This document shows, in pieces, positions 1 to 51,516 of a DNA stretch of 51,516 bases. Within the stretch, counting starts at the first letter, position 1; the number at the start of each line of letters is the position of its first letter. Location: contig CAIOGM010000156.1 in NCBI GenBank assembly GCA_903857795.1, forward strand, positions 1 through 51,516, given 5' to 3'. A program made the translations under genes and the position numbers. This DNA comes from an uncultured Geobacter sp. Its GTDB lineage: Bacteria; Desulfobacterota; Desulfuromonadia; Geobacterales; CAIOGM01. The notes below the pieces were generated by a model, which saw only the letters and a list, made by a program, of their open reading frames with translations, was not told the origin of the DNA and searched no databases.

Positions 1-46
1 GGTTCAGGGTTCACGGTTCAAGGTTGTAACGCTGAACGTTGAATTG
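1..46. repeat. Heptanucleotide repeat array (GGTTCAN/TGAACGT type)
   Basis: Bases 1-28 read as four heptamers (GGTTCAG, GGTTCAC, GGTTCAA, GGTTGTA), followed by TGAACGT at 33-39. A 24-bp stretch at 20-43 is repeated exactly at 715-738. It lies at the 3' end of the lysis genes; its function is unknown. Confidence 0.7.
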
Positions 47-381
47 TTTATTTGCTCTTCCGGCAGTACCGCAGTGCTGCCAGCAGCGCCTCGTTGTCCG
101 AGTAGAGATTGTCCAGCGTCGCCTTCTGCACCGTCACCGTCTCCCCGCCGGGGATTACCACCGAGTGCGAGGCGCACCCGGTCATGCTGATCAGCAACAA
201 CAGCATCAACGCCGGGGCTATCGTTGCCGGCCAGCGCCCGCCGCTCCTCCTGGATATGGTCGTCAGCTTCTTCATGCAGACTCTCCTCGCTCCGCTGGGG
301 GGCGGCCTTGACCCACGCTTCAAGACAGATACTGAGCAGTCCCAGCAGCGCCGTGACCGCTCCGATGATCCCGGCCGCCAT
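4..381 (-). CDS. Small membrane protein of the lysis module (possible inner-membrane spanin-like)
   Basis: A 125-residue ORF whose ATG overlaps the TGA of the holin-like gene by one base. The first 25 residues (AAGIIGAVTALLGLLSICL) form a membrane segment. A charged stretch rich in Glu and Arg follows (about residues 30-50). The second half is low in obvious structure and is overlapped by the lipoprotein ORF at 48-275, so the true extent is uncertain. A one-helix anchor with a lipoprotein nested in another frame recalls phage Rz/Rz1 spanins. I assign it on that layout only, without sequence recognition. Confidence 0.45.
   Translation of the reverse strand: MAAGIIGAVTALLGLLSICLEAWVKAAPQRSEESLHEEADDHIQEERRALAGNDSPGVDAVVADQHDRVRLALGGNPRRGDGDGAEGDAGQSLLGQRGAAGSTAVLPEEQINNSTFSVTTLNREP
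48..275 (-). CDS. Small lipoprotein, Rz1-like, nested in the preceding gene
   Basis: A 75-residue protein with a basic N-terminus (MKKLTTISRRSGGRW), a hydrophobic core and a lipobox ending LLLISMTGC, so it should be an outer-membrane lipoprotein. The ATG at 275 has a GAGGAG ribosome site about 8 bases upstream. It is encoded in a different frame wholly inside the 4-381 gene, which is the classical embedded arrangement of Rz1 outer-membrane spanins. The mature part is about 50 residues and not especially proline-rich, unlike lambda Rz1. The spanin call is therefore an inference from position and lipobox. Confidence 0.55.
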   Translation of the reverse strand: MKKLTTISRRSGGRWPATIAPALMLLLLISMTGCASHSVVIPGGETVTVQKATLDNLYSDNEALLAALRYCRKSK

Positions 382-662
382 CAGACGTTCTGTCTCTGCA
401 TGAGAAACTTGAGGCTCTTGGTGACCGAGTCTATGAGGCCGTTCCCCTTGAACCAGGGCGAAGCGCCCATCAACTCGGAGAGGGCCAGGCAGACCCCGAG
501 GATCGCGGCAAGGTTCTCCTTGGCCCAGAGGATGAACGAGGCCGTGGGCGCCGGAAGGGCGACCACGGGCGGCACCACCGGTACCAGGTCAGCGCCCAGG
601 GCAAAAGTAACGAGAATGAGATAGAGGACGATGAATCCGAAACCTGCGCTAAGCTTTTTCAT
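381..662 (-). CDS. Holin-like small membrane protein
   Basis: A 93-residue protein with a start-proximal hydrophobic segment (FGFIVLYLILVTFALGA) and a second hydrophobic stretch (LAAILGVCLALSELMGA), ending in a short basic tail. It sits directly downstream of the transglycosylase in a prophage lysis module, where holins or signal-arrest-release partners are normally found. No family motif was recognised; the function comes from topology and context. Confidence 0.5.
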   Translation of the reverse strand: MKKLSAGFGFIVLYLILVTFALGADLVPVVPPVVALPAPTASFILWAKENLAAILGVCLALSELMGASPWFKGNGLIDSVTKSLKFLMQRQNV

Positions 663-714
663 GGTGAATCTCCTTGTGATGTATGGCAGTTACGCCGTTA
701 AATCTTCAAAGTTT

Positions 715-755
715 AAGGTTGTAACGCTGAACGTTGAACATTGAACGTTGAACTT
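715..755. repeat. Heptanucleotide array (TGAACGT)n between lysis genes
   Basis: Four perfect-period heptamers TGAACGT, TGAACAT, TGAACGT, TGAACTT run from 728 to 755. The 24 bases at 715-738 repeat the sequence at 20-43 exactly. The array fills the gap between the transglycosylase stop and the holin-like start, so lysis genes are separated by the same repeat family twice. Confidence 0.75.
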
Positions 756-759
756 TTAT

Positions 760-1236
760 TTACTCTCCCGGTTGGAACTTCATAACCTTATCCACATAAA
801 GCTGATTGAGAAACTTCCCCGTCTCATTCTTGTGCGGCGTTCCGGCGTTGTAGGCGGCAGCGACTCCGGACCAGCCGAGTCCGACCAGACACCGGTCGCG
901 AAAGCGCGCCAGGTGGCGGCAGCCGTACTCCATTCCCGTGGCCGGTGCACACAGTTCCGAGAGGAATTCCCCCTTGAACCCGTGCTCCCTTGCCACCTGA
1001 CCCATGATCTGCATCAACCCCCAGGAGCAGGCCCGGGTGGTCCGTTCGGTCTCGTGGCTGGCGCCAAAGGTCTGGCAGTTATCGGGAACATAGTGAGCAC
1101 GGAAGAGTGCCTCAAACCGTACCGCCCACGGATCACCGCCGCTCTCGGTAAGGATGACGCCGGTGATAAGCCACTCCGGCAGGTTGTACTTCTGGGCGTT
1201 GAGCGTGATCAGCTGCTGCAGTTCCGGGGTAAGCAT
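760..1236 (-). CDS. Lytic transglycosylase (SLT family), phage endolysin
   Basis: A 158-residue protein. The Glu in GVILTESGGDPWA (about residue 31) matches the catalytic Glu of the SLT/GEWL ES motif. It is followed by SWGLMQIMG (GLMQ motif) and AAAYNAG (AYNAG motif), which form the substrate cleft of soluble lytic transglycosylases. It has no signal peptide, so it would need the adjacent holin-like protein for release. It cleaves peptidoglycan glycan strands at lysis. It follows the 86-residue gene by three bases. Confidence 0.85.
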   Translation of the reverse strand: MLTPELQQLITLNAQKYNLPEWLITGVILTESGGDPWAVRFEALFRAHYVPDNCQTFGASHETERTTRACSWGLMQIMGQVAREHGFKGEFLSELCAPATGMEYGCRHLARFRDRCLVGLGWSGVAAAYNAGTPHKNETGKFLNQLYVDKVMKFQPGE

Positions 1237-1239
1237 GGG

Positions 1240-1500
1240 TCATCCTTGGTGTTGCGAAAAGTAGAGGTGTGCCTTGAGCGCCACGACGGCTAACTGGAGA
1301 GGCTCGGCCCCCATCCCGTGGGGGCCAATAGCGTCGTTCAGCATCACGGCCCTGCGGAACTCCAGAAACTCGTCTTCCACCGCCTCAAAGCACTGCTTCT
1401 CGGAGTACTCTTGCCAGTCGGTATGGATCTGGACCGAACGGGCATACTCCTGAAGCAGGTTCTGGATTCCGGCATGCAGGCGCGGATCGTCAGGTATCAT
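1240..1500 (-). CDS. Hypothetical phage protein, first gene after Mor
   Basis: An 86-residue acidic protein rich in predicted helix (for example ECFEAVEDEFLEFRRAV-like segments), with no membrane segment. It begins just after a hairpin/terminator-like element and a perfect palindrome, so it is probably the first gene of the Mor-controlled lysis transcript. Family not recognised. Confidence 0.6.
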   Translation of the reverse strand: MIPDDPRLHAGIQNLLQEYARSVQIHTDWQEYSEKQCFEAVEDEFLEFRRAVMLNDAIGPHGMGAEPLQLAVVALKAHLYFSQHQG

Positions 1501-1506
1501 AACGCA

Positions 1507-1533
1507 AAACCCCCGTGGCTATTGCCACGAGGG
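1507..1533 (-). terminator. Hairpin with T-run after mor
   Basis: Read on the minus strand, CCCTCGTGGC and GCCACGGGGG pair around AATA with one mismatch, and TTTT follows. It lies between the Mor stop and the next gene and could end the early/middle transcript. Confidence 0.5.
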
Positions 1534-1556
1534 TAAGGATACTTCGGTTTATGCTA

Positions 1557-1571
1557 CGTCACGTCGTGACG
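1557..1571. promoter_or_regulatory. Perfect palindrome, possible Mor operator
   Basis: CGTCACG-T-CGTGACG is a perfect inverted repeat with 7-bp arms and a one-base centre. It lies 13 bases beyond the mor stop and about 57 bases upstream of the next gene. Mor/C activators bind imperfect inverted repeats upstream of phage promoters, so this is a plausible operator. I could not define a -10 element with confidence. Confidence 0.45.
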
Positions 1572-1583
1572 GGATTCACTTTA

Positions 1584-2024
1584 TTACAGCTCAAACGACA
1601 GTTGCTTATCCGGCACATGATCGACTATTTCGCGTACCCATCGATCTGAAATATTGTATTTGAGGGCGATATCTCGATAAGGAATCCCTCTTTTCCGGTC
1701 CTCTCTTATCAACTCGTGCTTTCGATTGCGCAACACTTCATCCAGCTTGGGAACATAGAGAACGGTACCATTGAAATAATCGGCCAATGCCATGGCCTTT
1801 TCTTGGCCGATCACTTTAGCAATCAACCGAAAGTCTTTCATGCGGTGAGCGGTATCCGGATTAGATACCCATCTTACGGCAGTAGTAAACATCGGGAGGG
1901 ATAAGGGAATGCCGGGATAGGCCCGGCAGAGCGCCAACGTCGGCCCCATGCCCACAACCCCGGCTATTTGGCGCATTCCAGGGGGCAGGTCGGATTCTGC
2001 CAGGCTTTCAAACCAGTCTTCCAT
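1584..2024 (-). CDS. mor: Mor-type middle/late transcription activator
   Basis: A 146-residue protein of the Mu Mor family. An N-terminal dimerisation region is followed by a C-terminal helix-turn-helix (RKRGIPYRDIALKYNISDRW, about residues 110-130), the hallmark segment of Mor/C proteins. In Mu, Mor switches on the middle promoter and hence late genes. Here it stands between the early gene run and the lysis module, as expected. The ATG has a GGAGGAG ribosome site. The palindrome at 1557-1571, just past its stop, is a candidate target. Confidence 0.85.
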   Translation of the reverse strand: MEDWFESLAESDLPPGMRQIAGVVGMGPTLALCRAYPGIPLSLPMFTTAVRWVSNPDTAHRMKDFRLIAKVIGQEKAMALADYFNGTVLYVPKLDEVLRNRKHELIREDRKRGIPYRDIALKYNISDRWVREIVDHVPDKQLSFEL

Positions 2025-2044
2025 GTTATTCTCCTCCGGTGACG

Positions 2045-2212
2045 CTACAGATATTCTCTGAAAATCCAGGTTGTCTGGTAGAATATCGCCAATGTGGTCA
2101 TGTAAGTTGCTTGAGTCCAGCAGCCAAAGATCAGCATGAACACCCCTATGGCAACAAGTACGCGCCCAGCGTATCTGTCAACCCACTGGTCATCCTCGTA
2201 AAATCGCTTCAT
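2045..2212 (-). CDS. Small membrane protein
   Basis: A 55-residue ORF that overlaps the stop of the upstream gene by ATGA. It holds one hydrophobic segment (VLVAIGVFMLIFGCW) after an acidic/aromatic N-terminus (MKRFYEDDQWVDRY). The coupling and the GGAGGG-type ribosome site just before the ATG support expression. No family recognised. Confidence 0.55.
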   Translation of the reverse strand: MKRFYEDDQWVDRYAGRVLVAIGVFMLIFGCWTQATYMTTLAIFYQTTWIFREYL

Positions 2213-2568
2213 AATCCCTCCGCTAGTTTGCGCAACCGCTCTTTATTCAATAGTCGCTGTTCGGCGCTGATCTCATGGGTTATCGCCGGTAACGGTTTCC
2301 GTGGGGGCATCAACTCGATTATCTGGGCCGGTGCCGGCCATTCGCGCGCCTTAACAAAAAACCGCCTGAAACCTTCCTTGATCCGTGGAGCGTCCAACTG
2401 TTCAATGCTCACCTTGTGTGCAATCGCAGCCAGCCAAACATCCATGGTCAACTCAATTGTGTCTGCTGCTGGCGGGTTCCTCAACCGCAGAACAATCAAT
2501 GCCTGGACTCCGTTCGATACTTCCTCACGCACCCACTGTGGCGTTGTCCCTGGTGCCCAGTCACCCAT
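2209..2568 (-). CDS. Hypothetical phage early protein
   Basis: 119 residues from the ATG at 2568, which overlaps the upstream stop by eight bases (ATGGGTGA) and follows a GGAGAACTGG stretch. It opens with GDWAPGTTPQWVREEVSNGV and has a helical body ending in Lys/Arg-rich helices. A proline-rich PAPAQIIELMPPRKPLP linker is visible. An upstream in-frame ATG at 2643 would add 25 residues but lies deep inside the preceding gene. Function unknown. Confidence 0.6.
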   Translation of the reverse strand: MGDWAPGTTPQWVREEVSNGVQALIVLRLRNPPAADTIELTMDVWLAAIAHKVSIEQLDAPRIKEGFRRFFVKAREWPAPAQIIELMPPRKPLPAITHEISAEQRLLNKERLRKLAEGL

Positions 2569-3010
2569 GTTTCCAGTTCTCCAGGCGCGTGAGAGCCTCT
2601 GCTGTTTTTGATAACGGAGCATCCCGGCGAGGAACACTCGCATCCCGGCATACCAGTTCTCCGCCTGACGGGCTCCGACCGACAGTCTCCAGTACCCGCT
2701 TCAAGTAGTTATGATTCTTCAATGGTGCGCCCCCTTTACCCCGGAGTGCCTCCACCGTCTCGGCCATCGCGGCATCCAACCCCGTAGGGGCGACGCATGC
2801 GTCGCCCTTCCCGATATCAACCACCTCCCGTACCAGCCGGAGCGCCCTCTCCCAGGAGAGGGCACGCTTTTCTGAACGAAACAGTGCCAGATACGAGAAC
2901 GTCGCCGGTGGGAGGTCGGCTTTCATGCTCAGCAGTTCCCGGGCGGCCTCATCCTGGATAATAGCCTCGATGCTGAACTGTGCATGGCAGCAGGGGCAGT
3001 GGAGGATCAT
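2561..3010 (-). CDS. Hypothetical phage protein with N-terminal Cys motif
   Basis: 149 residues starting MILHCPCCHAQFS, a CxCC/CPCC zinc-ribbon half site, followed by a mostly helical domain that ends in Arg/Lys-rich segments. The start overlaps the stop of the upstream gene by four bases (ATGA), so it is translationally coupled. It could be a nucleic-acid-binding accessory replication protein, but nothing in the sequence proves that. Confidence 0.6.
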   Translation of the reverse strand: MILHCPCCHAQFSIEAIIQDEAARELLSMKADLPPATFSYLALFRSEKRALSWERALRLVREVVDIGKGDACVAPTGLDAAMAETVEALRGKGGAPLKNHNYLKRVLETVGRSPSGGELVCRDASVPRRDAPLSKTAEALTRLENWKHG

Positions 3011-3399
3011 CCAATCACCTCTACGAGTTCAATGCTGGCAAACGTTTTCTGGTAGTGTCGGCGAATCTCTGCGCCACTGTTCCAAAAGGGTGAAAACTGT
3101 TCAATTTTCTTATCTATTTTGCTCTGATATTTTTTGGGAAGCTTCTTAAGTTTTGCGCGCTCGGCAGCCGTATAATAAAATTTCTCACTACGCTTAAGGT
3201 AGCTCCGCTCAAGGTGCGCCCCTTCCCGTAGTACCCATTTGAATTCAAATACACCGTCGATGTATGTTGCGATGACCAGTCTATTTTTACCAATAAGACC
3301 CCGTGAAAAGCTAACAAGACGACCATCTGCCTTTATCTTCGCAAAACCGTACACTCCTGACAGCGCCTTCTCTACCTGCACCCAGTCTTCTTTGGTCAT
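3007..3399 (-). CDS. Hypothetical phage protein
   Basis: A 130-residue basic protein with a beta-rich N-terminal half (LVSFSRGLIGKNRLVIATYI) and a Lys-rich helical middle (AERAKLKKLPKKYQSKIDKK). It overlaps the gemA stop by ATGA. Its AT content is somewhat higher than that of its neighbours. Family not recognised. Confidence 0.6.
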   Translation of the reverse strand: MTKEDWVQVEKALSGVYGFAKIKADGRLVSFSRGLIGKNRLVIATYIDGVFEFKWVLREGAHLERSYLKRSEKFYYTAAERAKLKKLPKKYQSKIDKKIEQFSPFWNSGAEIRRHYQKTFASIELVEVIG

Positions 3400-3821
3400 A
3401 TTTTATCCTCCCTCGCCAACCACTTTTTTAACTTCTCAGTAAAGCTGCGCTTAACCTCAGCTGAACAGAATTGCAATGCACTTACCTTCTCCATCCGATA
3501 CAGGTATCCGGCCAACGCCTTTTCGCTGGGATCGCGGACCTTCCCTTCCTGATGTAACTCCAACCAGAGCGCCCGGATCTTGCGGCTCTGGTCGTCATCG
3601 GCCAATGTGCGAGTCTGGCCTTTCCGGCGTTTCTCCCACACACCAACGGCCTGTGCCTTGGCTGCCAGGTCGTCAATGAGCTTCTCTGCCAGGGAATAGC
3701 TCAGCTCCACGGAAGAAGCGACCCCGTAGCCGGCCAACACGGCCCGGTAGGTATCGTCATCCAGCTTTAAGGCACCTTTCAGCGTGTGAATAACTTTCTT
3801 TTGGCGGAGGTTGATCTTCAT
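3396..3821 (-). CDS. gemA: GemA-like regulatory protein (Mu gp16 family, DUF1018)
   Basis: 141 residues from MKINLRQKKVIHTLKGAL; this start overlaps the upstream gene by ATGA. The body has the helical pattern typical of GemA: LDDDTYRAVLAGYGV near the start and LYRMEKVSALQFCSAEVKRS toward the end. Mu GemA is an early protein that affects host gene expression and replication timing; the mechanism is poorly known. Its position between B and mor agrees with Mu order. Confidence 0.75.
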   Translation of the reverse strand: MKINLRQKKVIHTLKGALKLDDDTYRAVLAGYGVASSVELSYSLAEKLIDDLAAKAQAVGVWEKRRKGQTRTLADDDQSRKIRALWLELHQEGKVRDPSEKALAGYLYRMEKVSALQFCSAEVKRSFTEKLKKWLAREDKI

Positions 3822-4072
3822 GGCGTCTCCCTGTGTTTGGCGGCGATGGCGGCCATCACCCACCGATCTTTATGCTGGAGCAGTTCCACTGCGACCCGAA
3901 CGATACCGGGAATCCGTCGGTGGCCGAGTTCCCAATCTTGGTAGGACCGGTAAGGAGTGGCGAGTTGGAGCGCCATCTCGGCCCGATTGAGTCCCAGGGA
4001 GCGACGGGCCGCGGCAAGCTCTGTAGGATTCATGTTTTCATGTAGTTTTGTACGCATGGCGTATACTTTCAC
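3818..4072 (-). CDS. Small helix-turn-helix regulator (XRE-like)
   Basis: 84 residues if the GTG at 4072 is used, which overlaps the upstream stop as GTGA; a later ATG (AMRTKLHENM) is also possible. The segment LAAARRSLGLNRAEMALQLA followed by YRSYQDWELGHRRIPG is a typical XRE helix-turn-helix with a WE..RR recognition end. It is probably a phage regulator of unknown target. Confidence 0.65.
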   Translation of the reverse strand: MKVYAMRTKLHENMNPTELAAARRSLGLNRAEMALQLATPYRSYQDWELGHRRIPGIVRVAVELLQHKDRWVMAAIAAKHRETP

Positions 4073-4215
4073 AAAAGTTTTAGCTGTTCTGGCTCGTTTT
4101 CCGTGCCGGCCATTATCTTGGTTGCCCGCCGCTCCGCCTCGGCTCGGGAGAGGCCACCAAGGTATTCCATCAGTGCGGACCGCTCCCCCCAGGTGATAGC
4201 CTCATCGCAAGTCAT
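4069..4215 (-). CDS. Very small phage protein
   Basis: 48 residues (opening MTCDEAITWGERSALMEYL) found between two coupled genes. Its ATG at 4215 lies just inside the upstream ORF, and its TGA overlaps the next start (GTGA). One amphipathic helix rich in Ala, Glu and Arg is apparent. Function unknown. Confidence 0.5.
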   Translation of the reverse strand: MTCDEAITWGERSALMEYLGGLSRAEAERRATKIMAGTENEPEQLKLL

Positions 4216-4408
4216 CGCAGTTGCCGTGGGCAACCCTTACCCCGCATTTCGGGCAAACTCGGCTACTGGCCCAAAAGATCGCCGCAGCTTTAAGAAAACC
4301 CGCCCTGCTGCCACCTCGTGATATAGCCCCATCAATAAACATCAGCTCTTCATCGTTAACCCGAAAGGAAAGTACATTATACGAAGAATGCTTTTTCATG
4401 TTGCCCAT
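4202..4408 (-). CDS. Small protein with ribbon-helix-helix-like region and CxxC
   Basis: 68 residues from MGNMKKHSSYNVLSFRVNDE, with GAGGTGA as ribosome site. The stretch VLSFRVNDEELMFIDGAISR then GGSRAGFLKAAA resembles a ribbon-helix-helix DNA-binding fold. A C-terminal CPKCGVRVAHGNC could bind zinc. It is possibly a regulator; no specific family recognised. Confidence 0.5.
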   Translation of the reverse strand: MGNMKKHSSYNVLSFRVNDEELMFIDGAISRGGSRAGFLKAAAIFWASSRVCPKCGVRVAHGNCDDLR

Positions 4409-4429
4409 TAATTTCACCTCGATTACGCG

Positions 4430-4645
4430 TCAATTCGGGAATGTAAACAAACTGCCTGATGCCACGTAAACTTTACCTTTTAGGCACCGTAGGGAATAGT
4501 TACCCATACCAAAGCATTTGCTAGCTAAATCATCTGCAGCCTGGCGAGGTCCAGAACAATGTCGTGATTTCATACTGTGCATTAGTGGAGATGTGGCAAC
4601 GTAGCCATAACTTCTATACCTGACAAATATCTCAATCGTCATCAT
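4430..4645 (-). CDS. Hypothetical small phage protein
   Basis: About 71 residues beginning MMTIEIFVRYRSYGYVATS, preceded by GAGGTGAGGTAATG on the coding strand, so the start could be at 4645 or 4642. It ends in a beta-like YSLRCLKGKVYVASGSL. No family recognised. Confidence 0.5.
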   Translation of the reverse strand: MMTIEIFVRYRSYGYVATSPLMHSMKSRHCSGPRQAADDLASKCFGMGNYSLRCLKGKVYVASGSLFTFPN

Positions 4646-4692
4646 TACCTCACCTCGGCTGCTCATCAGACCGATCGCGCCACCGACCGATG

Positions 4693-4723
4693 ACGAACTT
4701 TCCTATATCGCCGGAAAGTTCGT
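4693..4723. repeat. Perfect 11-bp inverted repeat
   Basis: ACGAACTTTCC and GGAAAGTTCGT pair perfectly across a 9-base loop. The element lies in the gap between the 4748-4945 and 4430-4645 genes. There is no T-run on either side, so an operator or RNA processing site is as likely as a terminator. Confidence 0.7.
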
Positions 4724-4747
4724 TTCGCCACACTATTCCCGCTACGT

Positions 4748-4945
4748 TCAGCGGTCCTGCTCGGTTTCCCCTGGAGCTACCTGAAGAGAATTGTTACACA
4801 CAAGGACTACCTTGCCTGAGCCAAGGTGGCCAATACCATGCGGCATCTGGTGAATACCAGATAGCGCCCCTGCAATAGAGGCCCGATCGGTGCACTTGTC
4901 CTTTTTCAGACAAGGGTAACAGGGTACATCCAGTGAATACGACAT
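4748..4945 (-). CDS. Small Cys/His-containing phage protein
   Basis: 65 residues (MSYSLDVPCYPCLKKDKC...). The ATG follows AAAGGAGAAAGAACA, a strong ribosome site. CYPC and a later Cys, with HQMPHGIGHLG, could coordinate a metal. It overlaps the 3' end of the upstream gene by 40 bases. Confidence 0.5.
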   Translation of the reverse strand: MSYSLDVPCYPCLKKDKCTDRASIAGALSGIHQMPHGIGHLGSGKVVLVCNNSLQVAPGETEQDR

Positions 4946-5115
4946 TGTTCTTTCTCCTTTTGTTCGTTGATTGAGTCAAAATCAGCCGGTATCACGGTTG
5001 CTTCAAATTCGGTCATGCAGGAGCCACACTCCATGTACAGCTGAGCTCCCAACGGGCTATCCGTAATTTCTATTTCCGATACGTCAATATCGGCACAACA
5101 AAACGGGCATTCCAT
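4906..5115 (-). CDS. Small zinc-ribbon protein
   Basis: 69 residues. CPFCCADIDV and a second CGSCMTEFEA knuckle make a four-Cys zinc ribbon; the spacing (CxxC-x25-CxxC) is typical. The ATG overlaps the upstream TAA by one base. Such ribbons are common in transposable phages with no known role. Confidence 0.6.
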   Translation of the reverse strand: MECPFCCADIDVSEIEITDSPLGAQLYMECGSCMTEFEATVIPADFDSINEQKEKEQCRIHWMYPVTLV

Positions 5116-5588
5116 TACTCAGCGCCCCCTCTCTCTACCAACATGGCATCTGCTATAAACCATGCGATTGCGGGGACCCCTTCACGTAAGGCATACTCCT
5201 CTCCGAGATAGATACCGCCACTTGCCAAAATACCCTGCATCGCTGCCATGGCGAAGCGGTCACGGAGGCTGATGCCGGATATAAAGCTGATACCGGGCAC
5301 AAGTAGCTTCTCTGGGGCTTCGCCTGCATCCTCGCGCTGCCCTGCGTCTGCTGGCTGATCGGCGTCTTCCCTTGCCGCCAACGCCTTGCCAATGGAGGTT
5401 TCGTACCCGTAGTCACCTGGCGATCCGAACGCACGATTCGCCGATTGTCCCTCCAGCACGCGCCCAAAAACCATCAGAACCTCAACCGCGTCACGAACAA
5501 TTTCGTCACAGTCGAGCCGGCTGGCGTCAACATCGTGCAGCTCTTTTGCCAACTCCCTAACCGCCATAGCCATAAGTCGTTTATTCAT
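5115..5588 (-). CDS. Hypothetical phage protein
   Basis: 157 residues. An N-terminal helical segment is followed by a Glu/Asp/Ala-rich linker (REDADQPADAGQREDAGEAP, about residues 73-92) and then a Gly-rich C-terminal domain. It has a GGAGGAGG ribosome site. No motif recognised. Confidence 0.55.
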   Translation of the reverse strand: MNKRLMAMAVRELAKELHDVDASRLDCDEIVRDAVEVLMVFGRVLEGQSANRAFGSPGDYGYETSIGKALAAREDADQPADAGQREDAGEAPEKLLVPGISFISGISLRDRFAMAAMQGILASGGIYLGEEYALREGVPAIAWFIADAMLVERGGAE

Positions 5589-5599
5589 GGTGCCTCCTC

Positions 5600-5767
5600 C
5601 TACCTGCGGTATCGTTGAAGCAACTTCGCCAGCTCCGGGTTGCCTTCCGCCAGCGCGACCAGCCGCTCGCGCTCCTCTCTTCCCCGCTGGTATGCCTTGG
5701 GGTCGTCGCTCATCTGGTACGACCAGTCGTGATTTTCCAGGAGCGCCGTGTACTCATTCCGCTTCAT
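5600..5767 (-). CDS. Small helical phage protein downstream of Gam
   Basis: 55 residues (MKRNEYTALLENHDWSYQMS...), strongly charged, with a helix running YQRGREERERLVALAEGN. Its ATG overlaps the gam TGA (ATGA). The coupling and GC-rich third positions support a real gene. Function unknown. Confidence 0.55.
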   Translation of the reverse strand: MKRNEYTALLENHDWSYQMSDDPKAYQRGREERERLVALAEGNPELAKLLQRYRR

Positions 5768-6261
5768 GCCGCCTCCCGAAGCTCTTCCAGTTTCACTTCG
5801 TAACCGAAGACATTCTCGACCTTACGGCCTGCGCCAACTTCCGCCAACAGATCATCGGTCAGGCTCTTCATGGCTTCCTTGTCCGGCTCTTCTTTGGTCC
5901 GGATGCAGTTGGTGAGAGCCAAATCTTTCAGGGCCTGTAATGTCTCGGCAACCCGCTTGATCATGATTTTGGTGCTGATGCGGAACCCGACAGAGCCAAA
6001 TGTCAGTTCCTTAGTTTTGACCTTGGCGAACTCCATTCGGTTGGCTTCGCAGTACTCCTTGACGGCCAGCTCCAGTCCACTCTTTTTGTCATGAAGTGGT
6101 TGCGCCGATACCTTGGTCTGCGCCTTGATTTGGTCTATACCCTCGTTTTGAGCAGCTTCCAGCATGGCCAGCTCACGATCAGCCTGGCCGATCTCCTGCA
6201 GGCATGCATCCACATCATCCCAGCTCTGCAGCGTTGTCCCCTCGATCCTTTTCCTTGCCAT
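5764..6261 (-). CDS. gam: Gam-like host-nuclease inhibitor protein
   Basis: A 165-residue protein of the Mu Gam family. A long N-terminal coiled-coil helix (DACLQEIGQADRELAMLEAA through ALKEYCEANR-like residues) is followed by the family core ELTFGSVGFRIS, where Mu Gam binds DNA ends. Gam, related to eukaryotic Ku, coats double-strand ends and blocks exonucleases during transposition. The ribosome site is GGAGAAAAAG. Position in the early run agrees with Mu. Confidence 0.8.
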   Translation of the reverse strand: MARKRIEGTTLQSWDDVDACLQEIGQADRELAMLEAAQNEGIDQIKAQTKVSAQPLHDKKSGLELAVKEYCEANRMEFAKVKTKELTFGSVGFRISTKIMIKRVAETLQALKDLALTNCIRTKEEPDKEAMKSLTDDLLAEVGAGRKVENVFGYEVKLEELREAA

Positions 6262-6340
6262 CTTTTTCTCCTGTCGGTTTATGTTACATGCCCCACGGCA
6301 GTCTTAACGCCAAGCGCCCATATGAACGGTATGGGAGCCC

Positions 6341-6472
6341 CTACCACATAGTCGCTACCAGGTGGGCCGCCCAACCGGTAGCGAAGCCGACAACAACCGC
6401 CACAGTCATTGCCACCTGGATGTAAAACGCTGCCCGCCCCAGTGCTATCTGTTCTTGCTGGTCGGGTTTCAT
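6341..6472 (-). CDS. 43-residue single-span membrane protein
   Basis: MKPDQQEQIALGRAAFYIQV leads into VAMTVAVVVGFATGWAAHLV, one transmembrane helix. The start overlaps the stop of the upstream small gene (ATGA), with AAGGAGG as ribosome site. Possible roles include superinfection exclusion or lysis control; none is shown by the sequence. Confidence 0.55.
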   Translation of the reverse strand: MKPDQQEQIALGRAAFYIQVAMTVAVVVGFATGWAAHLVATMW

Positions 6473-6597
6473 GCGTGCCTCCTTAGTGCCAAGGGGCAGG
6501 AGAAGGAGAACCGGCCGTAGGCTTTATTTTGGAGAAACCGGCGGATGCGATTGTCTTCACGACGGATTTTCAGGTGGTTTAACAGGCGTTTGAACAT
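6469..6597 (-). CDS. 42-residue basic protein
   Basis: It starts MFKRLLNHLKIRREDNRIRR and is strongly basic. The ribosome site AAAGGAG lies six bases before the ATG, and the TGA overlaps the next ATG. It overlaps the 3' end of the zinc-ribbon gene by 19 bases. Possibly nucleic-acid binding because of charge. Confidence 0.5.
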   Translation of the reverse strand: MFKRLLNHLKIRREDNRIRRFLQNKAYGRFSFSCPLALRRHA

Positions 6598-7055
6598 GGC
6601 ATTACTCCTTTCGTGGTTGTCCAATGTGCGCCACTTCTGGCAGGATTGGTGATCAGTCGCCCAGGCAACTCCGGTGCCGGGATAAAGGGAGGAGGGGTCA
6701 TTCTTTTCCCTCCTTCCCAGTTGAGTCGTAGGTTGTTGCAAATTTTGCAGAGGCCGGAACGGTTCTTCCACCCCAGCAGACGACTACAGCTGACCACGGC
6801 ACAGAGTGTGCTCCGGACAAACGGTATGCGAGGGGACCGCTCCCGCGCCTTGGATCGGGTGTCCGCCACATACCCCTTCACCTGCTTCAGCGGAATATCC
6901 CGGTAGAGCGAGACTACGTCCGGGTTGGGTTGCGATATGCTCCAGCCACATGCCAGGCAGAACACGGTCTGTACCGAACCGAGGCTTCCCCCTTCGCCGA
7001 TGTAGTCGATCCTGGAGCTCAACGCTCCGTTGCATCTGGGGCATACAGGTTTCAT
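6579..7055 (-). CDS. Phage zinc-ribbon protein
   Basis: 158 residues from MKPVCPRCNGALSSRIDYIG; the ATG overlaps the previous stop. The N-terminal CPRC and CLACGWS pairs form a zinc ribbon. Further Cys residues occur in LCKICNNLRLNWEGGKR, a pattern seen in HNH or ogr/Delta-like activators, but there is no catalytic HNH histidine set. Its role is unknown; it may be regulatory. Confidence 0.55.
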   Translation of the reverse strand: MKPVCPRCNGALSSRIDYIGEGGSLGSVQTVFCLACGWSISQPNPDVVSLYRDIPLKQVKGYVADTRSKARERSPRIPFVRSTLCAVVSCSRLLGWKNRSGLCKICNNLRLNWEGGKRMTPPPFIPAPELPGRLITNPARSGAHWTTTKGVMPCSNAC

Positions 7056-7354
7056 ACGGCCCCTCCGGAAAAAGGGAAGGGTGGGGCGGCAGTGTCGATC
7101 TCCGACAAGGGGCCATTCTTCATGATCAAGATATCTTCCACCGCGAGTCCCTTGAAGCGTTCCGGGGCTTCGCCAAGCGGTACCAAGCCTTGCCATTCCC
7201 CCGGGTATGGCCGATCATCTTGAGACGGCAACTTGACAGCGTCTATATACCCGCAATACTCCTCGGCATCATTACAGGCGAACCCGCACGCGTCGGGCTC
7301 CGATTTTGCCCATACCACCATGTGGTACTCCACGGTCACTTCGTAGAGATTCAT
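7052..7354 (-). CDS. Hypothetical phage protein
   Basis: 100 residues beginning MNLYEVTVEYHMVVWAKSEP. The N-terminal strand pattern suggests a small alpha/beta domain. Start and stop each overlap a neighbour by four bases. Function unknown. Confidence 0.55.
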   Translation of the reverse strand: MNLYEVTVEYHMVVWAKSEPDACGFACNDAEEYCGYIDAVKLPSQDDRPYPGEWQGLVPLGEAPERFKGLAVEDILIMKNGPLSEIDTAAPPFPFSGGAV

Positions 7355-7677
7355 GGCTTGCCCCCTTTCGGGTTCTGTGGGCAGCTCGGGCAGGTCCGGA
7401 AGAACAACACCCGTTGGTGGTTGGCGCGGTCGGTCGAATCGCGTTCCACCCGGCACTCGGCCAGCGGGATAGCCCCGCCGATTACCGGGCATTCCACTGT
7501 CAGGCTACCGTAGGTTTCAACGACCAGCTGCAACACCTGGCTGGGGTCGGCGCCGTAGTTTCCACTGAGGATCTGCGAGACTGTGGTGCTCGATACCCCA
7601 ATCTCTTTTGCTACCCTGGACTGGCTCATTTCGGCGCATTTCTGTCTCAGCAGCGCTGTTGCATCCCGGCTAACCAT
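7351..7677 (-). CDS. XRE-type helix-turn-helix protein with C-terminal Cys cluster
   Basis: 108 residues. ALLRQKCAEMSQSRVAKEIG followed by VSSTTVSQILSGNY is a clear XRE helix-turn-helix. The C-terminal part carries CPVIGGAIPLAEC and CPSCPQNP, so it probably binds zinc. This combination recurs in transposable phages as an early regulator. The target is unknown. Confidence 0.65.
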   Translation of the reverse strand: MVSRDATALLRQKCAEMSQSRVAKEIGVSSTTVSQILSGNYGADPSQVLQLVVETYGSLTVECPVIGGAIPLAECRVERDSTDRANHQRVLFFRTCPSCPQNPKGGKP

Positions 7678-8260
7678 GATGGACCTCCTCTTTCCAAACC
7701 ACGGTCTTGGTGTTGGGGTCGTAGACCTGCCTCATCCGCTGCACCATCGGCGACAGGGGTCCGGTGTACCGTCCGCCCACGGCCAGATAGCTGTCGCCCC
7801 GGATAATCAGGTAGCCCGCGGCGGCCAGATTACGGCAATAGTCCTTGGCGTCGTTTATCTCCACCGGGAACTCCTCGGTACTGGCTTGTACCGCCAGATC
7901 GTGGGCCGAGAACTGCTTGATGATCCAGATGGTGCCCCACATCTGTTCCCGCTTGCACCCTTGAGTCACCGGCGTGCCGTCGGTCCGTACCCGAGGCGCT
8001 TCACGGCCGATATCCTTGCGCAAGGAGTACCGGACAGCGCGCGGGTTTTCCGTATTTTTGCTCAGGTACCCGGCATTGGTGAGCCCTGTCAGGTAATCCC
8101 GGACGGTATCCACCCGGAGCAACGTCTCATCACGGATATCACGAACTGAAAACTCGGATTTTTGCGTCCTGATGGCATCCCACGCCGCCTGACGGTTCTC
8201 CAGGGCGGCAACCTCGTTGATCGGCTTGCGGCCTGTCCTGAGCGGATTAAAAGGGCTCAT
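7670..8260 (-). CDS. Winged-helix phage early protein
   Basis: 196 residues, coupled to gene B by ATGA. Two winged-helix-like segments are visible: FSVRDIRDETLLRVDTVRDY then LTGLTNAGYLSKN (residues about 37-70), and a second near LAVQASTEEFPVEINDAKDY then CRNLAAAGYLIIRG. It probably binds DNA next to the transposition proteins. Not matched to a named family. Confidence 0.6.
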   Translation of the reverse strand: MSPFNPLRTGRKPINEVAALENRQAAWDAIRTQKSEFSVRDIRDETLLRVDTVRDYLTGLTNAGYLSKNTENPRAVRYSLRKDIGREAPRVRTDGTPVTQGCKREQMWGTIWIIKQFSAHDLAVQASTEEFPVEINDAKDYCRNLAAAGYLIIRGDSYLAVGGRYTGPLSPMVQRMRQVYDPNTKTVVWKEEVHHG

Positions 8261-9006
8261 TTGCTCCTCCCCAGCCCGTCTCCGGAGAAGCTGTCAAAGA
8301 ACCCGCTGGGGAGGTTTTTCAGCCCTATGCTCTTCAGCCCCTGGCCCAGCGCCTCTTGTCGGATCTTCTCCAGCATGACGCAGATCCTCCGGGCACTGCC
8401 GGCGGAGATGGTGTGAACCTTCCCCACCAGATCGGGCTCAACCACCAGACCGGGGCAGTAGAGACGGGCCAGATGCCCCGTGTCCGCGATATCAGATGGC
8501 TTGGCCTGCACCCACTCCAGCACCCGGCCGTGGAAACGGTCCCACTTCATCAGTTTACCGGGCATCTCCTCTTCACCAATCAGCAGGATGGCCGTTTTCG
8601 ACCCTTCATACAGGTCGCGGATGATCTCCACCGCGGACTTGTCCACCAGATAATCCATCTCATCCACGATCAACGGCCGCCCCGAAAGAGCCAGTTCGCC
8701 GGTGATGGCATCGGCCAACTGATAGAGCGTCCCGTCCAGGGGCAACCGCATCCGCTTGGCGATCTCTTCCAGCACCGCCCGTCGGTTCCAGGTGGACTTG
8801 CATTCGATGTAGACCGCCTTGAATTTGTTGGCTACAAAGGCGGCCGACATGCTCTTGCCATAACCCGAAGGTCCGGAGAATACGACCAATCCGGGAAGGT
8901 GGAGCGGCCGGTTCATGGCCAGCTCCATGGCGCGGGTGGCAAGCCCCACGTTGGCCAAAGGGGCAACCGTACGGCTGCCGTTGACAGTGCTGCTGTTGTG
9001 TGACAT
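8257..9006 (-). CDS. B: Mu B-like AAA+ ATPase, target-DNA activator
   Basis: A 249-residue AAA+ ATPase. Walker A is GPSGYGKS (K51), Walker B is LIVDEMDYL (D115/E116), and a sensor-like ILLIGEEEMP follows. MuB polymerises on target DNA with ATP, recruits the transposase complex and gives target immunity. It is shorter than Mu B (312 aa), lacking part of the N-terminal helix-turn-helix. It lies directly downstream of gene A, with an 86-bp gap holding a hairpin and heptamer repeats. Confidence 0.85.
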   Translation of the reverse strand: MSHNSSTVNGSRTVAPLANVGLATRAMELAMNRPLHLPGLVVFSGPSGYGKSMSAAFVANKFKAVYIECKSTWNRRAVLEEIAKRMRLPLDGTLYQLADAITGELALSGRPLIVDEMDYLVDKSAVEIIRDLYEGSKTAILLIGEEEMPGKLMKWDRFHGRVLEWVQAKPSDIADTGHLARLYCPGLVVEPDLVGKVHTISAGSARRICVMLEKIRQEALGQGLKSIGLKNLPSGFFDSFSGDGLGRSK

Positions 9007-9045
9007 GCTGCATTCTCCTTCTCGTGTCCCCTTTCGGGGGGATGA

Positions 9046-9071
9046 AGCCCGGCTGCCACCGGGCTTTTTTT
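9046..9071 (+). terminator. Intrinsic terminator facing the plus strand between genes B and A
   Basis: AGCCCGG-CTGCCA-CCGGGCT is a perfect 7-bp stem followed by seven T on the plus strand. It points against the early operon, so it would stop transcription running from the left into gene A on the opposite strand. On the minus strand it has an A-run before the stem and no T-run after it. Confidence 0.7.
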
Positions 9072-9078
9072 GCTCTTT

Positions 9079-9099
9079 TCACCCTTCACTCTTCACATT
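9079..9099. repeat. Heptamer repeat (TCACNNT)3
   Basis: TCACCCT, TCACTCT, TCACATT: three 7-bp units at the 3' end of gene A. The reverse complement is the same GTGAAGA-type unit as the chromosomal array at 24047-24081. Confidence 0.65.
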
Positions 9100-11576
9100 T
9101 GCAACGCCAGCCGTTCCCATTCTCCCGTGATATCCAGCGATTCCCCGCCGAAATCATCCTCCATCCCCCGGAAAGCCCGGTACGTCGTGGTCCGGGCAAA
9201 GTTGACGGCCCAGGTTGCAGCAGCCTCGGTCAACTCGTCTCCGGCCTCCACCCGGCGCTCCAGCGCCCGGCAAAGGTGATAGCGGTCCTGCTCCTCCGCC
9301 GGCACCATGAATCGGGTGGGGGGAGTCTGGTCGTATCCCACGTAGGTAACGGCGGTATCTTCGGTCTCACCACGCGCCAGGGTTTCCAGCTCCGCCCGCT
9401 CCGCCTGGTGGCGGATACTGTCGGTATGGAGTTGTGCGGCGTACTCTGCCAGATCGATGACGGCCTGATCTCGCAACGCCCGGATCTCCGGGCCATGGTC
9501 GATCACTAGAGCGCCCTTCGTCTCGGCGGTGATCATGTCGATCTGCTTTTGCTTATTCTTGATCTGGGTCTTGGCCCGTTTTTCATCGGCCTGCTCTCTG
9601 ACTGATACCGGACGCAGCGCTCGACTGTTCCCGTTCCAGGTAGCCTTGCAAATCAGCTTGTCCTCTTTATCCATCACCCAGATATGCTGCGGATCATCCC
9701 GGTCGTAGGCGGCGATCATCTCTTCGCCGTGGTGATGCTTCAACTCATACGCATGGTAGCGGTTGCCGAACAGCAAGATCTCTTCCCGGCGGACATTGAC
9801 CGGCTCGTGCGGCATAAACAGGTGGTCAAGCAATCCTTCTCCCGGCATCACCGGCCGCCACCCGGCGGTGATCCGCGCGGCAAGAGCCTCCGCCGGGGTC
9901 ATGTTGCGCCGCACTGTCGGGCCTTGGTGACTACACAGGCGCGCCGTTAATTCCGGCATCTTCGACCACCACCCCGAAGCTGCGTCTTCCCCCTGGAACA
10001 ACGTCTCCCGCAGTTCCTGCCATGCGTCCGGATAGGGGAGCCGGGGCTCCGGTGCGGAGATCTTGCCCAATTCACTGTGCGGCGTCAGAAAGTTATACTC
10101 AAACTGCCACTTTCGCAGGAAGAGCGTGAACTCCTCGGCCGTCATCAACAGTTTTGATGTCGCGGGTACTAAGCCCAATTGCCCGGCCTTTTGCACCTGC
10201 TTTAAATCCCGTTCCAGGCGGGTGTAAACCTTCTTTCGCTCCACCTTATCCATGTCTTTACCGGTATAGGTAGGGAGCGTCCGCGCCGCCCGAATCCAGA
10301 TGCTCTGGTTGGCCCGTTCGATTCGGCCATGCCCCTGGGGGTTGCCTCCCCGCTCTTCCACCAGCAGTTCGGTGCCCACCAGGGCAAACCGGCCATACAG
10401 CGGGTCAAGGTTCACCTTCGCCATGTTGCCCGAACCGCGGTCGGCCTCAACAGAGCTGAATACCCCTAGTCGGCAGGCGTCACGGTACGTGTCGGCCACA
10501 GTCTGCGCCGATTCCGCCACCCCCCACGCCACCCCGGTCAAGAACCGGCTGGACAGACACAAGATACTGCATACTTCCGGGTGAAAGTGTGCCCCGGTGG
10601 CGGGGCGAGCCACATACGCCTTGAAGCTGTGCCCGTCGATCTGACCGGCAGTGAAGGGGTCTTCATCGTTGGCGTCGCGTCGGGCAAACCCCAGGAGCGA
10701 CTTGTATTCCGCGCCGGTCATCCGCCCTTTTTCCCGCAGTGTTTCCGGCATCGTGGCGCACACTCGCACCAACTGGTCATAGCTGGGTAGGGCGATATCT
10801 TCGGGCATCCCGTCGCGCAGAGCCCGGCGGCAATCGCGGATACTCGGCTTTGACGGCTTGCGGTAGGCATCCAGAAACCACGGCAGCCAGGCCGGGACCT
10901 GAGAGGGGAGGGGAGCCACCGCTGTTGACCGGGTTCCCGGCTTGTACTCTTTTAGCCATTCCCGGATCTCCAGCTCTTTATCTACCCGCTTGGCGTCGTT
11001 ATCCTGGGGGGCCAGGGCGTGCAGATCCTTGGTCCGCTGCCAAGTCGACCACCACTTCATCAAGGTGGATGCCGTAAGTGTCCGGGTGGCGCCGTGGCGG
11101 GCATTGGCGATGACGGATAGTGAAGCGTAGGGCGCTGTGCCGTTGCCAATCTTCTCGACAATCGCGTCTATTGCTGCCTGCACGCGCTCACCGTGGGTGC
11201 GGTTCTCGATCTGTTTCACCATCCAGAGCCGGGCCTCGGCCACGCTGGTCTGCCGCTTGGTCAGCGCCTGGGACTCCTTGAGCGGAGTTGAAGGCGCCGG
11301 CAGATTCTGTGCTGCTTTGATTACCGGGTGGTCCACTGGTAGTGCGCATGAGGCTGGAGTGTTTTCCGCCGCCTCTTGCTCGATCAGGTGCCTTTGGGTC
11401 GCCGTGGGCAATGACCGCCAGTGGTACTCCTTGCCGCCCCCCTTCCCCGCCCGGTTCCGTTCCTGCCAGGGTGAGCCGTTGGCGGCGTCGCGCTTGGCCT
11501 TGCGCTGGACGCCAGTCTCGCTGTCGGGCAATCCTGGCAACTTGGCGGCCTCGGTGGCGGAATACCACTCTTTCAT
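9093..11576 (-). CDS. A: Mu-like transposase A (DDE recombinase)
   Basis: 827 residues. The N-terminal domain (residues 1-70, WYSATEAAKLPGLPDSETGV onward) is the Mu-type enhancer-binding winged helix. Residues about 100-300 hold end-binding helical domains. The RNase-H-like core has the catalytic triad D314 (QIDGHSFK), D379 (VEADRGSGN) and E420 (GRIERANQS). A beta-barrel and a basic C-terminus for B interaction follow. It performs replicative transposition of the prophage. Length (Mu A is 663) is larger, as in many non-enteric Mu relatives. Confidence 0.92.
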   Translation of the reverse strand: MKEWYSATEAAKLPGLPDSETGVQRKAKRDAANGSPWQERNRAGKGGGKEYHWRSLPTATQRHLIEQEAAENTPASCALPVDHPVIKAAQNLPAPSTPLKESQALTKRQTSVAEARLWMVKQIENRTHGERVQAAIDAIVEKIGNGTAPYASLSVIANARHGATRTLTASTLMKWWSTWQRTKDLHALAPQDNDAKRVDKELEIREWLKEYKPGTRSTAVAPLPSQVPAWLPWFLDAYRKPSKPSIRDCRRALRDGMPEDIALPSYDQLVRVCATMPETLREKGRMTGAEYKSLLGFARRDANDEDPFTAGQIDGHSFKAYVARPATGAHFHPEVCSILCLSSRFLTGVAWGVAESAQTVADTYRDACRLGVFSSVEADRGSGNMAKVNLDPLYGRFALVGTELLVEERGGNPQGHGRIERANQSIWIRAARTLPTYTGKDMDKVERKKVYTRLERDLKQVQKAGQLGLVPATSKLLMTAEEFTLFLRKWQFEYNFLTPHSELGKISAPEPRLPYPDAWQELRETLFQGEDAASGWWSKMPELTARLCSHQGPTVRRNMTPAEALAARITAGWRPVMPGEGLLDHLFMPHEPVNVRREEILLFGNRYHAYELKHHHGEEMIAAYDRDDPQHIWVMDKEDKLICKATWNGNSRALRPVSVREQADEKRAKTQIKNKQKQIDMITAETKGALVIDHGPEIRALRDQAVIDLAEYAAQLHTDSIRHQAERAELETLARGETEDTAVTYVGYDQTPPTRFMVPAEEQDRYHLCRALERRVEAGDELTEAAATWAVNFARTTTYRAFRGMEDDFGGESLDITGEWERLALQM

Positions 11577-12049
11577 GACTCTTGCCCGACCAGCTCTTTC
11601 AGGAAGAGCAGCCGCTTCTGCTTCTCCTTGGCCAGTCGCTTTGACTCTTCATCCAGCTTCTGGATCTCGGAGCGCAAGGCGTCGGCCCCGGGAAGCACAT
11701 GCTTGCTGAGCGCGTCATTGAGGACCATCAGCACCGCATCGCAGCCGGTCGCCTCCACAAAGGCCGGCACCATCTCGGCGGGGAGCCGGTGGGGGTGACT
11801 CTCCGCGGCCCACGAATTGATCATGTGGATCGTTACCTCTTGCCCGGTCATAAAGCTCATCTCGTCGGCGATGGTTTCGCGGGATTTGGGCGCCTGTTTC
11901 AGCGACTTCCTGGCGGCAAAGTTGAGCTGGGCGGAAACGCACCGCTTACCGGGGGTAGCCTCTTTTTGTTCGGCCTGTTCCTGTTTTAAGAGGTCAAACA
12001 GGCTCATTTGATCCGGGTCGGTGACGATTTTTTTAGCATTCTTAGCCAT
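11573..12049 (-). CDS. Phage early regulatory-type protein between Ner and A
   Basis: 158 residues, coupled to gene A by ATGA. The middle (SRETIADEMSFMTGQEVTIH then MINSWAAESHPHRLPAEMVP) resembles the DNA-binding fold of phage CII/CP76-type regulators, with the HRLPAEMVPAFVEATGCDAV segment typical of that group. A C-terminal Lys/Glu-rich coiled coil follows. It probably adjusts early transcription. The family assignment is tentative. Confidence 0.6.
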   Translation of the reverse strand: MAKNAKKIVTDPDQMSLFDLLKQEQAEQKEATPGKRCVSAQLNFAARKSLKQAPKSRETIADEMSFMTGQEVTIHMINSWAAESHPHRLPAEMVPAFVEATGCDAVLMVLNDALSKHVLPGADALRSEIQKLDEESKRLAKEKQKRLLFLKELVGQES

Positions 12050-12076
12050 TGCAGCCCCCCGTCCGACGTGGTATTT

Positions 12077-12328
12077 TCAGGCAAACATTTCAGCTTTAAT
12101 AAGTGCCCGTCGTGAGCGGGACCGCTCCGGCCGATACCTATCACCGAACACGTCTATAGGGTTCATGCCCAGTAGCTTGGCGATATGTTCCTGAACGTCC
12201 ACGCTGACGGTATAGCTCCGGATAACGTTATTGAAGGTGGTCGGCGACACCCCAAGCTTCTTCGCCTCGTGGCAAAGGACCACGCCACGCTTCATCAGTT
12301 CGCCTCGGATATGGTTTGGTGACATCAT
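12077..12328 (-). CDS. ner: Ner-like DNA-binding regulator
   Basis: 83 residues if started at the first of two adjacent ATGs (12328 or 12325; ribosome site GAGGT). The helix-turn-helix AKKLGVSPTTFNNVIRS and the ending MNPIDVFGDRYRP match the Ner/Nlp family (Mu Ner ends VIWPSRY). Ner shuts down early and repressor promoters after lytic induction. It is followed by a 27-base gap and then the CII-like gene. Confidence 0.75.
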   Translation of the reverse strand: MMSPNHIRGELMKRGVVLCHEAKKLGVSPTTFNNVIRSYTVSVDVQEHIAKLLGMNPIDVFGDRYRPERSRSRRALIKAEMFA

Positions 12329-12355
12329 GATGGTAACCTCAAAAAAGGAGTGGTT

Positions 12356-12589
12356 ATGACTACTGAAGAATTGAATGATTACCTTTTTACTGATCTGGTC
12401 CGAACCTATGCTCATAGGTCATGGAAAAAAAGCTGTGAACTACTTGTTGACCAAGGAGCTACTGCTGATCAGGCCATAGAACAAAACCCACCGATTGAAT
12501 TCTATATCCCTGAAGCTATCGGGCGGCTAGCTGAATTAAAGAGGCTAGTTTCCGCTGCTCTTGAAGAATCAGTGTCAGCAGTTCAATAA
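12356..12589 (+). CDS. Small plus-strand prophage protein (moron candidate)
   Basis: 77 residues from the ATG at 12356, with AAGGAG six bases upstream. It is acidic and helical (MTTEELNDYLFTDLVRTYAH...) with no membrane segment. It runs opposite to the early operon, starting inside the ner leader, and its base composition is more AT-rich than its neighbours. It may be expressed from the lysogen. Function unknown. Confidence 0.5.
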   Translation: MTTEELNDYLFTDLVRTYAHRSWKKSCELLVDQGATADQAIEQNPPIEFYIPEAIGRLAELKRLVSAALEESVSAVQ

Positions 12590-12656
12590 TAGCCCGGTCT
12601 CTATTGCATTTAGTGCGACGGGCAGGCTTGTGGCGCGCCCAAAAACTGTCTTTCAT
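12516..12656 (-). CDS. 46-residue basic protein, early leader
   Basis: MKDSFWARHKPARRTKCNRD begins it, after a GGAGGAGACC ribosome site; a helical tail follows. It overlaps the 3' end of the plus-strand gene at 12356-12589 by 74 bases, so one of the two may be false. If real it precedes ner in the early transcript. Confidence 0.4.
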   Translation of the reverse strand: MKDSFWARHKPARRTKCNRDRAIIELLTLILQEQRKLASLIQLAAR

Positions 12657-12769
12657 GGTCTCCTCCCGGCCCTTTTCGGCCCTGTTTTGCCCCCTCCTTT
12701 CCTGTGAGTTTTCCAAGGGATTAAAGAGGACAGTTGGTTCGCTTGATTATTTGCAAAGGAGTCGCGAAA

Positions 12770-13255
12770 ATGAGCAAAAACAGACATACCAGCGACAGTT
12801 TTCCCAAAGAAATCTCGTGGTATCCGCGATTCGCGTCAGACCGAGCCGACGAGCTGATCGCTGAACTTGACGCAGGGCAACAGTCGCGACTCCTTGGTGG
12901 ACTGAAAACCAGAACCTACGCAGAGTGGTTGACCTGGCTTGGAGATGCCAGGGGAGAGATCGCCACATATGACGGCTTAAGTCGCGCCCAGCGAACACGC
13001 CGGCTTCAACCGCGTCCCGATACCGAGATATTGCTACTGCACCACGCTTGCATCTTTGTAGAGCTCTGGCGTGCTCGACTGGATCGGCAATATTGTCATC
13101 TGCCCCCGTACGGTCCGCCACTTGAGTCCCATGAAAATCACCGGTCAATGATGGTGAACATAATGACGGCTTTTGACCGTTACGATCCTCGGGACCTATG
13201 GCCGTTTGATTCCCCGGAAGATGCCGGCTGGTTCCCATTTTCCGACTGTCCATAA
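12770..13255 (+). CDS. Plus-strand prophage protein of unknown function (moron candidate)
   Basis: 161 residues from the ATG at 12770 (ribosome site AAAGGAG). It is rich in Trp, Tyr and Arg, with FPKEISWYPRFASDRADELI near the start, a helical LHHACIFVELWRARLDRQYC, and an ending DLWPFDSPEDAGWFPFSDCP. There is no membrane segment or known motif. It sits between ner and the repressor on the repressor strand, across the path of the early transcript. Genes placed like this in temperate phages are often lysogenic-conversion or exclusion factors; that is inference. Confidence 0.6.
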   Translation: MSKNRHTSDSFPKEISWYPRFASDRADELIAELDAGQQSRLLGGLKTRTYAEWLTWLGDARGEIATYDGLSRAQRTRRLQPRPDTEILLLHHACIFVELWRARLDRQYCHLPPYGPPLESHENHRSMMVNIMTAFDRYDPRDLWPFDSPEDAGWFPFSDCP

Positions 13256-13355
13256 CTGTCTCCTTTTTGATCCGTTACCCCCTCCTTTCCACAGGTTTTT
13301 CCACAGGGTAAAGGGGGCAAAGTTTTTACCGCTGAATGTTTGTTTCGATGGAAGG

Positions 13356-13384
13356 AATATAGCGTAGAAAAATACGATTTGCAA
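13356..13384 (-). promoter_or_regulatory. Candidate early promoter (Pe)
   Basis: On the minus strand TTGCAA (13379-13384) and TATATT (13356-13361) are separated by exactly 17 bases, a good sigma70 layout, pointing toward ner and A. It is bracketed by two AGAAAAATACG direct repeats, a likely repressor site. Confidence 0.6.
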
Positions 13385-13396
13385 CAGAAAAATACG
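13366..13396. promoter_or_regulatory. Tandem 11-bp direct repeats, probable repressor operators
   Basis: AGAAAAATACG occurs at 13366-13376 and 13386-13396, 20 bp apart (about two helical turns). One copy lies in the spacer and the other just upstream of the -35 of the candidate early promoter. This suits cooperative binding by the adjacent repressor. Confidence 0.6.
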
Positions 13397-13420
13397 TGCA
13401 GGAGTCATGCTATGTTAATA

Positions 13421-13449
13421 TTCTACGATAACGTACAAAACACTATAAA
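13421..13449 (+). promoter_or_regulatory. Possible repressor promoter
   Basis: TTCTAC, 17 bases, then TATAAA, about 65 bases before the repressor ATG. The -35 is weak. The region is much more AT-rich than the rest of the phage. Confidence 0.35.
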
Positions 13450-13513
13450 AATCAGATATTTATATAACTCCGGCGCAGATTCGTCACGTCGGAGTTTACG
13501 CAGGAGTTAGAAT

Positions 13514-13918
13514 ATGAACTCCGGCCTGTTCACCCACCGCCTAAAATCCGTGATGGTTGGCCAGTCGAATCTATCGTTCGCAGAAAAATGCGGATTATCA
13601 GAAGGCACTCTTCGTAGTTATTTGAAGGGCAAGACGTCGCCCCCACTCGACACTCTTGTGATAATAGCAAAGGCAGGCAACGTAGATCTTGCTTGGTTAG
13701 CAACGGGCGAAGGGGAGATGAGGCGGGGGGAAGTGGGGACGAGTGCCGGACAAGTGCTTGAATCTGCGGCAGGTCGCATGGTCCAGACGCAACAGTGCAC
13801 CCCCATCCGGCCGGAGATCGCCGAACTGGTGGAGCTCCTGGACAACTACGCCAACAAGACCCTACTGGAGGATCTAAAAAGCAAACTGCTGAACATCAAA
13901 AAGGTAATGGAAGGGTAG
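13514..13918 (+). CDS. CI/c-type prophage repressor (XRE helix-turn-helix)
   Basis: 134 residues. The N-terminal FTHRLKSVMVGQSNLSFAEK followed by CGLSEGTLRSYLKGKTSPPL is the helix-turn-helix of phage CI-type repressors, with the family continuation AKAGNVDLAWLATGEGEM. A Gly/Gln-rich linker and a C-terminal helix (ELVELLDNYANKTLLEDLKS) for oligomerisation follow. There is no S24 peptidase domain, so RecA-driven self-cleavage is not expected. Next to the phage end and divergent from the early operon, it should keep the lysogen silent. Confidence 0.8.
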   Translation: MNSGLFTHRLKSVMVGQSNLSFAEKCGLSEGTLRSYLKGKTSPPLDTLVIIAKAGNVDLAWLATGEGEMRRGEVGTSAGQVLESAAGRMVQTQQCTPIRPEIAELVELLDNYANKTLLEDLKSKLLNIKKVMEG

Positions 13919-14168
13919 AGCCTGGGTGTGGTATAAGTGGCCAGTCAGGGGCTTCAGAGAGGGTGTAATCGCAGATCGAACTACTTCCAAATGTCGTGCT
14001 TCAAAACTTCAACTGCCAAATGTCGCCCTAAATTTCTGGTATTTAGGTGGCACCGGAAAAAATTTCAAAATACCTCATAACCTCCTTAAACCACGATCAA
14101 ATCCCACCGAACAGCGCCCAATCCCACCCATTCCCGTACTTCCAAGTCTCTAGCTTCATCACACTTCA
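13919..14168. mobile_element. Left end of the Mu-like prophage with repeated end motifs
   Basis: 250 bases without a gene between the repressor and a truncated chromosomal gene. CCAAATGTCG recurs at 13987 and 14016, and AATCCCACC at 14100 and 14120; these are candidate transposase-binding sites. Mu-type ends finish in CA read outward, and CA dinucleotides occur at 14157, 14160, 14162 and 14167. The exact junction cannot be fixed without the other end. Confidence 0.6.
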
Positions 14169-15184
14169 TGACCGGTGAATCCTATGACCGAATCCCTTGC
14201 AATCCCAATTTGGGCGACCATGCCGCTCAAATTGCCGGTTATACCGTCGCCGAGTACCACAATTGCCCGGTAAAGATGGCGGCTGCTCATCTGGCAGCCT
14301 ATGAGACCTACCGTCATGATTTTATCGGCCTGGGACCGGGACATGCCGGGGTGGCTGAAGCTCTTGGTTCGAAATTGGGATTTCCCGAGAATGGAACGCC
14401 TTTTGTGGAGGAGTTTGCCTTGGCGAATACAACCGATCTGGCGGCCTTCCCCATCCCCGATCCCCTGAAGGCCGGAAGATTTCCGCTCTTTCTGGATGCT
14501 CTGGATCTGGTGACGGAGAAAGTTGGTCACGAAGTTCCCATAGGGTTCGTCATTGGAGGTCCCTTGTCCGCCGCCTACAGCCTCAGGGGAGCCGAGGCGC
14601 TCATGAAAGACTTGTACCTTCGGCCGGAGTTCGTTCATGAACTTCTGGATCTCTGCGTCAGGAGCACGCTTCCCTTTCTTAAGGAGGTGGCCAAGCGGGG
14701 CGCAGGGATCGTCATCGTAGATCCGGTTTCGTCGGGGAGTCTCATCAGCCCGGCGCTATTCCGGAAATTCTCGCTGCCGTACCTGAAGCAGCTGATCGCC
14801 GGCATCCGCGAATTTACCCGGCCGCCGGTCCTCCATATCTGCGGCGACACGAAAAAGATCCTCGCTGACATGGCCGAAACCGGGGCCGGGGGGTTGAGTC
14901 TGGACAACGCCATCGACCTGACCGAGGCCAAACGTCAGGTCGGTTCGCAGCTGCTGCTGATCGGCAACGTCAACCCAGCGGAATCCATGTATCGCGGGAC
15001 AGCGGAAACGGTGCGGCTCGACGTCAAGAGCTGCCTGAAAAAGGGGCATGATTCCCCCAAGGGGTTCATGCTGGCCCTGGGATGCGAACTCCCCATCAAG
15101 ACGCCGCCGGAAAATGTTCACGCCCTGATGGCCGCGGCGCGCAGCTACGGCAGATATCCCTACTCTCCAGAACTGTTTAACTGA
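14168..15184 (+). pseudogene. MtaA/CmuA-type corrinoid methyltransferase, 5' end lost to prophage
   Basis: 338 readable codons of the uroporphyrinogen-decarboxylase-fold methyltransferase family. The zinc ligands are present: H223xC225 (LHICG) and C306 (LGCELP). MTGESYDRIP aligns with residues 11-20 of the paralogue at 24099 (LTGQPYDRIP), so only about ten codons are missing. The missing codons should lie beyond the far prophage end. No ribosome site precedes the first ATG, so expression is doubtful, although the fold is nearly complete. Family members move methyl groups between a corrinoid protein and a thiol or other acceptor. Confidence 0.8.
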
Positions 15185-15203
15185 TGTTACGGGTGCCTCG
15201 ACC

Positions 15204-16196
15204 ATGACCTATTATCTGCTGAAACGGATGCTCTGGCTGATCGCCGCCTTCATGCTGCTGGCTCCCGCCATGGGAAATTCAGCCGACCTGCCGCTGAGCG
15301 CCGGATATTTCTTCGAGGCTGCCGTTGCAGGGAAACCGTCAATTCATGAGGTCGGCGAAAGAATCCGGATCGCCAAGGGGGTGGATCCCGACAGGATCGC
15401 TGAGTTCAGCGGGATTCACGAAGCCGTCTCATATCCCGGGGACAGTGATCCTGATGCCGACGACTTCAAGGAAGAAGCGTATGGAGAGCTCCGTTCGGAG
15501 ATACGGATGACCTATGCTGAGGTCTCTTCGGCCAGGAGCCAGATCGAAGAGGGGAGGCGGGGGATGGAACTCCTGAGGCAGATGGTTGAGCTCTCCACGG
15601 CGCAGTATGCAACGGGCAAACTGGATCAGGCCGGGCTGTTGAAGGGACAGCTGGAATGGGAGAGGCTGTCAGAGACGCTGCTCCTCCTGGAGAAGCGGGA
15701 AAGGATCTTCTCTATACGACTCAACGTACTCACCGGGAGGGGAGTAGAGGAGCCGGTGCCCCGTCTTGAGGCGCTGCAGGAGTATTCGCCCGGCTTTGAC
15801 CCCAAGGAGCTGATCGAATCGTACAAGTCCCGCCGTTTCCTGGCGCTGTTCCAGCAGCTGGTCCGCCCTGATTCCCCGGCCACTCCCGGCGAAGAGCTGC
15901 ACGGGACCGACTCTCTTGAAGTGGAGGCCACCGCATTAATCTCCGTCGTCAGGATTTCGCTGGAAAGTCTCTACCAGAGGGCGCGCCGGTATCGAACCTC
16001 TCTCATTCTAATGGGAGAGGTGGCCCATGGGAGCCGCCTCGAACAGTATAAACATGGCAAGCTCGATTTCATCTCGCTAGTTGAAGGGCTGGTGGCCCTC
16101 TCTGAACTGCGCAGAGAGTATCAGGCTCTGCTGGGAGAGGCCCATGTGCTGAAGGCGAAGGTAGAATATGTGACTGGTAGTGACATTAGTAAATAG
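15204..16196 (+). CDS. TolC-like outer-membrane efflux protein (short)
   Basis: 330 residues with an N-terminal signal (LLKRMLWLIAAFMLLAPAMG...SA). Two long coiled-coil helical regions are seen, each with the OEP signature of an A/Y-x-GK-D/L pattern: AQYATGKLDQAGLLKGQLEW (about residues 134-153) and YKHGKLDFISLVEGLVAL near the C-terminus. Typical TolC proteins are 420-480 residues, so the strands that form the outer-membrane barrel may be reduced. It starts 20 bases after the truncated methyltransferase and may share its transcript. No inner-membrane pump partner is nearby. Confidence 0.7.
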   Translation: MTYYLLKRMLWLIAAFMLLAPAMGNSADLPLSAGYFFEAAVAGKPSIHEVGERIRIAKGVDPDRIAEFSGIHEAVSYPGDSDPDADDFKEEAYGELRSEIRMTYAEVSSARSQIEEGRRGMELLRQMVELSTAQYATGKLDQAGLLKGQLEWERLSETLLLLEKRERIFSIRLNVLTGRGVEEPVPRLEALQEYSPGFDPKELIESYKSRRFLALFQQLVRPDSPATPGEELHGTDSLEVEATALISVVRISLESLYQRARRYRTSLILMGEVAHGSRLEQYKHGKLDFISLVEGLVALSELRREYQALLGEAHVLKAKVEYVTGSDISK

Positions 16197-16315
16197 GATG
16201 CCGTCACCCCTCTTTGTGATCGCTTACAAATATTACCCCAAATTACGATTCGCAATCAATATCTTCAATGGCAAAACCACTGCTTTTATTTATATGTACC
16301 AGATGTGAAGCATTG

Positions 16316-18940
16316 CTAAAACTTATCGGAATAGTACGGTTTCCAACGAAGGTCATACAGCAAAAACCTTAAATTAGCTTCACTTCTGACAATTTGTTTA
16401 CTGAAAAGCTTGAGACCATTCTGACCTAAAGCTCCTACTTTTAAAGATACATTTGAAAGAACAACCCATGATCCAAGGGGTTCTTCTGCTGTTATTGAGA
16501 GAGCCCTGGTATTCACGATTTCATCTTTTCCGAGAGCATAAAATGGGTATGCTTGATTAAAAAGGGTGTTGCTGTCCTGATATCCCAGATGCGTATACTT
16601 CGTGGCATCGCTCTCGGCTTTAGAAAGGTCATTTTCGATGAAGTAGGTAGCGTTTGTATTATTAAGGTAAATGGGTATTTTGTAGGTAAGAATCTCCCTG
16701 CTCGTGCCGTCCGGCATACTCCTCAGATTACGGGTAGCAATCATGGCTACAGCAACCGCATCAGCCTCAGTATTCCCTAAACAAATCCACTTGCCCGTCC
16801 AACTGTAAGTCAGCGGATTTAAGTAGATAACTGGCGGTACGGGGAGGAGTGGTTGCAGCCCCTCGAGAATGGTTGCACCATCTGTTGATAGCCATGTCTG
16901 AGCGATATACGCCTGTTCGTATCTCATCGGTATATTATCGGTAACCGTTACCTCCGCGGTAAATGTGTTGGCATCATCGGGATTCGGCGCTGGTGCTGCA
17001 ATGGTGAATGCCGGGAAAGAAGCGCTACGGGCGAAGTTGCTGTAGGACGTAACCAGATCCTGATATGATTTTACAAAAGTCATGTTGCTGTAATTGGTAA
17101 TCCGCGTGTTGTCCCAGACAGCCACAGAGGGAAACATAATATTCATTCCTGTGGCGTCAATCCGGTTATCACTCCACACTTTGTAATAAACTGCATCTTT
17201 GATGGAACTTAATAGAGCTTTTGTTTTTGTGTTATTGGCAGGATCAAACGGGTACTGGGATATTAAACCCTGGATATCGACAGGTTCAAGGTTATCAGCC
17301 GCATTGAACCCGGAGGTATTAAAGTCCAATGCACCGGAGCGGGCTGTGGCCAGGTCAAACCAGGCAGTTAACTGATCAGGAACAACCTTTGTATTCATAA
17401 GGGAGAGCTGCCATTGAGAGAATTCGTCCAGAGCAGTGTATATAGTGGCGACCTTGGAAAGGTCGAGCACGGATAACGTAAAAGCGGTTTGCTTTGACTC
17501 TCCCAGCATTTTAATTTTGTAGCTGTCGGCAATAGCCTTGCCTATCTCGCCACCACCTGCCGATGGTGAGCTTGCCAGATATTTCAGGAATGCCGTCCAA
17601 TCCCAACCTGCGCCCGGCTCTATGTCCTGTGACGCCACAAGATACTTACTGACATCTTTAAATGCATCCGCTACTTCCACGGTAGCCATTAAACAGGCGT
17701 CAAATCCAATCAGTTCGAATTTTCTTCCGACGGCAGTAGCAACGGCCGTTCTGAGTTGCTGTACGGACATGCTTTTGGCAACTGAAGTGGGATAGGTTTT
17801 GCTTTCATTCCCACCGAAGCCGCCAAGCGCACCGCCACCGTGGTCCCAAAAAATCAGGACGTAGCGATCCGCAGTAAAATTATCTTGCCCCCATTTGATA
17901 AAATCGGTCAAAACAGCAGGATCGCCCATGTCGGCAATGGTGTCAGGTTTTTCCATTTTAAGTGTCTTGTTGTTGATCGAGTAGTATCTAAGCTTGGTCC
18001 AGTCGGTAACGGGTCCATTGGGGTCAATCTTGGCGGCGGCCCCGGTTGCCAGAACGACTTTCACGTTTGCAGGGAGGGTGACGTTCAGCATCTCATTGAT
18101 ATTTTTAGTTGCCGCAGCGCCAGATCCTGATTCAAGATCGGTGCCTTCCATGTAAACAAGCAGAGTAACACTCCCGCCAGCAGGTCCGGAGGAGACGATC
18201 AGGGTAACAACCGTTCCTGATGTGACAGATGCCCCGGATAATGGACTCTGGCTGATGATTGTACCGCCGGGAACAGTGTCACTACGTTGAGCAGTAATCG
18301 TTCCCACTGTCAGCCCTGCCGTCGTGATAGCGGACGTTGCTGCAGTTTGTGTTTGGCCTACGAAATTGGGAACGGAGACCATCACGGCAGCCCCCAAGGA
18401 GACGACCAGATCGACGCCTGAACCGGAGACGACGTACGTCCCGGCGACTGGGTTCTGACTGATGACTGCATCCTTGGGGACAGTGGCGCTGTACTGGGGA
18501 GTGACGGCCCCGACCATGGCTCCGGCGGCCAGGATGGACGCTTGGGCTGTCGTCAGTGCCTGACCTACCACGTTCGGGACCAGCACCGATGCGTTACTCC
18601 CCCCGATGATGAGATTTCCTACGACGACGCTGCCGAGCCTGACGGTCAAGGGCCCGTTGATTGCAGTGAAACCGGTGACGGTACCGGAGAGCTGATCATA
18701 TCCCCCCTGCAGGGTCAGGTTGATGTTACGATTCAGGAGCCACCCCTCAAAGTAGGTCATGGGCCGGGACCTGAAGACGTCATTGGAGTTAGCCCCAGCG
18801 TAGGCAGCCTGAAAGGAGCCGAGCGCTGGCGAAAGATAAACCGTTGCGGCGAACGCCCCGCTGGGAGTGATCAGTGAGAGCGCCAGCAGCAGCGCCAGCA
18901 GTTGGTTATAATAAGCCTGACGAAGAGCTGTTCGATACAT
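16316..18940 (-). CDS. Secreted PASTA-domain clostripain-family (C11) cysteine protease
   Basis: 874 residues from the ATG at 18940 (ribosome site GGAGAG); the frame stays open 86 codons upstream but this start gives a signal peptide (LLALLLALSLITPSGAFA). After a beta-rich N-terminal region come two PASTA domains (about 120-183 VPNVVGQ... and 189-252 VPNFVGQ...). The C11 peptidase domain follows: LLVYMEGTDLES, catalytic H367 (IFWDHGGG) and C416 (GFDACLM). A C-terminal beta domain of about 250 residues follows. It is probably an exported Arg/Lys-specific protease. PASTA with C11 is an unusual pairing because PASTA usually senses cell-wall muropeptides. Confidence 0.8.
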   Translation of the reverse strand: MYRTALRQAYYNQLLALLLALSLITPSGAFAATVYLSPALGSFQAAYAGANSNDVFRSRPMTYFEGWLLNRNINLTLQGGYDQLSGTVTGFTAINGPLTVRLGSVVVGNLIIGGSNASVLVPNVVGQALTTAQASILAAGAMVGAVTPQYSATVPKDAVISQNPVAGTYVVSGSGVDLVVSLGAAVMVSVPNFVGQTQTAATSAITTAGLTVGTITAQRSDTVPGGTIISQSPLSGASVTSGTVVTLIVSSGPAGGSVTLLVYMEGTDLESGSGAAATKNINEMLNVTLPANVKVVLATGAAAKIDPNGPVTDWTKLRYYSINNKTLKMEKPDTIADMGDPAVLTDFIKWGQDNFTADRYVLIFWDHGGGALGGFGGNESKTYPTSVAKSMSVQQLRTAVATAVGRKFELIGFDACLMATVEVADAFKDVSKYLVASQDIEPGAGWDWTAFLKYLASSPSAGGGEIGKAIADSYKIKMLGESKQTAFTLSVLDLSKVATIYTALDEFSQWQLSLMNTKVVPDQLTAWFDLATARSGALDFNTSGFNAADNLEPVDIQGLISQYPFDPANNTKTKALLSSIKDAVYYKVWSDNRIDATGMNIMFPSVAVWDNTRITNYSNMTFVKSYQDLVTSYSNFARSASFPAFTIAAPAPNPDDANTFTAEVTVTDNIPMRYEQAYIAQTWLSTDGATILEGLQPLLPVPPVIYLNPLTYSWTGKWICLGNTEADAVAVAMIATRNLRSMPDGTSREILTYKIPIYLNNTNATYFIENDLSKAESDATKYTHLGYQDSNTLFNQAYPFYALGKDEIVNTRALSITAEEPLGSWVVLSNVSLKVGALGQNGLKLFSKQIVRSEANLRFLLYDLRWKPYYSDKF

Positions 18941-19454
18941 CCACTCTCCGGTACATCCACTCTTTGATGACAATGTCGTTTCCTCCAGTCCTGTTGTTGA
19001 CGTTAGGGTTTTATGCTGTCTCGCCCTTGTGCCGGGGGGTGACGTGCCATTGACCAGCGGGGTCTGCATATTCAAGATCGAACTGCCAGTGGCGTCCAGC
19101 CGATATTCGCCCGAAGGCGTCTGACGGTGCAGTTGGCGCTCGGGCAGGGGAATGTTGCGCATCGTGATCTTACCATCCTGACAAGTTGCCGCCACCAAGC
19201 CGCCACCCGATTCGGATTAATATCTCCAGAGGCATGCCTTGTCTGCCGACAACATACTTTACTATTGCTCCACTGCAAAGAATTAGTTCTGTAAATGACA
19301 TCAATTTTTCGGATCCCATCGACTTCACCGAATATGCTGTTTTCGCAACAAGCGGACCACACTTCCTTCTGCTTGTTCATGGCTCTTCCCGTGAGTGAAG
19401 CCGAGCAAAACTCCTGATATGCTATAAAAAGAGTGGATAATGTAGATTATATTC
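18941..19454. other. Intergenic region without a convincing gene
   Basis: About 500 bases lie between the divergent protease and the methyltransferase operon. Minus-strand frames stay open here (one upstream extension of the protease, another from 19380) but show no family features and no strong starts. I see no RNA gene here; the plus-strand promoter begins at 19455. Confidence 0.4.
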
Positions 19455-19483
19455 TTGACTACTATTTTGTGGTTTGCTAGATT
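19455..19483 (+). promoter_or_regulatory. Sigma70-type promoter of the methyltransferase operon
   Basis: TTGACT (19455-19460), a 17-base spacer and TAGATT (19478-19483). The same layout (TTGACA-17-TAGGAT) precedes the nitrogenase-like operon at 29179. Confidence 0.7.
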
Positions 19484-19489
19484 GCCGAC

Positions 19490-19561
19490 TCAAGACGTGC
19501 TGACCAGACAACTGGAGGCCGGGATTGAACCTTTCTTCGTGAAGGGTTCCCCGGCCTTTTT
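19490..19561 (+). ncRNA. Leader RNA A: CCAG/CTGG hairpin joined to an intrinsic terminator
   Basis: Downstream of the promoter, GCTGACCAGACAACTGGAGG (from 19499) forms a short hairpin CCAG-ACAA-CTGG. It is followed at once by a terminator stem GGCCGGG/CCCGGCC (19517-19556), with an inner GAACC/GGTTC stem, and TTTTT. Leader B at 29245 has the same block and design. The terminator stands before the first ribosome site, so this looks like a transcription-attenuation control (riboswitch or protein-dependent antiterminator). I do not recognise the class. Confidence 0.65.
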
Positions 19562-19589
19562 CACGTTCTGCCACCAGGAGGAGCAACGG

Positions 19590-19628
19590 ATGACCGCAGA
19601 ATTGTCGACAGGGCAGGGGAGCCCATGA
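19590..19628 (+). CDS. 12-codon leader ORF
   Basis: ATG at 19590 with a strong AGGAGGAG ribosome site encodes MTAELSTGQGSP and stops at a TGA that overlaps the next ATG (ATGA at 19625). The position relative to the terminator matches that of the first gene of operon B, so ribosomes enter here. It may be a coupling peptide or the relic of a displaced start. Confidence 0.4.
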   Translation: MTAELSTGQGSP

Positions 19629-20698
19629 GTTAAACTTCGTTTACTCCTCTCCAGCGGTTTGCCGCCTATGGCCGGGGAGAGGCCATCGACCGGCTCCCCT
19701 GTGTGCCGATCATCGGCAACGGTTCGGCGCGACTCATCGGCGCCAGGGTCTCGGACTTCCGCGGCAACGGTCCGCTCATCGCCCGGGCCCAGATCGCCGC
19801 CTACCGCTCCTTCGGCTATGACGTGATCCGGGTCTTTACCGACCTCTACCAGATGGCCGAGGCCATGGGGGCAACGGTCCACTATCCCGGGGACGAGACC
19901 GCCTACCTGGATTCGCCGGCCATCACCATGGTGGACGAGATCGGGCGGCTCACGCCGTTGAATCCCCTTGCCGACGGCAACCTTCCTGCCCACCTGGAGG
20001 CGATGCGGCGGGTGGTGGATGCCGTGGGGAGCGAGGTACCGGTTACCGGGGCGGTCACCTGCCCCTTCACCACCGCCTCGTTCCTCATCGGGGCCGAGAC
20101 CTTGGTCCGGCTGACCCTCAAAAATCCGGAAGCGGTGCACCGGCTCTGCGAGGTAGCCCTGGAGGCGGCCCTTCGCTACTGTGAGGCGATTATCGCTACC
20201 GGGGCAACTCCCAGCCTCACCGATCCCATGTCGTCCTCCACCGTCATCAGCCCGCGGCTCTTCCGGGAGTTCTCGCTCCCCTACCTTGCGCGGCTCATCG
20301 ACTATCTCCACCGACGGGGAAAGAGCGTCACCCTTCACATCTGCGGCAAGAGCGCCAAAATCTGGGAGCCGATGGTGGAGGCCGGAGCGGAGTGCCTCAG
20401 CATCGACAACGAGGCGAGTCTGACCGGGGCGAAGCTGACCGTGGGCCACCGGGCCCGGCTCATGGGGAATGTACATCCGTCGGAGATCATGCTCCAGGGG
20501 ACGCCGGAGCAGGTCCGGCGGGCCGTGTTCGCCGGCGTCGCCGAGGCGTGGGATTCACCCGGAGGGTACATCGTCGCCTCCGGGTGCAGCCTCCCCACGG
20601 AGACCCCTTTTGCCAACATCCGGGCCATGATGGACGCCGTCACCGAGATCGGCTGGCCGGTGGATCCGGAAAAACTGCAGGCATCTTTACAGGGATAA
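19625..20698 (+). pseudogene. MtaA/CmuA-type methyltransferase with TAA at codon 3
   Basis: The natural start by family alignment is the ATG at 19625, giving M-S-stop-TSFTPLQRFAAYGRGEAIDR, where TPLQRFAAYGRGEAIDRLPC corresponds to the normal N-terminus. The TAA at 19631 blocks it. The frame is then open to 20698, and the next start is the GTG at 19703 (331 residues, 26 fewer). Zinc ligands are HICG (H212xC214 counted from the GTG) and a later Cys in SGCSLP. First structural gene of the operon. It may be a true nonsense mutation, use of the GTG, or a base-call error. Confidence 0.7.
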
Positions 20699-20788
20699 AC
20701 AGGAAAAACAGGATGAACAGGATGGGCAGGATTACGGCAAAAACGACGTCTAATTTTTCCTCCTGATCATCCTGTATATCCCTGTTAA
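20695..20788. repeat. Inverted pair of 9-bp repeat arrays
   Basis: Four 9-mers ending ACAGG/GCAGG (20695-20730: ATAAACAGG, AAAAACAGG, ATGAACAGG, ATGGGCAGG) face three complementary 9-mers (20762-20788: CCTGATCAT, CCTGTATAT, CCCTGTTAA). RNA from either strand could fold into a long imperfect hairpin between two methyltransferase genes. Confidence 0.7.
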
Positions 20789-20807
20789 TTATTGATAGGA
20801 GGTTTAT

Positions 20808-21830
20808 ATGAGTCTCAGTCCCAAGGAACGTCTGCTCCGGGTCCTCAATCACCAGGGGGTCGACCGGCCGCCGGTCATCTGCACCGGCGGGATGATGAAC
20901 GCCGCCATCGTGGAGGTGATGAACCGGAGCGGCAATCTTCTCCCCGCAGCCCACCACGAGGGGGGTCTCATGGCGGCCCTGGCCGGCGATATCCACCAGG
21001 AGACCGGCTTCGAGAACATCGGCGTCCCTTTCTGCATGACCGTGGAGGCCGAGGTCCTGGGGAGCGAGATCAACTTCGGTACCCTGGCCTGCGAACCGAA
21101 GATCGAACGGGAGCTCTTTTCATCCGCCTCCCAGGTGGTCTACCGGCAGATCCCCGAGATGCTCAAGAGCGGCCGGATCGGCGAGGTGATCCAGGCCGGG
21201 TGGCGTGTGGCGGCCCAGCACCCCGACACCCCGCTCATCGGCAACCTGACCGGTCCGATCAGCACCGCCGCCTCCATCATCGATCCGGTCACCTTCCTGA
21301 AGGAGCTGCGCAAGGAGCCGGAAAACTCCCACCGGGTGCTGGAGTACGTGAGCGACCTCCTCATCGCCTATGCCGGGGAACTGATCAACCACGGCGTCAC
21401 CCTGATCTCCATCGGCGACCCCACCGCCACCGGCGAGATCCTGGGGCCGAAGATGTTTGAGGAGTATGCGGTCCGCTACCTCAACCGGGTCATCGACGGC
21501 ATCCACGGGTTCGGCGCTCCGGTGATCGTCCATATCTGCGGCAAGCTCCAGTCGGTGAAGCACTCCCTGCCGGCGCTTCGCTCCGATGCCATCAGCACCG
21601 ATGCCCTGGTGAACCTGAAGCTTCTCAAGGAGGAGTTCCCGTCTCTCATCACCATGGGGAATGTCAGCACCTTCATGCTGGAGCGGGGCGAGGCGGAGAA
21701 AGTGGCGCGTCACACCCAGGGGCTCATCAGGGACGGCATCAACATCATCTCTCCGGCCTGCGGACTCAGCACCGCGTCCAGCCTGGAGACTATCCGCGCC
21801 ATGACCGACAGCGTGAAGGGGACCCCGTGA
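20808..21830 (+). CDS. MtaA/CmuA-type corrinoid methyltransferase
   Basis: 340 residues, intact, with an AGGAGG ribosome site. A (beta/alpha)8 uroporphyrinogen-decarboxylase fold is indicated by the start MSLSPKERLLRVLNHQGVDR then PPV, and by GNLTGPISTAASIIDP. Zinc ligands are H242xC244 (VHICGK) and a Cys in SPACGLS near residue 313. It is the most divergent of the four copies. The stop overlaps the GTG of the RACE gene by four bases, so both are made together. It likely transfers a methyl group to or from a corrinoid protein; the substrate is unknown. Confidence 0.85.
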   Translation: MSLSPKERLLRVLNHQGVDRPPVICTGGMMNAAIVEVMNRSGNLLPAAHHEGGLMAALAGDIHQETGFENIGVPFCMTVEAEVLGSEINFGTLACEPKIERELFSSASQVVYRQIPEMLKSGRIGEVIQAGWRVAAQHPDTPLIGNLTGPISTAASIIDPVTFLKELRKEPENSHRVLEYVSDLLIAYAGELINHGVTLISIGDPTATGEILGPKMFEEYAVRYLNRVIDGIHGFGAPVIVHICGKLQSVKHSLPALRSDAISTDALVNLKLLKEEFPSLITMGNVSTFMLERGEAEKVARHTQGLIRDGINIISPACGLSTASSLETIRAMTDSVKGTP

Positions 21831-23494
21831 GCCGCGTAACTTTCCGGCCTGATCAGATCGAGATCCAGGTGCCACCCGGGAGCACGCTCCTGGCCGCGGC
21901 CCGGCTGGCCGGCCTGCTCATCGAGGCCCCCTGCAACGGCGCCGGCCACTGCGGCAAGTGCGCCGTCCAGGTGGCGCCGGAGTATTTCGATCGCCTGACC
22001 ATCCCGCCAGACTCCCGTCTCCCGCCGGAGCGGGAGGAGGCTGGCTGGCTCCTCGCCTGCCACGCCCTGGTGCAGGGGGATGTCACGGTCACGATCCCGG
22101 TGCGACGCGAGTGCGGTCTCCAGATCGTCACCTCGGGAGAGAAGCGGCGAAGCGTCGCGCTCTCCCCCTGGATCAGCAAACGGTTCATGCCGGAGAGCTG
22201 CCAGACCTATGTGTATGCCGGGGAACGTCTCCTGACGGTGGAACGGGGGGACAGTGCGTCGGACATCTGCGGGGTCGTCGTGGATATCGGCACCACCACC
22301 CTCGTCGTCGCCCTGGTAGATCTGGTGAGCGGTAAGGAGCTGGCCTCGGATTCGGCCCTCAACCCCCAGAGCCTCCATGCCCAGGATGTCCTCTCGCGAA
22401 TCAGGTTCTGCGCCGAACCGGGGGGGCTGGCCCGGCTGCAGGGCGAGCTGATAGCGGAGCTGAACCGGCTCATTGCCGGGCTTGCCGCCACCGCCGGGGT
22501 CAGCCGCTCGTGGATCTACGAGGCGGTCTTCAGCGGCAACAGCTGCATGCTCCATCTGGCCGCCGGAGTCGATCCCGCACCGTTGGGCAAATATCCGTTT
22601 ACCCCGACCCTTACCGGGGGGGAGCACCTTGAGGCGGCCGCCCTGGGGCTGGCCATTGCGGAGAGGGGGGTCGTCTATCTGCCGCCGGTCATCTCCGCCT
22701 ACGTAGGGGCCGACATCACCGCCGGCATCCTGGCGGCGGAGCTGACAGAACTCTCCGGAACCACCCTGTTCATCGATATCGGCACCAACGGCGAGATGAT
22801 CCTGGCCCGCGACGGACACCTGGCAGCCACCTCCACCGCCGCCGGACCGGCCTTCGAGGGGATGAACATCTCTCACGGGATGCGGGCCGCCGCCGGGGCC
22901 ATCGAAGGGGTCCGGATCACCGCCGAGGGGGAGGTGGAGCTCGACGTCATCGGTGGGGTCGAGGCCACCGGGATCTGTGGCAGCGGGCTCATGGACCTGG
23001 TGGCGGAGCTGGTCAGCTGCGGAGTCGTCGGCGCCAGCGGCAAATTCACCCCGGCGGAGCGGCTCCCCGAGCCGCTGGGGCGCCGGATCGAAAAAGTAAA
23101 CGGCACGACCCTGTTCCGCATTTCCGAAAGAATCTCGTTGAGTCAGAAGGACCTGCGCCAGGTGCAGCTGGCCAAGGGGGCCATCCGGGCCGGGATCGAC
23201 ATCCTCCTGGACGAGCGGGGGGTAACCGCGGCCGGTGTCGATCGGGTCTACATCGCCGGCTCCTTCGGCTTCCACCTCCGGGAGGAGAGCCTGCTGATCC
23301 TGGGGCTCCTGCCACCCGAGTGCCGGGGGAAGGTCTCCTTCCTTGGTAACACCTCCCAGTCGGGGGGAGAGCTGCTCCTCCTCAGCCACCGGCTCCGGGT
23401 GGAGCTGGAACTGCTGACCCCCCTTGTGGCCCGGGTGGAGCTGACCGGTCGGAGCGACTTCGACCGGATATTCATGAAAGCCATGGGGTTCTGA
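21827..23494 (+). CDS. Reductive activator of corrinoid enzymes (RACE), ferredoxin plus ASKHA ATPase
   Basis: 555 residues. The N-terminus is a plant-type 2Fe-2S ferredoxin with C36, C42, C45 and C78 (CNGAGHCGKC...LLAC). A linker leads to an ASKHA ATPase domain with DIGTTT (153-158), DIGTNGEM and GICGSGLMDL. This is the DUF4445/RACE family (RamA/AcsV-like function), which uses ATP to push an electron onto inactive cob(II)alamin and restore cob(I)alamin. The GTG start is coupled to the methyltransferase stop. It is strong evidence that the operon works with a corrinoid, although no corrinoid protein is encoded here. Confidence 0.88.
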   Translation: MSRVTFRPDQIEIQVPPGSTLLAAARLAGLLIEAPCNGAGHCGKCAVQVAPEYFDRLTIPPDSRLPPEREEAGWLLACHALVQGDVTVTIPVRRECGLQIVTSGEKRRSVALSPWISKRFMPESCQTYVYAGERLLTVERGDSASDICGVVVDIGTTTLVVALVDLVSGKELASDSALNPQSLHAQDVLSRIRFCAEPGGLARLQGELIAELNRLIAGLAATAGVSRSWIYEAVFSGNSCMLHLAAGVDPAPLGKYPFTPTLTGGEHLEAAALGLAIAERGVVYLPPVISAYVGADITAGILAAELTELSGTTLFIDIGTNGEMILARDGHLAATSTAAGPAFEGMNISHGMRAAAGAIEGVRITAEGEVELDVIGGVEATGICGSGLMDLVAELVSCGVVGASGKFTPAERLPEPLGRRIEKVNGTTLFRISERISLSQKDLRQVQLAKGAIRAGIDILLDERGVTAAGVDRVYIAGSFGFHLREESLLILGLLPPECRGKVSFLGNTSQSGGELLLLSHRLRVELELLTPLVARVELTGRSDFDRIFMKAMGF

Positions 23495-23511
23495 GCAGGA
23501 GAGGAGGATCT

Positions 23512-24057
23512 ATGCCGCAAACCGCCGTCAGCATCCGCCGTTACGCCAACTTCTTCCGGAAGAGCGGCGCCACCAGGGTTCTGGACTATGGCACCGGGAC
23601 CATGCGCAACGCCCTCTATCTGGCCGGGCAGGGGTTCACGGTCTACGCCGCCGACCTGCCGGAACAGGTGGCGGCGCTCATCCCCTGCCCGGCGGTCCAG
23701 CGGCTGGCCGGACTCATGGATACGGAGCAGCTTGCTATCTGCCGGCTGAATGTGGACCTGGTGGTCTCCACCTACGTCTTCAACATCATCCCCGGGTATG
23801 AGGAGCAGCGCCGCTATGTGGCCAACGCGGTGCGCAACCTCCGTCCCGGCGGCTACCTCCTCATGGAGGTCCGCTGTCCCCGGGAGGGGAGCGTCTGCGG
23901 TGCCGGCTGTTCCCACTACTTCAAGTGCCCCGGTTGCGCCAAGACCTACACCCATACGGAGCTGGACCAGCTGCTGCGCCCCTTTGGGCTCCGGCGGATC
24001 AGCCACTACTATCGCCGCCGGGCGGTGGCCGCCATCTATAAAAAAAGTGAAGAGTGA
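23512..24057 (+). CDS. Small SAM-dependent methyltransferase with Cys cluster
   Basis: 181 residues, ribosome site GGAGAGGAGG. SAM-binding motif I is VLDYGTGTMRNALYLAGQGF (about 23-42), with acidic motif II at YAADLP. Between strands 5 and 6 there are five cysteines (C122, C129, C133, C139, C142; CPREGSVCGAGC then KCPGC) that look like a zinc knuckle. The rest is a plain class I fold. Placed between RACE and a methyltransferase, it may methylate the cofactor, a protein partner or the substrate. The family is not identified beyond class I. Confidence 0.7.
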   Translation: MPQTAVSIRRYANFFRKSGATRVLDYGTGTMRNALYLAGQGFTVYAADLPEQVAALIPCPAVQRLAGLMDTEQLAICRLNVDLVVSTYVFNIIPGYEEQRRYVANAVRNLRPGGYLLMEVRCPREGSVCGAGCSHYFKCPGCAKTYTHTELDQLLRPFGLRRISHYYRRRAVAAIYKKSEE

Positions 24058-24081
24058 AGAGTGAAAGGTGAATTGTGAAAA
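24047..24081. repeat. Heptamer array (GTGAAGA)5
   Basis: GTGAAGA, GTGAAGA, GTGAAAG, GTGAATT, GTGAAAA in perfect 7-bp register, spanning the stop of the SAM methyltransferase and the space before the next gene. The same unit occurs inverted in the prophage at 9079-9099. Confidence 0.75.
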
Positions 24082-24098
24082 AAACAGAGTGGGAAACC

Positions 24099-25151
24099 AT
24101 GACATCGCGGGAACGGACTCTGGCGGCTCTCACCGGTCAACCCTATGACCGGATTCCGGTCAATCTGCTCATGAGCGACTACGCGGCCCGGGTCATCGGG
24201 GTCACCGTGGGGGAGTACCAGCAGTCGGCCAGGCTCATGGCCCGGGGGCAGATCGCCGCGTGGCAGCGGTACGGCATGGACCTGGTGAACACCGGGCCGG
24301 GGCTCACCGGCATTGCCGAGGCCATGGGAAGCCGGCTGACCTTTACCGACAATACCGCCCATGTTGCCGAGTATGCCATCAAGGAGCCGGGGGAGCTGGA
24401 ACGGATGCGGGTTCCTGATCCGGAACGGGACGGTCGGCTACCGCTCTTCCTGGAGGCGGCCGGCATCGTGCTCAGGGAGATCGGCGACCAGGTTCCGGTA
24501 TCACTGACCACATCGGCCCCTTTCACCGTGGCATGCAATCTCCGCGGGACCGAGTTCTTTCTTCGCGATCTCCGGAAAAATCCCGAGTTCGTACACCGTC
24601 TGCTACGGTTGGTCACGGAGAGCGTCATCGCTTTCAGCCGCGCCGCCATCGGCGTGGGGGTGCGGATCGGCCTGGCGGAGCCCACCGCCTCGGGCACCCT
24701 CATCAGCCCCAAGCTCTTCCGGGAGTTTGCCCTGCCGTACCTGAAGGAGGTGGTCACCACGGTGGGAAGCCTGGCCGGGACGAACCCATCCCTCCATATC
24801 TGCGGCAACACCGCCCGGATCTGGGAGGATATGGCGGATACGGGCGCCTCGGTCCTGAGTCTTGATGACGAGGTGGATCTGGCTGAGGCGAGGAGTGCGG
24901 TGGGGGAGCGGGTGGCGCTCCTGGGGAACATCCGCCCCACCAGCGTCATGGTCCTGGGGACGACGGAAGATGTCCGGGCCAATGTTCGGGAGTGTCTGGC
25001 AAAGGGAGCCGGGAATCCGAAAGGGTTCATCCTCGGCATGGGGTGCGCCCTCCCCATCAACACCCCGCCGGAGAACATTCACGCCCTGATGGCTGCCGCC
25101 CGGGAGTACGGCCGCTGGCCCATCGATATGCAAAAGTTGGCGGTAGCCTAA
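24099..25151 (+). CDS. MtaA/CmuA-type corrinoid methyltransferase
   Basis: 350 residues from the ATG at 24099 (MTSRERTLAALTGQPYDRIP); a GTG at 24075 inside the repeat array would add eight residues. Zinc ligands are H233xC235 (LHICGNT) and C316 (GMGCALP). It is closest to the prophage-truncated copy at 14168: both share the VLHICG or SLHICG region, the LPIxTPPEN(I/V)HALMAAAR C-terminus and overall length. It is the last gene of the operon, before a strong convergent terminator. Confidence 0.85.
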   Translation: MTSRERTLAALTGQPYDRIPVNLLMSDYAARVIGVTVGEYQQSARLMARGQIAAWQRYGMDLVNTGPGLTGIAEAMGSRLTFTDNTAHVAEYAIKEPGELERMRVPDPERDGRLPLFLEAAGIVLREIGDQVPVSLTTSAPFTVACNLRGTEFFLRDLRKNPEFVHRLLRLVTESVIAFSRAAIGVGVRIGLAEPTASGTLISPKLFREFALPYLKEVVTTVGSLAGTNPSLHICGNTARIWEDMADTGASVLSLDDEVDLAEARSAVGERVALLGNIRPTSVMVLGTTEDVRANVRECLAKGAGNPKGFILGMGCALPINTPPENIHALMAAAREYGRWPIDMQKLAVA

Positions 25152-25196
25152 TAGTACGATGAAATTCTTACAGGAGAGGAGAGCAGGTATCTTTAT

Positions 25197-25251
25197 TGAA
25201 CCCGACGCTCTTTCCATTCCGACTGGGTGATGGGAAATAGCGGCGGGTTCA
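25197..25251. terminator. Long bidirectional hairpin between convergent operons
   Basis: TGAACCCG, CGCT and TTTCC blocks on the left pair with GGAAA, AGCG and CGGGTTCA on the right, with single mismatches between blocks. The stem is about 20 bp. It lies between the methyltransferase operon (plus) and the CxxCH lipoprotein gene (minus) and probably ends both. Confidence 0.7.
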
Positions 25252-25285
25252 GCTGTTTTAGAGGATAGCGATTACTGTAGCACCG

Positions 25286-27352
25286 TCAGTTGCTGTTGAG
25301 AAATGTTGCCACATTGAGAATCTGCTGGACAGAAAGGGTTATCCCGTTGTGCCCGGCGACACCTCCTTGCGGGAATTTGGAAGTAGCAACTCCTCCCTTG
25401 GCCGAAAGGTTCGGGGCGCTTCCGTCGGGGTCATAACTGCCAAGTTTGTGGCAGACAGTGCAGAGGGTGTCGTAGACAGCCTTGCCCGGGAGCGTTGCCG
25501 CGGGTTTTACGGTGATGGCGAGCAGTTTATGGACCATGGTTGCCTGGTTGGCGTCGGTGATCATGAAGACGATGGAGGCCATCCCCGAAGCAGTCGGTGT
25601 GCCTGAGAGAACTCCGGTGCCTTGGTTCAGAGTGAGGCCCGAAGGTAAGGGATCGCCCCCCATGGTTGTCCATTGGTAAGGGGGGGTACCGCCTGAAGCA
25701 GTCAACGTCTGGCTGTAGAACGTCCCCACCAGGGCGTCGGGAAGAGAACTGGTCGTGACGGTGAGAGCGGCAACGGGGGCCGTCTCGGTAACGACGAATA
25801 GCCGCACAGAGGTGTCGGTCGCGATACTCCCCGCAGTTGCCGCCGGATTCCCATCCTGGGTATAAACTGCGCCGTTTAGCGTCAGCTTCACGTAGATCTT
25901 GCCGTTCAGGTTGGCCAGTCCGGTGGCTTTGTATCTGCCGGGAGTGGCATCAACGGGTGTCAGGGTGGTCCAGGTTATGCCATCACCGGATGCCTGAAGC
26001 GTTACCGAAGTGATGGTCAGCGGATTGACGCCAAACTGGGTTCCCGCCGTAACCGGCAGGCTGTTGCCTGCGTCGGTGGTAGAGAGGAAGAGGGTGAGGT
26101 CGTAGGTCCCGGCGGTCCCGGCAGCCAGGCTGTCCCTCCAGACGGAGTAGCTCCGGAGTGCGGTGGCGCTGCTCTTGTCTCCGCTGTATTTGAATGTGTT
26201 CCGAACGGTTACACCGTTGCTCGCTGGTACGATAGTCGGATAGAAGAGAGCGGTTTCCGTCCCGATCTTCACACTCAGTTTCCAGTACATGCTCATGTCT
26301 GTGGTTGCCATGCTGTACCATGTGACGGCGTCGTATGTTCCCGGAGTCCCGCTCTCCGTCACCTGGTTGGGCCAGTTTGTTCCGCTACTCATGGAGGTCA
26401 TCACCATGAGCGGATTGAGGACGATGCCCGAAGCCAGCCCGGTTGCCGGGCTTCCGTCACTTCGGTTGGTGATTTTGAGCTGGAAGGCGGTTTTCCCGGC
26501 GACATCTCCGGTGGGCCCTGTGGCATACTCCAGTCGATAGGATGGTGTTACCGCCACTTTGCCAAAGGGGGGGGCTGGAGCGAACTTGCATCTGTTGTTC
26601 GCCCCTCCGGCAAAGTTTATGAATGCCTGGCCGAGCCTGTTACCGATATCCGAGGGGAGGGGGGGGATGGGGATGTTTCCCTTCTTGCCGTCAAGAGTGC
26701 CGTCGGAAAGGTCGTCGGCCAGGTACTGGATCAGGTCAAATTGCCTGGCCGAATCATTGTAGAGATCTTTCGTCAACTGGCTGAATGCCGCTGCCCTGAG
26801 ACCGGCGAGACGCTGGCTGCTGCTTGATGCGGTGGATGCGTTGGCGAATACCGGCTTAACCGAGATGTCAGGGGCGTAGCCGAAGGCGTCGCGGTAATAT
26901 CGTTGGGCAACGGCAAAGTTTTTCCCCCCTTCAGTTACCAGTTTCTGAACGATGGTGCTGGCAGGATCAATAGTGACTTGAGACCCTGGGGTGAGTGTAT
27001 TGGCGGGGACATATGCCTTTAGTGTGCCCAGTACCACCATGTTTGATGGTGCCGTCGCTTCGTCGGGAAAGGTCCCGCCGCTGGTTTCGAAAATCAGATC
27101 ATGGGCGAGTACCGTTGCGGGAAGGTTGATGGTAAATGAACCAGTGCCGTCCGTCGGCACGGTAGTCGTGGTGCTGAAGTTCTCGAATACGGATTTGACC
27201 TTGACCTTTGCACCGCTTGCTGGGCCGGCGAATACTGTCCCGGTAACTGTCGCTGTCGGTGAGGTGCCTGAGCCCCCTGAACCGCCGCAGGCGCTGAACC
27301 CGGTTGCGGCGACTGCGATCAGCAGATACCGTCCCAGTGAAGTGAAGTTCAT
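25286..27352 (-). CDS. Secreted lipoprotein with Ig-like domain and C-terminal cytochrome c motif
   Basis: 688 residues from the ATG at 27352 (ribosome site GGAGG). The signal ends in a lipobox FSAC at residue 22 and then a Gly/Ser linker. A beta-rich body includes a late putative Ig (He_PIG) domain (LPDALVGTFYSQTLTASGGT ... GVLSGTPTASG). The last 70 residues form a small cytochrome c domain with a single CTVCH haem site; no clear distal Met is visible. It probably carries one haem on the outer surface. It follows the NosL-barrel gene on the same strand. Confidence 0.75.
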   Translation of the reverse strand: MNFTSLGRYLLIAVAATGFSACGGSGGSGTSPTATVTGTVFAGPASGAKVKVKSVFENFSTTTTVPTDGTGSFTINLPATVLAHDLIFETSGGTFPDEATAPSNMVVLGTLKAYVPANTLTPGSQVTIDPASTIVQKLVTEGGKNFAVAQRYYRDAFGYAPDISVKPVFANASTASSSSQRLAGLRAAAFSQLTKDLYNDSARQFDLIQYLADDLSDGTLDGKKGNIPIPPLPSDIGNRLGQAFINFAGGANNRCKFAPAPPFGKVAVTPSYRLEYATGPTGDVAGKTAFQLKITNRSDGSPATGLASGIVLNPLMVMTSMSSGTNWPNQVTESGTPGTYDAVTWYSMATTDMSMYWKLSVKIGTETALFYPTIVPASNGVTVRNTFKYSGDKSSATALRSYSVWRDSLAAGTAGTYDLTLFLSTTDAGNSLPVTAGTQFGVNPLTITSVTLQASGDGITWTTLTPVDATPGRYKATGLANLNGKIYVKLTLNGAVYTQDGNPAATAGSIATDTSVRLFVVTETAPVAALTVTTSSLPDALVGTFYSQTLTASGGTPPYQWTTMGGDPLPSGLTLNQGTGVLSGTPTASGMASIVFMITDANQATMVHKLLAITVKPAATLPGKAVYDTLCTVCHKLGSYDPDGSAPNLSAKGGVATSKFPQGGVAGHNGITLSVQQILNVATFLNSN

Positions 27353-27458
27353 AAAAAGTTCCTCCTTGAACAGGGTGACGAGCGGTTGTTTCCGCTCTTG
27401 CACGTTTAACATTCAGTTTAGTTCGTGAACCTACGGCAAGGCTTGCGTGGGGCAACCG

Positions 27459-28886
27459 CTAGAACATGACCTGAACGGCCGCCGTAAGATTCCACGTGTT
27501 TGCCATCTGCAGCCCGTTGACATACTGATAAAGTGGCACCCCTGCCTCGATACCGGCACTGAACGCACCTTTCGTATAGCTGGCGCCGATGAAGGCGTTG
27601 AACAGGTCTCCGCCGTAGTTGTTTGGATCGGCGTCAGGGGACGAGGCCATGACCAGGGATCGAGCGATTTCGCTGTCACGTCCGCTGATCCTGGCGGTGT
27701 TGGTATAGGAGAACCGGACCCAGGTGGCGGCCGGACCCAATGCTCGCTGCAACCAGCTGTTAAGCTTGAGGCTGTCCCCAAGGCTGTAACCGGCGTCATT
27801 ACGTCCAAGGTGATAGGTGTAACCAGCCTGACCGCCCCAGTTCCAGAGTACATCACCGCTGACGGCGGAGTAGGTAAGGGCCGGTTTCAGGTCAAAGGTC
27901 CCTGATCCGAGCTGCATGTCATAGGGTGCACGAAACTTCATCCCCATCATCTCGATTTCCTGCCGGATATCCCCTGTGGGAAGAGTTATTCCGAGACTCC
28001 CATTGAACGATTCACTGATTTTATAGATACCTCTCAACTCCGTATCGGCAAAACCGCTCGTACGCATGGGCGCCTGAGTCATGTTCCCCATGCCATTGTT
28101 CATGTTCATCACCATGTTCATGCTGTTCGCGACGTAGTTTCCCATCCCCATGACGGTTACGCGGTCGGTAACACCGTACATGATCATGAGCATCTGCATA
28201 TCCATGGTCATGTCGGTGGGGGTCATCATATAGCGGGGTTTTCCGGTGGGCGGGCTCACTGCCTCCAGTGACTGCGAGGTAGAGCCATCTTTCAGCCCGT
28301 TCATCCCCATATGCATGAATTTATAGTTGACCATCCACATGTCAGCCGGGTGGGTGTGGTAGATGTCGTCGCCAAAAGCCGGGTTAAACACCATGTTCGC
28401 ACCGGGGCCCATATGCATGCTGTGGTCGTGCCCCGTACTCTTGCCTGCTTCTTCGTAGGCGGCCTTCATGGCCTCGTCGAAGGTGACGATTCGTCCACCG
28501 TGCTGTGTCACAAACTGCCTGGCGGCATCCGCTTTTGTAAACGCCCATTTGGCCTGGGAGGTCATGACCCCGGGCAAGTTGCCGCCCATGACCCAAGTCG
28601 CGGTTCTTGCGTCTGTCAGTTCCGAAGTTGTCTGGTCAGCAACCATGAGCGATTTGACCAGCTTGTAACCGTTCTTCCTGAGCTCTGCAGCGGTGCAGTT
28701 GATGCTGCAGAAGCCCAAAGAGCTGCCGTCTTCATAGAGGATGACCGTACGACTCCGTGCAAAGGTCTGACGATTCATACCGCAGATGTCGCAGGATTTT
28801 GGCGACTCAACGGTCATGTCTGCCGCAGTTGCAGTTCCCGCCATGAGCCCCGCGATTAGCATGACTACAGTGATCCAACGATTCAT
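27459..28886 (-). CDS. NosL domain fused to an outer-membrane barrel-like domain
   Basis: 475 residues from the ATG at 28886 (ribosome site GGGGAGG). A signal (WITVVMLIAGLMAGTATA) precedes a NosL/copper-chaperone domain with CDICGM (32-37) and FCSINC (C60, C64). A His/Met-rich linker (STGHDHSMHMGPGANM, about 150-165) and Met-rich segments (TDMTMDMQMLMIM; SMNMVMNMNNGMGNM) follow. The C-terminal half alternates Gly/aromatic strands and ends in Phe (AAVQVMF), typical of outer-membrane barrels. NosL proteins are normally small lipoproteins that hand Cu(I) to target enzymes. The fusion suggests copper handling at the outer membrane. Confidence 0.75.
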   Translation of the reverse strand: MNRWITVVMLIAGLMAGTATAADMTVESPKSCDICGMNRQTFARSRTVILYEDGSSLGFCSINCTAAELRKNGYKLVKSLMVADQTTSELTDARTATWVMGGNLPGVMTSQAKWAFTKADAARQFVTQHGGRIVTFDEAMKAAYEEAGKSTGHDHSMHMGPGANMVFNPAFGDDIYHTHPADMWMVNYKFMHMGMNGLKDGSTSQSLEAVSPPTGKPRYMMTPTDMTMDMQMLMIMYGVTDRVTVMGMGNYVANSMNMVMNMNNGMGNMTQAPMRTSGFADTELRGIYKISESFNGSLGITLPTGDIRQEIEMMGMKFRAPYDMQLGSGTFDLKPALTYSAVSGDVLWNWGGQAGYTYHLGRNDAGYSLGDSLKLNSWLQRALGPAATWVRFSYTNTARISGRDSEIARSLVMASSPDADPNNYGGDLFNAFIGASYTKGAFSAGIEAGVPLYQYVNGLQMANTWNLTAAVQVMF

Positions 28887-29178
28887 GATGACCTCCCCGC
28901 CGCTGATAATGTTTGGATGAAATGCCGATGCCAGGCATCTGCCGGCACGGTTACCGGAATTCTTGATCATTCGATTTTTCATCCTGTATCCTAAAATAAC
29001 TCGTTGCAGTCAAGAAAAATGTGGTGAGGCGCTCATTTTAACGTTACACTGATAACAAAAATAGTCGAACGGTATAGATTTGGTATCATGCTGTCGAAGC
29101 CGGCTATTTTATCGTGACGCAGAGACGATAGTTGGTTTTCCATATTCTATAGGAAGTATGGACAATATATTTTAGTGC
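28887..29178. other. Divergent intergenic region
   Basis: It separates the NosL fusion gene (minus) from the nitrogenase-like operon (plus). It is AT-rich in the middle (about 28990-29175). I see no gene; the plus-strand promoter begins at 29179. Confidence 0.4.
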
Positions 29179-29207
29179 TTGACATTCAGCCCTTCCCCCT
29201 GTAGGAT
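29179..29207 (+). promoter_or_regulatory. Sigma70-type promoter of the nitrogenase-like operon
   Basis: TTGACA (29179-29184), a 17-base spacer, TAGGAT (29202-29207). It is nearly the same as the promoter at 19455. Confidence 0.75.
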
Positions 29208-29213
29208 CGCCAA

Positions 29214-29311
29214 AAATTACGCGTAGTACGATCAGAACCGAAAAGCTGACCAGAAAAACTGGAGGCTACGGAGTTACCCCTCATGGGGCAACCTCGTAGC
29301 CTCTTTTTTTT
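29214..29311 (+). ncRNA. Leader RNA B: same hairpin-terminator design as leader A
   Basis: GCTGACCAGAAAAACTGGAG (from 29245) gives the hairpin CCAG-AAAAA-CTGG. It is joined to a terminator stem GAGGCTACG/CGTAGCCTC (29262-29303) with an inner ACCCC/GGGGC helix and eight T. The first gene starts 19 bases later with AAGGAGG. Outside the shared 21-22 nt block, the terminator stems differ in sequence but not in form (compensated pairing), so structure seems to be under selection. Confidence 0.68.
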
Positions 29312-29329
29312 GTTCACAAGGAGGAGCCG

Positions 29330-29674
29330 ATGGACATTCGAGTGGCGGTAGCCAGCAGTGACGGAGTTACCGTCAACCTGCACTTCGGCAGGGCTGAGCG
29401 GTTCCGGATCTACCGGGTTACCGATGATGCGGCTGAATTCCTGGAGGAGCGGGCGAACGCTCCCGCCTGCTCCGGGCAACAGCATGACGATGCCCTGCTG
29501 GAGCGGAGCGCCGATCTGATCAGCGACTGTAAGGCGGTGATCGCGGCCCAGATCGGCGGCGGCGCCATCGACGTTCTGCTCTTTCGCCGAATCCGGGCCT
29601 TTCCGCTGACCGGCCCCATCGATGAGGCTCTCAGCACGCTCCGGCGCTCCAAGCGTTTTCTCTATTTGAAATAA
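29330..29674 (+). CDS. NifX/NafY-type iron-molybdenum-cofactor-binding family protein
   Basis: 114 residues of the dinitrogenase FeMo-co family (PF02579). VAVASSDGVTVNLHFGRAER opens it, with the typical FGRAxRF turn; CKAVIAAQIGGGAIDVLL matches the family core. Members carry or chaperone NifB-co/FeMo-co-type Fe-S clusters (NifX, NafY, C-terminus of NifB). As first gene of the operon it suggests that the NifDK-like enzyme downstream holds a complex Fe-S cofactor. No NifB or NifEN is present in the window. Confidence 0.8.
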   Translation: MDIRVAVASSDGVTVNLHFGRAERFRIYRVTDDAAEFLEERANAPACSGQQHDDALLERSADLISDCKAVIAAQIGGGAIDVLLFRRIRAFPLTGPIDEALSTLRRSKRFLYLK

Positions 29675-29686
29675 ACGGGACTTTCC

Positions 29687-30502
29687 ATGCATGAAATCGC
29701 CATCAACAACGTCTCCTACGCCTACGGCAGCCACGAAGTGCTGCGGGATGTCACCTTCACCGCCGAGGCCGGGGAGTTCATCTGTCTCCTGGGGCCATCG
29801 GGATGCGGCAAGAGCACCCTGCTGCGGCTACTGGCGGGGCTCGACCTGCCGACATCCGGCGGCATCACTCTGGACAGCACTCCCATCACCGGTCCGGGGC
29901 TGGATCGGGGGGTGGTCTTCCAAGATTACTCTCTCTTCCCCTGGATGACCACCGGACAGAACATCGTCCTGGCCCTGGAGCAGGCTTTTCCGGGTAAGAA
30001 GAAGAGCGAGTACCGGGAGATCGCCCAGGGGTATTTGGAGATGGTGGGGCTCGGCTCCGCAGTGGACAAGCTCCCGGGACAGCTCTCCGGCGGAATGCGC
30101 CAGCGGGTCGCCATCGCCCGGGCCTTCTCCATCAATGCGCCGGTGCTCCTCATGGACGAGCCGTTCGGGGCGCTGGACGCCATCACTAGAGCTCGGCTCC
30201 AGGACCTGCTGCTCACCCTCTGGCAGCAGAATGCGGGAGAGCGCAAGACGGTCTTTTTCGTCACCCACGACGTGGAGGAGGCGATCCTCCTGGCCAGCCG
30301 GGTCGTGGTGCTGGGGCTCAACCCCGGCGCCATCCGCGGTGTCTTTACCGTGGAGCTCCCCCGGCCCCGGGTCCGTCAGGAGCTCTATCTCAAGGAGCCG
30401 TTCCTCGTGCTGCGGGACCGGCTGGTGACCCTGCTCCATGAAAACATCCTCTCCGAGCTGGAGGCCGGGGAGACCGTCGCTTCGGTGGGAGAGGGGATAT
30501 GA
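29687..30502 (+). CDS. ABC transporter ATPase (SsuB/TauB/NrtD type)
   Basis: 271 residues. Walker A is GPSGCGKST (K42), followed by the Q-loop [10 protein letters not shown], signature [15 protein letters not shown], Walker [13 protein letters not shown] and the switch His in VTHDVEEA. The [12 protein letters not shown] form is typical of nitrate/sulfonate/taurine importers. Gene start is 12 bases after the NifX-like stop; the stop overlaps the next ATG (ATGA). It energises the permease at 33466. Confidence 0.88.
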
Positions 30503-31269
30503 TCCGACTGCTCGTCACCACCGTTCTCATGGCCACGCTGCTCCTCACCGGCGCGGCGCCGGGTTCCGCTGACCAGGAGAGACTCTTTCGTCTGGGGTAT
30601 CTGGACAACCTGGGGAGCGCTCTCTGCCGGATCGCACAACTTAAAGGACATTTCGCCCAGGAGGGACTGAAGGTGGCACTGGTCCGGTTCGGCGATAGCC
30701 AAGGCGGCCTGGCGGCGCTGGAACAGGGGAACATCGACGCCGGGGCGTTCCTCGTGGGGGAGGGACTTCGGGCCATAGCCCAAGGTAGGGGGTTCCGGTT
30801 CGTGGCCGGCGGGGGGCTCCTCACGGCCACCGGGCCGCTGGCCGAACTGGACAGCAGGGTGCAGCAGCAGCTGGATCTCTCCGGAACCGTGGTCTTCATC
30901 CCTGCAACCGGGCCGGCAACGGAGAAAGAGACCGTCACCCGGCTGACGGCGGCCCTGATCCGCGCCTATGGGAGCAGCCGGCAACAGCCGGATATCCTGC
31001 CCCTCGGACAGAGCGGAGCGGATCAGCCCATCACCCGGTTCGACCCCTCGCCGGAGTATTACCGCCTGGAACGGCTCTGGAAACGGCTGGCTCTTCAGTC
31101 TCCAGCCATGCCGGCCGACTTCCTGGCGAACCATGTGTATGAAGAGATCTACTGCGACGCCCTGGACCGTCTGCTGGAGGACTCACCGGATGACAAGCTG
31201 TTACAAGAGCTCTCCGCCCGGGCCGTCTGCGTTCCCGACTGCTGTCCCAAGAACAAGAACCCGAAGTAA
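30499..31269 (+). CDS. Shortened NMT1-type substrate-binding-like protein
   Basis: 256 residues with a signal peptide (LLVTTVLMATLLLTGAAPGSA). LGYLDNLGSALCRIAQLKGH followed by FAQEGLKVALVRFGDS matches the start of SsuA/NMT1 binding proteins, and SPEYYRLERLWKRLALQSPA resembles the end. Compared with its two neighbours (342 and 346 residues) about 90 residues of the central lobe are missing. The tail carries CVPDCCPK. It may be a truncated binding protein or have taken on a different periplasmic role. Confidence 0.65.
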   Translation: MIRLLVTTVLMATLLLTGAAPGSADQERLFRLGYLDNLGSALCRIAQLKGHFAQEGLKVALVRFGDSQGGLAALEQGNIDAGAFLVGEGLRAIAQGRGFRFVAGGGLLTATGPLAELDSRVQQQLDLSGTVVFIPATGPATEKETVTRLTAALIRAYGSSRQQPDILPLGQSGADQPITRFDPSPEYYRLERLWKRLALQSPAMPADFLANHVYEEIYCDALDRLLEDSPDDKLLQELSARAVCVPDCCPKNKNPK

Positions 31270-31293
31270 CCACACCAGAGGAGGAATCATTGT

Positions 31294-32322
31294 ATGCAAC
31301 GAATCGTAACGTTTGTCCTGTTGTTGTCGCTTTTGGCCACTGTGGCCCTAGCCGCCGACCTGCCGAAACTGCGGGTCGGCTATATCCCCGAACCGGCCCA
31401 CGGCCTCTACTTCGTGGCCCGGGACAAGGGGTATTTCAAGGAGGAAGGGGTCGACGTGGAGCTCTTCCAGTTCGGCAGCGCTGCCGAGGGGATGGCGGCG
31501 CTCAAGGCGGAGAAGCTGGATGTGGGGACCTTCGGCACCACGGCGCCGCTCCTCTTCATCTCCAAGGGGAGCGACTTCACCTTCATCGGCGGGATCATGA
31601 TCGGCGGCCAGGCGATCATCACCCGCCCCGAGCGGCTGGCAGAACTCTCCGGTCATGACCTCAAGGTCTACAAGGGGAAGAAGATCGGCCTGGTCAAACT
31701 CTCCACCGGCGACGTGGTCTTCAAGGGGGCGCTGAAGAGGGCCGGCATCGACTACAAGAAGGAGGTCACTTTCGTGGAGTTCGGCTCGGCCGCGGCGGTG
31801 GTGGAAGCGGTGAAGAAGGGGGCGGTGGACGCCGGCCTGGTCTGGCCACCTCACTTCTCCCTGGCGGAGAAGAATCAGGGGCTCAAGGTGGCCCACTACA
31901 TCGAGGAGTTCTACCCCAAGTACACCTGCTGCCGGATCGTGGCCCCCACGGCCAAGGTGAACGCCGACAAGGAGACCTACCGCCGCTTCCTGGCGGCCCT
32001 GATCCGGGCCTACAAGTTCTACAAGACTAACGAAAACGAGACGGTGGCGATCTATACCAAGTCCCTGAAGATCGACGAGGAGATCATCCGCAACGAGACC
32101 TACGTGAAAAAGGTGGCGGAGTCCAATCCTGATCCGCTCAGGAAGGGGATCCTGGAGTTCTGGCAGCATATTCTCGACGCCGGCTACGTCCCCAACGATT
32201 ACCCCATCGACAAGCATATCAACATCGACATCTACAAGCAGGCGCTGGATTCGGTCATCAAGAAGAGTCCCAAGGACAAGACCTACCAGGAGATGCTGGC
32301 CTTCTACAAGAAGAACAACTGA
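31294..32322 (+). CDS. ABC substrate-binding protein (NMT1/SsuA type)
   Basis: 342 residues. Signal peptide (IVTFVLLLSLLATVALA), then LRVGYIPEPAHGLYFVARDK and KLDVGTFGTTAPLLFISKGS, the ligand-cleft motifs of sulfonate/nitrate/thiamine-precursor binding proteins. An adjacent Cys pair, C212-C213 (YTCCRIVAP), is conserved with the next gene. The ligand cannot be read from the sequence. Its 56% or so likeness by eye to the next protein suggests tandem duplication. Confidence 0.82.
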   Translation: MQRIVTFVLLLSLLATVALAADLPKLRVGYIPEPAHGLYFVARDKGYFKEEGVDVELFQFGSAAEGMAALKAEKLDVGTFGTTAPLLFISKGSDFTFIGGIMIGGQAIITRPERLAELSGHDLKVYKGKKIGLVKLSTGDVVFKGALKRAGIDYKKEVTFVEFGSAAAVVEAVKKGAVDAGLVWPPHFSLAEKNQGLKVAHYIEEFYPKYTCCRIVAPTAKVNADKETYRRFLAALIRAYKFYKTNENETVAIYTKSLKIDEEIIRNETYVKKVAESNPDPLRKGILEFWQHILDAGYVPNDYPIDKHINIDIYKQALDSVIKKSPKDKTYQEMLAFYKKNN

Positions 32323-32335
32323 CGAGGAGACGACC

Positions 32336-33376
32336 ATGAAACGACTATGCGCACTGCTGCTGATGACGCTCTCCCTGGTGGGCTCCGCTCACGCCTCTGA
32401 ACCGGCGAAACTGAAGGCCGGCTATCTCCCCACTTCCGGGCACCTGCTCTATTTCGTGGCCAAGGAGAAAGGGTTCTTCCAGCAGGAAGGGCTGGACGTG
32501 GAGCTGGTCCGCTTCACCAATTCCGGGGAGGGGCTCACCGCCGTCAAGGCGGGGAAGCTGGACGTAGGCTCCTTCGGCACCTCGGCGCCCCTGGCCTTCA
32601 TTGCCAAGGGGGCTGATTTCACTATCTTCGGCGGCCAGATGGGAGAAGGGCACGGCCTCATCGCCAAGCCGGAGAAGGCTGAAAGGTTCAAGGATCTCAA
32701 GAACTTTCGGGGGTCTACCATCGGTGCGGTCCGCCTGGCCACCGGCGACGTGGTCTTTCGGGCCGCACTCCACGATGCGGGGGTCGATTGGAAAAAAGAG
32801 ATGACCATCAAGGAGTTCGATTCGCCGGCCGCAGTCATGGAAGCGGTGAAGAAGGGGACTCTGGATGCCGGTCTGGTCTGGGTTCCCTACTTCACCTTGG
32901 CCGAGAAGCAGGGGCTCGTGGTGGTCAAATATTCGGGAGACGTCATCAAGGGGCATACCTGTTGCCGTCAGGTGGCGCTTACCTCCACCACACGGGATCG
33001 CCGGGCCGACCTGGAGCATTTCCTGACGGCGCTCTTGAAAGCGTACCAGTATTACCTCACCGACAAAAATGGCACCGTGGACGTGGTGGCCAAGTATGTC
33101 CAGATCGACAAGGCCGACCTGCTCAAGGACATCTATGGCGGGCACCTGCTGGTCAGTCCCGATCCCCACAAGCAGTCAGTACTCCAGTTCTGGGAGTTCA
33201 TGAAGAAGGCCGACTATATCACCTCCACCGATTCCATCGACGGTCGGATCAATACCAGGCTCTATGCCAGCGCCCTGGCATCCCTGGAGAAGCGGGAACC
33301 CAAGGAGAAGCTCTGGAGGAACCTGGAGAAAGAGTTCAAGAGCGGTGACGGCGAACTGCATATCAAGGCGCATTAA
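32336..33376 (+). CDS. ABC substrate-binding protein (NMT1/SsuA type), paralogue
   Basis: 346 residues. Signal (LCALLLMTLSLVGSAHA), then LKAGYLPTSGHLLYFVAKEK, GSFGTSAPLAFIAKGADFTI and the Cys pair C209-C210 (HTCCRQVAL). It is 13 bases downstream of the previous binding protein with its own GAGGAG site. With the shortened copy it makes three binding-type proteins for one ATPase and one permease. Confidence 0.82.
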   Translation: MKRLCALLLMTLSLVGSAHASEPAKLKAGYLPTSGHLLYFVAKEKGFFQQEGLDVELVRFTNSGEGLTAVKAGKLDVGSFGTSAPLAFIAKGADFTIFGGQMGEGHGLIAKPEKAERFKDLKNFRGSTIGAVRLATGDVVFRAALHDAGVDWKKEMTIKEFDSPAAVMEAVKKGTLDAGLVWVPYFTLAEKQGLVVVKYSGDVIKGHTCCRQVALTSTTRDRRADLEHFLTALLKAYQYYLTDKNGTVDVVAKYVQIDKADLLKDIYGGHLLVSPDPHKQSVLQFWEFMKKADYITSTDSIDGRINTRLYASALASLEKREPKEKLWRNLEKEFKSGDGELHIKAH

Positions 33377-33386
33377 CGGCTTTCTC

Positions 33387-33410
33387 ACGCAGAGACGCAA
33401 AGACGCAAAG
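33387..33410. repeat. 8-bp repeat (ACGCAAAG)3
   Basis: ACGCAGAG, ACGCAAAG, ACGCAAAG in exact 8-bp register in the 89-bp gap before the permease gene. It is another member of the short tandem repeats found at gene ends here. Confidence 0.7.
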
Positions 33411-33465
33411 AAAGTCACCTATTTTACTCATGCAAAGATAGGCGAATTTAAAAGGAATTTCGGTA

Positions 33466-34371
33466 ATGAAGAACTATCTCCTCAATCTCCAGACACTTCT
33501 GTTCGTTACCCTGCTGGCGGCGCTGCTCTGGCCGTCGGCAGGGGGGACTCCCCGCTATCTTCTCGTCCTGGTCATCATCGTGGAGTTGACAGCGCTGTTG
33601 CGGAGTCGTCTGGCGCAGAGCGCTGCGACCCGCCAGGGGGCTCGTGATGTGGCGAGCATCGTCTTCCTGGTACTCCTTTTCTGGCAGCTGGCCACGGCCC
33701 GCTTCGGACTCCTGGACAAGATGCTCTTTCCCAACCCCGAGTCGGTGTTGAGGATGTTCGTGACGGAACTGCCGGATATGCTCAAGGGGCTGATCAACTC
33801 GCTCATCCTGCTGGCGAGCGGCTTTTCCCTGGCGCTGGGAACCGCGCTGCCGCTGGGGCTGCTGGTGGGGTGGCGGTCGCGGCTCTTTCACGCCGTCAAC
33901 CCCTTCACCAAGGTGATGGGGCCGATCCCCCCCATCGTCTATATTCCCTACGCCATCGCACTCCTTCCCAGTTTCCGGAGCGCCTCCATCTTCATCATCT
34001 TCATCGGGGCCTTCTGGCCGATCTTCATCAATACCGTCAACGGGGTCTTCGACATCCCCAAGGGGCTCCTGGACTCGGCCCGGGTGCTCAACCTGAAGGA
34101 GCGGACCCTGCTCTGGCGGGTCATCCTCCCGGGCGCCATGCCCTCCATCTGCACCGGCTCCACCCTGGGGCTCCTCTTCTCCTTCGTGCTCCTGGCGGCG
34201 GCCGAGCTGATCGGCGCCAATTCGGGTATCGGCTGGTACGTCAAGAATTTCGCCGACTTCGCCGACTACCAGCGGGTCATCGTGGGGATCATCTTCATCG
34301 GCATCGTGGTGACGACGCTAACCTGGGGAACCGAACGGGTGGAAAAGAGGCTGTTGCGGTGGCGCAATTAA
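33466..34371 (+). CDS. ABC transporter permease (SsuC/TauC type)
   Basis: 301 residues with about six or seven hydrophobic segments. The conserved EAA-type loop is recognisable at SARVLNLKERTLLWRVILPG (DSARVLN...LPGAMPSI). The PIPPIVYIPYAIALLPSF segment is typical of the sulfonate/nitrate permease family. There is an extra N-terminal pair of segments of about 60 residues compared with SsuC. It pairs with the ATPase at 29687. Confidence 0.85.
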   Translation: MKNYLLNLQTLLFVTLLAALLWPSAGGTPRYLLVLVIIVELTALLRSRLAQSAATRQGARDVASIVFLVLLFWQLATARFGLLDKMLFPNPESVLRMFVTELPDMLKGLINSLILLASGFSLALGTALPLGLLVGWRSRLFHAVNPFTKVMGPIPPIVYIPYAIALLPSFRSASIFIIFIGAFWPIFINTVNGVFDIPKGLLDSARVLNLKERTLLWRVILPGAMPSICTGSTLGLLFSFVLLAAAELIGANSGIGWYVKNFADFADYQRVIVGIIFIGIVVTTLTWGTERVEKRLLRWRN

Positions 34372-34388
34372 GGAGACAAGGAGAAACT

Positions 34389-35921
34389 ATGAGTTACATC
34401 GATCTGAAATCGGCCCCCAAGCGCGAAGAGCGGCTGAAGGCATGCATCGCCCACGGCGGGAGCATCTGCGACCTGGGGGGGAAGGGGAAGAAGTCGTGTC
34501 TCGTGGACGACGGGGAGCGGGGTTTTACCCAAGGCTCCATCTGCCTGCTCCTGCCGGCCCTGGCCATGCTCAACACCCTACCCGACAACGTGGTCCTGAT
34601 GCACAGCGCCATCGGCTGCGGCACCTGCACCCACTCCCAGAACGCCAATGTCCGCTTCGGCGGCAACGTCCGGTGGGGAGCGGTGAAGGACGGGATCTGG
34701 CTCTCCACGGCGCTCAACGAGACCGACGTCATCGGCGGCGGTGAAGAGAAGCTGGAACAGGCGATCATCGAGGCGGATGAACGGTATAAGCCGTTCAGCA
34801 TCTCCGTGGTCTCCGGCTGCGTCCCCGGGATCATCGGCGACGACATCGACAACGTGGTGAAGCAGCTTCAGCCCCGGGTGAAGGCGAAACTCCTGCCGGT
34901 CCACTGTGAGGGGTTCAAGACCAAGATCTGGGCCACAGCCTACGATGCGGTCTATCACTCCATCGGCCGGACGCTGCTGGAGAGCAATGGGGCGCAAGAG
35001 ACGGTAACAGGGGAGGGCGAACCGGGCCTCACCCCCTACCAGGGGCTGGAGCGGCTCCCCCGGACGGTGAACCTGATGAACGTCTCGTCCATGGGGCGGG
35101 TGGATGAGCTGGAGCTGACGCGGCTCCTGACTTCCCTGGGGCTGGAGGTCAACGTCTTCCCGGTCTTCGCCCACCCGGCGGGGATGGTGACGGCGACCCA
35201 GGCGGCCCTGTCGGTGAGCACCTGCCCGACCCACGACGACTACTTCCTCACCTATCTGGAAGAGCGCTTCGGGGTGCCGTACCTCCTGAAGCATATGCCC
35301 ATCGGCATCGAGAACAGTGGGCTCTGGCTGCGGGATGTCGCCCGTCATTTTGGCCAGGAGGCGCAGGCGGAGGCGCTCATCCGCCATGAGGAGGAGCAAC
35401 TGCAGGCGGCCCTGGCCGAGTTTCGCCCCCTCTTTGCCGGCAAGACGGTCTTTGTCAGCGCCGGCGAGTTCCGCGCCCTGGCCACGGCCCGTCTCCTGGA
35501 GGAGCTGGGGTTCAGGGTCACCGGCATCCGCTCCTTCCACCACGACGAGTTCGCCCAAGGGGAGTACGACAAGCTGGCGGCCAGCGCCCAGGAGGATTAC
35601 CCCATCGATATCGCCAATGTCCAGCCTTTCGAGGAGGCGAACCTTCTGAAACGGATCAAGCCGGATCTCTTCCTCGGTCACGCCAACGGCAACGCCACCG
35701 CGGCCAAGCTGGGGATAGCGACCCATGTCATCTACAACACCGGCCTGGCCTATATCGGCTACCGGGGAGCCTACGACCTGGCCCGGCGGCTGGCCCGGCA
35801 ACTGAAGAACCCCAGTTACAACCGGCGGCTGGCGGAGAACCTCCGGCTCCCCTACTCTGATACGTGGTATGAAGCACCCCCTTTCAGTTACATCAACAGC
35901 CGTGGAGGCGCTACCCAATGA
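34389..35921 (+). CDS. NifD-like nitrogenase component 1 homologue
   Basis: 510 residues from the ATG at 34389 (AGGAGAAACT site). P-cluster ligands are present: C52 (GSICLLL), C77 (AIGCGTC) and C144 (SGCVPGIIGDDI). C279 (VSTCPTHDDYF) aligns with the FeMo-co ligand Cys275 of NifD. The position of His442 is Ile456 (LAYIGYRGA), and the N2-reduction residues around Gln191/His195 are replaced. Extra cysteines C19, C27, C37 and C80 lie at the N-terminus. It is therefore a nitrogenase-like reductase, not a nitrogenase. The stop overlaps the next ATG. Known relatives include methylthio-alkane reductase, CfbD and DPOR/COR subunits; the subgroup is not certain. Confidence 0.85.
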   Translation: MSYIDLKSAPKREERLKACIAHGGSICDLGGKGKKSCLVDDGERGFTQGSICLLLPALAMLNTLPDNVVLMHSAIGCGTCTHSQNANVRFGGNVRWGAVKDGIWLSTALNETDVIGGGEEKLEQAIIEADERYKPFSISVVSGCVPGIIGDDIDNVVKQLQPRVKAKLLPVHCEGFKTKIWATAYDAVYHSIGRTLLESNGAQETVTGEGEPGLTPYQGLERLPRTVNLMNVSSMGRVDELELTRLLTSLGLEVNVFPVFAHPAGMVTATQAALSVSTCPTHDDYFLTYLEERFGVPYLLKHMPIGIENSGLWLRDVARHFGQEAQAEALIRHEEEQLQAALAEFRPLFAGKTVFVSAGEFRALATARLLEELGFRVTGIRSFHHDEFAQGEYDKLAASAQEDYPIDIANVQPFEEANLLKRIKPDLFLGHANGNATAAKLGIATHVIYNTGLAYIGYRGAYDLARRLARQLKNPSYNRRLAENLRLPYSDTWYEAPPFSYINSRGGATQ

Positions 35922-37261
35922 GTGAGCATTTCATCGAACGGTCCCGTTATCTCTGCGCTCTGGGAGGTGCGGCGGCCACGGTCACCGCCATCCCTGGGGC
36001 CATCCCGATCCTCCACTCCGCATCCGGCTGTGCCGGCAACTTTGCCTGGACTCAGAACGGCGGCAGCGGCCTCCAGGTTGGTGGTTACTGCGGGGCGCTG
36101 ACCACCCCCAGCTCCAACATCCAGGAGCATGAGGTAGTTTTCGGCGGCGACGAGCGGCTCCGGGAGCAGGTAGCTTCCACCCTGAAGGTCATGGATGGGG
36201 AACTCTTCGTCGTTCTCACCGGCTGTGTCCCCGAGATAATAGGGGACGACATCAAGAGCGTGGTGGCCGGGTTCAGCTCTCAAGGGGCGGCCATCATCGG
36301 CGCCGAGACCGGCGGTTTCCGGGGAAACTCCTACTGGGGGTACGACCTGGTGCTTCAGGCCCTGTTCCGGGATTTCGTGGAGAAGGCGCCGGAGAAGGAG
36401 CAGCTGAAGGTCAACCTCTGGGGGATCGCTCCCTACGCCGACCCGTTCTGGCGGGGGAACCTGGAAGGGGTGCGCCATCTCCTGGAACGGCTCGGTCTGG
36501 CGGTGAACAGCTTCTTCACCACCGGCGACTCACTGGACGGTATCCGGCTGGCCGGCAGCGCGGCACTAAACATCGTGGTATCGGAACTCTACGGTCTGGG
36601 CGCCGCCACTCTGGCCCAGGAGCGGCACGGCATCCCGTTCCTGAGCCACCCCCTGCCAATAGGCCCCACCGCCAGCGAGGCGTTTCTCCTGGCCGTCGCC
36701 GGGAAGCTCGGCCTGAGTGAGGAGCGCGTGAACGCGGTCATCGCGCGGGAAAAGGAGGAGTACTTCAAGCTGCTGGAACCGCTGACCGACTGCTGGAACG
36801 ACCTGGACTTGCAGCGGTACGCCGTGGTGGTGGGGGACGCCAACTACGCCGGGGCGTTGACCCGGTTCCTGGCCGATGACCTGGGGTGGCTCCCGGAGTT
36901 GACCGTCTGCACCGACCCGCTTGGGGAGGATGAGCGGCGACGGCTGACCGAGGGGCTGGCCAACCTGGCTTCGGGATACGAGGCGAACCTGCGGTTCGAG
37001 ACCGACGCCAGCCAGGTGATCCATCACCTCAGGCAGAAGTGGCCGGCCGCCGACGGCTCTACCTACCACAATGCCTTCAGTCCGGCCTTCGTGGTGGGGA
37101 GTTCCCTGGAACGGGAGCTGGCCCAGAGCCTGGGCGCCGGGCACCTCTCCGTCAGTTTTCCCGTTGCCAACCGGGCGATCATCGACCGTGGCTATACCGG
37201 GTTCCGGGGGGGCCTGCGTCTCACTGAAGACCTGATCAGCGCCATCATAGTTGGCAGATGA
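35918..37261 (+). CDS. NifK-like nitrogenase component 1 homologue
   Basis: 447 residues. It carries the three P-cluster-type cysteines C13 (YLCALGG), C38 (ASGCAGNF) and C103 (TGCVPEIIGDDI). It lacks the roughly 60-residue N-terminal extension of Mo-nitrogenase NifK and starts almost directly at the first ligand, as in Vnf/Anf and nitrogenase-like proteins. Translation is coupled to the NifD-like gene (ATGA). The two should form a heterotetramer with P-cluster-type centres. Confidence 0.85.
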   Translation: MSEHFIERSRYLCALGGAAATVTAIPGAIPILHSASGCAGNFAWTQNGGSGLQVGGYCGALTTPSSNIQEHEVVFGGDERLREQVASTLKVMDGELFVVLTGCVPEIIGDDIKSVVAGFSSQGAAIIGAETGGFRGNSYWGYDLVLQALFRDFVEKAPEKEQLKVNLWGIAPYADPFWRGNLEGVRHLLERLGLAVNSFFTTGDSLDGIRLAGSAALNIVVSELYGLGAATLAQERHGIPFLSHPLPIGPTASEAFLLAVAGKLGLSEERVNAVIAREKEEYFKLLEPLTDCWNDLDLQRYAVVVGDANYAGALTRFLADDLGWLPELTVCTDPLGEDERRRLTEGLANLASGYEANLRFETDASQVIHHLRQKWPAADGSTYHNAFSPAFVVGSSLERELAQSLGAGHLSVSFPVANRAIIDRGYTGFRGGLRLTEDLISAIIVGR

Positions 37262-37340
37262 ACTCAGCCGGATGCGAGCAGCTCTACGGATCAGGCAAGT
37301 AACCTTGGGGACGGATCACCATTGGCAGAAGAGGAACAGT

Positions 37341-38204
37341 ATGACAAGGCAGATAGCACTATACGGCGGGGGAGGGGTCGGGGTCTCCACCGTTGCGGCC
37401 AACATCAGCGCGGCGCTGGCTGACGACGGGATGCGGGTACTGCGTGTTGGCTGCGATTCCCGTCACGGCTCCTTCGGCGCTCTCGATGCTGCGGTCAGCG
37501 GCCCCACGGTCATGGATCTGCTTCGGCAGCGGCAACCGCTGAAGCTGGAGGAGTTGCTCATTCAGGGGTATAAGGGAAACTGCTGTATTGAACTGGGAGA
37601 CCCGTTTTATCACGGCGTCTGCCCGTCCCAGGCCATTGCCCAGGCGTTGACCGCCTTGGGGGAACTCGACCTGGAAGGAAAGCTCAAGCCGGAGCTGATC
37701 CTCTACGATATCCCGTGGGAGGCCGGCTCTGCCGGTTTTTTGGATCCGCTGAAGAGATCTCCGGTTCAGCAGGTATTTGTGGTTATATCCCCTGATTTCA
37801 TGTCGCTCTCCATGGCTAACAGTATCCTGAAGAGAGTGGCGGAACGTGATGTCTCCGCGCAACCACCGACGGTAGGTTTCATCGCCAACGGTCTGACCAA
37901 CCCCTTTGAGGAGTCGTTTGTCGCCGATTTCGCCCGGACGCTCCAGGCAAGAGTCGCAACGGTCATCCCCCGGTCGCTGGTGGTGAGACAGTGCGAACTC
38001 TACGGCATGAGCGTGATCGAAGGGGCGGCGCTCTCCAACCAAGCGTCAATATATCGCCGTTTGGCCAGGCAGATAGTCGGTGGCGACGCCTCCGGCGCTT
38101 ATGTCCCCCTGGCGGTCGACGCGCTCAAGCGGTGGGCCCGGAACTGGGGCGAGTTGATCTTCGAGATGGAGAACGGGCTTATCAGCGATGGGGCATCCAT
38201 CTGA
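37341..38204 (+). CDS. NifH-like protein with degenerate P-loop and lost Fe-S cysteine
   Basis: 287 residues from the ATG at 37341 (ribosome site AGAGGA); the open frame extends upstream to 37251. The start QIALYGGGGVGVSTVAANIS aligns with the NifH P-loop (YGKGGIGKST): both lysines are gone (G10, V15). GCDSRHGS replaces GCDPKADS (Asp43 lost). C94 (GVCPSQ) fits Cys97, but Cys132 is S130 (EAGSAGFLDP). It thus lacks residues essential for ATP hydrolysis and for the bridging [4Fe-4S] cluster. It may be a structural, regulatory or assembly subunit, with another Fe protein as electron donor. The frame is open and well preserved, so this is divergence, not decay. Confidence 0.85.
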   Translation: MTRQIALYGGGGVGVSTVAANISAALADDGMRVLRVGCDSRHGSFGALDAAVSGPTVMDLLRQRQPLKLEELLIQGYKGNCCIELGDPFYHGVCPSQAIAQALTALGELDLEGKLKPELILYDIPWEAGSAGFLDPLKRSPVQQVFVVISPDFMSLSMANSILKRVAERDVSAQPPTVGFIANGLTNPFEESFVADFARTLQARVATVIPRSLVVRQCELYGMSVIEGAALSNQASIYRRLARQIVGGDASGAYVPLAVDALKRWARNWGELIFEMENGLISDGASI

Positions 38205-38507
38205 TTCCAGCTGATTCTGTCTGATTGTCGAGGCAGAAGGATCTTCCTGGGCATCACTTGTCAAGATGACAAACGCGGCTTCAAGCTGGTGTCGTTCCTC
38301 ATCGACAACGGCCAGGGAGTGTTCGAGCCGGGATAGTGCTGTTTCCAGTGCCCGCACTTCTCTGGCGATGGCGGCAATTGCGTGGCCATCAAGTTGTAGT
38401 CCGGTGGTGTGGAGATTAAATTCTGAAAACTGCTTGATACCGGCCGTGGCCTTGATGATTCCTTTGGCCGAGAGGATGAGTTCCGGCAATGTGTCGTTAG
38501 TATTCAA
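38046..38507 (-). CDS. Hypothetical helical protein converging on the NifH-like gene
   Basis: 153 residues if the TTG at 38507 is used (GGAGG eight bases before). Helical, with REVRALETALSRLEHSLAVV as a coiled-coil segment. The last 50 or so codons overlap the NifH-like gene on the other strand and look less protein-like, so the gene may have lost its own stop. Function unknown. Confidence 0.4.
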   Translation of the reverse strand: MNTNDTLPELILSAKGIIKATAGIKQFSEFNLHTTGLQLDGHAIAAIAREVRALETALSRLEHSLAVVDEERHQLEAAFVILTSDAQEDPSASTIRQNQLESDGCPIADKPVLHLEDQLAPVPGPPLERVDRQGDISAGGVATDYLPGQTAIY

Positions 38508-38747
38508 GATGGTCCTCCAGATGAAAAGAGGGTAGGGGGGGGCTCCGTGCGGAACAAGATGAGGAGTACCTGACCTGAAGTCAATGACACGGCCCGGTGG
38601 GTGCCGACGCATTTTCCGGCGAATGCACTGCCCCAAGAGGTTCATCGCAGAGGGGATTGACGGGGAACGAAGAAGCGAGTTTTATGGCGGGTAGTGTGAA
38701 GGGCGGATGCTCGGTGATGACTGGTTCCACTGTAGGTGCGGTCCGAA
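38508..38747. other. Intergenic region with no supported gene
   Basis: Open frames on both strands here look like shadows: no good start, no family features. It contains a G-run (38535-38541). I see no RNA gene. Confidence 0.35.
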
Positions 38748-38751
38748 AGAA

Positions 38752-38784
38752 GAAGGGAACCTCCGTGGAAGTTCCCTTCGCATT
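38752..38784 (-). terminator. Terminator-like hairpin of the Ala/Lys-rich gene
   Basis: GAAGGGAAC and GTTCCCTTC arms around TTCCACGGAG, followed on the minus strand by TTCTTTC. It lies about 25 bases beyond the stop of the minus-strand gene. Confidence 0.55.
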
Positions 38785-38808
38785 CCAGTGCTGCATGACA
38801 AAGAAGAA

Positions 38809-39039
38809 TTACTTGGCGGCAGGAGCGGCCACTTCAGCAGCAGGAGCTGCGTCTTTTTTGGCTTTCTTGGCTTTTTTGTTTTTCTTCTTTGCCGGTTTGG
38901 CGGCTTTCTCGTCTTTTTTCACGTCAGCGGCGGGAGCAGCGGCAGGAGCAGCGGCAGGAGCCGGCTCAGCGGCGCAAACGATTCCGGCGAAAGAAAGAGC
39001 AACGAGTGCGGCAACGATTGAGGAAAGAACTTTTTTCAT
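38809..39039 (-). CDS. Small Ala/Pro/Lys-rich periplasmic protein
   Basis: 76 residues. Signal MKKVLSSIVAALVALSFAGI with cleavage near VCAAEP, then Ala-Pro repeats and a strongly basic block (KPAKKKNKKAKKAKKD), ending in more Ala. The mature part is low-complexity. Such histone-tail-like secreted proteins occur widely; they may bind the cell wall, DNA or anionic polymers. Confidence 0.7.
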   Translation of the reverse strand: MKKVLSSIVAALVALSFAGIVCAAEPAPAAAPAAAPAADVKKDEKAAKPAKKKNKKAKKAKKDAAPAAEVAAPAAK

Positions 39040-39229
39040 GGTATTTCTCCTTGGGTGAGTTGGAATTGCTACTGGTGTACTAGCATCTTACGTGCCAACC
39101 TGCAGAATAAAATAACTGTTCAATATTGTTGATGTATCTAATCGCTTGGGGGCAGACGGCTCCCGACTGACGCCCCGTATCGGTCACTGCGCACCCCATA
39201 TAAGGCACTCCTCATCAGGCGCTGATTTA

Positions 39230-39258
39230 TTGACAACGAAGCGAGAACAGCTTAATTT
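39230..39258 (+). promoter_or_regulatory. Sigma70 promoter of the FKBP gene
   Basis: TTGACA (39230-39235), 17 bases, TAATTT (39253-39258), about 55 bases before the ATG at 39313. Confidence 0.6.
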
Positions 39259-39312
39259 GCAGCAGCCTCTCCGCTCCGTACGTCGGGCCCGTGAAAAGCA
39301 AAGGAGTATCTC

Positions 39313-39732
39313 ATGCGAAAACTTTTTATTACCGGCATCATCTTCCTTCTGGCCACAGTATCATCTGCCGAGGAGTCAGCCACAACGGAGGGCACAGAGC
39401 CCGTAACGACAAGATCAGGGTTGAAATACAGATCACTCAGAGAAGGTACCGGAGTTGCTCCACTGCCTGCGGACACGGTGGTTGTCAATTATAGAGGAAC
39501 CTTATTGAACGGACGGGAATTCGACAGTTCATACAAGAGTGGCGGACCGACCGAATTCAAGCTTAACAGCGTCATTAAATGCTGGACGGAAGGGTTGCAG
39601 TTGATGAAGGTTGGCGGGAAGGCCGAACTGGTTTGCCCCTCAAATCTTGCTTATGGTGAAGAGGGGATCTTCGGCTCTGTCCCACGCTACGCCGTACTTA
39701 AATTCGAAGTGGAACTGCTTAAAATCAAATAG
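39313..39732 (+). CDS. Secreted FKBP-type peptidyl-prolyl isomerase
   Basis: 139 residues. Signal ([16 protein letters not shown]), then the FKBP fold: [40 protein letters not shown] and YGEEG with FEVELL at the end. It lacks the long N-terminal dimerisation arm of FkpA/Mip. It probably helps fold exported proteins. Ribosome site AAAGGAG. Confidence 0.85.
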
Positions 39733-39772
39733 GCTCACTCAAGGTGATGAAAAGACAAGGGAGGAGGAAACT

Positions 39773-40384
39773 ATGTGTAAGGTACTGATCGTCGAGTACA
39801 GTATGTATGGACACATCTACAAGATGGCTGAGGCGGTGGCTGAAGGGGTGCGTGCAGTGGAAGGGTGCGAGGCGGTAATAAAGCGCGTACCGGAGACCCT
39901 GTCGGATGAGATACTGGGGATGATGGGAGCGCTGGATGCCCAGAAGGGGATGGCTCATATCCCGGTTGTCACGGTTGATGATCTGACCGGCGCCGATGCG
40001 ATTATCTTCGGCACGCCGACCCGCTTCGGTAATATGTGCGGCCAGATGCGCCAGTTTCTTGATGCCACCGGCGGGCTTTGGATGAAGGGGGCGCTGGTCG
40101 GCAAGGTCGGCAGCGTCTTCGTCAGTTCCGCTACCCAGCATGGGGGCCAGGAATCGACCCTCCTGAATTTTCATACTACGTTGCTGCACCATGGCATGGT
40201 CATCGTCGGTCTCCCCTATGCCTTTGCCGGACAAATGGGGGTCACGGAAATTACCGGGGGCTCTCCCTACGGCGCTTCGACGATCACCGGCGGACAGGGT
40301 GAGCGGATGCCCAGTGACAACGAGCTGAGCGGCGCCCGTTTTCAGGGCGCCCACGTGGCGCGTCTGGCAAAAAAACTGACGTGA
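39773..40384 (+). CDS. wrbA: WrbA-like NAD(P)H:quinone oxidoreductase
   Basis: 203 residues of the flavodoxin fold. FMN-binding loop [18 protein letters not shown] (the usual T/S-x-T-G is altered to SMYGH as in WrbA), then [20 protein letters not shown] and [20 protein letters not shown] then LHHGM, both diagnostic of WrbA. It reduces quinones by two electrons. RBS GGAGGAGG; 40 bases after the FKBP gene. Confidence 0.88.
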
Positions 40385-40416
40385 ATATGGTATAACCCGA
40401 GTGCCGGGACTGGGGA

Positions 40417-40657
40417 GTGGCTTTTATCGTCATGAGACCATTCGGCGGCGGCGTGATCAACAATGCCTCGCTGGCATTCAAGTATCTCCGGAGTCACCCC
40501 GGGGTGATTCCCATTCCCGGCTTTAAAGGGCTCGGCCAACAGAAGGAAGGCGGCCCGCCGGGTTGCCGGGTACGAACGGCAGATCGGGGCCATCCGCAAG
40601 GACTTCGCCCATAAGACGCCTGATGACCGCATCCGGCAGAATCCCTTTTTCCATTAG
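40417..40657 (+). pseudogene. Aldo/keto reductase remnant
   Basis: AFIVMRPFGGGVINNASLAF then KYLRSHPGVIPIPGF matches the C-terminal barrel strands of ferredoxin-containing aldo/keto reductases. The reading frame then shifts near 40530, and AARRVAGYERQIGAIRKDF continues in another frame to a stop at 40657. The N-terminal two thirds of the enzyme are missing. Confidence 0.6.
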
Positions 40658-40671
40658 TCCGACCAGCATAT

Positions 40672-41130
40672 TCATGGTTTCATCTCCAACAGGGAGAATG
40701 CGTGACGGATATCCTCCATGCGACTGCGGTTTTTTCCCAGGTCCGAATATCCCAGCCGTGATGCGGATCGAACATTTATGATCCTCCTACTCCTGTCCAG
40801 CAGGAATTCTCCATCGTCGACAAAAAAAGTCGTACTCAACTCGGTCCGCAGATAGCACGGCTTGTCCTCAATAATGGCAGTGTCATTGCGCTGCACAAGT
40901 ATCTGCTTCAACCGAGCAAAGGCGGTATCAGGATCGCCATTGAATGCCAGCGGTGCGATACGGTGTCGCTCGTCGGAAGCCTGACTTGACACGCAGTTGG
41001 GCGACGACGGACAGGAAGACAACTTGTCGTCCCGCACCCCCAGATTGTTCGGGCGTTCCCCGGCGCAGGCTGCCAGTAGGCCCGACAAAGCACACATGAC
41101 GATGACCTTTCCTCGCAACCTTACTATCAT
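40672..41130 (-). CDS. DUF1499 lipoprotein
   Basis: 152 residues from MIVRLRGKVIVMCALSGLLA, with lipobox LLAAC. The mature part has the DUF1499 features CPSSPNCVSSQASD and ARLKQILVQRNDTAIIEDKP, and an end RRIINVRSASRLGYSDLGKN then RSRMEDIR. Cell-envelope lipoprotein of unknown role. The frame continues upstream without a stop into a UV-endonuclease remnant, so the two are joined in frame. Confidence 0.75.
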   Translation of the reverse strand: MIVRLRGKVIVMCALSGLLAACAGERPNNLGVRDDKLSSCPSSPNCVSSQASDERHRIAPLAFNGDPDTAFARLKQILVQRNDTAIIEDKPCYLRTELSTTFFVDDGEFLLDRSRRIINVRSASRLGYSDLGKNRSRMEDIRHAFSLLEMKP

Positions 41131-41508
41131 TGACTCCACACTTTTCAATTCAGTCATCAATTTAACCACCGCCAGTTCCTTGGTTTTTGCTTCGATATCC
41201 ACGGTAATCGTCCGTTCCAGCCAGCAGGTAGGTACATCTGCAAGATCGATGTAATCGGCATGGCGCTTGAGATTTCCTGCGGCCCAGCCAGCTCTGGGTG
41301 ACGACAAACGGCAGTACTGCTCTCGCCCTGTCATCTGCCAGGTTTCTGCTGCCGGTTGTGTCGCCTCGTCGATTGACAGGCCGTCCGGATTGCAGCGATG
41401 GTGGTGAACATCATACACGAGCGGAATGGAAAGCTGTGTGCAGAATGGCAACAGGTCGCGCACGGTGTAGCTTTGGTCATCATTTTCCAGCGTTATAGAT
41501 ACAGCTTA
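41131..41508 (-). pseudogene. UV damage endonuclease (UvdE/UvsE) C-terminal remnant
   Basis: In frame with the DUF1499 gene: LENDDQSYTVRDLLPFCTQL then SIPLVYDVHHHRCNPDGLS, GREQYCRLSSPR, KRHADYIDL and DIEAKTKELAVVKLM are hallmark segments of the UvdE TIM barrel with its metal ligands (END, DxHH, H, E). The N-terminal half is gone; two adjacent TAA codons precede the remnant at about 41,510. Confidence 0.75.
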
Positions 41509-41704
41509 TTACCTTGCCATTCCATGTCGGGCGGTTGCGCTGGGTTTGAGCGGCGCGATCGCGATGCTGCTGAAATTTCATTGCAGCTGCCAACACGGCA
41601 AAGGTACGGCGCAGGTTGGACTTTCGACATCCGTGACATTATTCCCTTGCAGCTGAAACCGTACGATGACGCTGTTCGTAGCGTAATCAAGGGAGGCTAA
41701 CCAG
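41509..41704. other. Junk-like stretch in the remnant patch
   Basis: A plus-strand open piece (GAGWTFDIRDIIPLQLKPYD, ending at 41700) looks like the tail of a former gene but I cannot name the family. No start or ribosome site was found. Confidence 0.3.
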
Positions 41705-42319
41705 ATGCGTCAACCATTGAGAATAATTTCAAACATAATAATTCGCCTTTTCAGTCGGTTAGGGGTCATTTTTCTTCTGCTGCTGGCACTGCAATTCATC
41801 CTCCCTGCCCCGTCACACGCCCTGACTGTTGAAAATATTCCCTTTGCTGACAGCACGACCATCGGATGCAAGCCGGTGCCGCTGCGCAATGCGGCCCTGC
41901 TGCGCTATCTGAAGGTTATAAAGGCCTACGTGGCGGCCCTCTACCTGCCGGAGGGGGTCAAGGCGGAAGATGTCCTGTCCGATGTGCCAAAACGCCTCGA
42001 AATCAGTTACCTGGTATCAATCAAGGGGCCGGATTTTGATAAGGGTGCCGCGCCGGTCCTGGAACGCAACCAAACACCGGCAGAACTTGCCAAGCTGCAA
42101 CGGCGCATCGATCGGATCAATGCCGCCTATAAGGACGTTAAATCAGGAGACCGCTACTCACTAACCTATCTGCCTAGTCGGGGAACTGAGCTTGCCCTGA
42201 ACGGTACACCGCTGATCGTCATAGAGGGGGCCGATTTTGCTGCCGCCTATTTCGGTATCTGGCTCGGGCGCGAACCGATTGATCAAAAGCTGATGCGTGA
42301 TCTGCTGAAAGGACGCTGA
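41705..42319 (+). CDS. Chalcone isomerase-like periplasmic protein
   Basis: 204 residues. A hydrophobic signal (LGVIFLLLLALQFILPAPSHA) precedes a domain of the chalcone-isomerase-like family: LLRYLKVIKAYVAALYLPEG, then KRLEISYLVSIKG and a terminal FGIWLGREPIDQKLMRDLL, the conserved family ending. Bacterial members probably bind fatty acids; enzymatic activity is not expected. It begins the plus-strand envelope gene cluster. Confidence 0.75.
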   Translation: MRQPLRIISNIIIRLFSRLGVIFLLLLALQFILPAPSHALTVENIPFADSTTIGCKPVPLRNAALLRYLKVIKAYVAALYLPEGVKAEDVLSDVPKRLEISYLVSIKGPDFDKGAAPVLERNQTPAELAKLQRRIDRINAAYKDVKSGDRYSLTYLPSRGTELALNGTPLIVIEGADFAAAYFGIWLGREPIDQKLMRDLLKGR

Positions 42320-42320
42320 C

Positions 42321-42659
42321 ATGAAGATCTTCCTGACCGGTATCTGCTGTCTTATTCTGGCCGTAATGCTGTATGTTACCATCAGCGCCTCGCTGCACCA
42401 GGATATAGTCAGCGCAACTCGCCAGCTCTGGCCCGATCCGTGGTTCCGGGCCACCCTGGCCGATGCCTACTGCGGCTTCCTCTTCTTCTGGCTCTGGGTT
42501 ACCTGGCGCGAACAGTCAGTGGTAAATAGTATCCTGTGGTTCCTCCTGATTATGACTCTGGGCAATATAGCCATGGCCTGTTACCTGCTGATGCAATTAC
42601 GACATATCCGCAGCGGAGAAAATCTTGGTAGATTATTTCCCCGAAAGGTATCCTCATGA
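42321..42659 (+). CDS. DUF1475-like membrane protein
   Basis: 112 residues, three hydrophobic segments (FLTGICCLILAVMLYVTISA; DAYCGFLFFWLWVTW; ILWFLLIMTLGNIAMACYLL). The pattern PWFRATLADAYCGFLFFW resembles DUF1475. The stop overlaps the next ATG. Role unknown. Confidence 0.6.
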   Translation: MKIFLTGICCLILAVMLYVTISASLHQDIVSATRQLWPDPWFRATLADAYCGFLFFWLWVTWREQSVVNSILWFLLIMTLGNIAMACYLLMQLRHIRSGENLGRLFPRKVSS

Positions 42660-43603
42660 CAGAATCAATTATCATCGGTGTCAGTTCCTGCCTGTTGGGA
42701 GAACATGTCCGCTACGACGGCGGGCACAAACATGATCGTTACATCACGGATACCCTCGGACAGTACTTCCGCTTCCTGCCGGTCTGCCCCGAGGTTGGCT
42801 GCGGATTGCCGATTCCCAGGGAATCCATGCGCCTTGAAGGCGTTCCGACTAATCCCCGGTTGATAACCGGCAGGAGCCGTATCGACCATACCGATCAGAT
42901 GCTTGCTTTCTGCATGATCAAGGTCAAAGAGCTGGATGGTGCTGACCTTTGTGGGTTCATCTTTAAGAAGGATTCTCCCAGTTCAGGTCTGTTCCGGGTC
43001 AAGGTCTATAACGATGGCGCTGCAGCTAAAAGTGGCAGCGGCTTGTTCGCTGCAGCGGTGGCCCGTAACTTTCCGTTGCTGCCTATGGAGGAAGAGGGGC
43101 GACTGAATGACCCGCACCTCAGGGAAAACTTCATCGAACGGGTCTTCAGCTATCGGCGCTGGAAGGACTTTCTGGCCTCCGGTCCCACGCTGGGCAAGTT
43201 GGTGGATTTTCATACCGCCCACAAACTACTGATGATGGCCCATAGTCCCGAGGCCTATCACAGCATGGGAGCACTCGTCGCCCATGGCAAGGAATTGCCG
43301 CTGGTCGAATTGTTCTCTCGTTACGAAGAGATGTTCATGGAGGGGTTGACCCTTCACGCTTCGACCAAAAAGAACACCAACGTCCTGCAACATATGATGG
43401 GCTATTTCAAAAAACAACTTTCCCCGGAGGAAAAGACAGAACTGCTGGAAGTAATCGGCCTGTATCATGATCACCTGGCGCCGCTGCTCGTGCCGCTGAC
43501 GCTGCTCAAACATTATGTACGCAAGTACGACCAGCAGTATCTGCAGGGGCAGGCCTACCTGTCACCACACCCGGCACAACTGATGCTGCGGAATCATGTC
43601 TAA
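42656..43603 (+). CDS. DUF523 plus DUF1722 protein (YbgA type)
   Basis: 315 residues. The N-terminal DUF523 domain has GVSSCLLGEHVRYDGGHKHD, VCPEVGCGLPIPRE and KDSPSSGL; these cysteines bind an Fe-S cluster in the thiouracil desulfidase TudS group. The C-terminal DUF1722 domain (from about 180: DFHTAHKLLMMAHSPEAYHS) is helical. Often near photolyase or UV-response genes; here near a UV-endonuclease remnant. Substrate unknown. Confidence 0.8.
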   Translation: MTESIIIGVSSCLLGEHVRYDGGHKHDRYITDTLGQYFRFLPVCPEVGCGLPIPRESMRLEGVPTNPRLITGRSRIDHTDQMLAFCMIKVKELDGADLCGFIFKKDSPSSGLFRVKVYNDGAAAKSGSGLFAAAVARNFPLLPMEEEGRLNDPHLRENFIERVFSYRRWKDFLASGPTLGKLVDFHTAHKLLMMAHSPEAYHSMGALVAHGKELPLVELFSRYEEMFMEGLTLHASTKKNTNVLQHMMGYFKKQLSPEEKTELLEVIGLYHDHLAPLLVPLTLLKHYVRKYDQQYLQGQAYLSPHPAQLMLRNHV

Positions 43604-43621
43604 GGAGGCAGAGCACGCCCC

Positions 43622-43921
43622 ATGGAAATATCTGTTGAGATTCTGGCTCCGGCGTCTGCTGCCTGGGAACTGCCGACCGGCACGTCGAGATGGCCGGAAT
43701 GGGGACCATTGGTCTCACGCGTTGAGTCAGCCGAACAGTACATCGGTCCCTGCAGTACCGGTCGTGTACAGACAAGCATCGGAGTCTGGCCGCCGTTTCG
43801 GGTCACGGAATTTGTTGCCGGACAACGTTGGGGCTGGGAGGTCGCCAGCTGTATTTCACGACACTCCGAGCCACCCGTAAATGGGCCAACCTGGTGGGGG
43901 ACCATCACGTACCACTCCTGA
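43622..43921 (+). pseudogene. SRPBCC (polyketide cyclase-like) protein, 3' part lost
   Basis: VEILAPASAAWELPTGTSRW then PEWGPLV, with FRVTEFVAGQRWGWEVA, matches the start of SRPBCC lipid-binding domains. After about residue 75 the family pattern stops and 25 unrelated residues lead to a stop; the final helix and strands are missing. Probably truncated by deletion or frameshift. Confidence 0.6.
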
Positions 43922-43994
43922 TTGACAACCGCAGTAACCAAATGACTGAAGATGTTTATCTGGGCATCATCACCGTGGCAGACGGAGAAACAGC

Positions 43995-44771
43995 ATGACG
44001 GCAGTTTTTATAATAACCGCAGCCTCCATATTGGTTTACATGACCGGCTGGTTCATCGCCGCACAGATTTGCGGCCGCAACGATATTGCCGATGTGGCTT
44101 GGGGGTTGGGCTTCATCCTGGCAACGGTGGTTTCGCTGCTGGCTGGCGGGATCTACCCGCTGCGGGGCCTGCTGATATCTGCTCTGGTGCTGATCTGGGG
44201 CATCCGCCTGGCATTGCACATCCACAACCGCAATCGGGGTAAGGGTGAAGATCCGCGCTACCGGAAGTGGCGTGAGGAGTGGGGAAAGTGGTTCGTGCTG
44301 CGTTCATTCCTGCAGGTCTTTATGCTGCAAGGAATTCTACTGCTAATGGTGGCCATACCGGTTATCTTTGTTAACCAGGCACCGCCGGCGCCCCTCGGGT
44401 GGCTCGATCTACCGGGTCTCGCTATCTGGCTGTACGGCTTAGTTTTTGAGGCCATTGGCGACTGGCAACTACTGAAATTTATTCGAAATCCAGATAACAA
44501 AGGCAAACTGATGACCACCGGCCTGTGGCGCTACACCCGACACCCCAACTACTTCGGCGAGGTGGCCCTCTGGTGGGGGATCTGGCTGATGACCCTGCCC
44601 CTGCCGGGCGGTTGGCTTACGGTCATTGGCCCGCTGACCATCACATTCCTGATTCTCAAAGTTTCCGGTATTCCCATGCTGGAAAACCCCTACGAAGATC
44701 GCGCCGATTTCCAGGAATACAAGTGCCGCACCAGTGTGTTTTTTCCGCTGCCACCCAGAGACGGAGGATAA
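43995..44771 (+). CDS. DUF1295 membrane protein (steroid-reductase-like fold)
   Basis: 258 residues, about six membrane segments. The family motifs are DVAWGLGFILATVVSL, WGIRLALHIHNRNRGKGEDP then RY, and near the C-terminus LWRYTRHPNYFGEVALWWGI, the NADPH-site motif shared with steroid 5-alpha reductases and isoprenylcysteine methyltransferases. It may reduce a lipid double bond. Confidence 0.82.
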   Translation: MTAVFIITAASILVYMTGWFIAAQICGRNDIADVAWGLGFILATVVSLLAGGIYPLRGLLISALVLIWGIRLALHIHNRNRGKGEDPRYRKWREEWGKWFVLRSFLQVFMLQGILLLMVAIPVIFVNQAPPAPLGWLDLPGLAIWLYGLVFEAIGDWQLLKFIRNPDNKGKLMTTGLWRYTRHPNYFGEVALWWGIWLMTLPLPGGWLTVIGPLTITFLILKVSGIPMLENPYEDRADFQEYKCRTSVFFPLPPRDGG

Positions 44772-44774
44772 TAA

Positions 44775-45188
44775 ATGCTGCATACTCTGAAGATCTACCT
44801 GATCTGTCTGCCATTCACCCTGCTGCTAGATTATATTTGGCTGGCCAAACTGATGCAGGGCTTTTATATCAAAGAGCTCGGCCCCTACGCCCGGGTCCGC
44901 AGTACCACAATTATCCCGGTTTACTGGGCCGCTGCGATTGTGTATCTGCTGCTGCCGCTCGGGATCGTTCTGTTCGCTCTGCCAAGGGTCGATCCAACCA
45001 ACCTGGCGGCCACGTCACTGGGTTGGGGTGCACTATTCGGGCTGATTGTCTACGGAGTTTATGACATGACTAACATGTCCACACTGGAGCGCTGGCCGGC
45101 CAAGATGGTCTGGGTAGACATCTGCTGGGGCTGTTTCCTGTGCGGGGTGACGACCTGGTTCGCTGCACTGGCATCGCAGTGGCTGTAA
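44775..45188 (+). CDS. DUF2177 membrane protein
   Basis: 137 residues with four membrane helices. LLDYIWLAKLMQGFYIKELG then YGVYDMTNMSTLERWPAKMV then WVDICWG is the DUF2177 signature. It starts three bases after the DUF1295 gene. Such genes travel with CFA-synthase/DUF1365 clusters. Role unknown. Confidence 0.8.
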   Translation: MLHTLKIYLICLPFTLLLDYIWLAKLMQGFYIKELGPYARVRSTTIIPVYWAAAIVYLLLPLGIVLFALPRVDPTNLAATSLGWGALFGLIVYGVYDMTNMSTLERWPAKMVWVDICWGCFLCGVTTWFAALASQWL

Positions 45189-45195
45189 TTACAAT

Positions 45196-45432
45196 TTAAT
45201 GATCCTGCTCAGCCAGAATACATTCGTACGCTGCAATTGAGGCTTCAATCCCGGCATCGCCAATTGCCCCCCCGGTCCAGTCGAGACCCTGCCGGACACA
45301 AAGATCTTGCAAAATTCCTCGGATTGTTTGCCTCGCCTGGTCGGGATTCAGTCGCATCACCTCAGTCAATGCAGCGTTAACCGATTCAAAGGTTTCGTCA
45401 TAGTTCTCTTTGATAAATGTGGTAATGGGCAT
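45196..45432 (-). CDS. Hypothetical protein
   Basis: 78 residues from MPITTFIKENYDETFESVNA, an alternative start five codons earlier being possible. Helical, acidic, no motif recognised. It is the only minus-strand gene inside the plus-strand cluster and splits it in two. Confidence 0.45.
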   Translation of the reverse strand: MPITTFIKENYDETFESVNAALTEVMRLNPDQARQTIRGILQDLCVRQGLDWTGGAIGDAGIEASIAAYECILAEQDH

Positions 45433-45447
45433 GATCACTGCTTCCAT

Positions 45448-45824
45448 TGCACAGTTTTTATCTGGACAATATTACGTTTAGTTGCTAATTCTACATAACA
45501 AGTAAATTTTGTCTAGGTCAAATAATGAAGACAACAACCCTGCATGGTATCCGCCCTGTGAAACTGGTACCGCTTGACGGACAACGGTTGCCAAACCTAA
45601 CCCGGACAAGCCGGAACCAATAGATCTGAGAGAAGTTGGATGGTTAGAAATAGTCCTATCTAGGCTGGAGGAAACGGAGTTCGTTCGCGTACCTTCCTGC
45701 AAGACGGTATAAAACTGTTCACCAGCCTGAATCAGGTCCAAGACGCAAACAAGACCTTACAAGTATGCGTACAGACCGAATGCATTGAGAACAGAACAAG
45801 CAGCTCACAAAAGGAGATACATCC
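45448..45824. other. 377 bases without a protein gene, structured-looking
   Basis: No frame looks coding. Segments such as CTGTGAAACTGGTACCGC and GGAGGAAACGGAG recall parts of group II intron RNAs, but no reverse transcriptase and no domain V are visible. It may be an intron scar or an unknown RNA. A promoter for the next gene is not clear. Confidence 0.3.
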
Positions 45825-46196
45825 ATGAATCTATCCGAACTTTTCACCCATCCCGGACTGGGGGTCATGTCCACATCTTCCTCGGACGGCAACGTCAACA
45901 GCGCGGTCTATGCCCGGCCACATGTCATCGATGAAACCACACTTGCATGGGGTATGACCGACAAGCGCACCTATCAGAACCTGACCTGCAACCGGCACGC
46001 CGCCTTCCTGTTCAAGACCAGCGATCCCGGTTTCAGCGGAGTTCGTCTGGGATTGGAGTTGATCAAGACCGAAGAGGAAGGCGATCTGCTGGAGACCATC
46101 AAGGCAAATACCGATGAAATTGTCGGCCCGGGAGCCGGTGCTGCCGTCACCCACGCAGTTTGGTTCAAAGTCATTGAGATAAAACCTTTGATTTGA
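45825..46196 (+). CDS. Pyridoxamine-phosphate-oxidase-like flavin-binding protein
   Basis: 123 residues with AAAGGAG site. The split-barrel pattern GVMSTSSSDGNVNSAVYARP and FLFKTSDPGFSGVRLGLELI fits the FMN-binding PNPOx-like superfamily. It probably binds FMN or F420/haem; catalytic role unknown. Confidence 0.75.
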   Translation: MNLSELFTHPGLGVMSTSSSDGNVNSAVYARPHVIDETTLAWGMTDKRTYQNLTCNRHAAFLFKTSDPGFSGVRLGLELIKTEEEGDLLETIKANTDEIVGPGAGAAVTHAVWFKVIEIKPLI

Positions 46197-46205
46197 AGTA
46201 GTTGT

Positions 46206-46472
46206 TTGAAAACGAACGAAGTATCTGGTTGGGGAAACGTTGCAGATAAATCTGAAGAACAGGCAATCAGGTGGAATTTCACTGAGTTTCTTGTTAATCG
46301 GGAAGGTCTAGGGACTGAAACGCTACGCTCCGACACGCCGGAAAAGATTAAAGATGACCTGAGTAAATTGATAGAGTCGTCAACCAGTGATGAATGGACG
46401 GTGATTTATGAAGATAGCAATCATAGGCGGTGGCATATCTGGGTTGACAACTGCGCACCTGCTGTGCGGTGA
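46206..46472 (+). CDS. Doubtful small ORF
   Basis: 88 codons from a TTG, with no ribosome site and running 65 bases into the next gene. The composition (SEEQAIRWNFTEFLVNREGL) is protein-like, so it may be a decayed gene. Listed with low confidence. Confidence 0.25.
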   Translation: MKTNEVSGWGNVADKSEEQAIRWNFTEFLVNREGLGTETLRSDTPEKIKDDLSKLIESSTSDEWTVIYEDSNHRRWHIWVDNCAPAVR

Positions 46473-47652
46473 ACATGAAATTACTCTGTTCGAGGCCAAC
46501 GACTATCCGGGAGGGCACACCAACACACTGGATGTGAGCCATGACAGTACAAATTACGAGGTGGACACTGGCTTCATTGTCTTCAACGAGCGCACCTACC
46601 CCAACTTCATCAAACTGTTGGAGAGAATTGGCGTGCCATCCCAACCGAGTGTGATGAGCTTTTCAGCCATATGCGAAACGACGGGACTGCAATATTGCGC
46701 CACCAATCTTGATACGCTCTTTGCCCAGCGTAAAAACCTGCTCTGCCCTTCTTTCTGGCGGATGCTGCTGGAAATATTCCGTTTCAATCGCTCCTCGGCG
46801 GAGTTGTACGGCAGCAGTGATTTGAGTTTAAATCTGGGCGATTATCTCCGCACCCACGGCTATTCGCCAATGTTCATTGAAAAGTTCCTGGTCCCCATGG
46901 GTGCGGCGGTCTGGTCGGCTGATCCGGCTCAATTCTTGGCCTTCCCGGCGGCGGCCTTCGTTCAGTTTTTCACCAATCATGGCATGCTCAACGTAGTCGA
47001 TCAGCCTGCCTGGCGTGTGGTCACAGGCGGTTCCCGCCAGTATGTTGAGCCGTTGACCCGCCCCTTCCGCGACCGGATACGCCTGTCAACTCCGGTGGAA
47101 CGGGTGCAGCGCTTCGGCGATCGAGTGACGGTCACTCCGCGCAGCGGCGGGCCGGAGAATTTTGACCATGTGGTTTTGGCGTGCCACAGCGACCAGGCGC
47201 TGGGGATGCTGGCCCACCCGTCAGATACAGAACAGGCTCTGCTGGGAGCCATCCCCTACCAAAAAAACGATACAGTGCTGCACACCGACAGCCGGTTGCT
47301 GCCGTCGATTCCAAAGGCTCGCGCCAGCTGGAACTGTCTGCTCCCGCAAAAGCAGCAGAATAGTGTTGTACTGACTTACTGGATGAACCTGCTGCAGAGC
47401 ATCAAGGCGCCGGTTGATTTCTGCGTGACCCTCAATAGTCCAGAGGCCATCGATCCGGATTCGATCATCCGCAGACTGGTCTACCACCACCCGGTCTACT
47501 CCACCGCTGCTTTCGAAGCACAGAAACGCCGAGACGAGATCAGCGGGGTCAACCGTACGTCCTATTGCGGCGCCTACTGGAACTGGGGTTTTCACGAGGA
47601 TGGCGTCAAGAGTGCGCTGGCGGTCTGCAGGCAATTCGGGACGGGGCTCTAG
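46408..47652 (+). CDS. FAD-dependent amine-oxidase-family protein
   Basis: 414 residues. The dinucleotide-binding start IAIIGGGISGLTTAHLLCGE, FEANDYPGGHTNT and DTGFIVFNERTYPNFIKLLE are typical of the COG2907 NAD/FAD oxidoreductases adjacent to DUF1365 and CFA-like genes. Related proteins act in furan or modified fatty acid synthesis as desaturating dehydrogenases; this role is possible here. Confidence 0.85.
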   Translation: MKIAIIGGGISGLTTAHLLCGEHEITLFEANDYPGGHTNTLDVSHDSTNYEVDTGFIVFNERTYPNFIKLLERIGVPSQPSVMSFSAICETTGLQYCATNLDTLFAQRKNLLCPSFWRMLLEIFRFNRSSAELYGSSDLSLNLGDYLRTHGYSPMFIEKFLVPMGAAVWSADPAQFLAFPAAAFVQFFTNHGMLNVVDQPAWRVVTGGSRQYVEPLTRPFRDRIRLSTPVERVQRFGDRVTVTPRSGGPENFDHVVLACHSDQALGMLAHPSDTEQALLGAIPYQKNDTVLHTDSRLLPSIPKARASWNCLLPQKQQNSVVLTYWMNLLQSIKAPVDFCVTLNSPEAIDPDSIIRRLVYHHPVYSTAAFEAQKRRDEISGVNRTSYCGAYWNWGFHEDGVKSALAVCRQFGTGL

Positions 47653-47654
47653 CC

Positions 47655-48434
47655 ATGGAAAGCTGCCTCTATACCGGACAGGTCGGACATCAGCGGCTGA
47701 CACCGGTCGGCAATGCCTTCCGCTACAGCCTGTTTTTTCTGTATCTTGACCTTACGGAACTTGAGACTGTTTTCTCGAAGCGCTGGCTCTGGTCGGTGGA
47801 GCGGCCAAACTGGGCCAGTTTCCGGCGTTCAGATCACTTTCGGCCCGGGTCACTGCCACTCGACAGTGCCGTGCGCGACGAGGTTGAGCGTCAACTGGGA
47901 AGAAGACCGCTGGGTCCGGTCCGGCTATTGACCCATCTGCGTTACTTGGGATACTACTTCAACCCGATCAGCATCTACTACTGCTTTGCTGAAGACGGAC
48001 AAATTTTAGAAGCGTTCCTGGTGGAGATTCACAATACTCCCTGGGGAGCGGAGTACCTGCGGGCCTTTGATGCCTTGGCAGAGGAGCGTGATGGCAACTG
48101 GCACCTGTTCCGACTGGACAAGGAGTTCCATGTATCACCCTTCATGCCGATGGATATCGCCTATGACTGGCGCTTCACCACACCGGGAGAAAACTTGGCA
48201 GTCTGCATGACAAACGTTCGGGAGGGAGCAGAGATTTTTAACGCCTCGCTGATTCTTCAGCAACAGTCGCTGACGGATGGAAATCTGGCCAGGACGCTGC
48301 TGCGCTGGCCATTCATGACAGCCAAGGTCATCGCCGCCATCTACTGGCAGGCGCTGCGCCTCAAATGCAAAGGAGTGCCCTTCTACGCCCACCCGGGACA
48401 ACTTGACATCAGGAAAGGACGCTACAGCAGATGA
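47655..48434 (+). CDS. DUF1365 protein
   Basis: 259 residues from the ATG at 47655, two bases after the previous stop. Family segments: YTGQVGHQRLTPVGNAFRYS, LTHLRYLGYYFNPISIYYCF and KEFHVSPFMPMDIAYDWRF. Always found beside the FAD amine oxidase and CFA-like methyltransferase, so probably part of the same lipid modification. The stop overlaps the next ATG. Confidence 0.85.
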   Translation: MESCLYTGQVGHQRLTPVGNAFRYSLFFLYLDLTELETVFSKRWLWSVERPNWASFRRSDHFRPGSLPLDSAVRDEVERQLGRRPLGPVRLLTHLRYLGYYFNPISIYYCFAEDGQILEAFLVEIHNTPWGAEYLRAFDALAEERDGNWHLFRLDKEFHVSPFMPMDIAYDWRFTTPGENLAVCMTNVREGAEIFNASLILQQQSLTDGNLARTLLRWPFMTAKVIAAIYWQALRLKCKGVPFYAHPGQLDIRKGRYSR

Positions 48435-49702
48435 ATCAGAATGAACAAACCTGTATTTCATGTCCACAAACCGCGTCAACGACGACCGGCATCATCAATC
48501 GATTGGCACGGAGTCTGGTGCTCAAAAGCCTGGCAACGATCCAGAATGGTCATCTGATTCTGGTTGACCGGGATGAATGTCTTGAATTCGGTCGGAATGG
48601 CTCTGAGTTGACCGCCACGGTGCGGGTACAGAACCCCGACTTTTATAGACGGGTTGTTTTCGGCGGTACAATCGCCGGCGGCGAAAGTTACATGGATGGC
48701 CTCTGGAGCTGCAACGACCTGACGGCGCTGGTACGGATCATGGTGCGCAATCAGGAGGTCCAGCAGCAACTGGAGGGTGGGTTGGCCAGATTGACCGTTC
48801 CACTGCAACGTCTGCTGCATCGTCTGAACGATAACACTCTTGCCGGCAGCCGCAGGAACATTGCCGCCCATTACGATCTGGGCAATGATTTCTATCAATT
48901 GTTTCTCGACCCGACCATGGCCTATTCATGTGGCATTTTTGAACGGGATGACAACACGTTGGAGGAAGCATCTACCGCCAAGTTCGACCGGATATGCCGT
49001 AAACTGGGGCTGACTACCGGTATGAAGATACTGGAGATCGGCACCGGCTGGGGCGGCTTTGCCATTCATGCTGCCCGGGATTATGGTTGCCACGTTACCA
49101 CCACCACGATCTCACAGCAACAGCACGACCTGGCAGCGGAAAAAATCACGGCCTGTGGGCTGAATAAACATATCACCCTGCTGCAGCTGGACTACCGCGA
49201 CCTGACCGGGCAGTTCGACCGACTGGTCTCAATAGAAATGATCGAGGCGGTCGGTCACCGTCACTTGCCGATCTATTTCCGGGTCTGCGCCGATCGCCTG
49301 AAACCTGACGGCGCCGCACTGATTCAGGCCATCACCATGCCGGACCACCTCTATGGTCGCTACCTGGACGCCCCGGACTTCATCAATCGTTACATCTTCC
49401 CCGGCAGCTGCTGCCCGTCGCTGTATGCCATCACCGATGCCGTGGCACGCTCTACTGACCTGCGTCTGAACCACCTGGAAGACTTTTCCCCGCACTATGC
49501 CCATACCCTGCGGGAATGGAGAAATGCCTTTCATGCCAATCGGGAACAGGTCAGGGGTATGGGGTTCGATGAACGCTTTATCAGGATGTGGGAGTATTAT
49601 CTCTGCTACTGCGAAGGCGGTTTTGCCGAGCGCTTTACCGGCGTAGTGCAGCTGCTGTTCAGCAAGCCGGGATACCGGGAGGAACCGTTGCTGCATCTGT
49701 AG
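48431..49702 (+). CDS. cfa: Cyclopropane-fatty-acyl-phospholipid synthase family methyltransferase
   Basis: 423 residues. SAM motif I at MKILEIGTGWGGFAIHAARD, preceded by AHYDLGNDFYQLFLDPTMAY then SCGIF (bicarbonate/lipid-site region of CFA synthases), then SIEMIEAVGHRHLPIYF. It adds a methylene or methyl group to unsaturated acyl chains of phospholipids. In this gene context it may instead make branched or furan-type fatty acids. Confidence 0.88.
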   Translation: MNQNEQTCISCPQTASTTTGIINRLARSLVLKSLATIQNGHLILVDRDECLEFGRNGSELTATVRVQNPDFYRRVVFGGTIAGGESYMDGLWSCNDLTALVRIMVRNQEVQQQLEGGLARLTVPLQRLLHRLNDNTLAGSRRNIAAHYDLGNDFYQLFLDPTMAYSCGIFERDDNTLEEASTAKFDRICRKLGLTTGMKILEIGTGWGGFAIHAARDYGCHVTTTTISQQQHDLAAEKITACGLNKHITLLQLDYRDLTGQFDRLVSIEMIEAVGHRHLPIYFRVCADRLKPDGAALIQAITMPDHLYGRYLDAPDFINRYIFPGSCCPSLYAITDAVARSTDLRLNHLEDFSPHYAHTLREWRNAFHANREQVRGMGFDERFIRMWEYYLCYCEGGFAERFTGVVQLLFSKPGYREEPLLHL

Positions 49703-49719
49703 GAAAGGAGAGCACAATC

Positions 49720-50259
49720 ATGAAACATACGATTTTGACGATCGCCCTGCTGATTATGACCGGTTGCAGCGCCTCTGTACCGACGCTCAAAACAGTAGAC
49801 AAGGTTGACATCAAGCGCTTCATGGGGCCTTGGTACGTCATCGCCTGTATTCCGACCTTCATCGAAACTGATTCCTACAACGGCGTCGAATCCTACCGGC
49901 TTGAACCAGACGGCAGTATCGACACGGTCTTTACCTTCAACAGGGGGGGCTTTGACGGTCCGCTCAAACGTTACAACCCTCGCGGTTTTATTGTAGATAC
50001 GGTCAACAACTCCACCTGGGGAATGCAATTCATCTGGCCGTTCAAGGCTGAATACCTGATCACCCACCTGAATGAGGATTACAGCCAGACGGTCATCGGC
50101 CGCAATAAGCGCGACTATGTCTGGATCATGGCACGTACTCCGCAGATACCGGAAGGCGATTATCAGAGGCTGGTTAACGAGCTGGAAGGACAGGGGTATG
50201 ATATCTCCAAGATTCGCAAGACACCACAGCGTTGGCCGAATGATATAAAACGTCCGTGA
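49720..50259 (+). CDS. blc: Outer-membrane lipoprotein lipocalin (Blc-like)
   Basis: 179 residues from the ATG at 49720 (GGAAAGGAGAGC). Lipobox LLIMTGC, then the lipocalin start RFMGPWYVIACIPTFIE (GxW motif), and the late YVWIMARTPQIPEGDYQRLV typical of Blc. Binds and carries fatty acids or lysophospholipids at the outer membrane. The stop overlaps the next GTG. Confidence 0.88.
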   Translation: MKHTILTIALLIMTGCSASVPTLKTVDKVDIKRFMGPWYVIACIPTFIETDSYNGVESYRLEPDGSIDTVFTFNRGGFDGPLKRYNPRGFIVDTVNNSTWGMQFIWPFKAEYLITHLNEDYSQTVIGRNKRDYVWIMARTPQIPEGDYQRLVNELEGQGYDISKIRKTPQRWPNDIKRP

Positions 50260-50792
50260 ATGACCTGACCCGCAAGTTGATCAATGTGGCGCTGTTCCAG
50301 GCAGCCTGGTTTGCGGCAGTTCTGGGGACGGTACGGGGGATGCTCTGGCTCGGCCCCGTGGCCATGATCCCTACCCTGGCGATCCATCTGGCACTACAGG
50401 AGAATCGGCGCGGTGAGGTAAAGCTGCTGCTGGCGGCGGGTGTGCTCGGCTTCCTTTTCGACACCGCATTCGCTGCGGGCGGGGTCTTCACGCCGCTGCA
50501 GCACCTTTTTCCGCGCCCTTTTAGTCCGCCTTGGATGATCTGCCTTTGGCTGAACTTTGCCGCCACACTCAATGTCTCTATGGCTTGGCTGCGAGGACGC
50601 TATCTGCTGGCTGTGCTCTTCGGAGCGATCGGCGGACCGATCGCCTATTATAGCGGGGCAAAGCTGGGAGCGACCGAGGCACTGCCGACAACGACCGGGA
50701 TGTTGCTTCTGGCGATCGGTTGGGGACTCATGACACCGCTGCTGGTCTGGCTGGCACAAGCCTTTTCGGGGAGCAAAAAGGCTCCCGTGTAA
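50256..50792 (+). CDS. DUF2878 membrane protein
   Basis: 178 residues, GTG start (GTGA overlap). Five membrane segments; ALFQAAWFAAVLG, GLFFDTA-like (LGFLFDTAFAAGGVF) and PPWMICLWLNFAATLNVSMA are DUF2878 features. Last gene of the cluster; a GGGAGC/GCTCCC hairpin lies in its last codons and may serve as terminator. Confidence 0.8.
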   Translation: MNDLTRKLINVALFQAAWFAAVLGTVRGMLWLGPVAMIPTLAIHLALQENRRGEVKLLLAAGVLGFLFDTAFAAGGVFTPLQHLFPRPFSPPWMICLWLNFAATLNVSMAWLRGRYLLAVLFGAIGGPIAYYSGAKLGATEALPTTTGMLLLAIGWGLMTPLLVWLAQAFSGSKKAPV

Positions 50793-50832
50793 GTTATTTG
50801 GCCCAATGCTAACCCAGCCGAACTGAATAAAT

Positions 50833-51516
50833 AACATATAGTTACGGTCACTTATAAAGTAATTACCGGGTCACATTTGAATACCGAGAGTGCACTGCTG
50901 ACCATCGCCCAGCATTACCGGGATCGTGGCGACCGTGAAAACTGTTTTGACGAGTTAAAGAATCAGTGGGGCTGGGGTGGCTTCACCACCCACGATCTGC
51001 ACCGGTGTCAATTTGATGGCTGGTTTGCCTTTCCGGTCACCATCAGAAGAATTCATGCCCTCGGAATGCACACCGTCTGCATGCTCAAGGAAACGGGGAA
51101 GGTAACCTATGAACTGGAGGGATGCCCTCATACCCTGAAAGAGTTGTACGGTTCCGTTCGCAAGCGCTGCGGGCGGGCCAAGGTGCTGGCCGAGGTAGAG
51201 GTCACCATCGGTGCGGACGAGCAAGGAGTCCCGGTTCCCGCTAAAATCGTCTTTGTTCGCGATCGGCAATCAAAAAAGTGGCTGGTGCTGCTGTCCACCG
51301 ACACGACTTTGATCGCTGAAGACATTATCGCGCTGTACGGACGTCGCTGGGACATCGAGACCTTCCTCAAGATGGCCAAATCGTTTCTGAATCTGGCCAA
51401 GGAGTTTCAGAGTCGCTCCTTCGATGCCTTGGTCGCCCATTCAACGGTGGTTTGCTGCCGATATATCATGCTGGAACTGGCCCGACGGACCGCCAACGAC
51501 CCTCGAACTCTCGGGA
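50833..51516 (+). pseudogene. Chimeric transposase ORF (IS1380-like piece joined to IS4-like piece), runs off the window
   Basis: One open frame from 50833 to the end with no good start. HYRDRGDRENCFDELKNQWG then WGGFTTHDLHRCQ is the C-terminal part of IS1380-type transposases. It passes in frame at about 51010 into DGWFAFPVTIRRIHALGMHT... through ALYGRRWDIETFLKMAK, which contains the YREK signature (Y-x2-R-x3-E-x6-K) of the IS4 group. The first half of both enzymes is missing, so it is a remnant from nested or recombined insertion sequences. Confidence 0.7.

Follow-up and report, generated by a model that had tools for sequence, protein, structure and literature searches.

The adjoining genes D and K from an uncultured Geobacter sp. 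encode a relative of methylthio-alkane reductase (MAR) that is not MarDK itself. The pair is likely a reductase of MAR type, in which an [Fe8S9C] cluster would cleave C-S, perhaps C-Se, bonds of a small compound. Both ORFs, which overlap by 4 bp within the window (the whole stretch of 51,516 nucleotides analyzed here), are real and match the Oxidored_nitro (nitrogenase component 1) family strongly. They belong to an operon in which genes for NifX, SsuB, three SsuA-type binding proteins, SsuC, D, K and an Fe-protein-like product follow one another, the NifX-like gene having already been recognized in the initial annotation of this DNA and being borne out by its domain match (Table 1).

Table 1. 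Coordinates of the D-K operon and upstream methyltransferase genes in the window.
Feature	Position	Strand	Supporting match
MtaA/CmuA-family corrinoid methyltransferase (Mlp-like), His-Cys-Cys zinc motif	14168..15184	+	TIGR01463 E 2e-56
MtaA/CmuA-family methyltransferase (Mlp-like), His-Cys-Cys	19703..20698	+	TIGR01463 E 2e-59
MtaA/CmuA-family methyltransferase (Mlp-like), His-Cys-Cys	20808..21830	+	PRK06252 371.7 bits, cut-off 244
Corrinoid-protein activase (RACo/Ram)	21827..23494	+	PF14574 E 4e-67
Small SAM-type methyltransferase with C-terminal cysteines	23512..24057	+	weak TehB / CpaM / MduS matches
MtaA/CmuA-family methyltransferase (Mlp-like), His-Cys-Cys	24075..25151	+	TIGR01463 E 5e-61
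NifX/NafY-like cofactor carrier, Nitro_FeMo-Co domain	29330..29674	+	PF02579 E 2e-20
ABC ATPase, SsuB-like	29687..30502	+	PF00005 E 7e-32
Short SsuA-like binding protein	30499..31269	+	weak NMT1 / SsuA_fam matches
SsuA-like periplasmic binding protein, vicinal Cys212-Cys213	31294..32322	+	TIGR01728 E 4e-34
Second SsuA-like binding protein, vicinal Cys209-Cys210	32336..33376	+	TIGR01728 E 4e-30
ABC permease, SsuC-like	33466..34371	+	PF00528 E 7e-19
D subunit P0001, MarD/NifD-like catalytic, 510 aa	34389..35921	+	PF00148 E 2e-80
K subunit P0002, MarK/NifK-like, 447 aa	35918..37261	+	PF00148 E 3e-67
Fe-protein-like P0003, 287 aa	37341..38204	+	PF00142 E 7e-43

The structure of MAR, published in 2025 for Rhodospirillum rubrum MarHDK (PDB 9fmg, 9d9u; PMC12552129), provided the closest matches to both subunits in the PDB, namely MarD 9d9u/9fmg for D (E 3e-63) and MarK 9d9u_C for K (E 2e-83). 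Identity to the R. rubrum proteins is about 32% for D and 37-39% for K. An AlphaFold model of D (mean pLDDT 82, with low confidence near the P-cluster cysteines at residues 36-51, 78-80 and 146-148) likewise found MarD 9fmg_A as its top match (TM 0.80/0.87, Z 37.1 over 460 residues), compared to Z scores of 30-31 against nitrogenases and NifEN. MAR and the window pair share the fold, along with the six P-cluster cysteines and the positions of the cluster ligands Cys270 and His429.

Alignment paired Cys52, Cys77 and Cys144 of D with the MarD P-cluster ligands Cys66, Cys91 and Cys158, and Cys13, Cys38 and Cys103 of K with Cys32, Cys56 and Cys121 of MarK. The three cysteines are kept in 85/85 clade rows for D and in 114-116 of 116 for K. 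Cys279 of D, which corresponds to MarD Cys270 and NifD Cys275, is invariant in the clade. The match of these seven residues to P-cluster and cofactor ligands, proposed in the initial annotation, therefore stands. Because D-K pairs with the same ligands occur in at least six phyla, their conservation is far beyond chance; cultured hosts of the clade include Geomonas, Oryzomonas, Sporomusa, Pelosinus and Sporobacter. The same annotation had pointed to four additional cysteines in the N-terminal part of D. These do exist but vary among the 85 clade rows, with Cys19 found at the exact column in 56, Cys27 in 60, Cys37 in 37 and Cys80 in 58. Since all four coincide in only 16/85 rows (31 if shifts of one residue are allowed), they are unlikely to form a fixed extra Fe-S cluster, which we rejected as a conserved feature.

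The FeMo-co of nitrogenase is held by Cys275 and His442. In the MAFFT alignment, the NifD His442 column is occupied by Tyr449 of D, and NifD Gln191 and His195 are replaced by Trp181 and Tyr185. D thus has the P-cluster ligands and Cys275 in common with Mo-nitrogenase NifDK but not these three residues. While the change noted earlier around Gln191 and His195 is confirmed, the proposal that Ile456 stands at His442 is ruled out, as both the HMMER and the MAFFT alignments put Ile456 opposite His451, which lies in the PYHG motif of NifD.

In MAR, the [Fe8S9C] cluster is bound by Cys270 and by His429, a ligand that was overlooked in earlier sequence work because it is located on another, longer loop, loop I (PMC12552129). 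We found that His431 of D is the homologue of MarD His429 and is kept in 125/125 usable clade rows. The spacing from this histidine to a conserved glycine is 11 residues in 125/125 window-clade rows and in 13/13 Mar-type rows, and ahead of it the window clade has one residue fewer than Mar-type proteins. Loop I reads Gly-His in the window clade and Arg-His in 13/13 Mar-type rows, Arg428 being absent from the former. When all 17 possible positions of the gap were scored over 58 x 11 distinct segments, the best placement dropped Arg428 and paired the histidines (32.95 vs at most 31.76 for the others). As some genes are represented more than once among the rows, counts of distinct sequences are the better guide here. 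The raw MAFFT placement of His431 under MarD Arg428, one residue off, was rejected on the basis of this scoring. The histidine ligand held to be absent thus has an invariant counterpart, and the strong form of the initial annotation, a cofactor site without a histidine ligand, fails on that annotation's own terms, which named an alignment with a His at the ligand position as refuting. We predict from sequence that Cys279 and His431 are the [Fe8S9C] ligands of D; coordination by His431 is the more tentative part, because its loop has lost one residue relative to MarD and lacks Arg428.

Several observations separate the pair from MarDK. The home genome encodes a true MarDK on another contig (C80), with 80% and 71-75% identity to the R. 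rubrum proteins. In the D tree, a quick search with some long branches, a Mar-type clade of 13 rows (SH-aLRT 99), in which the true MarD of the home genome groups with R. rubrum, was distinct from a clade of 64 rows (SH-aLRT 96) to which P0001 belongs. The pair thus lies outside the MarD clade. Of the MarD residues that face the cluster, Trp195 and His375 are retained, as Trp181 in D (Trp in 79/109 rows) and His384 (109/109). However, Cys73, Gln74, His194 and Phe199 of the MarD pocket are Ala, Met, Ile and Tyr in the window clade, which lacks Arg428 and the extended loop I. The true MarDK in the same genome, the separate clade, and the loss of Arg428 and several pocket residues together establish that the pair is not MarDK, and the changed pocket argues against the MAR substrate.

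Upstream, the operon is preceded by genes for a RACo/Ram activase and for four methyltransferases of MtaA/CmuA type, which carry a His-Cys-Cys zinc motif. The segment 19703-25151 has the gene arrangement of a type I mlp cluster (at least two Mlps plus Ram/RACo in one direction), with three Mlp-like genes, RACo and one small methyltransferase on a single strand. A motif search revealed no corrinoid-protein gene in the window, and no B12-binding match of the genome fell on contig C156; a corrinoid protein is encoded on contig C80 of the home genome. In the 39 relatives whose D-K genes are flanked by 7 kb or more on both sides, the neighbors were SsuC in 31, SsuA in 27, RACo in 24, Mlp in 23, the corrinoid protein in 19, MarH, NifX and CysK in 18 each, and MarB in 15; 12/39 had no recognized SsuA nearby and 15/39 no RACo. 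Co-occurrence with RACo is not background, as this gene gives a single match in the 4.05 Mb home genome, whereas that of ABC ATPases carries little weight because they are common. In a locus of a sister species (L043), the genes after D-K encode an Rrf2-type regulator, CysK, a radical SAM protein of NifB/MarB type and a MarH that is intact. In the home genome, a NifB/MarB-like radical SAM protein is encoded beside an intact MarH-type Fe protein on contig C169. The likeness to MAR therefore extends to context, with NifB/MarB-type radical SAM and MarH genes near relatives of the pair and a sulfur-gene neighborhood.

Isethionate reductase IsrBHDK resembles the window system as a nitrogenase-like enzyme with an SsuABC-type importer and an organosulfur substrate (PMC11423573). 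In contrast to D, which has all three cysteines, IsrD is devoid of equivalents of Cys62, Cys154 and Cys275 and is left with one of the three P-cluster cysteines (PMC11423573). Nor does D fit CfbD, BchNB or BchYZ by curated NCBIfam score, as it reached 49 of 268 bits with CfbD, 66 of 420 with BchN and 85 of 490 with BchB, all far under the cut-offs.

Judged from published gene context, the window clade and the group IV-A of the literature are probably the same. Both belong to group IV and have Mlp methyltransferases, Ram/RACo and sulfur genes nearby. Kountz and Balskus described group IV-A genes resembling MarHDK in the vicinity of type I mlp clusters (PMC10418091), so the mlp association as such is not new. 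Apart from NifD proteins, a search of plasmid records for named group IV-A sequences yielded a single distant relative, from Chlorohelix (32.6%). Group IV-A includes the NfaHDK proteins known from Endomicrobium proavitum and from Heliophilum (PMC9147875), and E. proavitum, whose sole nif-like genes are of group IV-A, is reported to incorporate 15N2 (PMC9147875, PMC11257099). This observation, together with the shared proximity to type I mlp clusters, would favor a divergent nitrogenase in the group IV-A/Nfa sense that reduces N2 with a non-FeMo cofactor. Nevertheless, the residues of D lend no support to the N2-fixation claim, as Gln191, His195 and His442 are all replaced. Furthermore, D missed by far the curated NCBIfam cut-offs for nifD (148 of 654 bits) and nifE (167 of 505), and fell below those for VNFD (77 of 823) and ANFD (57 of 874). 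The home genome also has other NifDK-like and NifEN-like genes (contigs C45 and C147) and NifH (C26), and the neighbors of the pair are sulfur genes. On residues and context, N2 reduction by the window pair is thus very unlikely. A NifEN-like maturation scaffold that would supply [Fe8S9C] to the other MAR-like enzymes of the genome is quite improbable. It could account for the NifX-like carrier within the operon, for MarB and MarH near the genes of relatives, and for nifE being the best NCBIfam model for D, but the nifE score is far below its cut-off and the D model is nearer MarD than NifEN (Z 37 vs 31). Moreover, importer and methyltransferase genes are tied to D-K across phyla, which fits an enzyme that converts a substrate.

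The binding proteins bear on what this substrate may be. The Cys212-Cys213 pair is present in 71/72 aligned cluster homologues and the Cys209-Cys210 pair in 60/60, while outside the clusters, Cys-Cys occurs in only two of some dozen SsuA-family proteins from related genomes that could be aligned. This hints at a thiophilic ligand. SaoX was discarded as the identity of the binding proteins, with 82 of 300 bits at most, far under the cut-off. The pair might instead reduce a compound without sulfur, such as a methylated metalloid or a selenium compound, the Cys-Cys proteins capturing a thiophilic ligand, a reading in line with the near-universal Cys pair of the cluster and with the action of type I mlp proteins on methyl-selenium compounds (PMC10418091). 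However, thiols or disulfides could equally be captured by a Cys pair, the closest characterized relative works on C-S bonds, and cysK and sulfate-assimilation genes recur near the pair, so we regard a non-sulfur substrate as unlikely.

The Fe-protein-like neighbor P0003 has MarH 9fmg_D as its best PDB match (E 2e-49), and its model adopts the Fe-protein fold, closest to MarH 9fmg_E (TM 0.86/0.90). It shares this fold and the Cys97 equivalent with NifH and MarH, but its P-loop, GGGGVGVS, has neither K10 nor K15 (codons GGG and GTC), and the second [4Fe-4S] ligand, Cys132, is replaced by Ser. P0003 falls within a clade (SH-aLRT 99) for which 22 proteins were sampled, most of them from the order of the host; its own place in this clade is unsure because it lies on a long branch. 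In this clade, K15 is lost in 9/22 proteins and one or both cluster cysteines in 9/22, whereas 35/35 rows in the opposite part of the Fe-protein tree are intact. Fe proteins are considered obligate electron donors driven by ATP, and the lost catalytic residues of P0003, in a clade with repeated losses of this kind, are the least expected part of the locus. A second copy of P0003 on contig C91 gave a dN/dS of 0.18 over 114 C-terminal codons, the P-loop half lying outside the comparison, which argues against decay of the C-terminal part; a decaying pseudogene is therefore not favored. Neither is P0003 favored as electron donor of the pair, given that both lysines and Cys132 are missing, and the intact MarH-type protein of C169 is the more likely donor. 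Other members of the P0003 clade adjoin cysK, Rrf2 regulators, sulfate ABC transporters or a sulfite-reductase-like gene (loci L161 and L169, neighbors named by eye from sequence), with no D or K within the retrieved stretches of these two loci. Our guess is that proteins of the P0003 type act as regulators or chaperones in sulfur assimilation.

The initial annotation had proposed that the cofactor is of Fe-S type, is bound unlike FeMo-co, and serves a substrate that is not N2. These proposals are supported by the MAR structure (PMC12552129) and, in the window, by the ligands, the active-site changes and the sulfur-gene neighborhood. By analogy with MAR, we suggest that an 8Fe P-cluster would sit between D and K on the six cysteines, and that D would hold on Cys279 and His431 an [Fe8S9C] cluster without Mo or homocitrate. 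A MarH-type Fe protein, presumably the intact one encoded on C169, would deliver electrons to D-K at the expense of ATP. A small compound imported by the adjoining SsuABC-like importer would have its C-S bond (or C-Se, or another C-heteroatom bond) reductively cleaved at the cluster. The freed methyl-S/Se group could then pass to the corrinoid methyltransferases, corrinoid protein and activase, and the sulfide could be fixed by CysK. The literature searched contained no biochemical data on any member of the clade.

More tentatively, the locus could exemplify a widespread clade of [Fe8S9C] reductases with a third way of anchoring the cluster (a histidine on an unextended loop I, without Arg428) and a thiophilic substrate new for nitrogenase-like enzymes. 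This speculative picture would further combine extracellular capture by a Cys-Cys binding protein, corrinoid demethylation and, in Geobacterales, regulatory or chaperone relatives of the Fe protein without ATP hydrolysis or [4Fe-4S]. Catalytic residues have been lost several times in the Fe-protein-like clade, under purifying selection where measurable, which is unexpected for a family of ATP-driven donors. Whether group IV nitrogenase-like enzymes fix N2 or cleave carbon-sulfur bonds is unsettled, as illustrated by E. proavitum. The window clade, which occurs in cultured hosts, has the cluster ligands of MAR and not those of nitrogenase, and therefore offers a direct test of this question together with a candidate class of substrate.

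Further copies of the nitrogenase-like pair D-K (87-89%), of K (86%) and of the Fe-protein-like H-like gene (82%) are carried by the home genome at loci L123, L126 and L171 (contigs C96, C149 and C91, respectively). Rrf2-like and cysK-like genes adjoin these copies. We also observed a third copy of MarD on contig C80 (locus L125) of the same genome, apparently split by an insertion that contains a transposase-like ORF. In the window itself, the region of the hammerhead ribozyme also holds a Mu-like transposase ORF and other phage-like ORFs.

Coordinates of the features described
Feature	Sequence	Position	Strand	Remark
Type II hammerhead ribozyme	window	4653-4730	-	exceeds Rfam cut-off
Mu-like transposase ORF	window	9093-11576	-	
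Small methyltransferase	window	23512-24057		cysteine-rich tail
SsuA-type binding proteins	window	31294-33376		
H-like gene	window	37341-38204	+	
Third MarD copy	L125	12093-15047		
Transposase-like ORF	L125	12578-14812		
QueG-like gene	L043	8613-10001		463 aa; weak similarity to QueG (epoxyqueuosine reductase)
QueG-like gene	L045	8514-9938		as in L043

In the relatives represented by L043 and L045, the QueG-like gene lies immediately upstream of D; this gene is not present in the window. Across D-K clusters, an adjacent Cys-Cys is invariant in the SsuA-type binding proteins.

The H-like gene of the window, its counterparts at L160, L161 and L169 and others form a clade of Fe-protein-like genes, most of which come from the taxonomic order of the home genome. 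They often lie next to cysK, Rrf2, genes for sulfate transporters or a small-methyltransferase gene, and homologues of the window's small methyltransferase adjoin the H-like gene in other genomes. Within this clade, the P-loop lysine and the cluster cysteines were lost repeatedly.

Follow-up and report, generated by a model that had tools for sequence, protein, structure and literature searches.

In textbooks, Fe proteins are described as electron donors driven by ATP. MarH, the Fe protein of the methylthio-alkane reductase of R. rubrum, has a canonical P-loop and Cys97/Cys133 (PMC12552129). IsrH, encoded with its partners as IsrBHDK in R. capsulatus, retains both cysteines along with the ATP motif and is required together with IsrDK, and a single P-cluster cysteine has been reported as a signature of IsrD (PMC11423573). 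In addition, group IV-A nitrogenase-like genes, together with CysK and MetY, have been reported to accompany type I mlp gene clusters (PMC10418091). In the open-access literature, we found no description of NifH-like proteins lacking the P-loop lysine.

Here we analyzed a NifH homologue (H*; 37341-38204, plus strand) encoded in a 51,516-nucleotide contig of an uncultured Geobacter sp. (GenBank assembly GCA_903857795.1, contig CAIOGM010000156.1), the whole of which is referred to as the window. The host genome (G000) comprises 4.05 Mb in 179 contigs, and the window contig is C156. On one strand (plus), an SsuABC/NrtD-like ABC transporter with three binding proteins (29687-34371) is followed by D, K and H*. 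Based on NCBIfam, the transporter consists of a nitrate/taurine/sulfonate-type ATPase (29687-30502), a divergent SsuA/NMT1-like substrate-binding protein (30499-31269, also matched by Pfam), two SsuA-family substrate-binding proteins (31294-32322 and 32336-33376) and an NtrB/SsuC-type permease (33466-34371). For both D and K, the best match among solved structures was MarDK. D (34389-35921), a MarD-like component-1 alpha subunit, keeps Cys52, Cys77 and Cys144 at the P-cluster places and Cys279 at the cofactor place, and K (35918-37261), the MarK-like beta subunit, keeps three P-cluster cysteines in the alignment, a combination that marks a MarDK-like component 1 and bears out the first-pass annotation, which had stated that the NifDK-like partners retain these cysteines. 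The pair was ruled out as an isethionate reductase, since IsrD has one P-cluster cysteine and the window D has three. Further upstream, in the neighbourhood of the operon and on the same strand, is a cluster resembling a type-I MGC (14168-25151; compared with PMC10418091), which contains four URO-D/MtaA-CmuA-family methyltransferases (beginning at 14168, 19703, 20808 and 24075), a RACE-like corrinoid activator (21827-23494) and a SAM methyltransferase (23512-24057). An Rfam search gave no match within the operon. Elsewhere in the window, Rfam identified a type II hammerhead ribozyme (4653-4730, minus strand, 50.6 bits) inside what appears by eye to be a Mu-like prophage (MuA-like 9093-11576 and MuB-like 8257-9006, minus strand), and a 507-aa protein composed of a NosL domain and a long remainder is encoded at 27459-28982 (minus strand).

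H* is a true member of the NifH family. Its frame is intact over 287 codons with zero internal stops, as had been noted before, whereas the minus strand of the same interval has stops, and a Shine-Dalgarno-like AGAGGAAC lies ahead of the ATG. Pfam Fer4_NifH matches it with 147.5 bits, and its score lies far under the NCBIfam nifH and CfbC cut-offs. The AlphaFold model (pLDDT 83) has the NifH fold, with MarH of PDB 9fmg as its best fold match (TM 0.86); the weakest parts of the model include switch I (block mean 52) and the switch II/cluster loops (59). The translation shows LYGGGGVGVSTVAAN where NifH has GKGGIGKST, so that both lysines of the P-loop (GGGGVGVST, residues 9-17; 37365-37391) are gone and the glycines, Ser16 and Thr17 are kept. 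Switch I is likewise degenerate (GCDSRHGSF, 37449-37475; VGCDSRHGSF against GCDPKADST in NifH), with Asp39 kept and Asp43 gone. Cys94 (37620-37622; context GVCPSQA), the counterpart of NifH Cys97, is kept. In switch II (37707-37730), DIPWEAGS stands against DVLGDVVC, and comparison of YDIPWEAGSAGF with NifH YDVLGDVVCGGF places Ser130 at the position of Cys132; Asp125 is kept and Asp129 is replaced by Glu. Alignment with the canonical NifH of the same genome (contig C26) gave K10 to G, K15 to V, D43 to G, R100 to Q, G128 to W, D129 to E and C132 to S, with S16, D39, C97, D125 and N185 unchanged. Among the features of catalytic Fe proteins (NifH/MarH/IsrH/BchL/CfbC), H* thus has the fold and the Fer4_NifH domain; it lacks the Walker A GKGGxGKS/T with both lysines, the Cys97 and Cys132 pair that holds one [4Fe-4S] per dimer, and the docking Arg100 (Gln in H*, Arg in 33 of 33 canonical proteins). 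The codons are GGG at K10, GTC at K15 and TCT at C132. Because each lysine loss needs several base changes, a single sequencing error cannot explain H*, and this source of the losses was ruled out. Translation, codons and alignment therefore agree with the first-pass annotation on the missing lysines, the serine and the retained cysteine, and add the changes at Asp43 (Gly), Gly128 (Trp), Asp129 (Glu) and Arg100 (Gln).

The host genome holds a canonical reductase for D-K. Besides NifH, it encodes one further canonical Fe protein (Hc) on contig C169 where, from reading translations, Hc adjoins a radical SAM gene, a MarDK-like pair and O-acetylhomoserine sulfhydrylases. Sixteen component-1 matches were found in this genome, including the window pair, a D-K pair on C96 whose D is 89% identical to the window D, and a K on C149. 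Contigs C96 and C169, each ending in a partial CysK gene, jointly give the operon order of the congener G003 (L095), namely permease, D, K, CysK, radical SAM and Hc; the window carries a second D-K copy, with H* behind it. In an Oryzomonas-type genome (G125, L205), Hc itself heads the orthologous operon (Hc, ABC transporter, D, K). D is present at 71-90% identity in about 25 genomes of the order, which are largely the genomes with Hc at an identity of at least 76%; the exceptions are G117 and G122 (D without a full Hc) and G002 (Hc without D), and Hc of G062 is cut by a contig end. Synteny thus suggests that the window D-K is most likely served in trans by Hc, in line with the earlier proposal that its electrons come from another Fe protein. 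Judged by its residues and by the Hc linkage, H* is probably not the electron donor of the adjacent pair, and this idea was rejected. Two further observations concern these proteins: several non-Nif component-1 pairs of the host genome (contigs C156, C96, C149, C169 and C80) seem to have one non-Nif canonical Fe protein in common, and Hc of G117 (L204:13007-13663, plus strand), as assembled, lacks about 75 internal residues, in frame, spanning both cluster cysteines.

A second H* copy of the host genome lies on contig C91, where its C-terminal 114 residues, 82% identical to window H*, are preserved at a contig end. It adjoins a cysteine desulfurase and CysK and is tail-to-tail near CysK, in contrast with the window copy, which sits behind the ABC transporter, D and K.

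We then searched for H* relatives in all 141 genomes of the order as well as in the class (277 genomes). They occurred in about 30 genomes, every one within the same order, and the named records belong to Geobacter, Oryzomonas and Geobacteraceae/Desulfuromonadales; as far as searched, the family is confined to one bacterial order, that of the Geobacter relatives. Of the top 80 loci, drawn from 84,980 species, 66 had GKGG[IV]GKST and Cys132. Thirteen of the remaining 14 came from Geobacter-type records, three of which differed merely by Thr for Ser16, and the other was a Methanosarcinales record whose canonical sequence was missed by the pattern. A plasmid search yielded ordinary NifH-type matches only, all below 60% identity. 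Outside the order, canonical relatives of H* precede D-K pairs whose D keeps one of the three P-cluster cysteines; since this is the IsrD signature, these relatives are of the IsrH type. Our trees place the origin of the H* family next to the IsrH-type proteins, which form its nearest canonical clade, and it therefore appears to have derived from the isethionate reductase lineage, although H* has a long branch (0.92) and its exact place is for this reason unsure. H* does not fall within IsrH, which is paired with an IsrD carrying a single P-cluster cysteine; it belongs to a derived clade next to IsrH, which is recognized by the absence of Arg100 and by the C-terminal motifs VRQxELYGxTVIE...YRRLA...W...W.

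Residues were counted in 33 canonical H proteins and in 29 family members, which comprised 23 of a CysK type and 6 of a CysA type (tree row L032 stands outside these counts and the change-count tree). K10, K15, D43, C97, R100, G128, D129, C132 and R140 were invariant in all 33 canonical proteins. The CysK-type members had R100 in none of 23, C97 and C132 in 10 each, K15 in 16 and D129 in 11; the CysA-type members kept both cysteines, with K15 in one and R100 in two of six. Over the whole family, the docking Arg100 was absent in 27 of 29 and Arg140 in 20 of 29. On a tree built without the scored columns, the residues changed state at least 8 (K15), 7 (D129), 6 (D43), 4 (C132) and 3 (C97) times, counts that cannot separate gain from loss. 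G9, G12, G14, T17, D123, N183, P210 and several C-terminal residues were invariant in 29 of 29. Window H* was the most strongly degenerate member (both lysines, D43, G128, D129 and C132) and the only one with a basic residue at neither lysine place; in G035, these places hold Arg10 and Thr15. Since several members retain every lysine and cysteine, the family may ancestrally have had a redox role. NifH is itself involved in cofactor assembly, and H* might similarly carry Fe-S or sulfur, with one Cys94 per subunit at the dimer axis and other ligands holding a cluster for Fe-S or cofactor assembly; the retention of Cys94 and the cysteine desulfurase and CysK beside the C91 copy would fit such a carrier. 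However, Cys97 and Cys132 are each absent in 13 of 23 CysK-type relatives. The family thus has no conserved requirement for a cluster, and we regard a carrier function as very improbable. Separately, Geobacter contains a second cysteine-less NifH-like group (ps2; GKSGVGKS, GYDxHRSS, no Cys97 or Cys132), found at L093:9859-10698 (minus strand), L206:9900-10742, L209:8160-9005 and L212:8973-9815 (all plus strand), between a sulfate-binding protein and either Hc/radical SAM or CysTWA, including loci without Hc.

The genomic setting was derived from an all-against-all neighbourhood comparison, with genes identified by Pfam and NCBIfam; many genomes are MAGs, and the neighbourhoods are partly cut by contig ends. 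The commonest order was Rrf2 - CysK - H, often followed by a SAM methyltransferase, a rhodanese or an O-acetylhomoserine sulfhydrylase. A second order, Rrf2 - Sbp - CysT - CysW - CysA - H, was observed in G032, G073 and G085; the CysA-type locus of G074 also carries CysK, and a contig end truncates that of G059. The Rrf2 protein beside CysK (L059:11990-12487, minus strand, and relatives) has four conserved cysteines (C-x8-C-x2-C-x5-C), and most Rrf2-CysK-H operons show a strong palindromic motif, CTATNNNNNNNATAG, about 20-28 bases ahead of the Rrf2 start codon. Near the window operon, the best match to this motif (14.4 bits) was below the maxima of shuffled windows (17), and no significant copy was found there. 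Most family members have no D-K pair nearby, and eight genomes with a member (G007, which is a single contig, G032, G037, G059, G086, G094, G115 and G116) have only four component-1 matches each, which by score and placement are nifDKEN; these genomes are nearly complete.

This distribution bears on the possibility that H* is an inert partner of D-K, which would dock on the pair or form a heterodimer with Hc and protect, gate or assemble the enzyme. H* does follow K at a distance of 79 nt, no site resembling a terminator was found in this gap, and in several Geobacter genomes the gene immediately next to Hc encodes the cysteine-less ps2 protein. Nevertheless, the family has largely lost Arg100 and Arg140, most members lack a D-K neighbour, several genomes have no component 1 except nif, and ps2 is likewise present at loci in which Hc was not found (G043 and G055). 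We thus consider an inert-partner role unlikely. The first-pass annotation had suggested, among others, a docking role tied to D-K, which finds no support in a family found mostly in CysK and sulfate-transporter operons, lacking Arg100 in 27 of 29 members and present in genomes whose sole component 1 is nifDKEN.

Selection was estimated as dN/dS by the NG86 method, which averages over sites. Between window H* and the C91 copy, the value was 0.154 (110 aa, dS 0.65), a comparison that covers the C-terminal part of the protein and not the degenerate P-loop, since the C91 copy has lost its N-terminal half to the contig end. For D and K, the copies in the same genome gave 0.10-0.13, and pairs of relatives lacking both cysteines gave 0.206 (G098/G103), 0.197 (G127/G086) and 0.315 (G003/G002). 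No internal stop codon was found in any family member. Window H* alone could still be a paralogue decaying after duplication within a functional family, as might be expected from its degeneration, the strongest in the family, its branch of 0.92 and its nearest kin (47-49% identity; also G027/G039 in the tree), which keep the lysines and both cysteines. Against such decay are the open frame with a plausible ribosome-binding site, a dN/dS close to that of D and K, and the conservation of the glycines, Asp125, Asn185 and the C-terminal motifs, which make it improbable. It had been proposed earlier that close homologues with a canonical P-loop would turn this copy into a decaying pseudogene: the nearest kin do keep one, so that this applies in part, but the conclusion does not follow from them, because residues were lost again and again in separate branches that are under purifying selection. 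A lone pseudogene is also disfavoured by dN/dS together with the recurrent losses on the tree. The earlier view of H* as a pseudo-Fe-protein thus holds, and dN/dS suggests that it is maintained by selection. The sequences show that this Fe-protein-fold family is under purifying selection and can dispense with docking, ATPase and cluster residues; its members are probably functional pseudoenzymes rather than wreckage.

Taken together, we consider it rather likely that H* is a maintained pseudoenzyme from a family that split off from IsrH and was recruited to sulfur operons, acting as a non-redox regulator or adaptor, with D-K served by Hc. According to this model, the family would have separated from IsrH, the reductase subunit of isethionate-reductase-type enzymes, and entered Rrf2-linked sulfate/cysteine assimilation operons in which Fe-protein chemistry was no longer required. 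The component-1 docking arginine would have been lost early, and the Walker lysine, switch and cluster residues repeatedly later, while the fold, the glycine cradle of the P-loop, Asp125, Asn185 and the C-terminal third remained unchanged. The family would no longer work as a reductase, and its gene neighbourhood, the shared sulfur-operon setting, points to a possible subsequent role in sulfur assimilation. Retention of the P-loop glycines, Asp125 and Asn185 predicts nucleotide binding without efficient hydrolysis; H* may work as a dimer without redox function, binding an adenine nucleotide or a sulfur metabolite and showing minimal hydrolysis, if any. The most economical reading would make it a regulator or adaptor in sulfur assimilation. 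In the host genome, one copy stands by CysK and the cysteine desulfurase, and window H* is best seen as a duplicate, placed behind the second D-K operon. More tentatively, and on balance doubtfully, this branch of the Fe-protein superfamily could have turned into a family of signalling pseudoenzymes, non-hydrolysing sensors or adaptors controlling sulfate/cysteine assimilation, which might, for example, sense APS, PAPS or a similar adenine nucleotide and act on CysK or the four-cysteine Rrf2.

The repeated discarding of otherwise invariant residues under selection suggests that this fold has been put to a second use, apart from electron transfer. The family offers natural variants with which the functions of nucleotide, cluster and docking could be told apart. 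For metal-reducing bacteria, it suggests a new component of sulfur metabolism that can be tested. It also implies that 'nifH' matches in Geobacter-rich samples can be sulfur-assimilation proteins.

With regard to known systems, the pseudo-nifH sequences (PMC8597730) resemble the H* family in being NifH homologues without their own nifDK, but 'pseudo' there means outside nitrogen fixation, and loss of the P-loop lysine or cluster cysteine is not their topic. Type I mlp clusters have in common with the present system the URO-D methyltransferases, the RACE-like activator, the MarDK-like genes and nearby CysK/MetY, whereas the examined passages of that report mention no degenerate NifH-like member (PMC10418091). 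MarH (PDB 9fmg; PMC12552129) shares the NifH fold and is the best solved match to H* by sequence (172 bits) as well as by fold, but it has the canonical P-loop and Cys97/Cys133, and H* has neither lysine nor the second cysteine. Finally, IsrH (PMC11423573) is the nearest canonical clade and shares the sulfonate/sulfur context of the family, whereas the ATP motif and cysteines that it keeps are lost in H*, whose neighbouring D, unlike IsrD, has three P-cluster cysteines.
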